NCBI GenBank assembly: GCA_950295325.1
Contig: OX485808.1
Coordinates: 33,565,180 to 33,629,179, forward strand
Direction of reading: 5' to 3'
Origin: Polytrichum commune
Taxonomy: Eukaryota > Streptophyta > Polytrichopsida > Polytrichales > Polytrichaceae
DNA length: 64,000 nt
The notes below the pieces were generated by a model. That model was not told where the DNA came from. It saw nothing but the letters and a program-made list of their open reading frames with translations, and did no database searches. Below, piece by piece: positions 1 to 64,000 of this stretch (within the stretch, counting starts at the first letter, position 1; every line of letters begins with the position of its first letter). A program made the translations under genes and the position numbers.

Positions 1-265
1 AAATAAAATATGGCTTTTTAGCAAACCAGATATGTTGGATTTTGTGGAAATTTGAACAACTCTATGCTAGATTATGCTAGATCCATTGGATTATGCTAGA
101 TTTATCAAATCGGCCTGGCTTCTTGGCCCTCAAGCCTTTACATATGGGAAGATCGCCCCACGTTATAATCTTATTGTAATGTGTAGTCGAAGCCGGCCTC
201 CAACCCAAAAGAGGCTGAAATTTCATGCAATCGACCTCAAAGGGAATTGGCCCGGCCTAGGGATC

Positions 266-2572
266 GGGGAATTTTTTTGACATAATCAATTAAGATCCTA
301 GTGTTTCCAAGTCCAACTGGTTACATGTTGACATCCTTCGGGTTTCCTTGATTAAATCGGGGTATATTCCATAAATTCCTCTAAAACGATCACTAATTTT
401 CGTACAATCTTAAACACCAACCGGTTAATTCTCAAACTCAACCGGCTCATCTGTAACTAACTGCCGGTTCTCCCCAATCATAGGCCCGGCCTCTAGGTGT
501 AAAGCGGCCCTAAGTACATCCACCCACCCCCTCACTCACTCGGGAGACCAAGTGGAGCGGCCTTTTAGGGTTTATCTCAAACTAACCAAGAAATAGCGGA
601 AGTTATCATCGGCTCCCGAAACTCCGAGAACTTTCTTTTGGAGTTTCGTCGATTGGCCCGTGGCGGGGGCGATTAGTTAAGGCATGCACTTCCTTCCCCA
701 TGATCTTGCGGCCAATCGGGAGCCACAACACAAGGAGCCACTCACAATGGAGCCTACATTTTGGGGGGGGGGGGTCCTTGGGTGGGAAGAATCCCAATGG
801 AACGGCGGGCTTTTTGGATGTGTAAGGAACCTAGATAACTTACCAACTTCTTCTTCTTCATCTTCTTCTTCTTACTTGTGGCCCAAGCCTTCCACTCCAC
901 CATGATCCGAGCCCCACCTTGCATTTCGATCCATCCATAGATCTTTCTTTCCCTCAAGGAAACTCACCCCGCATGTTCCTATGACCCGCCCGGCCCCGTG
1001 AAAGTTCCGACCCCAAGTAGTAGTAGTAGTAGTTGTTGTTGTTGTTATTATACTTGTTTAATCTATTCTTAGTATGTTTTTGGAAAAAGTGTGGCCGGTT
1101 ATAAAAGGCTCGACTCTGTACACGCGCGCTTTTTATGCACGCGGGCAGGTCATGGTATATATATCATAGTGTACGGCTCCGAACTCCGCTAAATATGATA
1201 CTTAATGTCTCATTGTTCTTGCTCGACACCAGAGTTCGGGAAGTTTTTGAATAGTGGCTAATTGCCGGTAGTTGCTACGAAGGGTCGGATTATTTCCAAT
1301 TTACATCGGCAAGAGCCGGTCTTTTGTAAAATCAATCGGCCAATTGCCTATATTTTCATTGGCCAATATCTGATTAAATGGAATTCATATCGGCACTAAC
1401 TGTTTAAAAAATGTATGAAAAGTTATTAGAGATCATTTCTTAGTACAAAATCTTGAATACGTGAAAAGAAAGGCATGTTCAAAACTTTAAATTTGAAGAG
1501 TTAATATCCTTGGCAGGAATTGAACCTAGCAATGCCTTCACCGCTTGAAGGTCAAGGGTCTCCCAATTCTTCATAGAAGCAATTGGATTTGGTCATGGAA
1601 AGGTTGCATAATTCAAAAAGTTTAAGGTTTAGGGTACTTCCTCAAGTGCATCATCAAATGCCCCAGACAAATAACGCTCCGGATTTCTGAGCAAGAGTGA
1701 TGAGAAGGTTCTTCAGGAGGTCTCCGCTTTGCAGAAGGTGCGCAACACGACGAGGAGGAAGTGACGAGATCCAACGCGATGCGAGCAGGTGAACGAGTGA
1801 ACAGATCTGATACTCCGATACAGTTTTGTGAGCAAAAGGTTGTGCATGGAGTTTGCTCTTCGCGCTAAACAGATGAGCAAAATGTGAAGGTCAGAAACCG
1901 GGGAGTAGTTGGAGTAGTTGCAGCACCTTGGCGAAGGACGGAGGCGGAGGCGCGGAGCACTGTGCAGATTGCGGAGGATGGAGGCGGAGGCGAAGCACGC
2001 ATTGGGCGGAGGATGGAGGCGCCGCCACGGAGCAAGTTGCCGTTCATCTTCGAAGCCTTGACCTACATCCCTCGATACGTGCATGCACTCAGATACCCAA
2101 GCTCATGACCCGGAGGGTATCGGTTACCATTTCCTGGGTATTGGCCAATATTTGAATACTTCTTCCGGCTGAAATCAAGTAACTCACAAGAAGAATCGGC
2201 TACATTTCCGGGACATTTTCTGGTCCATCGGCTAATTGCTGGAGGATTGAAAATACAGTCGGATTGCCATCCGATGGTTGGAAATTTGGACCAGCCATGA
2301 GGGGAAATCCATCAGCTGATAATGAACTAGCCGTCGGTTTTCCCCGACCATTGCTCAACACCAATGATTGGGGAGAACCGGCAGTTAGTTACAAATGAAC
2401 CGGTTGAATTTGAGAAATAACCGGTTGAAGTTCAAGACTGCAGGAGAATTACCGATCATTTTAGAGGAATTTATAGAATATACCCCAATTTAATGAAGGA
2501 AAACCGGAGGATGTCAACATGGAACGGGTTAGACTTGCAAACACTAGGATCTCAGCCGATTATGCCCAAACA
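266..2572. repeat. LTR-like fragments in inverted orientation (LTR retroelement fossil)
   Basis: A segment at about 266-490 on the + strand reappears inverted at about 2350-2572, and a third partial copy lies at about 37014-37180. The minus-strand copy starts TGTTTGGGCATAATCGGC directly after a purine-rich GGGGAGAT, which is the arrangement of a polypurine tract abutting an LTR. The copies share repeated CCGGTT motifs. I read these as old LTR pieces; no coding domain is visible between them. Family (Copia or Gypsy) is not determinable here, and the exact outer limits are uncertain. Confidence 0.4.
1510..1575 (-). other. tRNA-like relic (possible SINE or tRNA remnant)
   Basis: On the minus strand there is a good RNA polymerase III B-box (GGTTCAATTCC) preceded by a 5-bp stem and 7-nt loop resembling an anticodon arm (CCTTC / GAAGG). 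The residue before the would-be anticodon is A rather than the near-universal U, and the T stem pairs poorly. It is therefore not a convincing functional tRNA, more likely a relic or tRNA-derived repeat. Confidence 0.2.
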
Positions 2573-2598
2573 ATCTCCCCAATCACTACTCAACACTA

Positions 2599-3352
2599 CA
2601 ATCGAACCTCGTTAATACGAGACACACATTTATACAACACCCTTGGTATCACGACACATTTTTGTGAGACCAAACCTTATTTGGTCCAAAATATCCCGCT
2701 TTTATACGACCACGGCACTCGATAATACGACATTTAGAGTCTCTCCGCCGTTTTGTCGTATTGAAGAGGTGGTTAGTGCTACAATTCCTTTCATCTATGT
2801 TATGTACATCTAGCATACATCCATTTTCACTTGAGAATTGTTTGGAAACTTCACTTATCATTGGGAACTTAATGAGGAATAGGGTTACTAGTGCATAATG
2901 GACGTGGTTAGGATTAAGGCGGCCTCCTGCCTAGTATGTTGCTAAATGTCATGTATCATTGTTGTCTAGTTTCTTATTAGAGAACTCTTGATATTGCGGT
3001 GTTAATGAAATTACTAGTATTCAAAAGTTAGTAGGGAATTCAAATAAGATGATAGTTGCTAACTTGGGTAGGCAACATCACAAATTTTTGGACTCCTATT
3101 TCAAGAGTTCTTGAGAATATTTGTATTTGTTTGGAGTTATAAGTTATTATTTCATACCATCTATATTGCTTGAACTCGTTGTAAATATATTTTAAAGCTC
3201 ATATTACTTATGTTTTCGTATTCCCCCTATAATACGACCACTCTACACCATTTGTCATATTAATGAGAAGACGACACCTCCATAGTACGATTGTATTTTT
3301 ATTTTTTTATGTTTCCCAAACGTGTCATACTAAAGAGGGAGAACAATAATTG
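2599..3352. mobile_element. Tc1/mariner-pogo-like MITE, copy 1
   Basis: A 754-bp non-coding element whose ends both start CAAT: left CAATCGAACCTCGTTAATAC, right (reverse complement) CAATTATTGTTCTCCCTC. It is flanked on both sides by TA, the Tc1/mariner target duplication. An inverted, clearly homologous copy lies at 12896-13676. The terminal motif CCTCGTTAATACGA resembles pogo/Tigger ends. No transposase remains inside, so it would need mobilisation in trans. Confidence 0.55.
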
Positions 3353-3354
3353 TA

Positions 3355-4977
3355 AACCGCAATGTAGTGTCACCAACACTAAGTGTTAACCATAGTATAT
3401 TGCCACTGTGGATATTGTGGGTGAAGCAATGTTGGAATTGATCGATAGGGGGGGAGAGGCTTTACGTGTATTGTTATTTCGAGTGTTGCCAAGTTGCAAC
3501 GGCTTGCAATTCCTGTATTTAGAAGGCAACGAGGGAAACCACTAGACTAAGGATTGCCATTATCTCAATAGGAAGTGATTGTCTCTTCGCTTGCCAAAGA
3601 AAATCGGTAGAGATTGAAATCAAAGAAATTGAAGAAAGCCAAGCGATGATTATTGAGATGCCAAAGTTTGCCTCCACACACTACTTATGGAGATTGTTGT
3701 AGGCACGGTGGAATATGTCAGAGAGGGAGAGTGGGTGGAGTCACCCTCTTTTGAGGCATTATTCTCTTGCTCATTCTTTTTGCAAAAGAAATGTGATTCA
3801 TAATTGAAATTATTCAATCAATACACATGTCCCAATATTATAAAAGTATGAGGGTTTTTAAGGGCTTGCTATGTGATATGCAAGATGTTTGTCACCATGT
3901 CATAGCAAAAATACCAAATAACACAACCATGCTATTTTACGGTTTCGATGTTAGTTGCTCAGCCTGACAACATACAACATTCAATGTATACCTTGTGTAA
4001 ACTTAAATGCTCAGTATATGCCGAAAACATCTAGGCAATGGCAAATGTAATGTATCTACATTCCCCGATCAAATCATGGTCTTCTCTAGTAGTTTTTGAT
4101 AAAAACAAGATACCACACATCATAGACATAACCTCCTTCCTCCTAACAACGAGCCTTTATGAGTGCATCCTTAAGGGAAATGCCGATCCAACCAACAATC
4201 AAAGAACGAGGCTAGTTGTGTACACCATAGTGTCCACAATAGTATTCTACATGTCATTGAGGTCACAAGTATGCATATTTAACTCGGATAGAAAGAAGGA
4301 AACGTGTTTATTATTGTGTATAGTATATGTAACTTTGCTCTACAATGGAAGTAAAAAAGTGTATGCACCTTAAGTGTTGCCAGCATGCGTGTAGTTCTAG
4401 ATGCTCATGGCTATCAGTGCACAACTCTGCATAATTTGGACAACACTTACCTCCAAAAATGGGATATTGCTCATTTTTTAGTTTTACATATAAGGGTTAA
4501 GGGTTTTTGTAACCCTAATCACATTGCTTAGGAACCAATGGCTAGATAGCTTCCAAGATTAAGGTACTCCGATTTGGACGTCCCAAATCATGCGTAGTAG
4601 TACATCCTTATTAAATGGCCTCCATGTGACCAACTTTACAAACACTTTGGGGTTTGCATGTATGGACCTAACGTATGGCCCTCACCTTTTCATGTATACA
4701 CTTTGAGTACTTGTCAAGTCTACTCGTACAACTATTATTTAGCATATTGTATGGCTATGAGCCATTTCATATGTACTCAAGGCATGTATACTATGATGGG
4801 TTTAGTATATATATATATAGATTTAGATTTATAAACAACCCTATATAGAGAGAGAAGAGAGAGAGAGAGAGATGCCTCTTGCTTCTAAACTCTATTAGTT
4901 GATGAATGTCACAATCTTCACATATTTTTATTCACATCGTCAAAAAATCTTGTTGAATTATGGTAAACTCTTGAAAC

Positions 4978-5010
<33 letters not shown>

Positions 5011-6480
5011 ACGCTTGTTGAGAATGTGAGAGTACATAGGATTTTTTATTGAGATTGAATGTTGCTAGTTCATTTAAATTGTTTTCACTCCTTACTTGTA
5101 TCACTTGGTACCTAGATTCAAGAAGTTGCTCGTAGGTCGAATTAAGGCAATTGTTTTTTTAATATAAAGTATGTAATCATTGAGGCAAAGTAACGGGGAA
5201 ATTTATTGATGTCAATCAAAGGTTGCATGATCACCTTTGTTTCATGACTTTTGTTTGGAAGCTATTTCTTCAAATCCTAAGCTAACTTCAAATGCCATGC
5301 GTTTGTTGATAATTGTTTATGTGGATTGTGGCAGTAGTGGAAGTAGGAGTGTCTCCTACCTTCGAGAAATTCAAGGTTACATGTTGATGAGTTATGACTT
5401 TTTGGCTAAAAAATTCAACCCTGATTCAACACGTTGCAAGTTTGTTGAATTGAGCCACAAGCTTAAAGAGATTGCATGCATTGTGAAAGGAGTGATTCAT
5501 AAAGTTTGTAATATTAGGAGCTTTGTTGATGATTGAAGGTTGTTTGATTGCTTACTTGTATCATAGATTTTGTACAAATCTCACAGTATTCTTAATGTGT
5601 TCAATTGTCATTGTGCATTCTTTTATGATGCAGTGGTTGTAATATTTTTGAACTATTGCATTCTAAGGGAATGTAAATTGCAAGCAACAAATAAGTAGTA
5701 TATTGAGGCATGTTGTTGGTGACGATGTCTTTACCTTACTACTTGTTACTTGAAGTTTTATGTGACAACATTGGGGACACATTTGTATATAGATTTTTCT
5801 TTCCTAAAATATTTAACAAGGAAGTGTGTTTGTGATGTGTATGTTTGTGGGTTTTTCTTTTATAAAATGTTTACCAAAGGGTGTGCTATATTAATAGAAC
5901 GCCCAAAAAGAGTAGAAAGTATGAATCAAAAAATGTAATTTAATCTCATTTAAATATCATGTGTCTTTGATTATGGTGTGTGCTCGGGTGTGTGCTCTTT
6001 GATATTCATCAAAAAAATATAGTCCAATCTCTTATAACATCATGTGTCTTTAATTATGATGTTTGTTATTTCATCCTCACCAAATCACACATCAATTAAA
6101 CATAGGTGTTCGATTAAGAAGAGTAGCCGAAGAAACACATGTGTACCTTACAACATTTACAATGGGTCAAATTACTTGTACACTACATGATTGTTCCAAT
6201 TTAAAGCGTATTACCATTCGGAGTTACGCAATGCAATAACGTCTTACTCAAGATTTCAATTTTTACTCACAAAAATTCAATAGGTTGTTCGGACACTATA
6301 GAACATAGATGACTTTGCTTGGTAAAATATTACATTCTCATTAAATAGTTGTAGCACTACGTAATTGATTGGAATAATCAGTGTAGTAACAACATGCAAC
6401 TTAGAATGTTATACAATTTGGTTCTCCATGGCTTACTTGACAACAACATGACATTATAAATCATCTCATATGGATGGGAC
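3355..6480. other. gene-poor stretch with simple repeats
   Basis: I see no recognisable gene. The longest open frames (for example 4038-4373 and 5237-5536 on +) are 111 codons or fewer and resemble nothing I know. Simple repeats include TA at about 4808-4820, GA at about 4850-4872 and a GT run at 4982-5009. Confidence 0.4.
6209..6385. repeat. dispersed repeat, copy also at 32538-32715
   Basis: About 175 bp here matches 32538-32715 in the same orientation, sharing the stretch TTGCTTGGTAAAATATTACA and flanking text with scattered substitutions. It is non-coding. A motif resembling CGGAGTTACGCAATGC at its left edge also occurs in MITE-like inverted repeats at about 9290-9480 and 10493-10864, so it probably belongs to a MITE family. 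Confidence 0.45.
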
Positions 6481-6484
6481 TGCT

Positions 6485-6749
6485 TACGTAACCGGTTGGC
6501 CGCTTTGTTTTGCCGAGGTGGCACTACACGATTGGCTCTGAGCACACAGGTTTGCAGATGATAACCTCGACATCCCAGCCGGTTATGATCATCTAAATCG
6601 GTTATGGTGACAAGTGACCCACTGTTTAGGTCACCTGCGCGGCTCAACAAAGCGGCCAACCGGTTACGTCCGGTAATCGTTTTATTGGAACCGGTTATCG
6701 GTGCAGAACCGGTTCTGCACCGATAACCGGTTCCAATAAAACGATTACC
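6485..6749. mobile_element. foldback element with perfect 78-bp palindrome
   Basis: Two structures sit side by side. First, a 23-bp inverted repeat (CGTAACCGGTTGGCCGCTTT...) at 6485-6507 and 6645-6667 encloses about 137 bp. Second, bases 6672-6749 form a perfect inverted repeat with no spacer: every base of the 39-nt left arm is matched by the right arm. CCGGTT occurs repeatedly. No coding capacity is visible. It is probably a small foldback or hairpin-type mobile element; the family is unknown. Confidence 0.6.
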
Positions 6750-6770
6750 TAATACATAAAGTGCACTTTA

Positions 6771-6884
6771 TATATAATATTTACCTATAACATTTTGAAG
6801 TTACAATATATAAAATGTATATGTTCTTTTGCATTAATTTCATTGTATATAACATTTACCTATAACATTTTGAAGTTACAATAT
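6771..6884 (+). repeat. short direct duplication
   Basis: A stretch of about 39 bp containing TTACCTATAACATTTTGAAG is present at 6771-6809 and again at 6846-6884, 75 bp apart, immediately beside the foldback palindrome. It may mark a local rearrangement or replication slippage associated with that hairpin. Confidence 0.6.
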
Positions 6885-8529
6885 GCATGCATTCAGTCCC
6901 CCCAAAATGTCCATGCATATGCACCATAGATGTCAACAAATCGTAAGCACATGATCACTAACTTCATGTGCACATGGTCCTTAACTTCTCTTCCTCACTA
7001 AGCAATGTGTGTGTGTCCACCCCCCCTCCCTTCGGGTCTTACTAGGATTAAAGAATGCCACATGGCATTCTATTTATTTTGTTCAAAAATATAAATTGGC
7101 AACATGTTGGAAATTATTCCAAAGAATTGGAGTTAGATCACAAGGCCCGGGGGGGGGGGGGGGGGTCGTTGATATGGCAATTTTTTTTTAATAGTGGCAT
7201 AGGTTGTGTATGTGGCATGTGATGCGGAGTTCGCAGTGACATGTTAAGCCATGTTGCCAAATGGCTCCTTTTTAATTTTGATTATTTTCTCTAAAGTTTT
7301 GGTTATGGCCTTTAAGCATCCGAGAGGCCAACACCAAACCTCTCCATGCACAAAAGCATGTATTTGAGTTACATACTTCCAATTTATATCAAATGCAACC
7401 TTATCTATAATTAACTCATTCATCATATGCATTTTTTAATCCTTTAAATGCTTACCGTATTGAAGATTTAAGTTCAAATACGCACCCTAAGTACCCTTGG
7501 ATGCAAATACATATGCCATATTTTGATCACCAATGTCAAGCATGAGTTTAGTTTCCTTTTCTCCTTGACATAAGATAGTGTGTAAAACATGCTCTCAAAC
7601 CCATAATTATGCAAAAACACGATTTTTGAACTTGGTGAGACCCATATAAATTATGTATACAACATGATATTGAGACTGTGCACCCTTTAAGGTTTAAGGA
7701 AAAACCAAACACCTTATATTTTGGGTGCAATCGGCCTCATGGACCCACATGAAATTTTACATGTGTTATGAGATTGGACTAGGTAAGTGCTCAAAATATA
7801 GACACCGATTTTAGGTTGAATTCTTCAACACATTTGGGAGGGCATGTGTGATCACTTGAAGAGAAAGATAACCGTCGATTTGATCTCTTACATTTTTTTT
7901 CTGGCAACATCTTTTCTATGTCATAACATTATTCAACCATGCAAATCAATTCCATGGCCCTGGAATATTTCAATTATATTCAATGGGCCCCTCAAACAAA
8001 GTGGGAACATTCATTTACTATACATATGTACATGCTGAACTTGGAAATTTGGGTGGAGTTATACTCCCAACAATATGTGCATGAAATACTATTCATCCCA
8101 CGAATATTCGCAGGAGACATTATCCATCCCAATATTACTCCACGCAATTACTATTCATAGCATAACCATCATTGAATATATGGACACTGTTCACAACATT
8201 CTTACTATATAAACCAACAACATTTATTATTCATATTGGCATCAATTTCTTCCTATTTTCTAACTTTCTTCGCATGAAGGTAAGTTTGTGGAGGTCCATG
8301 TTACATGTTGAATATAGAATGGAACACAACCACGCAACTGAATAATGTTATGGTACTTTGAAACTTGAATCTATAATCATTGTGACGTGAAATTGCTGAC
8401 CGGATTCAACAATTTTGGAGCCGACCCAATGACCCAAAAATTATGTGGAGTTGAAAGTGCCCACCATAATACCGCTTAGATGAATTTGTCCCATCACCTT
8501 TGTGTGTGTTGGTGGCTAGTCCTTCTCCC
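6885..8529. other. no gene recognised
   Basis: Only short open frames and homopolymers (a G run at about 7148-7166) are visible. A stretch at about 7770-7890 resembles 22540-22650, suggesting another dispersed repeat. Confidence 0.35.
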
Positions 8530-9730
8530 AAGCACTTTAGCGCCGGTTAACAAGCACACCAAACACTTCTTCAAACGTGGATGTTTCCTACCCATGACTA
8601 GGTCTCTTTGCAACGGGTGAAATTCATGTAGTATTTTATAATGCAAAATCTAACTTCCTAAAGGGGCAAAAAGAGAGGTGAATGTTGCAAAGAGACTTCT
8701 TTTTTCGCACCTCTCATTAGGCTTGTGTTTGGTGCACCTTTAGGGCCGCTTCACACTATGGCCATCCAAGTCAAGAGGCCGTGGGATTGAATGGCCAAAC
8801 TATGTTGAGAGTCCAAAGAAATGGGCTGAAAATAGGCAATAAAATGTAGGAATTGGAGCCTTCAGCCGGGCATAGTGTGAAGCTTCCAAAGGCCAAGTCC
8901 AAAGTTCAAACCCATACTTAAGGAAGAAGGAGCATCCCATTTATTCCCTGCCCATAACAATCCCTCCAATCTAACGGCCAAGATCTTGTCATTTTTTTTA
9001 TAAAAAGTTGTGAAAAAAAAAAACCGACAATCTCTCGACCATAGTTTGGGTTTCCATTCATGTATGACCCAAACTTCTTTCAAGAGTACGTCGCCTTGGT
9101 CACAAAATATTGCCATGTAGACATTTTGGAGAGCGACGGCCTTTGGAGTTTGGCCTCTAGTGTGAAGGGTTGAGAGCCCGAATTCTTGGTTTCTTGTGAT
9201 GTGATTGGTGGGAATTGACAGCCTCTCGACCTTCAACCAATGTGTGAAGCGACCCTTAATTTCAATTTAGTGTGGACTACACTAAATATTGTATTTATTG
9301 TCAATTACTATCTGGAAACACGCAATGCTATACCTATTTATTGTATGCTCATTTTTTGAGGTTGCAAAGGTCAAATTGATTGTTTGGACATTATCGAGCA
9401 ATTAACATCTTTTAGTGGGTTTTTGAAATAATAATAATAATAGCATGGTGTAACTCCAGATAGTAAGTGACACTAAATTTAGTGTAGTGTACTATTTCTT
9501 CATGCACTTTAGCATGGTTAATAAGCACCCAAACACGACTTGATGTGTGGCTACTTCCTACCCATGACTGGCTCTCTTTGCAATGGGTGCATTTCATGTA
9601 ATATTTATTATGCAAAATCTGACTTCCTTAGGGGAAAGAAAACATGAATGAAAAGCTTCTTTGCTCACATGCTCTCACCAGGCTTGTGTTGGTGCACCTT
9701 TAATTTCAATTTGGTGTGGACTAGCATTTG
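8530..9730 (+). repeat. local tandem duplication, one copy interrupted by a MITE
   Basis: Sequence at 8530-8742 continues at 9256-9280 and is repeated at about 9499-9725 (shared blocks include CCTACCCATGACT and GTGCACCTTTA). Copy A is split by the element at 8743-9255, while copy B is uninterrupted and serves as an empty site. No gene is recognised in either copy. Confidence 0.6.
8743..9255. mobile_element. Tourist/PIF-Harbinger-like MITE with TTA target duplication
   Basis: A 513-bp element with termini GGGCCGCTTCACAC and, inverted, GGGTCGCTTCACAC, flanked by TTA on both sides. The duplicated host copy at 9700-9702 reads CCTTTAATTTC without insertion, which directly confirms the boundaries and the 3-bp duplication. 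TWA duplications and GGGCC ends are typical of Tourist/PIF-Harbinger MITEs. It has no transposase. Confidence 0.7.
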
Positions 9731-12700
9731 AAGTTACAAATTGTGAATATTTCTTAGTATGGACATAAATTTTACAAAAACAACAACAAATATATAGTAC
9801 ATACTTTACAAATTAGAAAGTAAAATAGAAAACAACAACATTGATGGTAGAAATTATACTAGTACACCAATTATGGTATTTGGTGTCACGTGTGTAATAA
9901 TGTCACTTATCCTATTTTGAGGCATATGCTAAGTTACACTAATGATCAACAATTTCATCATTAGTGTCACCTCATGACACTTGGCATTCTAGTGCACTTA
10001 CTAATATATTGGCATGAGTATCTTGATTAGTGTTATGAGGTGTATGCCTATGTTACACAATGGTCTACAAGTTGACTAAAAATGTGCACAAACCACACTT
10101 GGCATTAGAATGTTCAAGAATATCTTCCTCTTGCATACTAGAATGTAAACACATGACACTTACCATTAGTATGCTCATTAATATCTTCCCCTTACATATT
10201 AAACACAAAACTATCATCTCGAACATCAAAATGTGTTACGCTAATTGTCATATATTAGCATTTTTCACTTCAAAAAGTTACTTATGTTGACAATTAGCAT
10301 CATATTAGCAATGAGCGGACGTACACTTTGAGACCTCTAGGCATCTAGTCTAGGCCCTTTGCATATAGTGCACATGAAACTAAATACCACGAATGGTGTT
10401 ATACTAGTACCAACAACAATATTTATATTTATAGCCTTTTATGATCCTAAATGGTCAGAGCACAATTCAATTGAAATGAACGATGCATCGTATTAGTGTG
10501 GGTTACCATTTGGAACTACAGGTTGTCATAACTTGTAATTGTTGACCTCGTCTTCTTACACCCAACAAGGTATTTCCTATTCCTTGATGTGAACATCATG
10601 CTATTCATACGATTTAGTGTGGCCCACCACGTTCAACATCGACATGCACCAATTGTCTTGCAATCATCGAGTGACAACTGGAGAGGGTGTCATTTGATAC
10701 TTGATGCTACATGACAATTTTGGAGTCACATAGATCATTATAATCAACATGGCACACCAATTTTGACATCACACAAAATCAAATGTCCAACGCAGTTAGT
10801 AAGAAATGTCAGTTCCTACAAAAGGTTATAGCAATGTGTAACTCCATTTGGTAATCCACACTAAATAGGACAAGTTGATGTAGTTGAGCAAGGCATGTAG
10901 GTAGGTAGCATAGTGGGATGATAGGGGATAGGTCCACATGGCCCATATCATTCTTTCCCATTAAAAAATAGAAGCGTAATAGTGCTTCTATGCGCATTCT
11001 CTTGGGATCTAGGAGGTCCATGTACACTTGATACTTACTATGTACAAGTGTGTCCCTAACCTTCACGGGACACATAAATGGACGTTTTTCATTGAATTAG
11101 GGTTTGTGGCAACCATGTTAGGATGTTTGGTAACGAATTACCTTCTATAGGGTTATGACTTATTCATCTTAACCAAATCTCACTAGACCAATTCATGTCC
11201 CGATCCTAAGACCGGGGTCAAATTTTGTTCTCTCTTTCAAAGCTAGAAGGGGTTCTCAACATTTCTCACCTTCACAATGTGCATGACTTGCCAATAAAGC
11301 CTTGGCCTTCGTCAATATGATCGGAATGTCTTTGTAGTACACGTGTCACCCATACCGAGGGATGCCATTGATATTTGTAGAAGTTGTTTACAATTATGCC
11401 ATTTTAGTAGAACCTTGCAAGGATGGGAATTATGAGGTTAAGGGTTGGTTTAGACCATGGAAGATGGTCTTTATTCACGGTCCGACTTGATGGTCCAACT
11501 TTCGTGGTCCGATTTCTTAACCAATCAATGTACAAAGCCTTTGGGCCTCTCACTAGATGTAAACCGAATGTGAATCACGAGGAATGACCATGCATCAAAA
11601 AATGAACGAGTTGATTATTTTAATATATATCCAAAAAGGGCAGTTTTGAAAAAAAAATCAAGTTTGACCATTAGTTTATTTTCTCTTCTTTTCATATTCT
11701 CTTCCCCAAAAAAAATCATTATAACAATATTCTTTGCCATGTGCCCTTGCCTTTTTCTACCATAGCACCTCTTTTGCCTCTCCCACCTCAAAACATGTTG
11801 GACCATGTGAGTGGATAATGTAGGCCTTAAAATATGTCTTTTGGGGGGGACCTTGAACTCCATGGTCACTCTAACATTTTTTCCTCGGTGTAAACTGAAG
11901 TGGTCCCGGGATAAGTTCAACATCCAATCGCAAATTTTACAGGACGATGTCATGGTCCCTGGTGTAAACAACCCCTAAGTTGCCTAAGGCCATAATGCTG
12001 CTCCAATAACGGTGACCTTCCTAGTACTCGATTTACGATCCACCCAATCATGTGGGTTTGTCCAAGTGAACTAGATACTTTCAACCAATCATGTGGGAAC
12101 TCAGAGGCTTGCCCTTGGGGGAGATAAGTGCACGCCACCTTATTTGCACATGTTCAAGGTGCTCATTGTTGGACGGAGGTAGTACGGCAAACATTGTAAT
12201 TATTGTGGTATGGCATTTTATGTCATTGTGGTAACTTTCGTAACGACACTTCTTATGAATAAGTTTATAAACATTGTCATCCTAACTTACTTTAGTTCAT
12301 CCGCTTTTGGTACATTCCGCATCCTAACATTTATGGGATGATATATTGTCACAAATGAATGAAATATGGATGAAAAAATCACTTAGCAAGTGACATTAAT
12401 CATAACATTGTAAATCTACAATGCCCATAATTGTTTTTGACAAGGAATAGCAAATAATGTCAGGTTTACATCTATTGTTGGTGACACTACACGGGAAGTT
12501 TACAATTAGTATCAAGCAAGACAAATAGAATTGTTGACACTAAATACAATATTTGGTGTATCTTTTTACTACCAACTACCTTTATATTTCTATTTGTTTG
12601 TGTGTGTCTGGACATTGATAAACTCCATCTCCCATGTAATCCTAAGCATGAGAATAATTTGGCCAAGGCTCAAGAAGAAACATATTGTGATTCTCATAAT

Positions 12701-12895
12701 GAAACATGAAATGTCTTGTATTCAAAATGGGTGAGGGAGCATGAGACTTAGTAATGTTATGGTGTGTGCATGTCATAATATTACTAAGATCCTAACTTTT
12801 GGTCCCCTTCTAAAAGGGGAGTATGTAGCGAGTGTTTGGTTTATATCTTTATTCCCGGCCCATTCATCATTATTTTCGGCTCTCAATCTAAATCC
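9731..12895. other. gene-poor stretch with MITE-like inverted repeats
   Basis: No gene is recognised. The segment 10493-10864 has inverted ends (TTAGTGTGG...TACCATTTGG and its complement) and looks like a MITE of about 370 bp; a related pair of ends occurs at about 9289-9480. Several short frames here show no recognisable motif. Confidence 0.4.
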
Positions 12896-13676
12896 CAATG
12901 TTCTTCTCCCTCTTTAGTATGACATGTTTGGGAAACACAAAAAACTCGTACTACCGAGGTGCCGTCTTCTCATTAATACGAAAAACGATGTAAAGTTGTC
13001 GTAATATTGAGGGAATACAAAAACATAAGTAATATGAGCTTAAAATATACATATATACAATGAGTTTGAGCAATATAGATGGTATGAAATAATAACTTCT
13101 AACTCCAAACAAATACAAATATTGTCAAGAACTCTTGAAATAGGAGTCCAAAGATATGTGGTGTTGCCTACCCAAGTTAGCAACTGTCATCTTATCTAAA
13201 TTAATTCCCTACTAACTTTTAAAAACTAATAATTTCATTAACACCCAAATATAAAGAGTTCTCTAGTAAGAAACTAGACAATAATGATGCATGACATTTA
13301 GCATCAAGATACTAGTGATATTATATCACCCATGTACAAGGCAACATATCAGGCAGGAGGCCACTCTAACCCTAACCATGTCCATTCTACACCAGTAACC
13401 CTAATTATCATGAAGTTCCCAATTGAAGAGTGAAATTCCAAGTAGTTCTCCAAGCGAAAATGGATATATTTTAGATGCACATAACATAGATGAAAGGAAT
13501 TCTAACATTAACCACCTCTTTAAAATGACAAAACGGAGATTCTAAATGTCGCATTTTTGAGTGCCGTGGTTGTATAAAAGAGGGAGTTTTGAACTAAGAA
13601 GTTTGGTCTTGCAAGAATGTGTTGTAGTATCGAGGGTGTTGTTTAAACGAGTGTCGTATTAGCGAGGTTAGACTTG
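12896..13676. mobile_element. Tc1/mariner-pogo-like MITE, copy 2 (inverted relative to copy 1)
   Basis: This segment of about 781 bp is homologous to the reverse complement of 2599-3352 across its whole length. Its right end is followed by TA; the left flank has diverged. Numerous substitutions between the copies indicate that they are old. It is non-coding. Confidence 0.5.
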
Positions 13677-14016
13677 TAATCTACGCATGATTACAATAAT
13701 GGCATGCCCCAAGTCATTGCTCGGTGGGTTCTAGAAATTTGGCAGTTCACTATTGCAAAATGAATGGTCTTCAAGCTCAAAGACTAGTCATTTTATAAGA
13801 ACAGCCGAACGTAAAAGCAACATTGTACTTGCAAAATTCTTGTACTTGCAATGACTTGTTGCCGAGTAATTTTATGGTATGTTTCAATTGATTAGTGTTG
13901 ATCTAAAGTGGTTAGTTAGGTACATATCTTTGAAGTACCCATTCTCATTCACAAAGATGTAATTTATGGTTGTGGTTTGGCTTTAATCCATATCTAATTC
14001 TATGGGAAGAGGCTAA

Positions 14017-14519
14017 GGGCCACTTCAACACACGAGCCAAGAGCCGTGACCATGAAATAGTGAGAGCCCAAAAGAAAGTGTCCAAAGGCCGTCCCAACAC
14101 ACCTCCAATATCATGTAGTGTGGTCACGGACCGTCAAGTGTAGTGTGAAGCCATATGTGGCTGGACCTTCAACCAAATGCTATTTCAATGAATTTCTATT
14201 CATGCGGGTTCTCACGTGTGATACAGTAGAATAAATCAGCGGTTGTGAGCATTTGGAGTGCCATGGTCTCTTGGTTTTGTGTTGGGCCTACCTTCAAGAG
14301 GTGGTTTTTGAGAATAGTCCAAGTGACCATAAAGCATGATCCATTCGATGCCATGTAGGAATCCATGTAGACTTTACATCCATCTTACATTCACATACTC
14401 CGTTGGTCCCTCAAGCGTAGTGTGAAGTAGCGAACTTGGACCGGCTCCGCCTTTTCCACCAATGAGAGTGCTTGAAGTGTAATGGTCATGGGCTCTCAGT
14501 CTCGTGTGTGAAGTGGCCC
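14017..14519. mobile_element. Tourist/PIF-Harbinger-like MITE, TAA target duplication
   Basis: A 503-bp element with ends GGGCCACTTCAACACACGAG and, inverted, GGGCCACTTCACACACGAG, flanked by TAA on both sides. The copy at 28733-29236 is closely similar along its length in the same orientation. It has no coding capacity. Confidence 0.7.
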
Positions 14520-14522
14520 TAA

Positions 14523-14856
14523 TCAGTGACTCGTCCGTCGATTGGTTATCCTTTACGTCAGGAAGCAACTCATGTTTTAGAGACATCTTGATTCTTTGAT
14601 CGCCTTCATATCATGTTACGCTTTCAACTTTTCATCAATTTATAGTTTAATTTCAACCAATTTGATCAAGTTCACATTAAATTTTAATAATAATAATAAT
14701 AAATAAAATAAAATAATCCATGGAATGAGATCATGATTGTTAAAGACAACTTTTGTACTTTCTACTTATAAATTCATAATAGTAAGACCATACACATTCT
14801 TTTGAATAAAAAAAAAATTCACAAATGTGATGAATTGATGATGCCTCATAACCTTT

Positions 14857-14910
<54 letters not shown>

Positions 14911-15960
14911 GATTTTTATTTGAAATTTCTGTACATGGTATATATCCTTTCTCAAGACGCTCTTGGAAATGCTAGTTTAATATCACATCTTGGAAAAGGT
15001 GTTCAAAGATATACCTCATGCCTTTACATGGTTAAAGATATAGGAGGGGGGAAAGGTAAGAAACGAATAATAACATTGATGAGGTATGGCCGCTACCTAC
15101 TAGAGGTGCTCCCACCAAGAGTGTAAAATATAGTACCCCCTTGTACGGCCTTTGTAATGGCTATCGTGGGATTCGGAAACCAAACAACACCTTTCAAAAT
15201 TTTGGGACTTTCTTCAAGCCGTTGCATGTGAATTCATGGTATCTTTTTTCTTTTTGCTCTCTTGTTTTTTTGGTTTTTTTTGGTGTTTTTTTGTATCAAA
15301 AATAAATCATGCATGTGATTGTTTGATGATGCCTCGCAACCTCCTGTAAAGTGATAGGCTTTTGTCAAGAAACCCTTGGAATTGTCATTTCATAGTATAT
15401 CTTATAAAATCTTTTACCCCATCTAGAGTTAGACGCCCACCTATTTTGACTGGTCCCCCACCAATATATACTACCAAGGTAAAAGGGGTTTAATAAAAAG
15501 CTTACTCTCATAGGTTTGTGGTTGATTCATCATAAGTGCATCCCTTCATACTAAACTGGGGCCTTCGATGCTAGTCCCAAGGTCAAATAATAAAATTACA
15601 AAAACTTCAATATAATTGGATGCCTTTCCACCTTGGGTAGTAATTATGAGGATCCAAATCATACCCCAACCACACTGGGGGGGGTCCAAGCATCTAGCTA
15701 GCAAGCCTGGTTGGTTAGCCCCCCCGTAGTTGGGGGCGGCCAACTAGGGAGCATGGAACAAGATTTCAAAGTGCTCCGGCTGGAGGCCCACAACTGCGGG
15801 TGGCCTTGAACCAAGCGGACTGGCTGGGGGCCTGTTGGTCTGCCCGATGTGGCTCAACTATCAAATAGGTGGGTGTATTGAAGGAGGAAAAAAATAAAAA
15901 TGAAAATAACAACATTGATGAGGTAGGCCTATTACTATCTACTAGAAGTATTGCTATTCT
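14523..15960. other. no gene recognised; TTG microsatellite
   Basis: It contains a (TTG)n run at about 14860-14910 and an AAT-rich run at about 14689-14702. Parts of 14820-15130 are weakly duplicated at about 15300-15360 and 15900-15960 (shared phrase AACATTGATGAGGTA). I see no gene. Confidence 0.35.
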
Positions 15961-17235
15961 AAAATGGTTGTGAAGCCCTCGTAGAGACTGACCCGCCGTA
16001 TCTCTGGGTGTAGTTCAGACATCCGGGAGCCTGGCCCATCGATTCGCCGGGTCAGGTGTCGTGGAGGACGAGTGACTGTGGCAGAAGGGGTCGCCATAGC
16101 CAGAGGGGAGATAGAGATTTGGGAGAGAGCGAGGAGGATTTTCAGAGTAACAGTGAGAATCAGAGAGAGAGAGGGAGAGGGAGAGCGAATTCTTAAAGAA
16201 AAGATTCATTAGCGGAGGTTTGCGAGAGCGGAAGGGGCTGGTCATGAGGAGCCGGTGGTAAGCTTACAGAAGGAAGTGGTAGGACCCTCACACACCGCGT
16301 GCGCCTGTGTCTGGTGCGACGCAGATACCGAAATATTTTTTATATCCCGCGTTGTGGTTGGCCCAGGCGCTCAGTGCAGGTACTTTTCAAGGAGCCCGAC
16401 GCCTTCGCTGCAATGAGGTGCATCTCGCTTGCCATAGCTCGCTCCTTCGCTTGTGCGCTAGGTTTCCGGGGAATTCAACGCTCCTGGCGTAGTAGCGTCA
16501 ATAAGTGTCCGCGGTAGCTAGTGTCATGTTTCTCTGGTCATCATCAGGTTGGTAAGTAGTTTGTTTGTTTTTTTGTAGCCTTGAATGTACGCCCCGGTCC
16601 TGTCGCTCCGGGCTCTGGAACCACCCGGAAGTCGGAAAGAGAGTCTGTACATCGGCGAAGTGAGACGGCGGGAAATTCACCGGGTTGGTGCGTTGTCATT
16701 AGTGTGTCGACAGCTCGTGTTCGAGTATGTTTGACTGTCCGGTAGAAATTTGTTTGCAACTGCCGGTGTTTGCTATGAGGAGCCGTCTAGTGTATTAAAA
16801 TCATCCTATTTGTGCCCTAGTTCGCCGCGGCTTGCACGTGAGGCTCTTATTCCTGCATATTCGGGAAGGTAAAGCAAGTAGCTTAATTGTGTTGGAGATT
16901 GGAAACGGAAGTTTCCTTTTGCGGCGGTATACCGATTTGTTGTCTCAAAATTTTACAGATTCTTCGTGTTGTCGTGGCGTTTTGTTTTGTTTGTCACGGC
17001 GAGGCTAAGAAACCCCTGGGAGCGGGCGTCCCGTAGTTTGTTTCTCTTGCTAGGAACTACTAACAGGTTGATGCGTTGATGCATTAGGCGATAAGGTCCG
17101 TGATTAGGAAATAGTGTTTTGTGCGCTTGGATACAACTCAGATGTGCCATAGCGAGAAATCTTGGACAAGAGGGAAGAAGCGAAGTAGTGATTTGCAGCA
17201 GCCATGTGGCTTAGTGCGATATTTAGTGTTTAGAC
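15961..17235 (+). promoter_or_regulatory. upstream and leader region of the heat-shock factor gene
   Basis: This GC-richer stretch with a GA-rich block at about 16160-16190 precedes the HSF start codon. Long GA/CT-rich leaders are common in plant transcription-factor genes. I cannot place the transcription start or a TATA box with confidence, and an intron in the 5' leader is possible. Short open frames here carry no recognisable domain. Confidence 0.3.
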
Positions 17236-20200
17236 ATGGCGCAGGAGATACAGTGGCTGGCGCCGCCACAAGAAAACGAGGACTCAGATCACGCTCAATT
17301 TCCTCCTAGACCTGCTGCAACAAATTCTGCTCCAACAAACCCTACGCAACCGATGGAGTCCTCACCAAGCTCGGCGCCTCCGCCATTTCTTACTAAGACC
17401 TATGAAATGGTCGACGATCCTGCCACCGACGCTGTCGTTTCGTGGAGCCCTGCTAATAACAGCTTTGTTGTGTGGAATCCACCGGAGTTTGCACAGGACT
17501 TGTTACCGAAATATTTCAAACACAATAATTTCTCCAGTTTCGTTCGACAGCTCAATACTTATGTGAGTAAATCATGTACTGTACTCCCGAAAGCTGCTTT
17601 CTCTTGCTGCATCATTTTTTCAATCACAGAGGGATTTACAAATGCTGTTGAAACAGCCATTTGGCTCAAGTTAAATGTTATGGGGCACTTCTAAGTAAGT
17701 GATGTCTGCAGTACAAACATATGCTTTCTGATAATTTCAGCACAATCTGCAATATCGTACCATGTTTGGCCATGTGGTGCGCTTAATGGCAAGATTCTGT
17801 GAATCACAAGGGAATACACGAGTCATATTTTTTGCAGCGACGAGGATTCTGGAGTGAATGGTTCAATTTCACGAGACCGAGGAGGTTGCATCCTTCGTCC
17901 GAGTGCAGCTGTCATTGATTTTTCTCTGTGAATGGAAACACCTAAGACAGTGAGCTGTTGCAAGAGTTTTCAATGTGTCATAGGTCCTCCGTTCACCTCT
18001 CGTCCTGATGTGGGCAGTCCCATTTTTTAAAGATTTCCGTGGCTGAGAACAGTTTAGATCCAGATTCGACAGTAAAGTGCCTTGTAAATTTTACGTGTTG
18101 ATGTCTAGTTAACAACGTCACGCTGTTGCTATATTTTTCCTTTGAAAGCGACTGTGGCTTGTCTATGTACCAAAATTGTGCACGACATTTTTTTTTTCCT
18201 ACATACTTTCGTGCAAGAAGGCATGAGATAACTATTCAAGGGAATGTCTGTTGAATGAAGCAAGCGTCCCCTACTTCAGCCACTCCGTATCCCTTCAAAG
18301 TTCACTCAAATAATAACGGCGGGTTATGTCACGTCATTGACTTTATAATAACTCTGCTTATCGCTTGAATCTGAAACAGTTTTACATATCACTGCATTTT
18401 AATAGTCTTTCTAGCATTCAGTATTGAGCTGCATTCCATTGTAAATCTGCTGCATGCATTTACTAACTTCTCTCCAGAATTTGCACTAGATATGTAGACG
18501 TAGGTGAAGTCAAGCTGCTGTAAGCGAAGCACAAATGCATTAGATAAAATGCTGCAACGTATTAAGCGTGCTGCCATGGGTTTAGTTACAAATGATATGG
18601 GATGGATTTTTTCTTGAAGAAAGGGTCGTACTCCTTATCAGTTGTCAAACATCTGCATCATGAAGGACAATTTTCTTTCTCTCGTCAATTGTGGATTGTA
18701 GAATTAAAATGCATTATTTTTTGATAACATCCCCTGGATTTGTGTCCAGTAGTGAACGTGGAGTCAGTGGTTTAAACTTCCTAGGGTGTTGAATACAGTC
18801 GCTTTTGTGGTACGCTAATTGTATCTGGCCAAAAACTGTCAAATCCATGTAGTACAACTAGTACAAATTATCACCAGTGACTTGATCTCTTAGTTACAAT
18901 CCTCTAGCAATGCCAGTTTTGGGCGTGCTTTTCCAGATATTCTCTAGTTGTCATTACCATATGAAATTGGTTCAGTTCTTCATTGCACTCTGAGTCTTAT
19001 CTCAACATACAGATGCAAAAAGAGAATGCTGTAATTCATAGGAGCTGAGTCCAACAAATTCAGTCATTGTGCTCCAATTTATGTCTGTGTTCTCCTTTCT
19101 CTTCTCTTCCTTATCCATAACTTTCTTCTCTCTCTTGCTAGTATTGGTGATGATCACTTTACCTTCCTGCAAAATTAAATTGTTGTCTATTGAAGCATTT
19201 TACTGGCTCAGAAGTTTAATCCGATTAGTGAAGTAGCTGTTGGTGTGTCTTGGCAATGATCTGTTTGGACCCTGTTTTATTCCAAATCTTTCCTCACTAT
19301 TACCTGCTTCAAGATGGTTGTCTAGGAAAAGCTGACAGATTCCTTATCCGAGATATAAGATCAGACAGTGAGGGTGTGTAATACACTTCGTCCTCTTTAA
19401 ATTTCTTCTGTCTGTGAAATATGTGCCAAAGAAAGTAGGTTTGATGAGGACTTCTTTTCAATGTAGAGTTGGAACAAACTCCCTGTCGATTACGAGTTGA
19501 AATTATGATTACATTAATTACGATTAGAGTTTTACTTGGGTCTTTCTCACAGAGTTTCTGGTGCTCCAGGGCTTTCGGAAAGTGGACCCTGATCGATGGG
19601 AGTTTGCCAACGAAGGCTTTTTGCGCGGCAGGCGGGATATGCTTCGTGGCATTCATCGTAGAAAACCTGCCACACATACTGCACAGCAACAGCAAGGTGT
19701 GGTGGAAGTGGGGAAATTTGGACTGGAAGGAGAGATTGAGAGGCTGAAAAGGGACAAACAGGTTCTTATGCTTGAATTGGTGAGACTGCGACAGCTGCAA
19801 CAAAATACCGAACGGGACCTTCAGGTACTACAGTCTTTATTGTATGAGCTGGTGAGACCAGCTGAATTAAAAAATCTAGAGCTCTTTATTTTGTTGCAGT
19901 TAAAGAAGTGGTTTAAAGTCTCATTGCAAGGCCCTAGTGTTACTGGGTGAAATTGTTATGGTTGTAGTCTGATCAGTGCAGAGTGTTGCTTTTCTGAGGT
20001 CTGCTTGAATATTGCTGTGTACCTGACTATACTTGCATATCTTTTTATGAATTCCACAGGTAATGGGCCAGCGCTTACAAGCAACAGAGAGTCGACAGCA
20101 GAGAATGATTGCGTTTCTAGCTAAGGCTATTCAAAATCCTGCATTCCTTGCCCAGTTTATGTCACAACAAAATGAGAGTAAGAGAATGGTGGCTTCTGTT

Positions 20201-21404
20201 CGCAAAAAACGTCGCCTTCCAAAGCAGGAAGATGAAGGAGAAATAGATGATTCTCTTTGCCCTGAGTCACCTGCTGAGAATCAAATTGTAACATTTCAGC
20301 CTAATGGAGTTGGCGACGCTGGAACGCGTGCAATGCTTATGCAGATGTTCAACCCTGATAGTTCCCCTGGTATTGATAGCAGTCATTTTGAAGCTCTTCT
20401 TAGAGAAATGGACCCTGCACCCTCTGGCGGGGAGGGTAACTTGTTGAACCGACAGTCGAGAGCTACACTAGCAGAGATCTCAAATCATTTCCCTAACATG
20501 CTCTCCAGTGCACCTATAGTGACGGATGTGAGCAATGATGAAGGTCAAGAAGATTCTTATGTATCTCCAGCTTCGCTGGAGATTCCAAGTTTGGCAGGTT
20601 TGCTTCTTTACTCTGCAAATGATGCAATCAGAGTGATCTTTATGTGTGGTTTGAGAGATTCCAGGATCGTGTAGGTTTCTTCTGCCTCTGTAAATTATGT
20701 TCATGTGCTACTTCTGGGATGTTATACTTTTGCAAACTTGTGTGTGTGTTTGAGATCTTTCAATGGGAGGATTGTATTATAAAGAGTACCGACTCTGTAT
20801 CTGAAGAGTTTTAGCGTCTTATACCTATGGTGGCACTTTTGGTAGTGTTCTCTAATTAGTATTATATTATTTCACTTTTGATGAGGTGAGTGTAATCTAA
20901 GAGTGCCTCATCAACAGTTTATACTCTGGTATGTATTCTTGTCTAACCAAGTGTGGTATGTAGTGAGTTGTATCACGGAATTGCTCACCTATATTCCCTT
21001 GCTTTGTGCTGTCTTGGGGTTTAGTAACATTTAGATTTACGTTTGCAGTCTCAGGTGCTAGTGGGCCAGACAATGGTAGCAGCAAGTTTCCTCACTCTAA
21101 AAATCGGAGTTCAGGAGATAGCAATGATTCAGTTGACGCAGATGGCAAAGAAGCAGAGGTTGAGAGCACTAGAACAGACAACCCAAATTCAGGATTCTGG
21201 GAGCAGTTTCTGCAGGAGGATCCACAACCTATACCGCAAACACAACCTATAGACCTTGAGAGAGCTTCTCAAGATCAGGCAGCAGATATGTGTGATCCAT
21301 GTGTAGGTGATGACAATGGTGGCCAGGCTCAGAACTGTACTTGGAATGGTAGGGGAAGCGTTGAATATTTAGCTCATCAGATGGGACAGCTTGCACCCGG
21401 ATAG
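17236..21404 (+). CDS. heat shock transcription factor, class A (HSFA1-like)
   Basis: Predicted exons are 17236-17562, 19570-19824, 20060-20597 and 21049-21404, all with GT-AG introns and consistent phases, giving 491 aa. The winged-helix DNA-binding domain occupies about residues 51-143 ([11 protein letters not shown] ... RQLNTY / [17 protein letters not shown]). It is split by the intron at the position conserved in plant HSFs. Residues about 160-222 form the HR-A/B coiled-coil oligomerisation region of class A length. A basic nuclear-localisation cluster RKKRRLPK is at about 242-249. An aromatic/acidic activation motif FWEQFL is at 423-428, and a C-terminal export-like motif [10 protein letters not shown] is at 481-490. 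This full complement is typical of HSFA1 master regulators, nuclear trimers that bind heat-shock elements. No break is visible. A partial copy lies at 60172-60415. The gene looks functional. Confidence 0.93.
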
Positions 21405-22915
21405 AAAGTGGAAGGTTGGAGGCATGCAAGGGCAGATAATGGCTTGATGATAGGGCATAAAGTCGCGGTTCCAGCTGGTGTTAGTAGGCTGAATCATATG
21501 GCCCTTACAACATCTGTATGCTTGATGTAGTTTAAGCTTTGGAGGTAGTCACATGGAGTTCTTTTGTCAATATTGTCTGTGTGATGGCCTTTTTTTGATT
21601 GCAGACCTACTGGTCTTGCAAGTTTGTATATTTGGATCTGTTTTTCTCTGCCAGGCTGATCCATGTTGGCAGCTTCTTGTTGGACCTTGATGCAGCGCGA
21701 GATGCCACCCGCTCACCCCATAGTGCAACCTAGCTCATATTTTCTGAGAGCTGAAGTCATGGAATCTGTCAGGTTTCATCCTACCAACCCTGCACCAGAG
21801 AGAGTCTCTGCAACTTCAGTTTTGATCCTTGAAAGAACAATATTACTCACTGCTTAATGCGATGGCGGAGGGAGCTTGCCAAGGCAATGAATCCAGTCCA
21901 TCTGTAACTTAGCTCTATTGTATGACCTAACCAAGTGAGAGATTTGTAGAGGTACTATAGTTGGCCAGCATCCTTAGGCTTTTGCGACATACTATTCTTC
22001 TGTAAGAGAAATTGTGGACAATTACGTACAGTATTTACTGACTCCAGATATCCTGGACCTTATTGTTTTCTGGTCTATATCTGATGGCCTTTGAGATCCA
22101 TGAGCTAAAACTCTTCAATAAAGCTCCCACCCTTTCCGCTTCCGCCAAACGTCACTTATGTACTTGGCGAGTCCGGCCCAAGATTTTGTCATTGTCTTGA
22201 TTCCTTTTACAGGTACCAGATTTGATATCTCTCTCGTGTACAATCTGTATGATCCAAAATTCGCCTATCGAATATCTTCTGTGGAAGTAGCAAAGATGTG
22301 ATTTTGTTGGTGACAGTGAATTTCAGCGTCTGATTGTGTGGTTCTGTGACCGATTCGTGGCAGGCAATCAGCTCTCGCGATGCAGTGATGCTGATTTACC
22401 TCTGTTGATCTGCATTGTGTGGTCCTTTCTAGCTGAGGTATGTGGGCCTAATGTGGTCATACATTTTCATCGGACGCCAATACCTGTGTGGTGTATGGCA
22501 AGGCTTGTAGTTCAGAATGGACACCAAAGTGACAGGTGCTACAATGAGATTGGACTGTGCTCTACATATAGACACCACTGTAGGTTCAATATTGAACAAA
22601 ATTGGGAGGTCTATGTGATTGTTTAAAGAGGAAGATAATCTTCACTTTGATCAATGATAACTGCTGCCTCTCAACCCCGATTTTGAAACTAAAAATGACA
22701 AACTTCGTAAATTGCAATTGCTGCCTGGATGACACAAGTTGTGAGCCAATTGTTTGGTCAATGGAAGTGCCACAATAGGACCACATGCCTTATGTGAGTG
22801 AGGTTGTTTGAGTGGCTTGGCCTCACAATGCTTCATATGTAGCTTCATTGCAGAGAGATGTACGAGGCGAACGTGTAGGTGATTGTAGTTTTGGATACAA
22901 TACTCTCTAGGTGTT
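21405..22915 (+). other. HSF 3' region and intergenic spacer
   Basis: The AATAAA at 22115-22120 is a plausible polyadenylation signal for the HSF transcript or a longer isoform. A stretch at about 22500-22650 resembles 7770-7890 and contains GGACACCA phrases also seen near 56950 and 59815, indicating a dispersed repeat. No further gene is recognised. Confidence 0.35.
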
Positions 22916-25900
22916 ATGGCTTGTTTAAGTGAAGCTTCATGTGCGGAGATGGTGAGAGGCCCAACTGGGCAGGGTCTTTACCCTTACCTGGAGCGCGAGA
23001 AGCCGTACCCAGTGGTCATTCTCGACACTGTGATTGGCGATATCACTCTCGAGGTTCTCACTATCCACAACTCTCACAATACGATAACAGCTTCGTACAC
23101 ACTGATGAACATTTACTACTGCAAGAAGCATTTCTGGATAACTACACTTTCCTGATCCAAATTTAGATTTCTGAGTGCATAGGGGAATTGTAAACCGTAG
23201 TTCCAAACACTTGATGCAAGAGGCAAACTGTGGGCTTGCCAATGCTCACAGTTTTACTTCAAACAAGCTCCCAAGACATGCAAAAACTTTCTGGAGCATT
23301 GCCGGTCAGCCTACTATGAGCCGTGTCTTTTCAATCGCATTCAAAAGGTAAACTACAAAACCAACATCTCTTTTTGAGTAATTGAACACCAATCTCTAAC
23401 TTCAACAAGAAATTAGAGCTACTGCAACAAGCTGTTGAGGTTTGTGGTGCCTATTGTACTGTTGAATGTCAGTCCTTCTGCAGGACACTCTCAGTTATAT
23501 TGTTTGTTCCAAGCTCGACAAATTTTTGGGTTCATAAACCTGCTCAATAAGCCCACCTGAAATTATGTGTTGTAGCCGCTAGCGTCGATCGAAGTTTGTT
23601 TTGAGAGATCAGTTTTTATCAATCAACTGAATTGTTGATCGCATACCAAGGAAGGACTGGCAGAGCAGGCTCTGTACTTGTTTTCAAACCTTTAAAATAA
23701 CCTCCACATGGATCCAGTTTAGTCTATTGTGCGTCTGCCATATCTAGCAACATGATGAGCACAATTTCCTGCATATATCAGCAGTCAACATTGCAGGGAA
23801 GATACCTTGAAGGTTGGTTCAAGTTGCTCCCATTCTGTCAGAGTGTATGATACTGAATCCTGATGTATTGACTTACGCGGATTATGCGAGAGTTGGTGCA
23901 CTCATGGGATTGTTGGGTGATGTGTGCTAAGAATCTCTGGGTACAATGTGGCGACCCCTCTTCAACTGGAAGAGGTGGTGAGTCCATCTATGGGTAAGAG
24001 CTGGAACACCTTAATGGTCAAAATTAAGTTTAGCAGTAACTTGTGTTGTGAGGCTTCAATTTCATTTCTCTCACAGACGAAGCTCTTGCAAAGATGTCTA
24101 CAAGCACACTGTCTGTAAGGTATATGATTGTGGTCCATGCTTATTAAATGAGCAAAGAGTTTTAAATGCAATTAAGCCTTTTCTACCCAATCCTGCTAGT
24201 CTCTTCTTAAACCAATCAAACAATCAAGAGAACTGGTCCTAAGGTGACTCAAAGGTCTGGTTCACATCAACGGTCATAATTCTAAATCCTTCAGATTTAT
24301 TTAATAGAAAAATCCCAATTTTTTTCCCAACTTTAAAAGTTTCACGTCAAGCTCCTAATCTTTGCTAATTTCTTTGATCTGAAATCAAATGAAGGACTTG
24401 AATACTCGTTGAATTAAACAATCAAATGAAGTTATGGAACCAATGGCAACGACAGAGAGGTGTCCAAATATTTAAGGGTTCGAGCAACTCACAAAAGTTT
24501 CACCACCTTTTGAGCAACCCATATTGCCAATAAACCTTAGATCCACTATTATGAGAAGGTTATGCAATTTGGATGATGTTGCTACCATATCCATACGTTC
24601 AACTCTACCATGGTATGATTGGAATTTTGCAAACTTTAGAAATTTCCAAGAATGAGCCATGAATTGCTACATTCATGTGCTTTTGGAGTCGCGGGTGCAG
24701 GGCAGACCGACCTTTGAGGACGAATTTTCGTTTTCCTTGGAACACGACAAAGCAGGTGTGGTGTCAATGGCCAATGCTCGAGGACCCAACACCAATGGCA
24801 GTCAATTTTTCATTACTCTTGGTCCTTGCCCTTGGCTGAATGGTAAGATACAATAGAGGGCTCTTCATTTCATTACGACAATAATTGTTATCTTCCCCTC
24901 AAATTTTGCCGAGTGTCATATTGCGTGTTAAACATTGAGACTAAATTGGTTCGCTTGAAGAAACATCATTCTGGCACTACACCATTTATGGTGATTGAAG
25001 TGTCACCTACTACACTCTAAACTCCGAAATATCAACCTCCTTAATGTCACTCCTCTTATATCATGAAACCCTAGGGAACAGATGTTCTCAGTTTAAATCT
25101 CACTCCTTATTGTCATGTTTCCTTTCTTTATATCATGGGTTTTGATGTTAAAGTAAACCACCAAAGAATCCAAAACCACACGCATTAGGATGTCATCATT
25201 GTGATGATTGCAATGTTGCACTTTGTGTTGTTCCATAATGTCACCAGGTACACTAAATTTCTTTTATCTTGCATCCACTATTAACACTACATAATTCCTT
25301 CATATCATGTGCGGTTTGGTTGTCACAAGCGTGAGACTATGGAGTTTAGAGTGTATTTGGAGTTATGCAATGTTGTAACCTTTAAATTGCTTAGAATGTT
25401 AGTTCTTATCAAGTTGAGTCATCTAAATGTCTTATGATGTTTGGGCAATGTTTACATCTATGATGATCTTTGTCGGTGTAATAAGAACTAAATCAAAAAG
25501 TTATAGCATAGTATGATTTCAAATAGTGAGTGACACTACGGGGCCGGTTCTTACGGGGTCCCAAGTCCCAGGTCCCAATTTACTTGAAGTCAATCTTTGC
25601 AATCTCAGCCCTTGAGGCATGGAACTTGGGACTTACCACTTCACATGGGGTCCCAAGTCCCAAGTCCCAAATCCCAAGTATGACATGGATGGCAACACTT
25701 TTTGGAGATGAGGCTTGTGAGTTGTGTTGAGAGTTGGGTCAAGCAACAAGCAACCTGACTCTCAACACAACTCCCTAGCAAGTTTATATATAGAATAATC
25801 AAGAATTGACTTTAATGGATATAAATCATACAATAATCTCCCAATTAAGTATGCACCTGTTTAAGTACGCATCCTGGTTAAGTGTGCAATTCTTTTGAAA

Positions 25901-27176
25901 AAATCAGGGTTCATACTTTATTGTTTGAACATGCCATGCAAAGTGATGCATGAATTTTTTACGCTTGACATTCAATGTCAATTTGTTAACATTTTGCTAA
26001 TACGTCGATCGTTGCATGTCATCATACATTTGTGTAGCTTCTGTTTGAAAAACGCAACAAAGCAATTGGTCGTCGATGTCGAGGACAATGTTGTGTAGAG
26101 TTTCAAAGCCTTTGAAGTTGGTAGCACTTTCAGATTTAGCAAACGTCTTGATAGGTTGGATTTTGTCATTGATAGGTGGTTCTCCTTTAATTCGCATCAT
26201 TTCCAGAACTTCATCAACGTCCTCCAGCATAACAACATAATATTCTTCATTGTTGTGTCATCGTTATTTCAAAAAACCGCTCATTTCTTTTGGTTTGATG
26301 GAAATTTACAAAGCCTCTATGGTCTACATAACATCTAAAGTACGCACCTACCAACTAAGTGCGCACCAATGGTTCAAAGTGCATACTTAAGTGAGAGATT
26401 GCTTTACTTCAATTGTTTTTTGAGGCTCAAAAATCGAGACTTTGCCTCAATATTAGGACTTCCTGACATGAGTAGGATTTGAATCCCATGTGATCCGGGC
26501 TTATAATAGATACATGTTTGAAGATAGTCGAATTACCCAAGTTGCATATAAGGGCCGGTTCAAACGGGGTCTCTAATCCCAAGTCCCAATATAGAGGCAA
26601 AGTCCCAACTTTTGAGCCTCAAGTAACCATTAAAATATGGTTGATTAACATTAAAGTCATATCTTGATTACTTTATGCAAAAATATTCACAGGACTTGTG
26701 TTTAGAGTTGGGTCTAGCTTTTTGCTCGACCCAACTCTCAACACAAGTCCCAAGCCTCACCACCAGAAAGTGTTTCCATAAAGGCATCCATGCCATAGTT
26801 GGAACTTAGGACTTGGGACCCGTGTGAAGTAGTAAGTCCCAACTTCCATGCTCTCAACGGCTGCTATTACACGGATTGACCTCAAGTGACTTGGGACTTA
26901 TGACTTGGGACTTATGATTTGGGACTTAGGACTTGGGACCTTGTGTGACCGGCCCTAAGCATAGTTATGTATGGTATACATCCCTAGAAGGTTTTATTGG
27001 TTGTAACACCCTACCTATAGTTGTGGAATGATTTGAAGAGTGGTGAAATCTTGAATGTAGGGAAGCACACAATCTTTGCTCGGGTGACAAAGGGGATGGA
27101 CGTCTTGAAGCAAATGAACCGTCTTGAAGTTGATAAATATGACCGGTCATCCTTTAATTCCCTCATCAAGCACTAA
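22916..27176 (+). CDS. single-domain cyclophilin, PPIL1/CYP18-2-like peptidyl-prolyl isomerase
   Basis: Five exons with GT-AG introns and matching phases reconstruct a cyclophilin: 22916-23053, 23252-23347, 23932-23993, 24706-24842 and 27061-27176, predicting 182 aa. Visible blocks in order are [88 protein letters not shown] and KGMDV. Catalytic Arg (in FNRI, usually FHRI), Gln (VQ) and the GSQFF and W...H positions are kept, so isomerase activity is plausible. PPIL1-type cyclophilins work in the spliceosome. Oddities: one extra residue (Arg) inside the [12 protein letters not shown] loop, a divergent C-terminus, and a last intron of 2.2 kb filled with nested transposons. The exon-4 acceptor is a tandem AG; the second fits the frame. 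It could be a recently degenerating copy. Confidence 0.75.
24973..25536. repeat. MITE-like segment in cyclophilin intron 4
   Basis: The ends show related motifs (CACTACACCATTTATGG at the left and a GTGACACTAC-type motif at the right), and the interior carries the GGAGTTATGCAATG phrase found in other dispersed repeats of this window. It is non-coding. The boundaries are approximate. Confidence 0.3.
25541..26475. mobile_element. Harbinger-like MITE (GGGCCGGTT ends), split by a nested element
   Basis: The left part (25541-25830) is the inverted homolog of 26552-26955 and repeats the phrase CCCAAGTCCCAAGTCCCAA. It is interrupted at 25831 by another element and resumes at about 26402, with a decayed right end near 26475. 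It sits inside intron 4 of the cyclophilin gene. Confidence 0.5.
25831..26401. mobile_element. nested TIR element inside a MITE
   Basis: A 571-bp insertion with inverted ends (CAATAATCTCCCAATTAAGT at the left; CAATCTCTCACTTAAGTATG as the complement of the right end) and further inverted phrases resembling AAGTACGCACC. The repeated AAGTRCGCACC motifs recall Tc1/mariner-pogo termini. A clean target duplication is not visible. A short minus-strand frame inside (26230-25997) may be a transposase scrap but I do not recognise it. Confidence 0.45.
26552..26955. mobile_element. Harbinger-like MITE with TAA target duplication
   Basis: A 404-bp element with ends GGGCCGGTTCAAACGGGG and, inverted, GGGCCGGTCACACAAGG, flanked by TAA on both sides. 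It lies about 100 bp upstream of the last cyclophilin exon. Confidence 0.6.
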
Positions 27177-28732
27177 TGAATAGGCATCATGACATGAAGA
27201 TTTGATAACTCCTTTGGGAGGTTGCCAGTAATCTATCTATCTATGGTCTAAATGTAGTATTGGTAGGGTTTTACGAGCCCCACAATATTCTATGTAAATT
27301 AACATATCATGTGTCTATTTACCAAAAGTATGCCCAATACCACCAAAAATATATTATGGGTTGTGGATCACATTAATACGGGCATACAAAATTTACAAGC
27401 ATTTTCTATCTTCCTTGCTTCTTAAAATTGTTGCTTTGGTGGGGTAGGCCCTTGGAGCACATCAAGCTCACACGTACGCTTGTGATTGAAAGAGCAAGTC
27501 ATCGGATATGGCGTCCTCATGCGGTAAATCCCCACCCTTGACCCCACCTCAATCACTGTTATTGCATTATAATATTATGTTACAAATATAGAATCTAACA
27601 TTGAAAAATGCCAACAGTCCACATTGGGAAGTCCATCTTCATTCATGCTTGCTCTAATAGGAGTCGGCGTTTTTATCTATCTAGGCCCGTACTAAACTTC
27701 ATATCTCAATACAGTCAATTCAATTTGAGTAGGGTAGAATCTGAGCAATGAAATCTTGATATTGTCTTGAACACCTACATTTAAACTTAACCCAATGTAC
27801 TTTGTGAATCACATCTTTGTAGAGAGAGAGAGAGAGAGAATTTTGAAGGAAGATTATAATGTTAAAGAATTCAAGTATCAAGATAACATTATAGACTATT
27901 TATTAAAGTCAAGCTAATTGCAAATTTTCCTTCTTCCATATGTAACATGTCATTGTATATTATTACCTAGAAAATTGTTACTTAAGAAAAATAGATATAT
28001 TGTAACGTAATCACACTACACCACTAGATGCATCACACAATAAGTATGAGCATTATAGTCACACACTTGGATGTTTGTGATGTTATCACCACCTTACTTG
28101 TTGCATCTATTTTGCTTGATAGGAAAAATATGGATGCTTCAAATCCAAAGGCTCACAACTTGCACAAAAGGTGGATGAGGTAATCGATTATGGACTAAAC
28201 CATTTGTAGTTGCCACATATTACTAACATTCTTTAATTGCATTGGTTGATGCTCAACATGGAATTTTCAAAAATGTTTTGTCAATCTAAATCCGACATCA
28301 AGTGAGCGAAAGAGCTTGAGGACACTAAACCCAATCTTGTTGGAAAGGGAAGTTATCAAGTGCTTGGAACCTTCTCCACAATGATTCAATGAGTACTAGG
28401 TATTTAGAAATGGAATAGCAAATGTCTTCTCTTATATATATAGAGAGAGGGAAAGTATTGTGTATGAGCGTACCTCTCATTCATCCAACATAAAGGTTTT
28501 TAAGTAGTATGCAACTTGGAGGTTACATTTGGTTGTAGTTGGTTTGACACTAGAATCGGTTTAAATAAAGACCCCAAATTAATCTACTCGAAATCATTTG
28601 AGATGAATTGGCAACAACCCTATAGAGAATTAAGTCTTTATGTTGGATGGATGAGAGGTACGCTCGTATATGATAGTTCCCACCCTCCGCTTCTCTTGGT
28701 TGCATAATGCTATACCCTAGTATGTTATTGAA
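27177..28732. other. no gene recognised
   Basis: Only short frames are present. There is a GA run at about 27821-27839. Nothing else could be supported. Confidence 0.35.
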
Positions 28733-29236
28733 GGGCCACTTCACAAACAAGCCATGAGCCATGACCAAATTAGTTGTGAGAGCCCAAAAGAAAGTGTCCA
28801 AAGGCCATCCCAACACACCTCCAAACTCATGTAGTGTGGTCACAAACCCTCAAGTGTAGTGTGAAGTCACATGTGACTGGACCCTCAACCAAATGCTATT
28901 TCAACGAATTTTTATTCATGCAGGTCCTCACACATGATAAAATAAAATAAGTCAATGGTTGTGAGCATTCGGAGTGCCATGGTCTCCCAACTTTGTGTTA
29001 GGCCTACATCCAAGAAGTGGTTTTTGAATATAATCCAAGTGACCATGAAACATGATCCATTTGATGCCATGTAGGAAGGAATCCATGTAGACTTTACATC
29101 CATCTTACATTCACATACTCCGTTGGTCCCTCAAGCGTAGTGTGAAGAGAGCTTGGACCAACTCTGCCTTTTCCACCAATGAGAGTGCTTGAAGTGTAAT
29201 GGTCACGGGCTCTCAGTCTCCTGTGTAAAGTGGCCC
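28733..29236. mobile_element. Tourist/PIF-Harbinger-like MITE
   Basis: A 504-bp element strongly similar to 14017-14519 along its length, with ends GGGCCACTTCACAAAC and, inverted, GGGCCACTTTACACAGG. The flanking trinucleotides (GAA and CAA) no longer match, so the target duplication has decayed or the boundaries shifted slightly. Confidence 0.6.
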
Positions 29237-30337
29237 CAAGTGTTATGATTTCGGTTACCAAAGATTTCCATCGTGACAATGCTTTTTGGCCACAAGTATG
29301 TTATTCTATTAAAAAGTTTGCAAGGTATGGTGAATGTCAAAACCCTATGTGGAATCCTACATGGAATCCGGAAACTTATGTTTTGGCGAATGGGTGACAG
29401 GCTAGGAAACCTGAGAGTGGCATCAAAATCAAGAGGATGTCCGCACACGTGGTTTTGGAGACTCGACAAGGAGCGTGGTTTTGAGAATACAAATTTGGGG
29501 CTCGCACATTTTGAATGGACTTACCCGAGTCTATCAAGAATTCCTTTTTGTAATAATAATTCTAATAATCGCACACTTGTAAATGGAGCCCACCTCGAGA
29601 AAGGAAGGTGGTGACCTTCCCTTGAAGTTTGGTGAAATAAATGATCAAGGTAAGGAAGAACAAGTTCCCCATTCACGTCCGTGTATAGGAAAACACTGAT
29701 GCTATTTATATCAACTCTGACCTATGGGGATTGGAAGTGACTTAGTGATGGTGATTGTAATGAGCCAAAAGTTTGGCCTCTACCCTTAAGGGGTTAACTA
29801 TAGTTCACTCAAGTAAAAATCATAGTCTTACTCTAAGTATAAAGTAAAACCTATCTTATTACCTTGAATGCTAGATACATGGGAACTCACGATTGCTTGC
29901 AATGATCACATAACTTGCAATATTAAACAAGCATAACACAATCCTATTCATACGCAAGATTATACCAGGGTAAAACACTCTTGTGAGTATTCACTGGTGA
30001 CCTTGAACCACTGGCTGATAGTGGTGGAGACGTACGCATTTCCGAATGAAGTGGTTGATAGTTAGATTCCCGCTGTGAAATCTTCTCTCCACTTGACATG
30101 AAAAACTAGCTAGACAGGATGGAAGCCAAGAACCCACCCATTGCAAAGTAGGCAGTAAACCCCACCTTGCATCAAGAGGATTCTTGAGTAGGGTAGGACC
30201 AACGGGCTCAAATTCACGTCGGATTGCCTGACGTTGGTTATTTATTTGTTTATTTGTTTATGAGTATCCACTTGTTTTATTTTTTTTACATTTGTAAGTC
30301 GACTTAACTCTTCTTTATTCTCATCACAAGTGGACTA
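29237..30337. other. no gene recognised
   Basis: A + frame at 29273-29614 (113 codons) has no recognisable motif. No other gene signal is visible. Confidence 0.3.
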
Positions 30338-30342
30338 ATATG

Positions 30343-30740
30343 TGTTAAGATAATGGATAAGCACCTAGGCAACCTAGGTTAACCGTCATCTAGCATGGAA
30401 GCTAATCAGTATTAATTAGTCCCACATGGGCATTAGCCACCTTAAGTAAAGTGGCGGCCGCCGGTAGGAGGCCGTGCACACAGGTCCAAGGTATCTCAAC
30501 TTATGAGCAAACAATTAGTTAAGGGCCTCGGTCTTGGTGTAGGAGACCGAGGCCGAGCTAGAATATTCCCACCGAGGTAGCTAGTCCACGGTGTAACCAG
30601 GTGCCGACACTTGGACCTAGTCCAAGTGTCGAGCCAGATTGTATATAAGGGCAGTTCCCCCCTTAATCAAGATAGTTCAAGAGTTTGAGTTAGCACCGTT
30701 ACTCTGTTTCATTATGCACCTGGTTTCCTCACTCTTAACA
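30343..30740. mobile_element. solo LTR with ATATG target duplication
   Basis: A 398-bp sequence that starts TGTTAAGA and ends TCTTAACA (perfect terminal inverted repeat, TG...CA). It is flanked on both sides by the 5-bp duplication ATATG (30338-30342 and 30741-30745). A TATA-like TGTATATAAGG lies at about 30638. There is no internal region: this is a solo LTR left by recombination, and the intact duplication suggests a moderate age. Family unassigned. Confidence 0.75.
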
Positions 30741-30745
30741 ATATG

Positions 30746-32537
30746 TACAAGCGGACTCTGTACCTTTTACTCCCTAGAGTGTAATTGTGTGTGCAATGCG
30801 GGTAAAAAGTAAAAGAATTTCAAGGTTCAGATGTTACATAGGTTTCTGCAGTGCCTAAAAAGGTTTACTGATCGATCCATTAGTAAGATGGACATGATTG
30901 ATTTCACTCACTCACTTAATGCCCTAATTAGTGTACCAATTTACGAAATTAAGTGCGGAAAATTAACTACCATGTGCAATTGGTTGTATTTATTTACATA
31001 GAACGTTCAAGGCACGAATGCGGGTGTGCTAACTAAACATCAAAGGAGTTGCCGTTGAACTGTGATCAAAGTGATCCAAATGCCTGCAAATGGATGGAAT
31101 CCTTGTGCTAAATTAACTAAATTAACTATAGTTATTTTGGTAGTTGTCCAAGGTTTGAATGGTTTCAAAAGTGGGTTTGCACCTTAACTTCTTGGAACCA
31201 AGTGAATATTTGCTCCATAGTTGTGCAACTATGCCCTAAATTGATTTGATCACTTATGACATACACATGATCAAAATTTGAGTAACTATCTAGTATTTGT
31301 GTTCAAACTCCAGTTAAGATCTCAAATTAGTTAGACGCATGTAAGATAAATTCGATCGCACAAGGTACACATTATACCGTACTTACAAGGAGGTTGTTCC
31401 ACCTTGAGGAAAGATGGTGTTGAAACAAAACTCCACCCACATTTAACACCCTAAACTCTTGCACTATAAGTGCATGTTGGACTAGAGAGCCAATGAGAGG
31501 AGAGTGGATGACGACTTGTGGGAGTGCCAAGTCATTCACCCACTCAAGATGGGTTATCAGTCATAACCAATGAACTCGTGGTCAATGTATGTGAATTATG
31601 CATGATTTTTTTGCATTCATGGATGAAAAAATATGACGAGTTTTGATGACACTTTGGACTCTTCTTGGACGAGCGACCGGCTATGATTATGGGAGTGCAC
31701 ACCACCTTAACATTAGACTCCAATGTCAAATGTAAGGCATCTACCCAATAAATATTTGAATCCTTTTCACTTTTGCAAACATAACCTAAATAAGACATCC
31801 TTTTGTGCGATGGAATTCCTTTGAATTGCTAACGAGAAATATTGAAAACCTCATCAACCTATAGACTATGGATGACTTGGTGGTGGTGATGAGGCCATCG
31901 TCCCACTATTCCCATTGTTCTTCCCTAAGAACTGAAATGTTTCCAAAGAGAAATAGAGTCACATGTAAAAGATTCTTCCCAAAAACATACATGTGACCCA
32001 AAAAAGAAGGAAAAAGGTGGAAAGGTGGGGGGCAAGTTACAAGTGCAAAAGGCAGGTATGGTGGAGGAAACGTGGAGAGGTGGCAGGCGTGGAGCAAAGG
32101 TGGCGGACATGACATGGGTGGGATTGATGGGACATGGGTGGGACTGATGGGACATGGGGGCATATGGTTGCACGGGCTTGCAGGTGTTGGGTGCCCAAAC
32201 ATTCATTCGTATGCACGGGTCTAATGGGCTAGGGTGGCACATGCCCACACAACGAGGGATTCATGGTGTCTATGTACTAAACTCATCCATTGTGGAGGGG
32301 AAAATGCATTGAATTACAATATAGCTTGAAAATGTCTATTGTAAGACGAGTTGACTTCAATAATGCAATTAGAGACCCAAATTAGTTTAGTGGACTCTAG
32401 TTGGAAGGAATCGGCTCTCAACCTTATAGGGGACCTTTTAAAAAAACAAAACTAGAACCCCTTCATCCTTGATGGATGAGTTTACATAGATGCCATGAAT
32501 CCCGAGTGTCTCCAAACTACAATGATTCTCCCAATGC
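30746..32537. other. no gene recognised
   Basis: Low-complexity, AT-rich DNA with a G-rich block (about 31995-32180) of GGGACATGGGTGG-like repeats that open frames on the minus strand. These frames look like repeat artefacts. Confidence 0.3.
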
Positions 32538-32715
32538 GTGTTACTGTTCAGAGTTACACAATGCAAGAATGTCTTTCTCAGTACCTCAATTTCTACTGAT
32601 GGAAGTTCAATACATTGTTTGGACATTATAGAACATATATAAATGACTTTGCTTGGTAAAATATTACATTCTCATTAGATAGTTACAGAAGCGCGTAATT
32701 CGTCCGGCACAGTCA
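32538..32715. repeat. dispersed repeat, copy of 6209-6385
   Basis: It is homologous to 6209-6385 with scattered substitutions; the shared core is TTGCTTGGTAAAATATTACA. It is non-coding and borders the decayed hAT element. Confidence 0.45.
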
Positions 32716-32879
32716 TAGTCTCTGCAAAATCACAACAATCTTAGTTGAAGGTAGAGCCCAACATTTTCCTTTAAATTGCATCCATACCCAGACCATACCC
32801 ATCAGCAACGACCTATGCCCACCCATGCTATTCAAATTGCACCCATGTATTAAAAATTTGTATAATGTGTATTACCCGC

Positions 32880-34971
32880 CTACACCAAGTCTTGGTTGGA
32901 TCGGACAAATAAAAGGTCGTTCACTATCGCTGGCTTCAGCCCGGAGCGCTTCTTGGTTAGCGTATTCCTTGCATCCGAGAAGTTTGACTCCGATTTGGAG
33001 TTGGATGCAGGGATGCACAAAACCGAACGCGCCACGCGCGATATGATGAGGAATGTGGGGCTCCTTTCAGCTTCCATCACAAGAGAATACTGAATTTAGC
33101 AGTGGTATCCCGATTCATTGGCAATGCTAAGCTCACCGCTGCAATGATCTCATTTTTTTCGAGATTAGTGACCTTGTATGTCTCATACATACTGAATTCA
33201 AGCTCAATACGTGTGTTGAAGTTGCTAACAATTACGATCTTAGCCCCATTGTTGTGAATCTCTTCTAACTCATCCTCAAACTCATCATACATAGACATCG
33301 TGTCATCATTACAACGCTTCTTTTGTGGTGGGGCCGGTGCATCATCTTTCTCGTGATCCAAATTAGCTAAAACTTTCCCTGTGCCAATGGAACGCATAAG
33401 CTTCCTTAGTTTTGCTTTCGCCTTAGTAACTAAAGCGTTGGGAACCTCCATCTTGTGCATATGGTTCTTCATAATGGGATCCAGAAGTGTTGCTACGACA
33501 TGGAGCACGTTGAGCTCCATCTTCTCTTGCACTTGTGGTGTCAAGAGGCACTTACAAGCTATGATAGAAGGGGAGTCTTTGCTCGTCCTGACGGTACCAT
33601 CGTCATTAATCACATCGTTCATAACATGTTTTAGATGCTTCAACAGTTGAAATCGCCAAAATACAACCTTGTGTAGTGTCGGCTCTTTGAATTGTTTGAG
33701 ATCCAGAGTTGCTTTTTGAAATGGTGCCAACAAATCAATTAGGTGTTTCAAATATGTCTCTGAGATTGAGGCAACTTTCCGCAGTGCATCCTTCTGCTTC
33801 AGTAGATCGATCACCTCAATTAGCATTTCAAAAACACTAAGCAAACAATGGTATAGCGAGTTCCATCTGTTTGCATTCTCTTGTTTCAGCGTCTTCGACA
33901 ACTTTGATTGAAGATTTGACTTTTTTAAGTATGCGATCAAACTCTTAAGGTGTCTATGAGAGCGTATAGGGCCGCCATGTTGGGCTCATCAAGGTATCGG
34001 TAAAAAAACTTGCTCTTCTTACCATCGACTTGTTTCGTAGTCTTGTTGAACATGTAGGTAAGACAATTCGCGATTTTATGATCAATGCACCCTAACAAGT
34101 CAAACTCGCTTGAAATGCCATCTTTGGCGACGATGTTTGATCCACAATCCGCCACAACAGTGATTTTATCGAACACCAAATCCTTGATACCGAAGATGTC
34201 CAGAGCTTCCTTGAACTCGTCGAAAACCATAACGGCGGTGTGGCTCTCATCGCGAACAGGCTTCACATACAATGTTCGATCAAATAGAGCAAACTCTTCA
34301 TCGATGTAATGCGCCGTGACAGATATATAAGCTACCTTCTTGATACTGTCCATCCAAAGATCAAGGGTGCTTGCCATGGATACGTCAGTAGCAATGTGTT
34401 CTTGAAGACGCTTTGCCACTATAGCGCGCCCCGCCGTCGCGCGAGTCTCTGTATTGCATCTGGCGGTAATTGGTTGACACAACATGTCATCAACCATGAG
34501 TCGATTATTGCTTGCAACACCGATGTTCAAAGCTGTTTGAACAAGCCCTTTCAAAACCTATCCGGCTATCGATTCAAATGGTCGGAGGTCAATCGCGCAG
34601 AAGTTGGCAGCCACAAGCGTCATCGTCTTCTTATCATGTGTGGTGGGGAAGCCCTTTGTTGCAAATACGTTCATTGCTCCACTCCCCAATCTTTTAGCAT
34701 TAGGACACTTATGATCACTCATGGTGCTGGTACCCGTGGTTTTCTTGAACGTGTATACTTTCTTGCAGCTGAAGCACATTGCGTACTCGCAGTCCTTACC
34801 ATGTTGCTGCATGATGCCAAATTTTTTCCAAAGAGCAAAATTCAGACCAACATGGTTCTTGCGCAGCGAAAATACACGATTGGCGTCATTCGGCGATGTC
34901 TTCTTTAGTTCCTTCTCGATCACTTGTGCATTTAGCGAACTAGAGCTAGATGCCACCATCTCAATAAGCAC
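32880..34971 (-). mobile_element. hAT superfamily transposon, transposase gene decayed
   Basis: On the minus strand the parts appear in normal order. A BED-type zinc finger (CFSCKKVY ... HKCPNAKRL) is at about 34850-34680. The hAT catalytic core follows (TLDLWMDSIKK, VVADCGSNIVA, CIDHKIANCL) at about 34470-34060, then the helical insertion region. The C-terminal hAT dimerisation block (VLCIPASNSKSESNFS, NTLTKKRSGL, NDLLFVRSNQ) is at about 33050-32890. The frame is broken by one in-frame stop (after the zinc finger region) and two frameshifts (near 33940 and 33080), so it encodes no full transposase. Hybrid families could be Ac- or ZBED-like. I could not find its terminal inverted repeats or 8-bp duplication. 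Confidence 0.85.
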
Positions 34972-36051
34972 TAGTCACTCACTTGTGGGCGCTAAATTTG
35001 TGCTTTGCCTCGATGAGATTTTCCCTAATTCCTGTTCAAATAAAGTTTTCCCACAGTGCACATGATGAGTCAGACAGGTCTTTTTATGCGAAGACGGACC
35101 GCCATTTCTACTGACACACTCATGGCCAAGTGTCTGATGAATTGAGCGCAGAATGCACGGCTAACTTATTAAAGCTATTAACTTATTAATGCACGGCTAA
35201 CTTATTATCCAGTTTCCAATGTAAGTCAATCGTGGACATATCAATTCACTCAAAAAGTGAGTTGAAAGAATCTTCAAGAATTTGTATAAAGACTGGAGTA
35301 GTCTCAGATTCTCATCATACATTGCCAAGCATGTATGTATCCGCCATTGAACATGTGACCTAGTCATCAACATTGAACAAACGGCTTAGTCATCAACATT
35401 CTATGATGATCTCTTTCCTCACTGAGTTCAAATTACATGCTGATTGATGAGTAGATGTACATACCTAGTACCGATCTGCGAGATTTGGAGGAGACGAGAT
35501 TGATGAAGGTAGACTCAATTTGTGGTGCTTCATCTTCTTTGTTTTACTGTCAATCATGAGTTCTCACTGAACAGACATTGGAATTGAGGATTGACATCTC
35601 TGGTTTTGATCTATTATCAAAATACAACTTCAAGAATATGAAATTTTGGTACACCAAGTTCGTCATTGGCCTGTCTGTCAATTTGCCTAAATTCAAGCAA
35701 TCTTCCAACACGAAGAGAAAGAGGCAGCGTCACATTAATTATACTATCTCTTACAAGAATTTGCACATCACAGACATCTGAGAGTCGATTGTCGCCCTAC
35801 ATGACTGAGAATGCCCAGATTAATGGGCACCTGAAAATCACAACATTCCTAGACAAGTTTTTGATGACAAGAGTAAACTGTAGAGAAATGCAAAAGGAAG
35901 GATTCATGTTGCAGAAGTATCACACATCAAAACATAAAATGGGGGTTTGCGGGAGGGATTTAAGAACCAGAGCCCTACATCTCTTCATCTTCTTTGTTTT
36001 GTCGACGCAACACACTGGTGAAATTACATGCTGATTGATGAGTAGATGTAC
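34972..36051. other. no gene recognised; duplicated phrase
   Basis: The phrase ATGCTGATTGATGAGTAGAT occurs at about 35434 and again at about 36029, and a nearby block containing TTCATCTTCTTTGTTTT is also duplicated, suggesting an old segmental duplication of about 600 bp. A + frame at 35578-35781 (67 codons) has a basic C-terminus but no recognisable domain. Confidence 0.35.
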
Positions 36052-36055
36052 ATTC

Positions 36056-36442
36056 AACACGATATTCAATATTTTGAGAGAGTGGGATCCTTTCAAAATA
36101 ATATTGCCCATTTGGACCCCTAAAAGTCATGTTAGGTTGATAAATACTAGATTATACTTCAGACGTGTAGTTTCCATTAAAATGAGAGTATGTTAAGTTG
36201 AGAAATCGACTCATTTAGGTTGAGTCAACCTAAATGAGGACAATATTTTGTCAATTTAGGTTGAGTCGACCTAAATGAGGACATTATGTTGTCAATTTAG
36301 GTTGAGTCGACCTAAATGAGGACCTAAATTTTTACTTGTACTCTACAACTTTCCAGTGGTTTTCATTTCATTCTTGGATTAATAGTTTGCTTTATGTACT
36401 CTCAATTCACTGGAAAACTCTCATTTTAATGAATATCGTGTT
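36056..36442. mobile_element. 387-bp MITE related to the giant element, ATTC target duplication
   Basis: The ends AACACGATATTCAATATTTT and, inverted, AACACGATATTCATTAAAAT match the AACACTATATTC termini of the 38448-55289 element except for one base in the first 12. It is flanked by ATTC on both sides (36052-36055 and 36443-36446), again a 4-bp duplication. Inside, at about 36205-36320, are three copies of a repeat of about 48 bp, each carrying a palindrome (TTTAGGTTGA, one base, TCAACCTAAA in the first copy; inner bases vary in the others). No transposase is present; presumably it is mobilised by relatives such as the one in this window. Confidence 0.75.
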
Positions 36443-36446
36443 ATTC

Positions 36447-37630
36447 ACCGTGTGCTCTAATGTGGCGATCACAACACCCCTACACCGCTGCATCCAACAA
36501 AGAAAGAGAACCTTAGACCAATATATGTAGCAGTCGCTACTTCGTCTGAATTCAGGGGCTAATACTTTGAAAAGTGCAAGTGTCCGCAAGGCTGGCTCTG
36601 GCACATGCATTTTCAAGCTACAAGAAAAATTAATAGTGGAAATTTCAGAAAAATTTAAGGTACTGCAAGAATCATCTTAACTCGAAAAGTATTGAACTTT
36701 GAGGATCAGTGGAGCCATGAGCAAGGGTGTATTGGAGGAAAGTGATAAAATCTCTGTTAACTTAGGTAGAAAACCATGTACGTGAATTCAGATGATCGAA
36801 TTAGGCAACTTCAGAATTCTTCAAAACACCAGAACTTCAGAATCTCAGAACTCCAAGTTCTTGACGAGGCCGTCATCTTACCTCTCTCATCTGCATTCTA
36901 GTGCAAGAATTAAGAGGTAAAATGGGGAGGGATTGCATACCTGTATAGGTCAATGAGGTTGAGGTCCAACTCCAATGAGCGAAGTAAGATACAGATTCAA
37001 GACCTTATTTGGAGCAGTGATCGGGGAGAGGTTTGGTTGTAACCGGTTGAGATCCTAGTGTTTGCAAGTCTAACCGGTTACTTGTTGACATCCTCTGGGT
37101 TTCCTTTATTGAATCGGGGTATATTCTATAAATTCCTCTAAAATGATCGGTAATTTTCCAGCAGTCTTCAACTTCAACGTTTGGAGCACAACATATTACA
37201 AACATGCCAGACAACCGTCATCATTGTGCACAATATTAAAGAGACGTTCTGTCCGCCGATCCTGCATGTCAATATTTCATCAGATTCTCAAAATGCGACA
37301 AGCTGTTGCGCTCAAGAATGCAAGTTATGAGTAATTTGTGAAAATTTGCGGAGAATTATGACCAAAGGTCCCACGATTCCAAATGAGCAAAGACATATAT
37401 GGATTCAAGCCTGATTCGAGAACTCATGTTTGTGGAATTGAATCAATCGCTCATGGAGTTGAGACCTCATTCTTGGACTACTCACTAGGTGCGAAAGATG
37501 GATTGGGTGTTCAGGGAACTTGTGATTCCATCATCTCACTGTCTGAAATGCAACAAAACACAACACTTACAAAGTGGCCGTTGAGATCGCCGGTCTTGGG
37601 GGGGGGGGCAGTGTGTTAAAAAGTTAAGGA
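36447..37630. other. no gene; one LTR-like fragment
   Basis: About 37014-37180 repeats the LTR-like sequence seen at 266-490 and 2350-2572 (shared phrase AATTCCTCTAAAATGATCGG). A G run lies at about 37599-37608. No gene is recognised. Confidence 0.35.
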
Positions 37631-37895
37631 TATAGGTGCGAACAACCACTATTTTATAGGGGGGTATTACTTTCAATTTTTTTTTTCACATGCTATCATT
37701 ATGCAAATTTCTACTTTGGGTTAATAGAAAAATGGCTTGCATTACTTATAATTCCAAATTACCTATTATTCCATACCCTATAGTACTTTAAAGATGTCCA
37801 GTGCCATTTTTTATACCCTATATTACTCTTAAGTCCATTTATAATTATTTGCCCCCATGTTTTTAAAATACCCTATCATTTGTTCGCACGTATAT
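37631..37895. mobile_element. small MITE-like inverted-repeat element
   Basis: About 265 bp bounded by TATAGGTGCGAACAA and its near complement TTGTTCGCACGTATA. The interior is AT-rich and non-coding. The target duplication is not clear, so the superfamily is not assigned. Confidence 0.45.
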
Positions 37896-38589
37896 TGCTA
37901 CTCCAACCAATGACTACCCGCCCCGAGTCGCTGGTGGCGAGGGAGCTGTACCCAATCACTGCAGAGAGAAAAGAATTGGGGGGATCAGCACGGCAACCAC
38001 ACAATAAAATCTGTCAAATGAGACTGACTCCATGACCAAGTACTAACCATTGCCATTTTCTTGGTTGTGAGAATTCTACATATTATGTAAGCTTGATATA
38101 ACCTTTCACAAAAAGATCACGTGTCAAGTTACAAAGTGAATTCGAAACAAAAACTATGAGTTTAGACTCATACACTGTCACAAATTTAAATCTCCATACC
38201 GGGTCCAATGAACCTTGTGATTTCACCAAAGAAGATAACCAGCAGATTGGCACACCACCCTAACTGCTCCGTAAAATTTCACACAAACCTCACATGCTTT
38301 GCTTTGGATATTGTTTCTTAGCAACAGGTTCACAAGAGCTCACAGCATGATCAGAAAGCAAGTTATGTCTGGCTGTGAATGTTTTATATTGGAGAGGAGC
38401 ATGAGGTGAAGGATTGCATGGATAAGGTAGACGTGCCTTACACATGGAACACTATATTCGTTAAATTGAGACTTTTTGGGCATTTTGAGACATTCACATA
38501 AATAAGAACAAGGATAAATGGAACACATATTGGAGAAAGTTGTAAGATGCGAACACTTTGAAGCGGGTGTTTAGACCAAGAACCCCATA

Positions 38590-38890
38590 TATAACTCATA
38601 TTTGTGATGGTTTAGGGTGGGCAACCCAAACCTTAGACCAAATTGAAGGGGAAACCTTAAAACATTCATATTATTGCACACAAAATATTAGAGCTTGTAT
38701 GAATATGGTTTAGGTAGGGCAATCCAAACCATAGATCTTATTGAAGGGTTAATATGTTAACCAATATAATATGGCATACAAAATATTCCAAACTCATATT
38801 TGTGATGGTTTAGGTAGGGCAATCCAAACCTTAGACCATATGGAAGGGGAAATCATGTGACACTTATATTATTGCAAATAGAACATACAA
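38590..38890. repeat. left subterminal repeats of the giant element
   Basis: Three diverged repeats of about 100 bp, each carrying a degenerate palindrome (GGTTTAGG..., a few bases, ...CCAAACC) at about 38609, 38705 and 38809, start about 160 bp inside the left terminus. Subterminal repeats near TIRs are commonly transposase-binding arrays in plant DNA transposons; that role here is inferred. Confidence 0.5.
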
Positions 38891-38994
38891 AGTATGGCAT
38901 GTAAAATGCATAGCATGCTAACACCACACATCCATTGGATAGTGCGACCCAAAATGTTCTTGCCTATGGCCCAAAACCCTACGCCTACTATGGC

Positions 38995-39796
38995 CTATCT
39001 AGCCTCGGAGAGTGCCTCTTTTTCTTTTGCCTCTTTTTCTTTTGCTTTTTTTTCTTTTGCCTCTTTTTCTTTTGCTGCGGCTTCTTTTGCTCGCATTGCT
39101 TCAACATTCCTGAAAATCTCCGCCCCGCGACTATAGCCATTCTTGGGGTGACCGCCAACAATAACACATTTTGGATTCCGTCGGCCGCCCGAATTATACG
39201 ACGAAGAATTCGAATACGATGAAGTGGATTGTCTCACATTTCTGGTCATGGCGTACATACGCTCGAACTCGATGGATGCACTAGACCGCATAGGTTTACG
39301 GGTGGGAGCAACCTGCAACGCGTGAATGCAAGAACACACGTGTTAGTTTAGGGAGGAAGACCCAAACGTGTCACACGTTCATTTTTTAAGTGCGGGATGA
39401 TTGTAATGCGCGGTTAACCATGTTTGGGGGGGGGGGGTTCACCTTGTCACCGGGGGCGTTCCCGTCGGAGTCGGCGAGGAGGGGCAATGCGTCCCGCAAA
39501 GGAATAGGAAGGGTTCCACTCTTCGTTGGCCGAGCGTCCATCCGCAGCCGCCGTTGAGGTGTAATATGGCCGCTGGGTCGAGAGGGGGACGTCCGGACGC
39601 ATTTGCGATTTATGCCCTTGAGCGGCGACGGGGACGCAGATCGCCGGAAGATTTGCTTGGGTGGGGGGCTATCGACGACGCCGGCGTCAATAGGCTCCTT
39701 GGAGTAGTCAATGGTTGACGCTGCGTCGTAAACAGTCTCGTAGAAGAAGCTCCCCAAGTTTGACTCGCTCACGATGTCAATCGAGGGCTCCAAACG
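38995..39796 (-). CDS. small Ser-rich/Lys-Glu-rich protein of the giant element (or last exons of the cargo gene)
   Basis: Two exons, 39796-39443 and 39312-38995, with a 130-bp GT-AG phase-0 intron, give about 223 residues. The first exon is Ser/Pro/Arg-rich (SPSPLKG, SPSRPSG). The second has a Ser/Asn-rich linker and ends in a long charged helix of repeated Ala-Lys-Glu units (KEKEAKEKKAKEKEAKEKEA). The upstream exon opens after a good acceptor (GGCTCCAG) rather than a clear ATG, so these may be terminal exons of the cargo gene instead of a separate gene. Function unknown. Confidence 0.45.
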
Positions 39797-39898
39797 CTGG
39801 AGCCAAAATTAAAACAAAACAAAACCCAAGGGAGGAGGGTTTGATAGAGCGCGTGAAAATCAAGATACATATGAAGCATATATTACACAAAGTGGGCG

Positions 39899-39915
39899 GG
39901 CACACACACACACAT
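39899..39915. repeat. CA microsatellite
   Basis: A short (CA)n run lies just downstream of the FCP1-like exon, in the small gap before the next exon pair. Confidence 0.6.
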
Positions 39916-39933
39916 ACAAACACACATAGTGCC

Positions 39934-42900
39934 TCAAATGAGCTTGTTGAATTTCGCGTGTGAGAACAACTCTCTGTACAAATGGTCTCGTGGATCCAAG
40001 TATCTCTCGCCTATCGGATTGTTCCTAACAAAATTGTTTACGGGTAGCCCGCTACCCTAGAGCGCCTGGAGGTATTTACTAAGGTCTAACAAAAATCGGT
40101 CCTAGACCTTCTCGACCGTCCATGTAGGGCAAACTATGAGGTTGGCCGTCGGGTTCAACATGTTCTTTGCGGCGCTGTCGTCCACCATGAGCGTGTTCTC
40201 ACGGGTGGGGCGGACGTCGTAGGGGACGCCTATCAAGGACGGACGTTGGTCCCAAAAAATGGGCTTCAAGACCTTGAGATATTGGGGGGAAGCGGGGTTG
40301 TTTGGTTTTTTGACGACTTTGCCGTCCGGTGTGTACAATATTCTACAGGCTTCCTGTGCTAGGACCATGCAGGGGGGCTCGATGCCCTTGAAGATGAACT
40401 CCACGACGGCATTGGTGTTCTCGGCCTTCATGGAGCTCCACACGACCACCCACCATCGTTGTTGGGCGATCTGGAGGAAGGTCCGAAGCCACGGGCGGAG
40501 GTGAACTAGCTTGCTCTTTATGAACGTGGGCGGCCCGTCGTAATTAGCGTCCTCGGGCTTGCAAAAGGGCACCGTGGGGGTCCTAGGGCAATGAACGCAT
40601 TGGACGAGGACCCCGTTCAGGTCTAACACCAGGAATCGTTTCTTCGGCAGTGGGGGCGGGGCGGGTAAAACCGGGGGTGCCGCCGCGCTGCCCTCTCCGC
40701 TCCTTGGCGAAGAGCGTCGGGGAGCCGCTACGCTATGCTCCGAGCCCTGCGGATACGAGCGAGAGAAAACGGGGGTGACTTATGTCATGCTATGTCCAAA
40801 CGAAGCATTAAGGAAACGAGCGTTCTCGGTGCAAACAGAAAACCATTTGATTCATTTTGGAGGGGGTGCAACAAGGGATACAAGGGATACAAGAGCATAC
40901 AAAATACATTCAAACACAATATACAAGTATATAGGAGTCAAAAATGGTGATTATATTATATACAATGCTCTATGTACATCTTGATTGGGGGGAGCCGCGT
41001 TGAACGATGCGTTCAAACTAGCCTAGTTCTACATCTAACAAAATTTGAAGAGACGCGCCGCCGTGATGAATACTTCGTCGCAAGCTGGGGTAGGTGGACG
41101 AACGAATGGTCGCTGGGGGTGACAAAGGGCGCGAGTGCCGGGGGGGGGGGCCTAAGTTCGTCCTAGCTAGGGGACACGACCAAGGCAAGAAGTCAAAGAC
41201 CCAGGGAGTTTGGGTCGACCGACCCAAACTGAGTGGGGTCAGTGCATTACCTCGCCTTGGTCGTGCCTTGACAACGTTGATGCCGGCATCGCGTGCGCTG
41301 CCCCACCTCTGTCACCGCTGCCTCCGACGACGACGTCAGCCGCAACCTGCTCCTGCAAAGGCTGACTGTCAGGCCTTTGTCCCAACCCAACCTCCGCATG
41401 CGCATCATGCATTGGTTCATCGATTGGGTTAGGAGTAGAGGTATCACCAGGCCCTTGCGGGCCTTCAACATCTAGCATAGGCTCGTCGACCGGGGTCTGA
41501 TGGGGGACGGGGTTTGGGTCGGCCGACCCAAACCCTGCTGCTTGGCGAGGGTCGCTCTGGGACGCTGCAACGTCGGCACTGTTTGGGTCGGACGACCCAA
41601 ACATGTGGGGGTCGTCCTGCTGGTGGTGTGGGGGCAAGAGGATGGGAGGCCGCAGCGGCGGGGGTGCCAACGAGCTGGACGCTCCGGGGACGCGCCAAAG
41701 GTTTGGGTCATCCACCTGCTGGACAGGCGCGTAAGGGCGGGCGTGCGGCTGCAGCAAATCCGCGAAGCTGAAGGAATGCTCCAACGCTGGCCGCGGGCGG
41801 ATATCCTATGGAGGGAAGCCTGCGGGCAAGTGAGGGAATGAACTCGGGGGAGCCATCACCAATCCCTGCGCCAGCATGCCCTGGATCACTTGCGTGATGA
41901 GCTCCGCTTGGGACGGAGTTTGGGCCATCGCCCTTTGCCGCTCCTGCTCCAACAGGAGAGCCCTCAACTCCGCGACTTCGTTGCGGACCGAGGGTTCCTC
42001 GGCAGCAGCCCTCTGCAGTCGCACACGCTGCTCCTCGTCTCGGAGCATTTTTGCGTTCGCCTCCTCCACGGTGAAGACCTCCGGTTTCACCCTCACATTC
42101 CCGGCGAACGCTCTGGGGGAGGCAGGATCAGACCTCAGCCTCTTGGCGAGTTCCATGTCGTCCTCGTCCTCGGAGCTTATTGCGATCGTCTCCTCCACCG
42201 CATAGTCCCCGTACAGCTTCTTCCCCTTCATCCTTCTCCGCTCCCTGAAGGTGGCCGTCGCGTCCCTCGAGTACATGTCCTTCGCGTCGTCCACCGTCAA
42301 CGCGGGCACCAGCCTGCTCTGCGGCGTGGCAGTCCGCATGGCCTTCTTCCGTTGAGGGGCCTCGGATTCTTGAGTGAATCATGTTGCCCCTTCCTCCACC
42401 TCCCCCTCCACTTTCTCTGCTTCCTCCTCCGCCTCCTCCTCCTCTTCCTCCCCCTCCTCCCCAACCTTGCCACCTGCTCCCATTGACGGATTGCCCGGAT
42501 GCAACCCGATGAGCGGTTCTGGCAATTGAACGGGGGCCCGCATGGCGAATTCACCCGGGTCGATTCGCCTCGCCATATCCAAAGGATTCTCGCCCCCCTC
42601 GACGATCTCTTCAACGTAGGATCCGGGTATCCAGTTGAGGATGTCCATTCTCTTGGCCAGCACCTTTTGGGTCCTGTAGAATTGAACATCAGCATCCTCC
42701 ACATAGGAGTAGATGTTCAACCTAGACATCTGCACAATCAAAATCAATACTATTAGTATCACCAAATGAACAAATAATGGAAAATGACATCCAAAACAAA
42801 ATAAGAATAGTTAGTTTGGGTCGAGCGACCCAAACTGTGCATGCCCCTAGTTTGGGTCGTTCGACCCAAACCGTCCATATAGGGACTTCAGGGTTTTTTG

Positions 42901-45712
42901 CTTACCATGGCTGCAAAAATCGGATTGGACCCCCCGAAAACGTTGAAGATGCAGTCCCCTCTCTTCGTGAGGGTCCTCATCATCCGCAGGTAGAACTCCA
43001 TGCGCAGCTCATCCACGGGGTAGTTGGCGTACTTCGCCTCGTCATACAAGCTCTTGCTGGTACCCAACCCTTTTTGGACTTGGAAGAGATTTTCCATCCT
43101 TGCTATAGGATGGCTGGGCACCTTAAGTAGATCAGCTTTGTACACGAAGTACAAGCACAACACGTTGACGATCTTCGTCTTCTTGTCTTTCAACGTGTTG
43201 TACGCCCCCTCCGCCGGTGCAGCAACGTAGTGAGATTTCGAGACGGCATACTCCGGCTACAATTTGCGCACGATCTCGTAAACCTGCTCTGCCCTTCTGT
43301 CCTCGACAATCCAGAGCCAGACGTCGACCTCCCTGAATTTGGGGCTGACGTAGTCCACGAACTTCGACAAGAAAGGATCATAAAAAGGGGTGCTCATAGT
43401 CCCCTCGAATGAGGCTCCAAGGATGTTCCTGAAGTCTATCATTCCGAAGGGGAAGCGGTCCCAGGCTCTAGTCCTGATCGCCTTCCTTGACTCAGAGCCC
43501 GGCCAACCCTGGATCCTGAGAGGTTCGACAGTGACCATGTTGAATTGCGCATCGCCTTCGAAACTGACGATCTTCTTCTCCTTTATGAAGTTGGAAAAGG
43601 CCCGCACTAAGTGTTCGGGAAGCGCCCGGTTCCTCCCCCCCTTCACGAGCTTGGATATGAGGAAGTCGTCTCCCGCCTCCCTCATGAGTGCCGCCATGGA
43701 CGCACTGGTAAACTTATATTCGGCTTTGAAGGCCCTCCAGTGCGCCTCGTCGACCTCTCCGTCCACGATAAGCTTCTTCTCGGGCACCAGCTTGTGCAGC
43801 TCCTGGACAATGGTCGTCTTCTTCTTCCTGTTTTCCGTCCATTCCTTCATGGTGTAGCATGAAGGGACGAAGATCTTGGGTTTGGTGAAGACGATCTTAG
43901 GGTGGACCCAGCATCTCTTCGCCGTCGTCTCCACGTGTAGGATGTGGGACGCCGCTTTTCCCATCTCTGTCTCGGAGAGACCTTGAAGCGCTCTGAAGAA
44001 CTCCCTCACCAGAGGCTTCATTTGCTTGAAGCGCCCAGTCTGGTTGAAGAGCATGCCGGTGTCGGGGTCGATGAGGTCACCCGTCTCGTGTTTTTCAAAA
44101 ACACTCTTCCATCTTGCCCACACGGAATCGGACGTTGTGATCAAATAGATTTCTCCTCTCAGCTCGTTATACTTTTTCTGCTTGTGGCTAGCATTGTCGA
44201 TCGAGGAGAATTTATTGATCATTTGATATTTGAAGTCCTGCATAGGAAGTCATTAGCACATGTTAGACAACACATAATGGAACAACAAATGCAACAGCAG
44301 TTTGGGTCGAACGACCCAAACTATGAACCTGGCAAAAACAACAAAACAATGTAGGAGTTTGGGTCGATCGACCCAAACATACTCACCTCCCATTTGGGGT
44401 TCTTGTCTTTAGCATTCTCCCTTTCCTTGGGAGGCCTGCCATAAAACTCCCACACCTCCCTCGAGGCCATGATGTTTCTGATCCACGATGCCTGATAGAC
44501 CCTCTTTTTGTTCCCCATGTTGAAGAACCTGGAGATGTCGCTGAGGACCGTCTCGTTGTCCGACCAAACCACCAAAGCTTTCCAAACTTTTAGCTTCTCC
44601 TTCTGGTTGTTCGGGTCGTCCCACTCGGTCATCAGTTGGATTTTTTTCGAGGCCTCTACACTGTGCTGCCCGTCAATCAGCCAGAAATCTCCTTTGGAGA
44701 TTGCCGGCCACATCTCAGGCGTCGGCATTCTTTTCAGCCCTTGTGGCATGACAACAATTGTCTGCCTGTCGTCCTTGAACTGCCCGCCCAAGATTTGAGC
44801 GACCATCCAGTCGACGTAGGCGTCCTCCTTGGCTCGGACGCACTTCTCTGGTGGCGCAAGGTGGCACTGCGCAATGTTGACCTCGAATTTGAAGTCCCTG
44901 CCCATGAAGAAGCAGTGCAGGCATTTTGTCTCGAAGTTGTTGTTTATTTTTTGTATTTCGCCTGCATCCACCTCTTGGCCAGGCTTCGGCATGCGGAGCT
45001 CCGGGGAAACAGGCTCGTCAGTCATCCCCGATGACTCTCTTCCCCTCTTGGAAGGGGTCGTCTGACGGCTTGTTGATGGCGTTGGCGTCTCGCTGTCAGC
45101 CGGCATTGTTGTAGTGCTCGTCCGTCTCGAGTCTGCAGGGACCGCCCGCGGTTTCCTCACAGTTTGTGGTCTTGAGGACCCTGCGCCTTCTTCCGTCGTT
45201 GCCTTCCGCCTCACAGGCTGCTGCGTCTTGGGTTTGCTTTGCAGCGCCTTGTTGAGAACCGTGATAGCCTGTTTTAACTTCGTGAACCTGCTCGCAACCT
45301 TCGTGTTGGTTACAATGCCATCTATGAATATGGCCTCCGGTTTTATGGTTTCAGGGTCGACGCAAGTCTCCTTGGCGTACAGGGGGTCGAAGGGCTCCGA
45401 GAACTGGTGCATGAACATGTGGACGTTCTGCACGGCGGAGTTCTCCAGTATGACGTCGACGTAGTCCCCGAGAGCTTGGACGGACGCCACCTCCCATCCC
45501 GTCAGCATTGCCCAGGTGTGCTGCTCGTGGGCCCCCACCTTCACCACGAATAGCAGCTTGAACATGGAGGCCTTCACCACCTGAACGGACCATGCCAGAA
45601 CGTTGCCATCTTTTGGGACGTATGAATCGTCCTGTGGTGTTTCATACTCCTGCCAAAGGTGGTCTGGCGTGAGCATGAACCACCTTTCACCTGGTCTCTT
45701 CTTAGGGGCCAT
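39934..45712 (-). CDS. cargo gene: ParB-like / DNA-methyltransferase-like / FCP1-like multidomain protein, disrupted
   Basis: The exon chain 45712-44387, 44237-42906, 42729-41251 and 40746-39934 has GT-AG introns, all phase 0, spanning about 1,650 codons. Exon 1 (442 aa) holds a ParB/sulfiredoxin-like motif FWLIDGQHSVEAS at 343-355, followed by the usual helical tail. Exon 2 ends with GDCIFNVFGGSNPIFAAM and exon 3 starts MSRLNIYSYVEDADVQFY, together matching the C-terminal SAM-binding motif I region of beta-class amino-methyltransferases. The upstream catalytic DPPY-like motif is not evident (MIDFRNI lies there). Then come a Glu-rich tract, a coiled coil and a Pro-rich linker. Exon 4 is an FCP1/SCP-like HAD domain (LVLDLNGVLV, VVVWSSM, TLMVDDSAAKNML). 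About five in-frame stops but no frameshift interrupt the chain. Joining exon 4 to exons 1-3 is inferred from phase; exon 4 could be separate. Confidence 0.6.
41208..41602. repeat. three 22-bp palindromes in and beside cargo exon 3
   Basis: Palindromes with arms GTTTGGGTCG and CGACCCAAAC lie at 41208-41229 (centre AC, in intron 3), 41512-41533 (centre GC) and 41581-41602 (centre GA). The last two lie inside the coding frame, where they are read as FGSADPN and FGSSDPN on the minus strand without breaking it. Confidence 0.85.
42814..42871. repeat. two 22-bp palindromes in cargo intron 2
   Basis: Copies at 42814-42835 (centre AG) and 42850-42871 (centre TT), 36 bp apart, sit inside the 176-bp intron 42905-42730. 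The arms are perfect. Confidence 0.9.
44300..44378. repeat. two 22-bp palindromes in cargo intron 1
   Basis: Copies at 44300-44321 (centre AA) and 44357-44378 (centre AT) sit inside the 149-bp intron 44386-44238. The second begins within about 10 bp of the 5' splice site, so it could influence splicing if it folds in RNA. Confidence 0.9.
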
Positions 45713-45739
45713 CTGTAATTCAAGAAATCGAGAATGTCA

Positions 45740-46584
45740 GTTTCGGTCGATCGACCCAAAGTATTGCAAAGTGCACTTAGCATTTGGAGGATTGAGAGAA
45801 ATTTATTATATTTGACATCATGAATTCAAGGTTTGGGTCGATCGACCCAAACCTTGCACCCATGTTGCGCGTGTTCTTGATAGGTCCTCGTTAGAGAGTA
45901 TGGTTGTATTAGTATAGTATATGCTTATATCTATGAGTCCACCAATTTCAATTTCTGGCAACAATAAATATAAATTTATGTTTGGGGATGCCAGAACCAG
46001 TCCTTATGTTTGGAGGATTTTAAATTCGACATCATTTGGGTTGGGTTTAGGGTTGAGGATATATGCTTTATTTGGGTCGAACGACCCAAACATGAGGCTG
46101 CAATGTTTGGGTCGCTCGACCCAAACATTTACTTAATTTTCAAGATAGTTTTCAATGTTCTATTAGATTTTGAATTGTGGTTTACTTCGTCTCCCTGCAC
46201 TGTTTGGGTCGATCGACCCAATTTTTAACTTAATTCTCAAGCCAATTTTCAATGTTCTATTAGATCTCAAATTGTGATTTACCTCGTCTCCCTGCACTGT
46301 TTGGGTCGAACGACCCAAACTTTAACTTCATTTTCAAGCCAGTTTTCAATGTTCTATTAGATTTTAAATTGTGGTTTACTTCGTCTCCCTGCACTGTTTG
46401 GGTCGATCGACCCAAACATCATAGGCAAGAGTTTGGGTCGAACGACCCAAACTTTAACTTAATTTTCAAGCCAGTTTTCAATGTACTATTAGATTTTAAA
46501 TTTTGGTTTACTTCGTCTCCCTGCACTGTTTGGGTCGATCGACCCAAACATCATAGGCAAGAGTTTGGGTCGATCGACCCAAAC
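45740..46584. promoter_or_regulatory. palindrome array upstream of the cargo gene
   Basis: Ten copies of the palindrome lie directly upstream of the minus-strand start at 45712: 45740 (two mismatches), 45831, 46071, 46105, 46202, 46299, 46396, 46431, 46528 and 46563. From 46105 on they are part of a tandem repeat with 97-bp and 132-bp spacing. The copy at 45831 extends to a 30-bp perfect palindrome. The position suggests a promoter-proximal binding array; no TATA box could be fixed. Confidence 0.7.
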
Positions 46585-47162
46585 TTTAACTTAATTTTCA
46601 AGCCAGTTTTCAATGTTTCATTATATTTAGATTGTGGTTTGGGTCGTCTCCCGAAACTTATGAATTTCCATAACTTGTTTAATGTTTTTCCATAACTTGT
46701 TTAATGTTTAGACAAGATATACAATGCTCATACATTGTATATGAAACAGGACCCTAAATAAATGAAGGTCAAGTGAAATTGTATACCTTGTTGATCACAG
46801 TCTTTCAAGCTGCTCTCAAATCTGATTTCCCAAACCAGAACCCAGAATCTCTATGATAAAAATCTACACTCATAAACACCTGAGATGAAATATGATTCTC
46901 ACAAGCACACTAAAACCCTCTCACAAACACCCTGATTCTTGCAAGCTGAGGCCTAATTTGAAAGAACTATGCCTCTCTATCATACCCGAATCTGATGTCA
47001 CTCAATGCATGCACTCTACAACAAGAAAAGAGTTCAACACAACAAAACCTGCCTAAAGTCACTCAATGCGTGCATTCTACAACAAGAAGAGAGAAACAAA
47101 ATAGAATCAGAGAAGAGGAGGAGACTACCTCTCTATCACACCCTAATCTGATGTCACTCACT

Positions 47163-47754
47163 CATGGGTAGATCACTCTAAGGCATTTTTGTGCACCACG
47201 TGCGGCTGGGGTTTTTTTGTTTTGGGGCTATTTACCTTCAATGGTTGAATTAAAGCCTCCCTATAATTACTTAAATTTCAAAAATGGCCCATTTGTTTGC
47301 ACCCTTCCATTACTTATATTGTCCAAGTCACTGCAATTTTTTGTACTCTATATTCCTTTTAAGGAATAAAAGCTAATCTACTTCCTAACGCAATTGACGA
47401 GTGTTGAGGGAAAGCATGGAAACAAAGAAAGGTGCAAACAATAATACCATTGCAAACAAAGTTATGAAGAAAACACATAGGAGACCATAGCAAAGTAATA
47501 TCATTGCAAACATTGTTATGATGAAAACACATAGGATCCTTCTAGGATCCTTATCTTCAGCCCCTATATTAATTTTACAAAAAAATAATGGCCCACATTT
47601 TATGTCCATCTAACTTACTTATAATGGGATTGTCTACATTTAATGGCCCCTTCATTATTTGGAAATCCTTTATAATTTTTATTTCAAATGATTTTAATCC
47701 TCTCTATATTATGCCGCACGTCGTTTTTAAAATGCACTAAGTGATCTACCCGTG
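47163..47754. mobile_element. hAT-like MITE nested in the giant element, CACTCACT target duplication
   Basis: A 592-bp element with ends CATGGGTAGATCACT and, inverted, CACGGGTAGATCACT, flanked by the 8-bp duplication CACTCACT (47155-47162 and 47755-47762). A related host duplication around 46990 shows the sequence without insertion (GTCACTCAATGCATGC). Eight-base duplications are typical of hAT elements. It has no coding capacity and postdates the giant element. Confidence 0.65.
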
Positions 47755-48867
47755 CACTCACTGCATGCACTCTGCAACAAGAAAGGACTTCAACACAACA
47801 AAACCAAACTGAAGTCATTCAATGCGTGCATTCTACAACAAGAATAGAGAAACAAAATAGAATCAGAGCCAAGGAGGATAAGCATCAGAGAGGAGAGAAA
47901 TGAAGAGAAAGAAGCGGGAAGCGGCGCGTCCAAGACAAAATGAAAAGGTGGGAGTGGAAGCGCTTGGCGCGGCGCTATGGAAAGGCGCGGCGGCGTTTCC
48001 AAGAGCGGCGCTTGGCGCGGAGGAAGAGATGAAGAAAAAAAGAGAAAGAAAAAAAGAGGAGGGGAGAGAAGGAGAGAGCGGAAGGGGTCACCCTAAACCC
48101 TCGAATCCGGGCCATTAGATTGCGCCGGGCAAATCAACGGCTCAGAAGCCTCGCGGGCCAACACCCTGCCAGGTGTCGACACCTCCTTGGTTAAGGTGGT
48201 TGCCCGCGAGGCTTGTGGTGTTGACACCTGCCACCCTAGGCAGATTGCCTTCCTGGTTGTCCTTGCCCGTAGGTGCGGGACATAGGAGGGCCGGCGCCTC
48301 TCTTGGCCGCCCGGCCCCGGCCTTCTAACCCGCTATTCATTAGCGGCAATTCAATACCACTCAAAAACCTACGTGGACTAAGGTATTCCACAAAATTAAC
48401 ACCATCGCCAACTCATATTTTAATGGTGTTCAATTGAATGATCACCCGTTGGAATTGATAACATCGTAGAATGTAGCCATTATCGTTTTGGTGTATGAAT
48501 AATGTAATTTATGGAATTATATGAGAGTGTTACAAAGTCTAAGAGGAGTAAGTCATAATTATATTGCAATCTACAAAGGCAATTACACGGTGCAATAATA
48601 TAAATATGGTAACCATTCACATGGTTAACAGTTTAGGATTATGTATTGTAATTTATATGATGGTTGTTGGTAGAGGACAATGCTTTAGTCTATAATGGAT
48701 ACCCTAACAAGTAGCATTAGAGTGAACATTAATATATGTACTTAGAAGTTCACATTTGAAGTACATGGGAGAAACAAATGATTACAAATGTATCTACTGC
48801 AACCCCATGGAGTTCACATATCATATGAAGTCATTTAAACATTCAGTTTGATGTTTGATGATGCCTA

Positions 48868-48888
48868 AACCCTAAACCCTAAACAACA
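48868..48888. repeat. interstitial telomere-like box (CCCTAAA x3)
   Basis: Three consecutive units of the plant telomeric heptamer, read as CCTAAAC. Short telo-boxes of this kind occur in plant promoters, so this is not evidence of a chromosome end. Confidence 0.7.
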
Positions 48889-50448
48889 CAAACCATAACT
48901 GGATGGCACATAGGTCAAATGACATGGGCCTTGGTGCTTGTAGTTTCCAATACAAATGTATATTGTCATCACAACATCCTAATTCACAAACGTGAAAGAT
49001 GGATGTGTGGTTTTTCACGAATGAACGCACTAAAGGAAATAAATGATATTGTGCTCACAAGTAGGTGATACAATATTAACCTATAACCTTGTCACCTGGT
49101 AAGAAGAGCATAAGAACTAGATTATAATGGATAGGATGTTGTTCATGTTAACATGTTATTTGGAATAGTGAAATATTATATATTAATTTAAGGTAGATTT
49201 CATGTTGTGAATGATATGAGGACATACCTTTTGAACTTTGTATGTTTTGCTCACACACATTGGTAGAGTTCAAGGGACTTCACGATAGGTTCAAACATCC
49301 TTGAAAGATTGAACGTGCCAAATGTCATTTGTGGTTTATGGTTCCATTAATGACTTCCACATAGGTACTAGGTTATTGTCACACTTGGAGCCTTGAGGAT
49401 GAAGCAATATTGGGTGCACACATTACAACACAACATATGTTCTTTTAATTAGCGGAAATTGAAAGTTGGCCAAATTGTTCAAGTTTGTCATGGCATTAAT
49501 TATTTGTTTTCAAAATATAAGTCCTCATGTGAGAGTCTAAATAATAGCATTAACTATTATATTTAGTGACTTTTAGTATATGAAGTTTTATAATACATGC
49601 ACATCTTTTGTCAATATATTGTTTGAAATATACCATAATGTTTGACTACAAGTAGAGTAAAATCCCTTAATAGATATAATCTTACATATTGTCATAGGGT
49701 TATTGGTATTCAGTGTATGCGTTCATATGTAGTGTATCAAAATCTTTATATCCTTTTTAGTTATATGATAGTTAGTGTTTGATACACTTAAAACGAACGC
49801 ATACACTTCCTATTACTAACCCTATGAGAGTAAGTAACATTAAATGTAAACTCAAACACTAAATATCCACTATGGTGATATATGGAAGTTACATATAGGG
49901 ATTTAGTATTAGTAAGGATGTGAGAAAAAAATACAACAATGATAAAAGGAGAAAGGAGATGGCAATAGGGAAGGTGGTGGTGTATTCATGTATAAAACTA
50001 ATTATGAAAGAGTTGAAGAATAGTGTTGACCAAGTTAGGGTGGTAACAACTTTAAATATATGTTGAATTATTCATTTGGTGGTTGGGGCAACGAAGAGCC
50101 AAGCTAAATATACATTGTCTATTATTGACAAGAAGCGGGAAATTGAGTAAGAAGGTTTGAATTAACGTCCAAAGGAGACCAGGCGGGAAAGGCATCCAAA
50201 GAGGATGCCCAAAGCGGAGGCGGGTAGTATAAAGAGCCCAACCCCCCCAAATGCTGGTTCTTTCTTTCATGTCCCAATCCTGAGATTGCTGCAAGCTCTC
50301 TAAATTGGAGCTGTAATACACGGTTTGTATACGCTTCCATTCATGAGCAGCAAATTACAACAAGCATCTATGAGTTCAGTTGTCCCAAATAGGTTATATA
50401 TAGATTAATAGAGAATCACCCGAATAAATAGGCGGATTTTGCGGAATT

Positions 50449-51488
50449 GTTTGGGTCGGTCGACCCAAACCCAGCCCTACAGTGTGGGTGCTCACTGTTG
50501 TGAGCCTGAACCCATTCTGCCTCATGGTTTGGGTCCATCGACCCAAACCCAGCCCCTAAGTGTGGATGTTGTCTGTAGTGAGCCTGAACCCATCCTGCCA
50601 AAAGGTTTGGGTCGCTCGACCCAAACCCAGCCCTCTAAGTGTGGGTGCTCTCTGGAGTGACCCTAAACCCATCCTGCCAAAAGGTTTGGGTCGCTCGACC
50701 CAAACCCAGCCCCTAAGTGTGGATGTTGTCTGTAGTGAGCCTGAACCCATCCTGCCAAAAGGTTTGGGTCGCTCGACCCAAACCCAGCCCTCTAAGTGTG
50801 GGTGCTCTCTGGAGTGACCCTAAACCCATCCTGCCAAAAGGTTTGGGTCGCTCGACCCAAACCCAGCCCCTAAGTGTGGATGTTGTCTGTAGTGAGCCTG
50901 AACCCATCCTGCCAAAAGGTTTGGGTCGCTCGACCCAAACCCAGCCCTCTAAGTGTGGGTGCTCTCTGGAGTGACCCTAAACCCATCCTGCCAAAAGGTT
51001 TGGGTCGCTCGACCCAAACCCAGCCCCTAAGTGTGGATGCTGTCTGTAGTGAGCCTGAACCCATCCTGCCAAAAGGTTTGGGTCGCTCGACCCAAACCCA
51101 GCCCTCTAAGTGTGGGTGCTCTTTGGAGTGCCCCTAAACCCATCCTGCCAAAAGGTTTGGGTTGCTCGACCCAAACCCAACCCCCTAAGTATGGGTGCTC
51201 CCTGTCGTGAGCCTGAACCCATCCTGCCAAAAGGTTTGGGTCGCTCGACCCAAACCCAGCCCCTAAGTGTGGATGCTATCGTAGTGAGCCTGAACCCATC
51301 CTGCCAAAAGGTTTGGGTCGCTCGACCCAAACCCAGCCCCTAAGTGTGGATGCTGTCTGTAGTGAGCCTGAACCCATCCTGCCAAAAGGTTTGGGTCGCT
51401 CGACCCAAACCCAGCACCTAAGTGTGGGTGCTCTCTGTATTGAGCCTGAACCCATCCTCCCAAAAGGTTTGGGTCGCTCGACCCAAAC
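50449..51488 (+). promoter_or_regulatory. 14-palindrome tandem array upstream of the transposase gene
   Basis: Fourteen copies of the palindrome sit at 50449, 50527, 50605, 50684, 50762, 50841, 50919, 50998, 51076, 51155, 51234, 51311, 51389 and 51467. They are spaced 77-79 bp, each followed by CAGCCC(T)CTAAGTGTGG-like sequence. Two monomers form a 157-bp higher-order unit repeated nearly identically three to four times from 50560. The array ends 213 bp before the transposase start codon. Long open frames on both strands here are a by-product of the repeat. A regulatory or transposase-binding role is inferred from position. Confidence 0.85.
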
Positions 51489-51701
51489 CCAGTCTCTAAG
51501 TGTGGATGGGATCTGGATGCCAGTGTGGCCACTGGCCTTCCGAAACCTTTACAAACCCAATGGCATAGCAGTCATATGAACTTGTATGAGCACTGAGTAT
51601 TTGCAATTTTGTTTATATATGATGGTTTTTTTGTTCTTCGATTTGAACCTACAATTTTTGTGATTTTTTGACAATGTTCAATGTTCATGTGTGTAGGCAG
51701 A

Positions 51702-54700
51702 ATGGATGGGTTTATTGAAATAGGGGATTGGTCATCTGATGACATGGCCACTTGGCCATCTGCATCTGATGATGACCTAGACATTGTCGGGGAGGCTACT
51801 ATGGCTGACAGTGCGGATGAAGATCATTTGGATTTACCTTCGTCTTCCGTACCGCAGTGTCCCATTGTTGAATGTACGCCTCTTTCAAGGGCTTCGTGGG
51901 TGAATTTGGAGGTGATACTTCTTAACGATAGTGGAGTTGTTGTGGCGGAGGGGATTTGCCGTAACACCCATCCGCAAGATTGCATTGATGAAAACCCGCT
52001 TGGCACTGAGGACGTTGGGGTTGTCATATTGGAGTCGGTCGTTCATTCCGAGGTGGATCCCACTCATAGGTTCTCCCTCCGCAGGTGGCCATTGAGGAAT
52101 GTCACAATTGATGGAGTTAGCTTGCGTGAACATGAGCAACGACACATGCAAATCGAAAAGGAGGTGCAATCAAACATGCGGCCGCGCAAGGGTCAAAGAA
52201 AGTACGATACATTGGCACGTCCTGCTCCGTCTGCAACTGATTGTAAACGTCAAAGGTTGCTCGGGGAGGAGTCCATTAGAGAAGTTGCCACAAATGATTG
52301 TTGTGTGCATCGTTGTTGCCAATTGTTTCCAAGGGGTAAATTGAAGGCCATCCGCGAAGAAATGTGGCTTGGAGATATCCGTCTAAGATCCACAAGAAAA
52401 CTTGATGTCCATAGGGCGATACATGTGAATGGGACGGGTCGCAAGGTCATCACCATTGAAAACATAGACGTGTGTTGTAAGGCATGGTACACCATTCACG
52501 GTGTGTCGAAAGCGGACTTTTATAGACAAGCTGCTTATGCCAAGGAAGGCCGCCGGTCCCGTCACCATGGTAACGTGGGTTTAAAGAAGCCTAGGGAAGC
52601 AACAAGGCAAACAACGGCCACTCTAGCAACCATCATTGTCCCTCTTGCCGATGCAATGCCGCACAAAACACGCACACTCACAACCGGTGAAAAGGTTGTG
52701 GAGAAAGTTCTTCCCACAGGCACAAAATGGAAAGACATATTGTTGGACGTGAATGCAGTTGGCGAGAAGATTAGGTTGGAGCCAATTTCATTGTCAAAAT
52801 TGAGTGCAATCAAGAAACAAAACTTTAGCGAATACATTACAAAAAGACGAGGGGACAAATTTGCCAGGTGCTCTAATTGCGAGAAGTTGAAGCGCCTCCG
52901 GGATGCACACACAATGGGTACCGAGTCATATGCAGCGCATCAATTGAACTATTTCAAGCACGTAAACATGCAAGAGGCACACCGTAATGATTACTACACA
53001 AATAGAGCTTTGTCCATCTCCAGGCCCTTGGAGGTTCTTACGGTCATCCATGACAAAATGGACCATGCCAAAACAACCTCCCCATGTTTTGCAAATCGAA
53101 TCAAGGCCACTGATGGGTTTTTTAAGTTGCATGTATCGGTTACAGGTGAACTTCGAAACAATGTCATGACATACCCTAAATGTTGTGGTTTTTTATTCCG
53201 TGATGTATTTGAGAACATGAATTCACTCAAAATGGTTTAGTTATATCTAATCACGTTGGGTTGGCATTGCAGGAATGATTGCACATGGACACGGTGATGT
53301 CAAGTTTGCTCATTATGCTCTTGATTTGTATCCAGCGGATTCAAACCACACGATAGGGTCATTTGCAAGGCTTTTACGTGATTTAGAGAAACCACCAGCC
53401 TATTCTTCAGGATTGTTATTTGAAAACACGGGTTCAACACCTCTATATGAAGCGTTGTTGGATGGAAAAGATGTATGCTTCCATTCGTTGCCAGAGCCAC
53501 CCAGTGAACCCGTGATTGCCAAGAAGTTGCTTCCCACTTTGCGTGTCCAATTGGACAATTGTGCCAAGGACAATAAAAGTAGATATGTATTTGCATATTG
53601 GTCGTTGTTGGTTGGAAAAGGCATTTTCAAGGAGGTTTTTGTGTCCTTCCTATTGGTAGGCCACACGCACGATGATATTGATGCATCTTTTGGGCGGTGG
53701 AGCATGAAGTTGCGGGAGGAGGATTTTCCTACAATCCCGTTATTGATGAAGTCGTACATGGATTTGGATAACGTTCCGGTCATCCCCCATATGATTGAGG
53801 AGGTGCCAGACTTCAAGGCATTTATAAAACCTTATATTCGAAGTGGAGCTCACCGATTGATCGGGCATACGAAGGCACAACAATTCCGCTTCTATATGCG
53901 TGACGATGGTGTCCCGGCCATGCAATACAAGTTGTTGTGCACGACACAAGACTGGAGCCCGCCGGAGGGTCTTCTTGTGTGGCGCGTGGATGCGGATGGA
54001 AAGACCATGTTACCGGATGGGGAGCCTAGGCCTTGCAAGCCAATAGCCATGAAGAATTTGGAGGATATTTTGAAAGGTATATCAGGCTTCATACAATATT
54101 GGGAGAGTTTGAAAATAGCGGATGTTGGCGGATCATGTTGGCATCGTTATGGAAGTTGGATACATTATTGGACACGTGTTCGTGCCGCCTTGGCAGACCT
54201 CCACCAAGATAGCCCTCATACTTTGAGGCATGGATTTTGGCCACAAACACGAGTCGATGTACAAGCTTCGGAGCCTAGTCTTTTGGGAAATGGAGAGGTT
54301 CGAGAGGAATTTGATGTGGACGACCATTACGTGGGGCCGGCTAGTAGTCGTCCCCCACCATCTTTCCGCATTGCAGTGGATTGTCATGAAGGTTATATGC
54401 TCATTTTGCGTCCTGAAGACGAGACATATGCGAAGCCAGTGTGGGTGGCAAGAGCTTTGTCCAAACCCAATTTTGTAACTTCCAGCCCTCATTTTCGACA
54501 AATACAAGTGGAGTACTATCGACCGACAACAAGGAATGAAGATGTGATTCGGCATTATACAGGCTGCGATACAAACCCTAACTTTCGGTGGAAGGTGGAT
54601 TCTGAGCACGGTCCATCTTGGGTAGATACAGATTCCATATTCATAGCATGGAAACCACGGAATAACCATAGTGGATCAGTGTCCATCCCTCAAAAGTACA

Positions 54701-54759
54701 TAACTTTTGCAAAAGACAACCTTGCTCGGATTGCACAAGAAGCAACCCACGTTGAATGA
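51702..54759 (+). CDS. DUF7869-like transposase of the giant element, intact
   Basis: Two exons, 51702-53145 and 53273-54759, with a 127-bp GT-AG intron, give 976 aa without interruption. The acidic N-terminus is followed by a conserved block (VVVAEGICRNTHPQDC ... LGTEDVGVVI ... RRWPL, about 75-135) seen in plant transposon proteins. A Cys-rich zinc-binding-like module follows (NDCCVHRCC, VCCKAWYTIHGVSK, CSNC). The RNase H-like core has HDKMDHAK (Asp 451/454), VQLDNCAKDNK (Asp 576) and VGHTHDDIDASFGRW (Asp 615/616/618), a plausible DDD triad. The start at 51702 follows an acceptor-like GTGTAGGCAG, so a 5' non-coding exon in the palindrome region is possible. The homolog at 60826-63955 has the same intron. 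DUF7869 naming is from memory of the family pattern. Confidence 0.75.
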
Positions 54760-55289
54760 GAAGTTGGTAGGATTGTGTTAGCATGATTATAGTTTAATAC
54801 GTAATTATAGCAATATAAATTACACATATGTGTGCTCTTCAAAATTGGGGCAGAGTTTGGGTAGAACTTTCGAATACTATATTGTTTGGAGTTGGATGAA
54901 TATCCATTTACTATATTTCAAAAAAAAATGAAGTTCATCTTATTATTATGTTTGGGACTATATTGTCGAATGAAGAAATATGCATTTATTACATGCACTT
55001 TGTATGTTGCAATGTCTATATTCTATTGCGCATGCTAATAATAGAAATCATTTTATATGTTTTTTGGGTGAAACTTGTTTGGAGTGCTCTACCCAATGTG
55101 TTTTTGTTGATGAAGTTGGTGTCGAGTGCTCTACCATATGTGCTTATGTCCGCACATCATAGATTTGGGATATTAGAACATATAATATAATTGAGATTGT
55201 TGACAATATAGTTTCGGGCCTCTTCAAGTTCTTTGATCCATATATTAATTTGAGACTAGAGAAAGTCTCAATTTAACGAATATAGTGTT
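54760..55289. other. right subterminal region of the giant element
   Basis: 530 AT-rich bases lie between the transposase stop codon and the right terminus. Scattered GTTTGG and CTACCC half-sites are visible, but no complete palindrome. The final 28 bases form the right terminal inverted repeat. Confidence 0.5.
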
Positions 55290-55293
55290 ATGG

Positions 55294-56379
55294 TTCTTTT
55301 CTCTCTGCAGTGATTCGAAGGAGTCTGCACCCAATTTGCCGGCGGCGAGGGAGCCCAGGGACACACTCAAGAAGGAGGAGGAGAAGAACAAGAACAAGAC
55401 ACATTGAAGGATGGACTCACCTTAGTGGGTGATGGTGATTCGGTGCTCTTACCTTTGAAAGCATTGAATGAGAGCTCATTCAATGACCCCTTCCAATATG
55501 CTTTGCTTTAGCCCATGCTCACCCATGAACAATAATATCGAACCCATGCCCACCCATGAACAATAATATCACAGCCATGCCCACCCATGCCCACCCAATG
55601 TAGGCTCTGGTTGAAGGTAGTGCCAGTCTTAGTTTTGGCCTTCGAGTGTGCGGAGGTACACCAATCAATTTTGTGAGAGTAAGCAAATCCCAGGGAGTGC
55701 ACTGTTCAAGTACTGTATTCATACACGTGGGTGCACAAAAGGGGTATTATTCTAAACAAGCATGTACAAAATGTACGTACAAGAGACATATTGCTATTAA
55801 GCAAGAAGTAGATATACATGAGGCTATAGAAAAATATATGTAAAGTACGCATTTACGCGTTTACGCGTTCAAGTTAGACCTGGACCAAGAATCATGTGTT
55901 TTTTCATCCACTAAGTAACGACTTTATAACTAAAAATCCATGATTTGATATTATACATATAATAGGGCCATATTTTTGCATTTCCAAACATTTGTACACA
56001 TGTTATATACAATTTCTGTATTTGTTTTTGGACCCTTGTGTATGTATGGAAATGTATTTTGAAGCAATGAGATTTGTAAGTATATTGCTTGATTTTAGCA
56101 AAAATAAAATGTATACAGGGGTATTTTAATAAGGGGCATGCACGCACGTGATGCTTGGTTTTAATGAATAGTGCACACCCTGGGAAGCAAATGCACTCAT
56201 TAGCAGTTCAACCTGAGGTTGTTGGATTTAGTGCATATATATCTCTACTCTTACTGGATTCGTCACGTCTTTGTTGAGTGATTTCACATTCCAACTCTGT
56301 GCGCTAACTAGCCATACTCCCTTGATCGGGATTCGGGACTTTCGTTGCTTGGGATTTTCAGGAGCTGATTGCCTTCAGA
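55294..56379. other. spacer upstream of the BTB gene with a short tandem repeat
   Basis: Three imperfect units of about 30 bp (CCCACCCATGAACAATAATA) lie at about 55515-55600. No gene is recognised. Poorly defined promoter sequence for the BTB gene presumably lies at the right end. Confidence 0.4.
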
Positions 56380-57735
56380 ATGATTCGAGATGGCGAGATG
56401 CACCCTGACGTTCATTGTGTCGCTCTATCACTGCGGGCACCTTGTGTGGAGATTGAGGCAGAAGCTCCTAAATCCCATGACAGCCTGCGGATAGAAGTGT
56501 TGGAAGAAGAGAAGGCGGCAATGCAGAAAGTGTTGTTCGAGCAAGGCCATGAGATATCGATCCTGGTCAAGCAGGTTGAATTCTTCAGACAAGGCTTCGC
56601 GAGGGATTCGTCCATGTTTCTTACAGGTCATTATGATGCGGTCGCTGTATTCGAAGGTCGACATCCTAGAGAGAAATATTCGAGGCCCGTGCACCGCTGC
56701 ATTCTGGTAATTGATTTCTCGCAAACCAACAAAAAATATCCCTGATCCATCACAAGGTGTAGTAGTGTTGCAAATAGTTCTGAAGGCTCATAGTTCATCA
56801 TATTAAAGTGTCCGAAGTATAATCTCAAAATAATTTGCCTCTGTACGGTATTTTTTTTGTTAGCCTGCAATAAACATCTAAGGTAAGCGGGCCTAACTCG
56901 GTCACTCATCTTAAACGGACACCTGTGGTGCGTGGTTAGGTGTGGACCTAAGAACGGACACCAAAAAGACGTGTTCAAAAGAGATTGAACTCTACTCAAA
57001 GTTGATCATCTTTTGAGAAAGAGAATTTATAAGATATTCATACGATATCCAAAATCATGACGAAAATGGCTACGGCTGTGCTTTGGATTTGCTCATGATC
57101 TCGTACTTATCGCGTATTTCATGTCCTAGGAGACGTGGGTGCAGAGCTAGTAATCCGTGATCCTTTTCGGCCCGCTTACCTTGTATTTCTTTCTCCCTCC
57201 CTCGCAGGAAAGCAAGTCGCGGGTTATCAAGACCAAATGGCAGGTAATTGAATCAAGCACGGATAATGGTATCAAGAAACTTGAGTTACCAGCGTTGCGG
57301 AATATGCCAAAGTGTAGTGTCCCTATTGCAGACCCCTCTGGGTATCACTCTGTCTACGATGCATTCGTCGAGTTTTTCTACCAGGCATCAGTGCCTACTT
57401 CAGCGCTTAAGCACTACTGGCCATGGCTTCTTTTCTTGGGCGCGGAGTACGAAGTTGCTGCGCTCAAGGAAGAATGCGAGCAGTATTTCAAGGGCAACCT
57501 GCACATCATCAAAAGGGAAAATATTGTAGAAATTCTTGAAATTGGATTAACATGCGGTTCACAGCTGCTTGTCCGTAGTGCAATCGATGCACACGCCCGA
57601 TACCATATCCTTGACCTGAGGGAGGAGCGCTGTAGGAAACTTGTGGAGAAATATCCACACGCGAGCAATCTTATTTCACAAGCTGAAAGGCTCCACATGG
57701 GTCGACAATTCCCAGAGCAGCAACTGAGTTCGTGA
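56380..57735 (+). CDS. BTB/POZ domain protein (SIBP1-like, plant type)
   Basis: Predicted exons are 56380-56706 and 57208-57735 (phase 0, donor CTG/GTAATT, acceptor CTCGCAG), about 284 aa. Residues about 38-72 form a coiled coil (EVLEEEKAAMQKVLFEQGHE). The start of a BTB fold follows (YDAVAVFEGRHPRE ... RPVHRCIL, 85-109). Exon 2 continues with ESKSRVIKTKW, YHSVYDAFVEFFYQASVP and LLFLGAEYEVAALKEECEQYF, then a BACK-like helical tail. BTB proteins usually bring substrates to CUL3 ubiquitin ligases. The usual A.RSPVFRAMF segment between VHRCIL and ESKSR is missing from this model, so a short unrecognised exon may lie in 56707-57207, or the protein is shortened. The gene seems expressed-like in codon pattern; no stop interrupts it. 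Confidence 0.7.
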
Positions 57736-60171
57736 ATGACTCGATGGACGTGATACCTTCCTACAGACACTTTTGGAGGAAAGATGAATCCTATGGCCGA
57801 TTTTTTTTTGCAAGCATGAATTTTGTTCCGGCAACTGTTTGCAAGGATGGTCTGTAAATCTCTCGCTTCAGATTGAGGCTGCAAAGTATCTTTCGGGGCT
57901 GAACTGTTTCGCAGTTTTGTACATTTGCTAGGTATGTACTCTGTTTCAATTCATGAGTAGGTAGATCATCGACTTTATCATGCAGATTGCTTGTAAAGTT
58001 TGTAAGGCAGCGCATTTAAATTAATCAGTACTGTTTTGCAAGGATGAATTATAGCGGCAAGTTATACACTATCGTTACAGACCGGCCTGTCCACGATACA
58101 CAATGAGGACCTTGCAATGGTAGGTTTCGTGAATGTGTGTAAACAGGCTACGCCATAGCCTCTTGAAAGAGCTGCTGAGAAAACACCTAAGATACTCATG
58201 GATACATCAAGAGTCGATTTGTAGATTGCACCTTAGGTATAAGACGTTCGTTTTGATTCGTCGAATTGCCGAGAAGTATGCAGAATTGATTAATATCAAA
58301 GCATTTTGTGAAGGTTGAAGGAGCATGATCAGGTGCGGATGATTTCTAGTCGATCGAGCATCTGCTTCAATAGCTTTGTGCACGGCCTGAACTGAAACAC
58401 AGCATCGACACCTTTGTAGATAAGTTCTGTAAGATCTATGTTGGAGTATTGCAAAAAATGCCTATGTTTCTTTGATATCAACATAAAAGTTAGAACACGG
58501 AGATTGCATCTCGGCTAAGAACACTGTTAAGATGCACTCGTGAATTCAGGTAGTTCATTCCTGCCAATTCAACCGGGACATCGAGATTACGTCATTACCT
58601 ATTACAGGTAATTATATATTTCTACTGATCGGAGATCTACCCTGGAAGTGAATCGGAAGTAAAATACTTCGTAGTAGCAATGTGACGTTGTCTATTTCTC
58701 CCACAAGAATTTACGATTGAATAAACAACAGCGGGATCTGCACAGCAAAGAATGCTCCTCCCGAGGAGACGTAGCTGTAAGCTTAATAATCAAGCTTCCG
58801 GCATCATTCAGAGAGTCGGAAAGAGCTAGAGGCCATGACCTCAAGCGAATCACATCATATAGGGTTCTGTAAGTTCTTAGAGAGAGTACAAAGGAACCCA
58901 CTTCTTTTATTATTATTCCCATCGTAGAGTTGAATCAGTTAGCAGTAAGAAATTCGATGAGCGGCCAGCTATGGATCTCAGCTATGATGACTCTATCTCT
59001 GCAAGCTAGGAGGAAATGTGTGCAATTTCTGAAGGCGCAAGTGTACGATCTAAGGTCCCTTCATAACGTAATGGTACGATAATGAGGTCCTGGCAATTAA
59101 CCTTGTGCATGCAGTCACCTCTAAGATTTTCGTCTGTTGTGATGTCTGGAAATTATTAAGTACTCGTGTATCTAGAGTCGTCCGTAATTAACTGTGATAA
59201 TGATTAATTTCCTTCAACTTTGCAGACCAGATTTCATCAATTCGACATAGCAGAGTCCACACCATATTCATCAAACGCAGTACTTATTGCAAGTTGAGAT
59301 AAAATAATTTGTGAAGAGCAAGCACCTGTCCCTGAAGCCTTATTGTTTGAAACTGTTCACACCAGTGCTCTTCCCGATCAGTGACAGCCTGGTAAAACGT
59401 TCCTAAGATTGAAATCGGCAATATAATTTCAGTGTAGTATAATCATATACAAAAGATGGTGAATCAGTGGGATTGAGTGTTACATGCAGGGCCCGGGCTC
59501 TTTGATTGAAGAAGCGTGCAGGTGTTTCGTAAGGGAGGGTGGTGGTACTGGTGTCAGAGTGAAGAAGTGTCACACTGGGAGCGGGACCAGGGTAAAAGAT
59601 TGAGTCACCTAGGCGGTATTTCTTGAAAACATGTTCCCTCATTCTACCAATTTCTCCGTGTCTGAGACCATGATGAATGAGACACCTATGTAGTTTCTTT
59701 GAAGTGTGGCGGATATCTACACGAAGTAAGATAGTCGGACCTTCATCAAACACCACCTATCTTAACCTGACGACTGTATTCGAGTGGAATATGGCAAAGT
59801 GTGTATTTAAGAACGGACACCATAAAGACATGTGGTGGGAAGTGATCAATTAAAGAGAAAAGAAGAATCCTCACTTCGACCTCTTATAATTTTCACATCT
59901 CAATTTCGATTTCGACACCAAAATTCATGATTCATAATTGCTAATTGGACGAGACAATTCGCGATCGCATCCAAAGGCTTAAAATGCATCATGTGGTGTT
60001 GGAGCTTGGAAGTGTCCGAATTATAGGCTTGCACTACCTTACATGGATGCTTGTGCAAAAGTGTATGTGACCTATGTCTGTTGTAGACACCCTACCTGGG
60101 GGCAGAACGAGGAGCAAGGTAGGTAGGTTGTACTAGTTTAGGTCTCAAGACTTTGAACCGTCGTGCTACAT
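57736..60171. other. BTB 3' region and spacer
   Basis: A minus-strand frame at 59756-59403 (117 codons) is the only longer one and has no recognisable domain. Phrases with GGACACCA near 59815 recur at 22510 and 56955, indicating a dispersed repeat. AATAAA occurs at about 58719. Nothing else is supported. Confidence 0.3.
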
Positions 60172-60415
60172 AAGGTGTGGTGGAAGTGGGGAAATTTGGT
60201 ATGGAAGGAGAGATTGAGAGGTTGAAAAGGGACAAATAGGTTCTTATGCTTGAATTGGTGAGACTGCGACAACTGCAACAAAATACCGAACGGGACTATT
60301 AGGTACTACAATCTTTATTGTATGAGCTGGTGAGAGCAGCTGAATTAAAAAAACCTAGAGCTCTTTATTTTGTTGCAGTTATAGAAGTGGTTTAAAGTGT
60401 CATTGAAAGGCCCTA
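60172..60415 (+). pseudogene. partial copy of the HSF gene (exon 2 end plus intron 2 start)
   Basis: About 244 bp align with 19694-19936 of the HSF gene without rearrangement: the second half of exon 2, the 5' splice site and the first part of intron 2. Because intron sequence is included, this is a DNA-level duplication, not a retrocopy. Differences are mainly C-to-T or G-to-A changes, including two that create stop codons in the HSF frame. The copy ends exactly at the terminus of the transposon starting at 60416. Confidence 0.85.
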
Positions 60416-63400
60416 AACACTATATTCGTTAATCGGAGACTTTTGAAAGTCTCAAAATAAAATATGCCCATGGTTTGGGATGCCAATATTGTGGGCATAC
60501 GGAATATTGGGAACATCAAGAACATGACGATTTAAAATTTTGCACGTAAAGCATATTCTTAGTACTAAAAATAGGGAATTTCGTTTAAAATGAAAACGTG
60601 AGGTCCTTGTGGAAAATAACAATCGACTCTAAAAAAACAAATGGTTTATGTCATTATAGAGTTTGGGGTGCGCATCCCATAAGTAAGGCTCTTATGAATT
60701 ATTTGGATGGCACATCCCAAACGTATACCACAATGGAGTGTGTCTAAGTCCACTAAGTCTAATAAAAACCAAGTCTACTAAGCACCCATGTTTTTCGCCA
60801 TTAACTCCCACCTAATATGTTATGTTTACACATCTCCATCTTCCGCTTCATATCCATTCTCGGCGTCATTCACCGCAGCTGCAATACGTGCCAAGTTGTC
60901 TTTGGCAAAATCTATATGTTTTTGGGGGATGGTCATTGTTTCTGATTTGGAACCTTTCCGCGGCTTCCAAGCACAAAGTATAGTATCCGTGTTTTTCCAA
61001 ACCGGTGTGTACGCTGAGTCCACTGTCCACTTAAAATTCTTTTTGGTGTCCCAACCTAAATAAGTGCGTAGCACGTTTTGGTCTTTAGTGCTTGGACGAC
61101 AATATTCCACCTCAATTTGACGAAAGTTGGGGCTAGTTCGAACAAAATTGGGTGAAGACAATGCTTTCACCAACCAAATTGGCTTGGGATGCTCCTCATC
61201 CTCTGCTCGTACGAGGACCAAATAACCTTCATGGCAATCAACACCTACACGAAACGACGGTGCCGGTCGATTGCAGGCAGGGCCAACGTAATGCTCGTCC
61301 ATTGCGAACTCTTCACGAATGTCTCCATTGCTAAAAAACATGGTGTCGGACTCGACAACCGTTAAACGGCTTTGTGGCCAAAATTCTTGTGTTAAAGTTG
61401 TACGAGTGTCGCCACCAAGTGTCATTAGGGCCAAGCGAATGCGATCCCAATACGCAATCAAAGGTTCATGAGTATCTCTAACACGTCTAGTGATGTCCTC
61501 CTCACACAACTCTTTCCAATATTCAATGAATCCGGATATGCCTTTGATGATTTCCGGCCCATTCCTCATGGGGTCGGGTTTGGAAGGCTTTGGATCCCCA
61601 TCCGGGAGCAAACATTTCCCATCATTGTCTTGACGCCATACGAGTATACCATCATCCGGGCCCCAATTAGGAGATGTGCACAAAAGCTTAAATTGCATGG
61701 CCGGGAGACCATCATCCCTTATATAGAATCGGAATTGTTGTGCTTTGGTATGTCCCACCAAACGGTCCCCTCCCTTCAACATGTATGGCTTGATGAAGGC
61801 CTTGAAATCTGGTACTTTCCTCAATCATGTGCGGAATTACCGGCATATGGTCCAAATCCATATACGATTTCATAAGAAGTGGTATGGTTGGAAAATCTTC
61901 TTCGTGCAACTTCATGCTCCACCGTCCGAAAGACGCATCAATGTCATCGTGTGTGTGTCCCACCATCAAGAAAGACACAAACATCTCCTTGAAGATTCCT
62001 TTCGCCACAAGCAAGGACCAAAAACAAAATACGTATCGACATTTGTTGTCCTTCGCACAATTATCAAGTTGAACGTGGAGAGTTGGAGGCAAAGGTTTCG
62101 CACAAAGAGGTTCTCCGGGTGGCTCCGGCAATGACGACATACAAACCTCCTTCCTCGCAAGCAGTGCTTCGTAAAGGGGTGTCGTTCCACAACCATCAAA
62201 CAATGCACGTGATGAATGTACCGGTGGCTTCTCAAGATCGCGCAAGAGTTTTACAAATGATCCCACCGTGTGGTTAGCATCGCCAGGGTAAAAATCCAAA
62301 CCATAATGGGCATACTTAACATCTTCATGTCCGTGGGCAATCATCCCTGGGAAAAAAACAAACAATGCATGAATGAAAACAACAACAACCCTAAACGGAT
62401 GTATGGAGTTGAAACCTAACGCAAACACACCTAGTAAAATTAGATAATTTGAACACATATTTGTGATTTCATACAAACCTGTGACAGCTACGGGCAACTT
62501 GAAGAGTCCATCCGTGGCCTTTATTTTCCATGCATAACAAGGGCATGCGGTCTTTGCATGGTCCATTTTATCATGGATGAATGTTAGAACCTCTGTAGGC
62601 CTCATTATGGATAGAGCACGGTTCTTGTAGTAATCTTGACGGTGAGCCTCTTGGTTGTTGACATGTTCAATATATTTTCCTTGGTGTCTGGAGTGTGATT
62701 CGGTGCCTATGGGGTGGGCGTCCCGAAGACCTTTGTATTTTTCACACGTCGTACACCTAGCGAACTTGTCCCCAGGTCTCTTCAAAATGTATTCAGCAAA
62801 CTGTTGGTTTTTAATCACACTCAACTTGGACAAAGAAATGGGCCCACATCCCGCTATGCGACCCACTTCGTTAATGTCCGTTAAAATGTTCTTCCATTTT
62901 GTTCCCGTGGGCAAAACCATTTGTACAACTTTCTCCCCTGACGACAATGTTCTCGTCTTGTGGGGCATTGCATCGGCCAATGGGACAATGATGGTGGAGA
63001 GTGTCGCGGAGGCTTGGAGTGTAGCCTCCCTGGGTTTCTTTGTGCCCGAATTTCCATGAAATCGAGAGCGCCGACCCAACGATGAATACTTTTGAAACCT
63101 ATAAAAGTCAGACTTTGAAACGGCGTGGATGGTATACCACGCGGTACAACACACTTCCACATTCTCAAGTGTGACCACCTTATGCCCATGGGTATCAATG
63201 TGCACATTTCTGTGGACCTCGAGTTTCTTTGCCGATCTCATACGGAAATCCGCAAGCCACATCTCTTGACGTAGGGACTTAATTTTCTCCCGCGAGAAAA
63301 ATTGGCAACATTTCCGATCGCAACAGTCCTTGGCGGACACAAGACGGATAGATTCGTCTCCCAATATGCGATCCCGTCTACGTTTTTTATCTCCTCGAGG

Positions 63401-64000
63401 CACACGGTTAGAATCATATTTGCGCAGGCCTTTGCGAGGACGTATGTTGGCCAACAAAGCTAATTGCGTTTGCTTATGGCGCCGCTCATGGTCCAACAAG
63501 CTCACTCCGTCATGGAGAACCCGACATAGAGGCCATCGACGCAAGGAAAATCTCCATGTCGCCGGGACCTCAAGCGGAAGCAATGAATTCAAAATGCACA
63601 CACCAACATCGTTGGGACCAAGGGGGTTGGCATCCACACAATCACGGGGATCGGAGTTTCTACATATGCCATCTGCCACAGGGACACCAAGGTCGTTGTG
63701 TAGGACGACATCAAGGCCAACCCATTGCTCCCTCCCAAAACCGGCACACAAAGGAATGTCATCGTGGTCATCCCTGGAATGTAGAGATTGTTCGTGCACT
63801 TCCAAAGATTCATGGGAGGATGTATCCACAAACACCTCCATCACGTTTGGCATACCATTACTACCCGCCGACGGGGAAAAAAGTTCACAGTCACCATTGG
63901 AGGACGAAGCAATTGTGGGAAACTCCAATGAACTATATGCCACGGGCAGCGCCATCCAACCTAAGCAAACCAATAATTAATCACAAACAAAACAAGCACA
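60416..64000. mobile_element. second element of the giant-transposon family, truncated by the window edge
   Basis: It starts AACACTATATTCGTTAATCGGAG, sharing the first 17 bases with the terminus at 38448. A transposase homolog reads toward this end, the same arrangement as in 38448-55289. The flanking HSF copy breaks after CCTA, so CCTA is the predicted target duplication. Between the terminus and the transposase stop (60416-60825) lie three imperfect palindromes built on TTTGGGATG and CATCCCAAA (near 60470, 60660 and 60697). Confidence 0.75.
60826..63955 (-). CDS. DUF7869-like transposase, second copy (one frameshift)
   Basis: Minus-strand exons 63955-62479 and 62346-60826 are separated by a 132-bp GT-AG intron at the same position as in the 51702-54759 homolog. 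The same motifs are present: VPVADGICRNSDPRDC, Cys-rich KDCCDRKCCQF, HDKMDHAKTACPCYAW, VQLDNCAKDNKCRYVF and VGHTHDDIDASFGRWS. The core is very similar to the first copy, while the N-terminus differs more. A single frameshift near 61815 (between PVIPHMIEE and VPDFKAFIKP) separates the catalytic part from the C-terminal third, so this copy is probably inactive or recently damaged. Confidence 0.75.

Follow-up and report, generated by a model that had tools for sequence, protein, structure and literature searches.

A giant Sola-like transposon family in Polytrichum commune with a conserved second gene and subfamily-specific palindrome arrays

The 64,000-nucleotide stretch of DNA analyzed here (the window) contains a 16.8-kb segment, for which a sequence-only reading had proposed a transposon with terminal inverted repeats (TIRs), a transposase gene and a large divergent cargo gene. 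This raises the questions of whether the segment is a complete element, to which superfamily it belongs and what its second gene does. The molecular details of how transposons escape silencing have been worked out for few families. On balance, and with modest confidence, we favor the reading that this is a Sola-like giant transposon encoding a protein for palindrome-directed self-recognition, probably with an anti-silencing role.

Element boundaries, genome copies and superfamily

The terminal repeats at 38448-38475 (plus strand) and 55262-55289 (minus strand) are complementary at 28/28 positions, and ATGG is found on both sides, at 38444-38447 and 55290-55293. The junctions of flank and terminus read ACACATGG/AACACT on the left and AGTGTT/ATGGTTC on the right (slashes mark the junctions), so the target duplication is 4 bp and no longer. 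The 28-mer terminus was matched three times in the window with up to three mismatches, compared with 0.00 in shuffled sequences; two of the matches were the ends of the element, and the third, at 60416, marks where a second element starts. The transposase gene lies on the plus strand. Its first ORF (51672-53240, 522 aa) includes a Cys/His-rich segment as well as the first of the conserved D blocks, and its second ORF (53251-54759, 502 aa) matched Pfam DUF7869 with an E-value of 1.2e-40. The segment 38448-55289 was thereby confirmed as a complete TIR transposon that has a 4-bp target duplication, and the exact ATGG-flanked termini and DUF7869-like transposase of the sequence-only reading are all present.

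Two further elements were observed in the window. The second element, of subfamily B, occupies 60416-64000 with its transposase on the minus strand and continues past the window, with B-type palindromes just beyond. A small element of 387 bp (36056-36442) has related termini (AACACGATATTCA) and a 4-bp duplication, ATTC, and contains three tandem units, which have an inverted repeat of their own.

The 13-bp terminus had 776 and 807 exact matches in the genome (1583), and its reversed control had 3 and 10 (13). With well over a thousand termini, this very abundant family is a major component of the genome, and the earlier notion of a rare single element was not supported. First-look candidates numbered at least 1859 for the transposase and at least 1237 for the second gene, both copy counts being lower bounds. 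Among the matches listed, all on contig C1, we examined all 29 pairs of neighboring plus-then-minus termini spaced at most 42 kb apart. The 4-bp duplication that had been proposed as a check on other copies was found in exact form in 24 of the 26 listed pairs below 25 kb (window copy included), compared with 7/650 in the mismatched-pair control, and in 3/4 listed pairs of 35-42 kb. The pairs without it, L011, L037 and L060, agreed at 2/4, 3/4 and 3/4 bases, respectively. No duplication longer than 4 bp was found in the 26 pairs below 25 kb. A related empty site at 447-487 (plus strand) matches the joined flanks of another copy, L013, and spans the junction, at which GTAA occurs only once; this evidence concerns that copy and not the 38448-55289 locus.

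The sequence at the element ends is AACACTATA, and the 4-bp duplication lies beyond the AA. CACTA/EnSpm was considered, as the terminus contains CACTATA. It was rejected because such elements have a 3-bp duplication directly beside 5'-CACTA, and here 4 bp are duplicated on the far side of the AA that precedes CACTATA. Mutator and hAT elements generate target duplications of approximately 9 and 8 bp, and no pair showed a match over 5 to 9 bp. The 4-bp length thus upheld the earlier exclusion of canonical CACTA, hAT, Mutator and Harbinger. Zisupton/KDZ was also rejected: the available part of PMC12730594 gives an 8-bp duplication for Zisupton, which was seen in 0/26 pairs. In the alignment of DUF7869 sequences, three D-containing blocks (HDKMDH, LDN/MDN and GHTHxDxD) were conserved where the rows cover them. 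A PDB search with the transposase sequence gave no match, and a literature search for DUF7869 found no paper. According to the accessible description in PMC10741241, Sola elements have 4-bp duplications and a DDD transposase, some exceed 15 kb, and they occur in the moss Physcomitrella. The element here has in common with them the duplication length, large size and moss occurrence, and its three conserved blocks may mark a DDD-type transposase like theirs. Set against the element by this published description alone, Sola is a reasonable nearest candidate, as suggested earlier.

The second gene and its predicted domains

The second gene lies on the minus strand at about 39934-45712 and has at least four exons. 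Exon 1 (44387-45712) is an open frame, while in-frame stops break the window copy in exon 2 (42906-44237, one stop), exon 3 (41251-42729, two) and exon 4 (39934-40746, two). Two ORFs on the same strand, 38998-39342 and 39389-39808, are conserved in other copies and partly in subfamily B; they are possible further 3' exons of this gene or a possible small third gene.

Homologues of the gene, some of them broken, were present in all ten full-length relatives examined, which fall into three subfamilies that are ~40% identical. The dN/dS of exons 1-2 was 0.05-0.10 wherever computable, with 5/12 pairs saturated and A-B pairs left out. Purifying selection, splicing signals and conservation were thus all observed, and the passive-cargo reading was rejected because the gene is conserved with low dN/dS. 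It is a second core gene of the element with one predicted spliced product. A divergent gene, here multi-exon, therefore stands from the sequence-only reading, whereas the label of cargo does not. The same evidence makes it highly improbable that an ordinary Sola-type element captured a host gene by chance and owes the conservation to recent bursts, even though plant transposons often capture genes and NIF is a common eukaryotic domain. Silent divergence between L022 and L028 was uneven by exon (0.73 in exon 1, 0.43 in exon 2 and 0.13 in exon 4), and the middle of the element was mostly unalignable between copies, so that mosaic exchange among copies is likely.

In the predicted structures, exon 1 encodes a weak PH/PTB-like barrel followed by a ParB/Srx (CTPase) fold. 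Exon 2 encodes a helical region and then an N6/N4 DNA-methyltransferase fold, for which the closest folds are those of N6-adenine and N4-cytosine DNA methyltransferases. In ParB proper, an HTH domain recognizes a palindromic site. Exon 3 is low-complexity or coiled-coil-like. Exon 4 encodes a NIF/FCP1-like phosphatase domain (PF03031, E 2e-11) that scored 44.3 bits in the window copy against a gathering score of 21.8, 52 bits in L022 and 60 bits in L012; its motif is DLNGVL, with the second D replaced by N. Foldseek E-values were weak: the lowest was 3e-3, and none reached 1e-3. When exons 1-2 were searched against Pfam and PDB, both as single sequences and as profiles, neither ParB nor a methyltransferase was matched, and a PHROGs search gave nothing significant; both assignments are therefore drawn from the predicted structures only. 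Subfamilies A and B diverge most in the N-terminal part of exon 1, at residues ~200-280 and 361-400 of exon 2 and at the end of exon 3, regions that single out no one domain as the specificity determinant.

Canonical N6/N4 methyltransferases carry (D/N/S)PP(Y/F/W) as motif IV. In the alignment and four further copies, this motif is DFRxIPG, not DPPY, and the ParB phosphate-binding box is GQHS, with the conserved arginine absent; methyltransferase motif I is altered too. Because GQHS and DFRxIPG replace the canonical motifs, ParB or methyltransferase activity may be lost. The methyltransferase changes weigh against a self-labelling function, in which the protein would add N6-methyladenine or N4-methylcytosine and so mark or protect the element rather than oppose silencing. 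Such a function would suit the nearest predicted folds, and the available part of PMC12704722 describes ParB folds fused to such enzymes in phages. However, motif IV is not DPPW either in the copies checked, and the methyltransferase part may be a non-catalytic relative; we regard self-labelling as unlikely.

Palindromic sites and their possible function

The earlier account of the second gene left undescribed a set of palindromic sites. Full-length elements contain 13-31 exact copies each, mostly in introns and upstream regions, whereas none were found in 54 kb of background. The palindrome is subfamily-specific, and types are never mixed in one element. A-type palindromes are located in intron 3 (41208-41229), intron 2 (two, 42814-42871) and intron 1 (two, 44300-44378, one of them, the first, immediately after the splice donor). 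Ten (up to two mismatches) form an array at 45740-46584 upstream of the second gene, and 14, ~78 bp apart, form another at 50449-51488 upstream of the transposase gene. Subfamily-specific arrays thus lie beside the element's own promoters, with further sites in introns. Degenerate copies were also observed near the left end (repeat families D2 and D8).

The intron sites would fit an action of these hairpin-forming repeats in RNA, where hairpins in introns or leaders would influence splicing or the making of small RNAs. We consider this very unlikely, since 24/31 palindromes (about three quarters) lie in the two upstream arrays, outside identified exons and introns, and the co-variation of the arms between subfamilies is also explained by DNA dimer sites. 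Alternatively, the palindromes could be binding sites of the transposase or transposition complex, comparable to CACTA subterminal repeats, with the second gene encoding an accessory transposition factor. En/Spm is known to use accessory proteins that bind DNA at repeated sites, and the degenerate palindromes near the left end would agree with this. However, the exact palindromes are in introns and mid-element upstream regions, away from the ends, and a transposase has no need to occupy introns. Moreover, L068, a 3.6-kb deletion derivative, has the termini and 4-bp duplication with 0 palindromes, so the palindromes are not needed for transposition itself. We therefore hold a role as transposition sites to be rather improbable.

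In the favored reading of self-recognition, a DUF7869 DDD-type, Sola-like transposase would move the giant TIR element, leaving 4-bp duplications, and one spliced product would join the PH-like, ParB-fold, DNA-methyltransferase-fold and NIF-phosphatase parts. The palindromes would be recognized by a dimeric protein that the element encodes, most likely the second-gene product, although they could instead be bound by the transposase or by some other part. The bound protein may accumulate on element DNA in the manner of ParB-family proteins, which do so starting from parS sites, and the methyltransferase-fold and phosphatase parts may keep the element transcribed against host silencing. We only tentatively entertain the specific form of a parS/ParB-like clamp, which would load at subfamily palindromes, spread over the element and block or reverse silencing, with sites and protein changing together as subfamilies arise. 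If true, a plant genome would harbor a VirB-like form of anti-silencing that is convergent with VANC. The conserved second gene and the dozens of palindromes look like a kit for recognizing, and perhaps protecting, the element's own DNA.

Comparison with known systems

The VANDAL elements are Mutator-type, whereas the element here is Sola-like. For Sola, the accessible text of PMC10741241 does not mention a ParB/methyltransferase/phosphatase gene or palindrome arrays. VANC of VANDALs is a case of silencing evasion known in detail, and TET/JBP in fungi is a proposed one (PMC12730594). The VANC motif of Arabidopsis is described as short, subfamily-specific and present in many copies, as tandem repeats, in introns and upstream of VANDAL's own genes (PMC5735166, in part). 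The dense subfamily-specific motif here has the same placement, but the VANC motif is a 9-mer and the motif here a palindrome. Compared by description, the layout resembles VANC/VANDAL anti-silencing, seemingly built from unrelated protein parts.

The TET/JBP-carrying fungal DNA transposons likewise encode their own DNA-modification-type enzyme, for which escape from silencing was proposed, as the element here encodes a predicted protein of this type. However, their enzyme is a dioxygenase and not a predicted ParB/methyltransferase fusion, they belong to other superfamilies with other duplication lengths, and nothing on palindrome arrays appears in the part of PMC12730594 available. Phage fusions of ParB folds with N6/N4 methyltransferases show the same fold pairing as predicted here (PMC12704722, in part), and VirB acts in anti-silencing through palindromic parS-like sites (PMC12704722 and PMC10653881, in part). 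Both are prokaryotic with a canonical nucleotide motif, in contrast to GQHS here, and the main text of PMC12704722 mentions neither transposon nor plant. VANC, and VirB as a ParB relative acting against H-NS, may serve as models for the anti-silencing step. As far as the literature listings and passages surveyed go, a predicted ParB-fold/DNA-methyltransferase-fold gene in a eukaryotic transposon is undescribed. Beside VANC, the moss family offers a candidate second system of trans factor and dense subfamily-specific cis motif, with other protein parts, and its three natural subfamilies, with differing motifs and no mixing, make the specificity of factor and site directly testable.

Termini, target duplication and transposase

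The 16.8-kb element (38448-55289) had been proposed, in a sequence-only reading, to possess 28-bp inverted termini with ATGG at both sides. As observed, the left (38448-38475) and right (55262-55289) termini were perfectly complementary, and each adjoined an ATGG flank. In the genome (407.8 Mb, 64 contigs), a 13-bp terminus gave 776 forward and 807 reverse matches, while the reversed pattern used as a control gave 3 and 10. The target duplication was surveyed in all of the listed matches that formed plus-then-minus neighbouring terminus pairs with a spacing of at most 42 kb (n=29 pairs, all on contig C1), omitting unpaired ends and neighbours further apart than 42 kb. Both flanks were retrieved for each pair, and the window copy was added. 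Among these matches, 24 of the 26 pairs under 25 kb, window copy included, showed an exact 4-bp duplication, and none of the 26 showed one over 5 to 9 bp. In contrast, the mismatched control, combining left and right ends from different elements, shared 4 bp in 7/650 combinations. Three of the four pairs at 35-42 kb also matched exactly over 4 bp, indicating that larger or nested family members exist. Exact duplications were absent at L011 (2/4 bases), L037 (3/4) and L060 (3/4). The 35-42 kb pairs with exact duplications on C1 were the loci L062/L063, L064/L065 and L066/L067. When the flanks of another copy, L013, were joined, they aligned with window 447-487 across the junction, with a single GTAA, 34 of 41 columns identical and no gap; a longer alignment (151/221) was gapped. 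Window 447-487 is a related empty site, located inside a repeat, and not an orthologue.

The second transposase ORF (53251-54759) matched Pfam DUF7869 at 1.2e-40, in agreement with the DUF7869-like transposase originally suggested. For the transposase, the best named homologues were moss proteins (Ceratodon purpureus, Physcomitrium patens), and the host is described as moss-like on this basis. The D-containing blocks HDKMDH, (L/M)DN and GHTHxDxD were kept in a 23-sequence alignment wherever rows covered them. From 1859 first-look candidates in the same genome, 85 transposase copies were scored and 70 of these were stop-free; dN/dS of the second exon was 0.07-0.22 in seven of eight pairs, the remaining pair being saturated. 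A review (PMC10741241) gives Sola elements target duplications of 4 bp and DDD transposases, with some exceeding 15 kb, and notes their presence in Physcomitrella. The window family resembles Sola in its 4-bp duplication, size and moss occurrence, and the transposon itself is probably of this known, Sola-like kind.

The second gene and its palindromes

The element also carries a spliced gene of at least four exons on the minus strand (about 39934-45712), with a predicted ParB/Srx fold in exon 1, a predicted N6/N4 DNA-methyltransferase fold in exon 2 and a NIF phosphatase domain in exon 4. Homologues of the same minus-strand ORFs were present in all ten full-length elements examined (16.0-17.5 kb; seven of subfamily A, two of B and one of C, grouped by termini and palindromes). 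For the longest ORFs listed, identity was 76-98% within A, compared to 39-44% for A versus B/C. Comparison of copies joined the four exons via conserved splice sites: the exon 1 donor, after NPKWE (11/11 copies); the acceptor preceding exon 2 (11 copies); the exon 2 donor (the 9 copies where the motif was located); the exon 3 acceptor (8/8 copies located); the exon 3 donor (11 copies); and the exon 4 acceptor (the 10 copies located). The window copy is broken: exon 1 is open, but exon 2 has one stop and both exon 3 and exon 4 have two; other copies have all four exons open. The dN/dS values were 0.05 and 0.07 for exon 1 and 0.06-0.10 for exon 2 (7/12 pairs computable for these exons, five saturated), 0.26 for exon 3 (single pair) and 0.09-0.37 for exon 4 (9 pairs). 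Genome-wide, 91 of 1237 candidates for the exon 2 protein were scored, 73 of them stop-free; of the five stop-free copies on the listed part of C1, four lay within terminus pairs and one at 4.6 kb from an unpaired terminus. Between the copies L022 and L028, silent divergence fell from 0.73 in exon 1 to 0.13 in exon 4, which suggests recombination between elements.

With up to 2 mismatches allowed, the window element contained 31 copies of the A-type palindrome, GTTTGGGTCGNNCGACCCAAAC, 29 of them outside the transposase ORFs and the four second-gene exons; at this threshold none was found elsewhere in the window before 60416. Exact sites genome-wide numbered 9231 for the A-type and 3737 for the B-type TTACGAACGNNCGTTCGTAA, and the reversed controls of both gave none. 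Exact palindromes were also counted in 11 full-length elements (eight A, two B, one C) and in 54,203 bp of background. The eight A elements held 13-31 A-type sites each, the two B elements 21 and 23 B-type sites, and the C element 13 C-type sites (ACGGACGNNCGTCCGT); none of the 11 held more than one type, and the background contained no exact site. In copies from all three subfamilies, homologous introns 1 and 3 carried the palindrome of the respective subfamily, indicating that same-place sites were replaced together. A second element, which starts at 60416 and belongs to subfamily B by its terminus, has 9 exact B sites just past the window end.

Two shorter derivatives bear on these sites. 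L069, a 7.1-kb B derivative with no detectable transposase and only an exon 4 fragment of the second gene, held 40 B sites when up to 2 mismatches were allowed, and 18 exact ones by the core pattern; thus, at least one derivative unable to encode the second gene has retained or multiplied its sites. In L068, a 3.6-kb A derivative, the second ORF of the transposase gene and a portion of its first ORF were retained, with no palindromes, indicating that the sites were dispensable for past transposition.

Other repeats in the window

A 387-bp element (36056-36442) showed termini related to the window family and a duplication of 4 bp, ATTC; it contains three tandem units of 41 bp, all with the inverted repeat ATTTAGGT...ACCTAAAT. 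It may be a non-autonomous family member that has a palindrome type of its own. The repeats at 60172-60415 and 19694-19936 were 94% alike, and the former stops precisely where the second element begins (60415/60416); the 19694 copy may therefore continue into the empty site of that element. Inverted repeats of about 600 bp (2748-3346 and 12901-13536; pieces 84-93% alike) enclose ~9.5 kb and possibly mark another large transposon. Direct repeats ~14.7 kb apart (14060-14522 and 28776-29239; 87-100% alike) could be retroelement long terminal repeats or a duplication. A perfect, spacer-free 39-bp palindrome (6672-6749) adjoins an inverted repeat at 6486-6669.

Comparison with known systems

What is new is the ParB/methyltransferase/phosphatase gene, its folds predicted, with co-varying palindrome arrays on a Sola-like element; in the portions of the literature searched, no prior description of such a gene with palindrome arrays in a transposon was found. 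ParB-family proteins load at palindromes and then spread, and a relative, VirB, thereby relieves H-NS silencing (PMC10653881). N6/N4 methyltransferases are often fused to phage ParB folds (PMC12704722), and fungal transposons carry TET/JBP genes with a proposed role in methylation escape (PMC12730594). In the Arabidopsis transposon VANDAL21, anti-silencing is the task of VANC, a protein that binds a short motif; the motif changes with the protein and is dense, as tandem repeats, in VANC and VANB introns and in the region upstream of VANA (PMC5735166). From these parallels, we infer by analogy that the second-gene product may recognise its subfamily's palindromes and would keep the element open. 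The data above show the conservation of the gene, its predicted folds, the palindromic sites and their restriction to one type per element. This product would be the protein that binds, might spread from the sites and could act on silencing, and any enzymatic activity is likewise putative. Compared with VANDAL21 and VANC, the layout is the same, but the parts are different.
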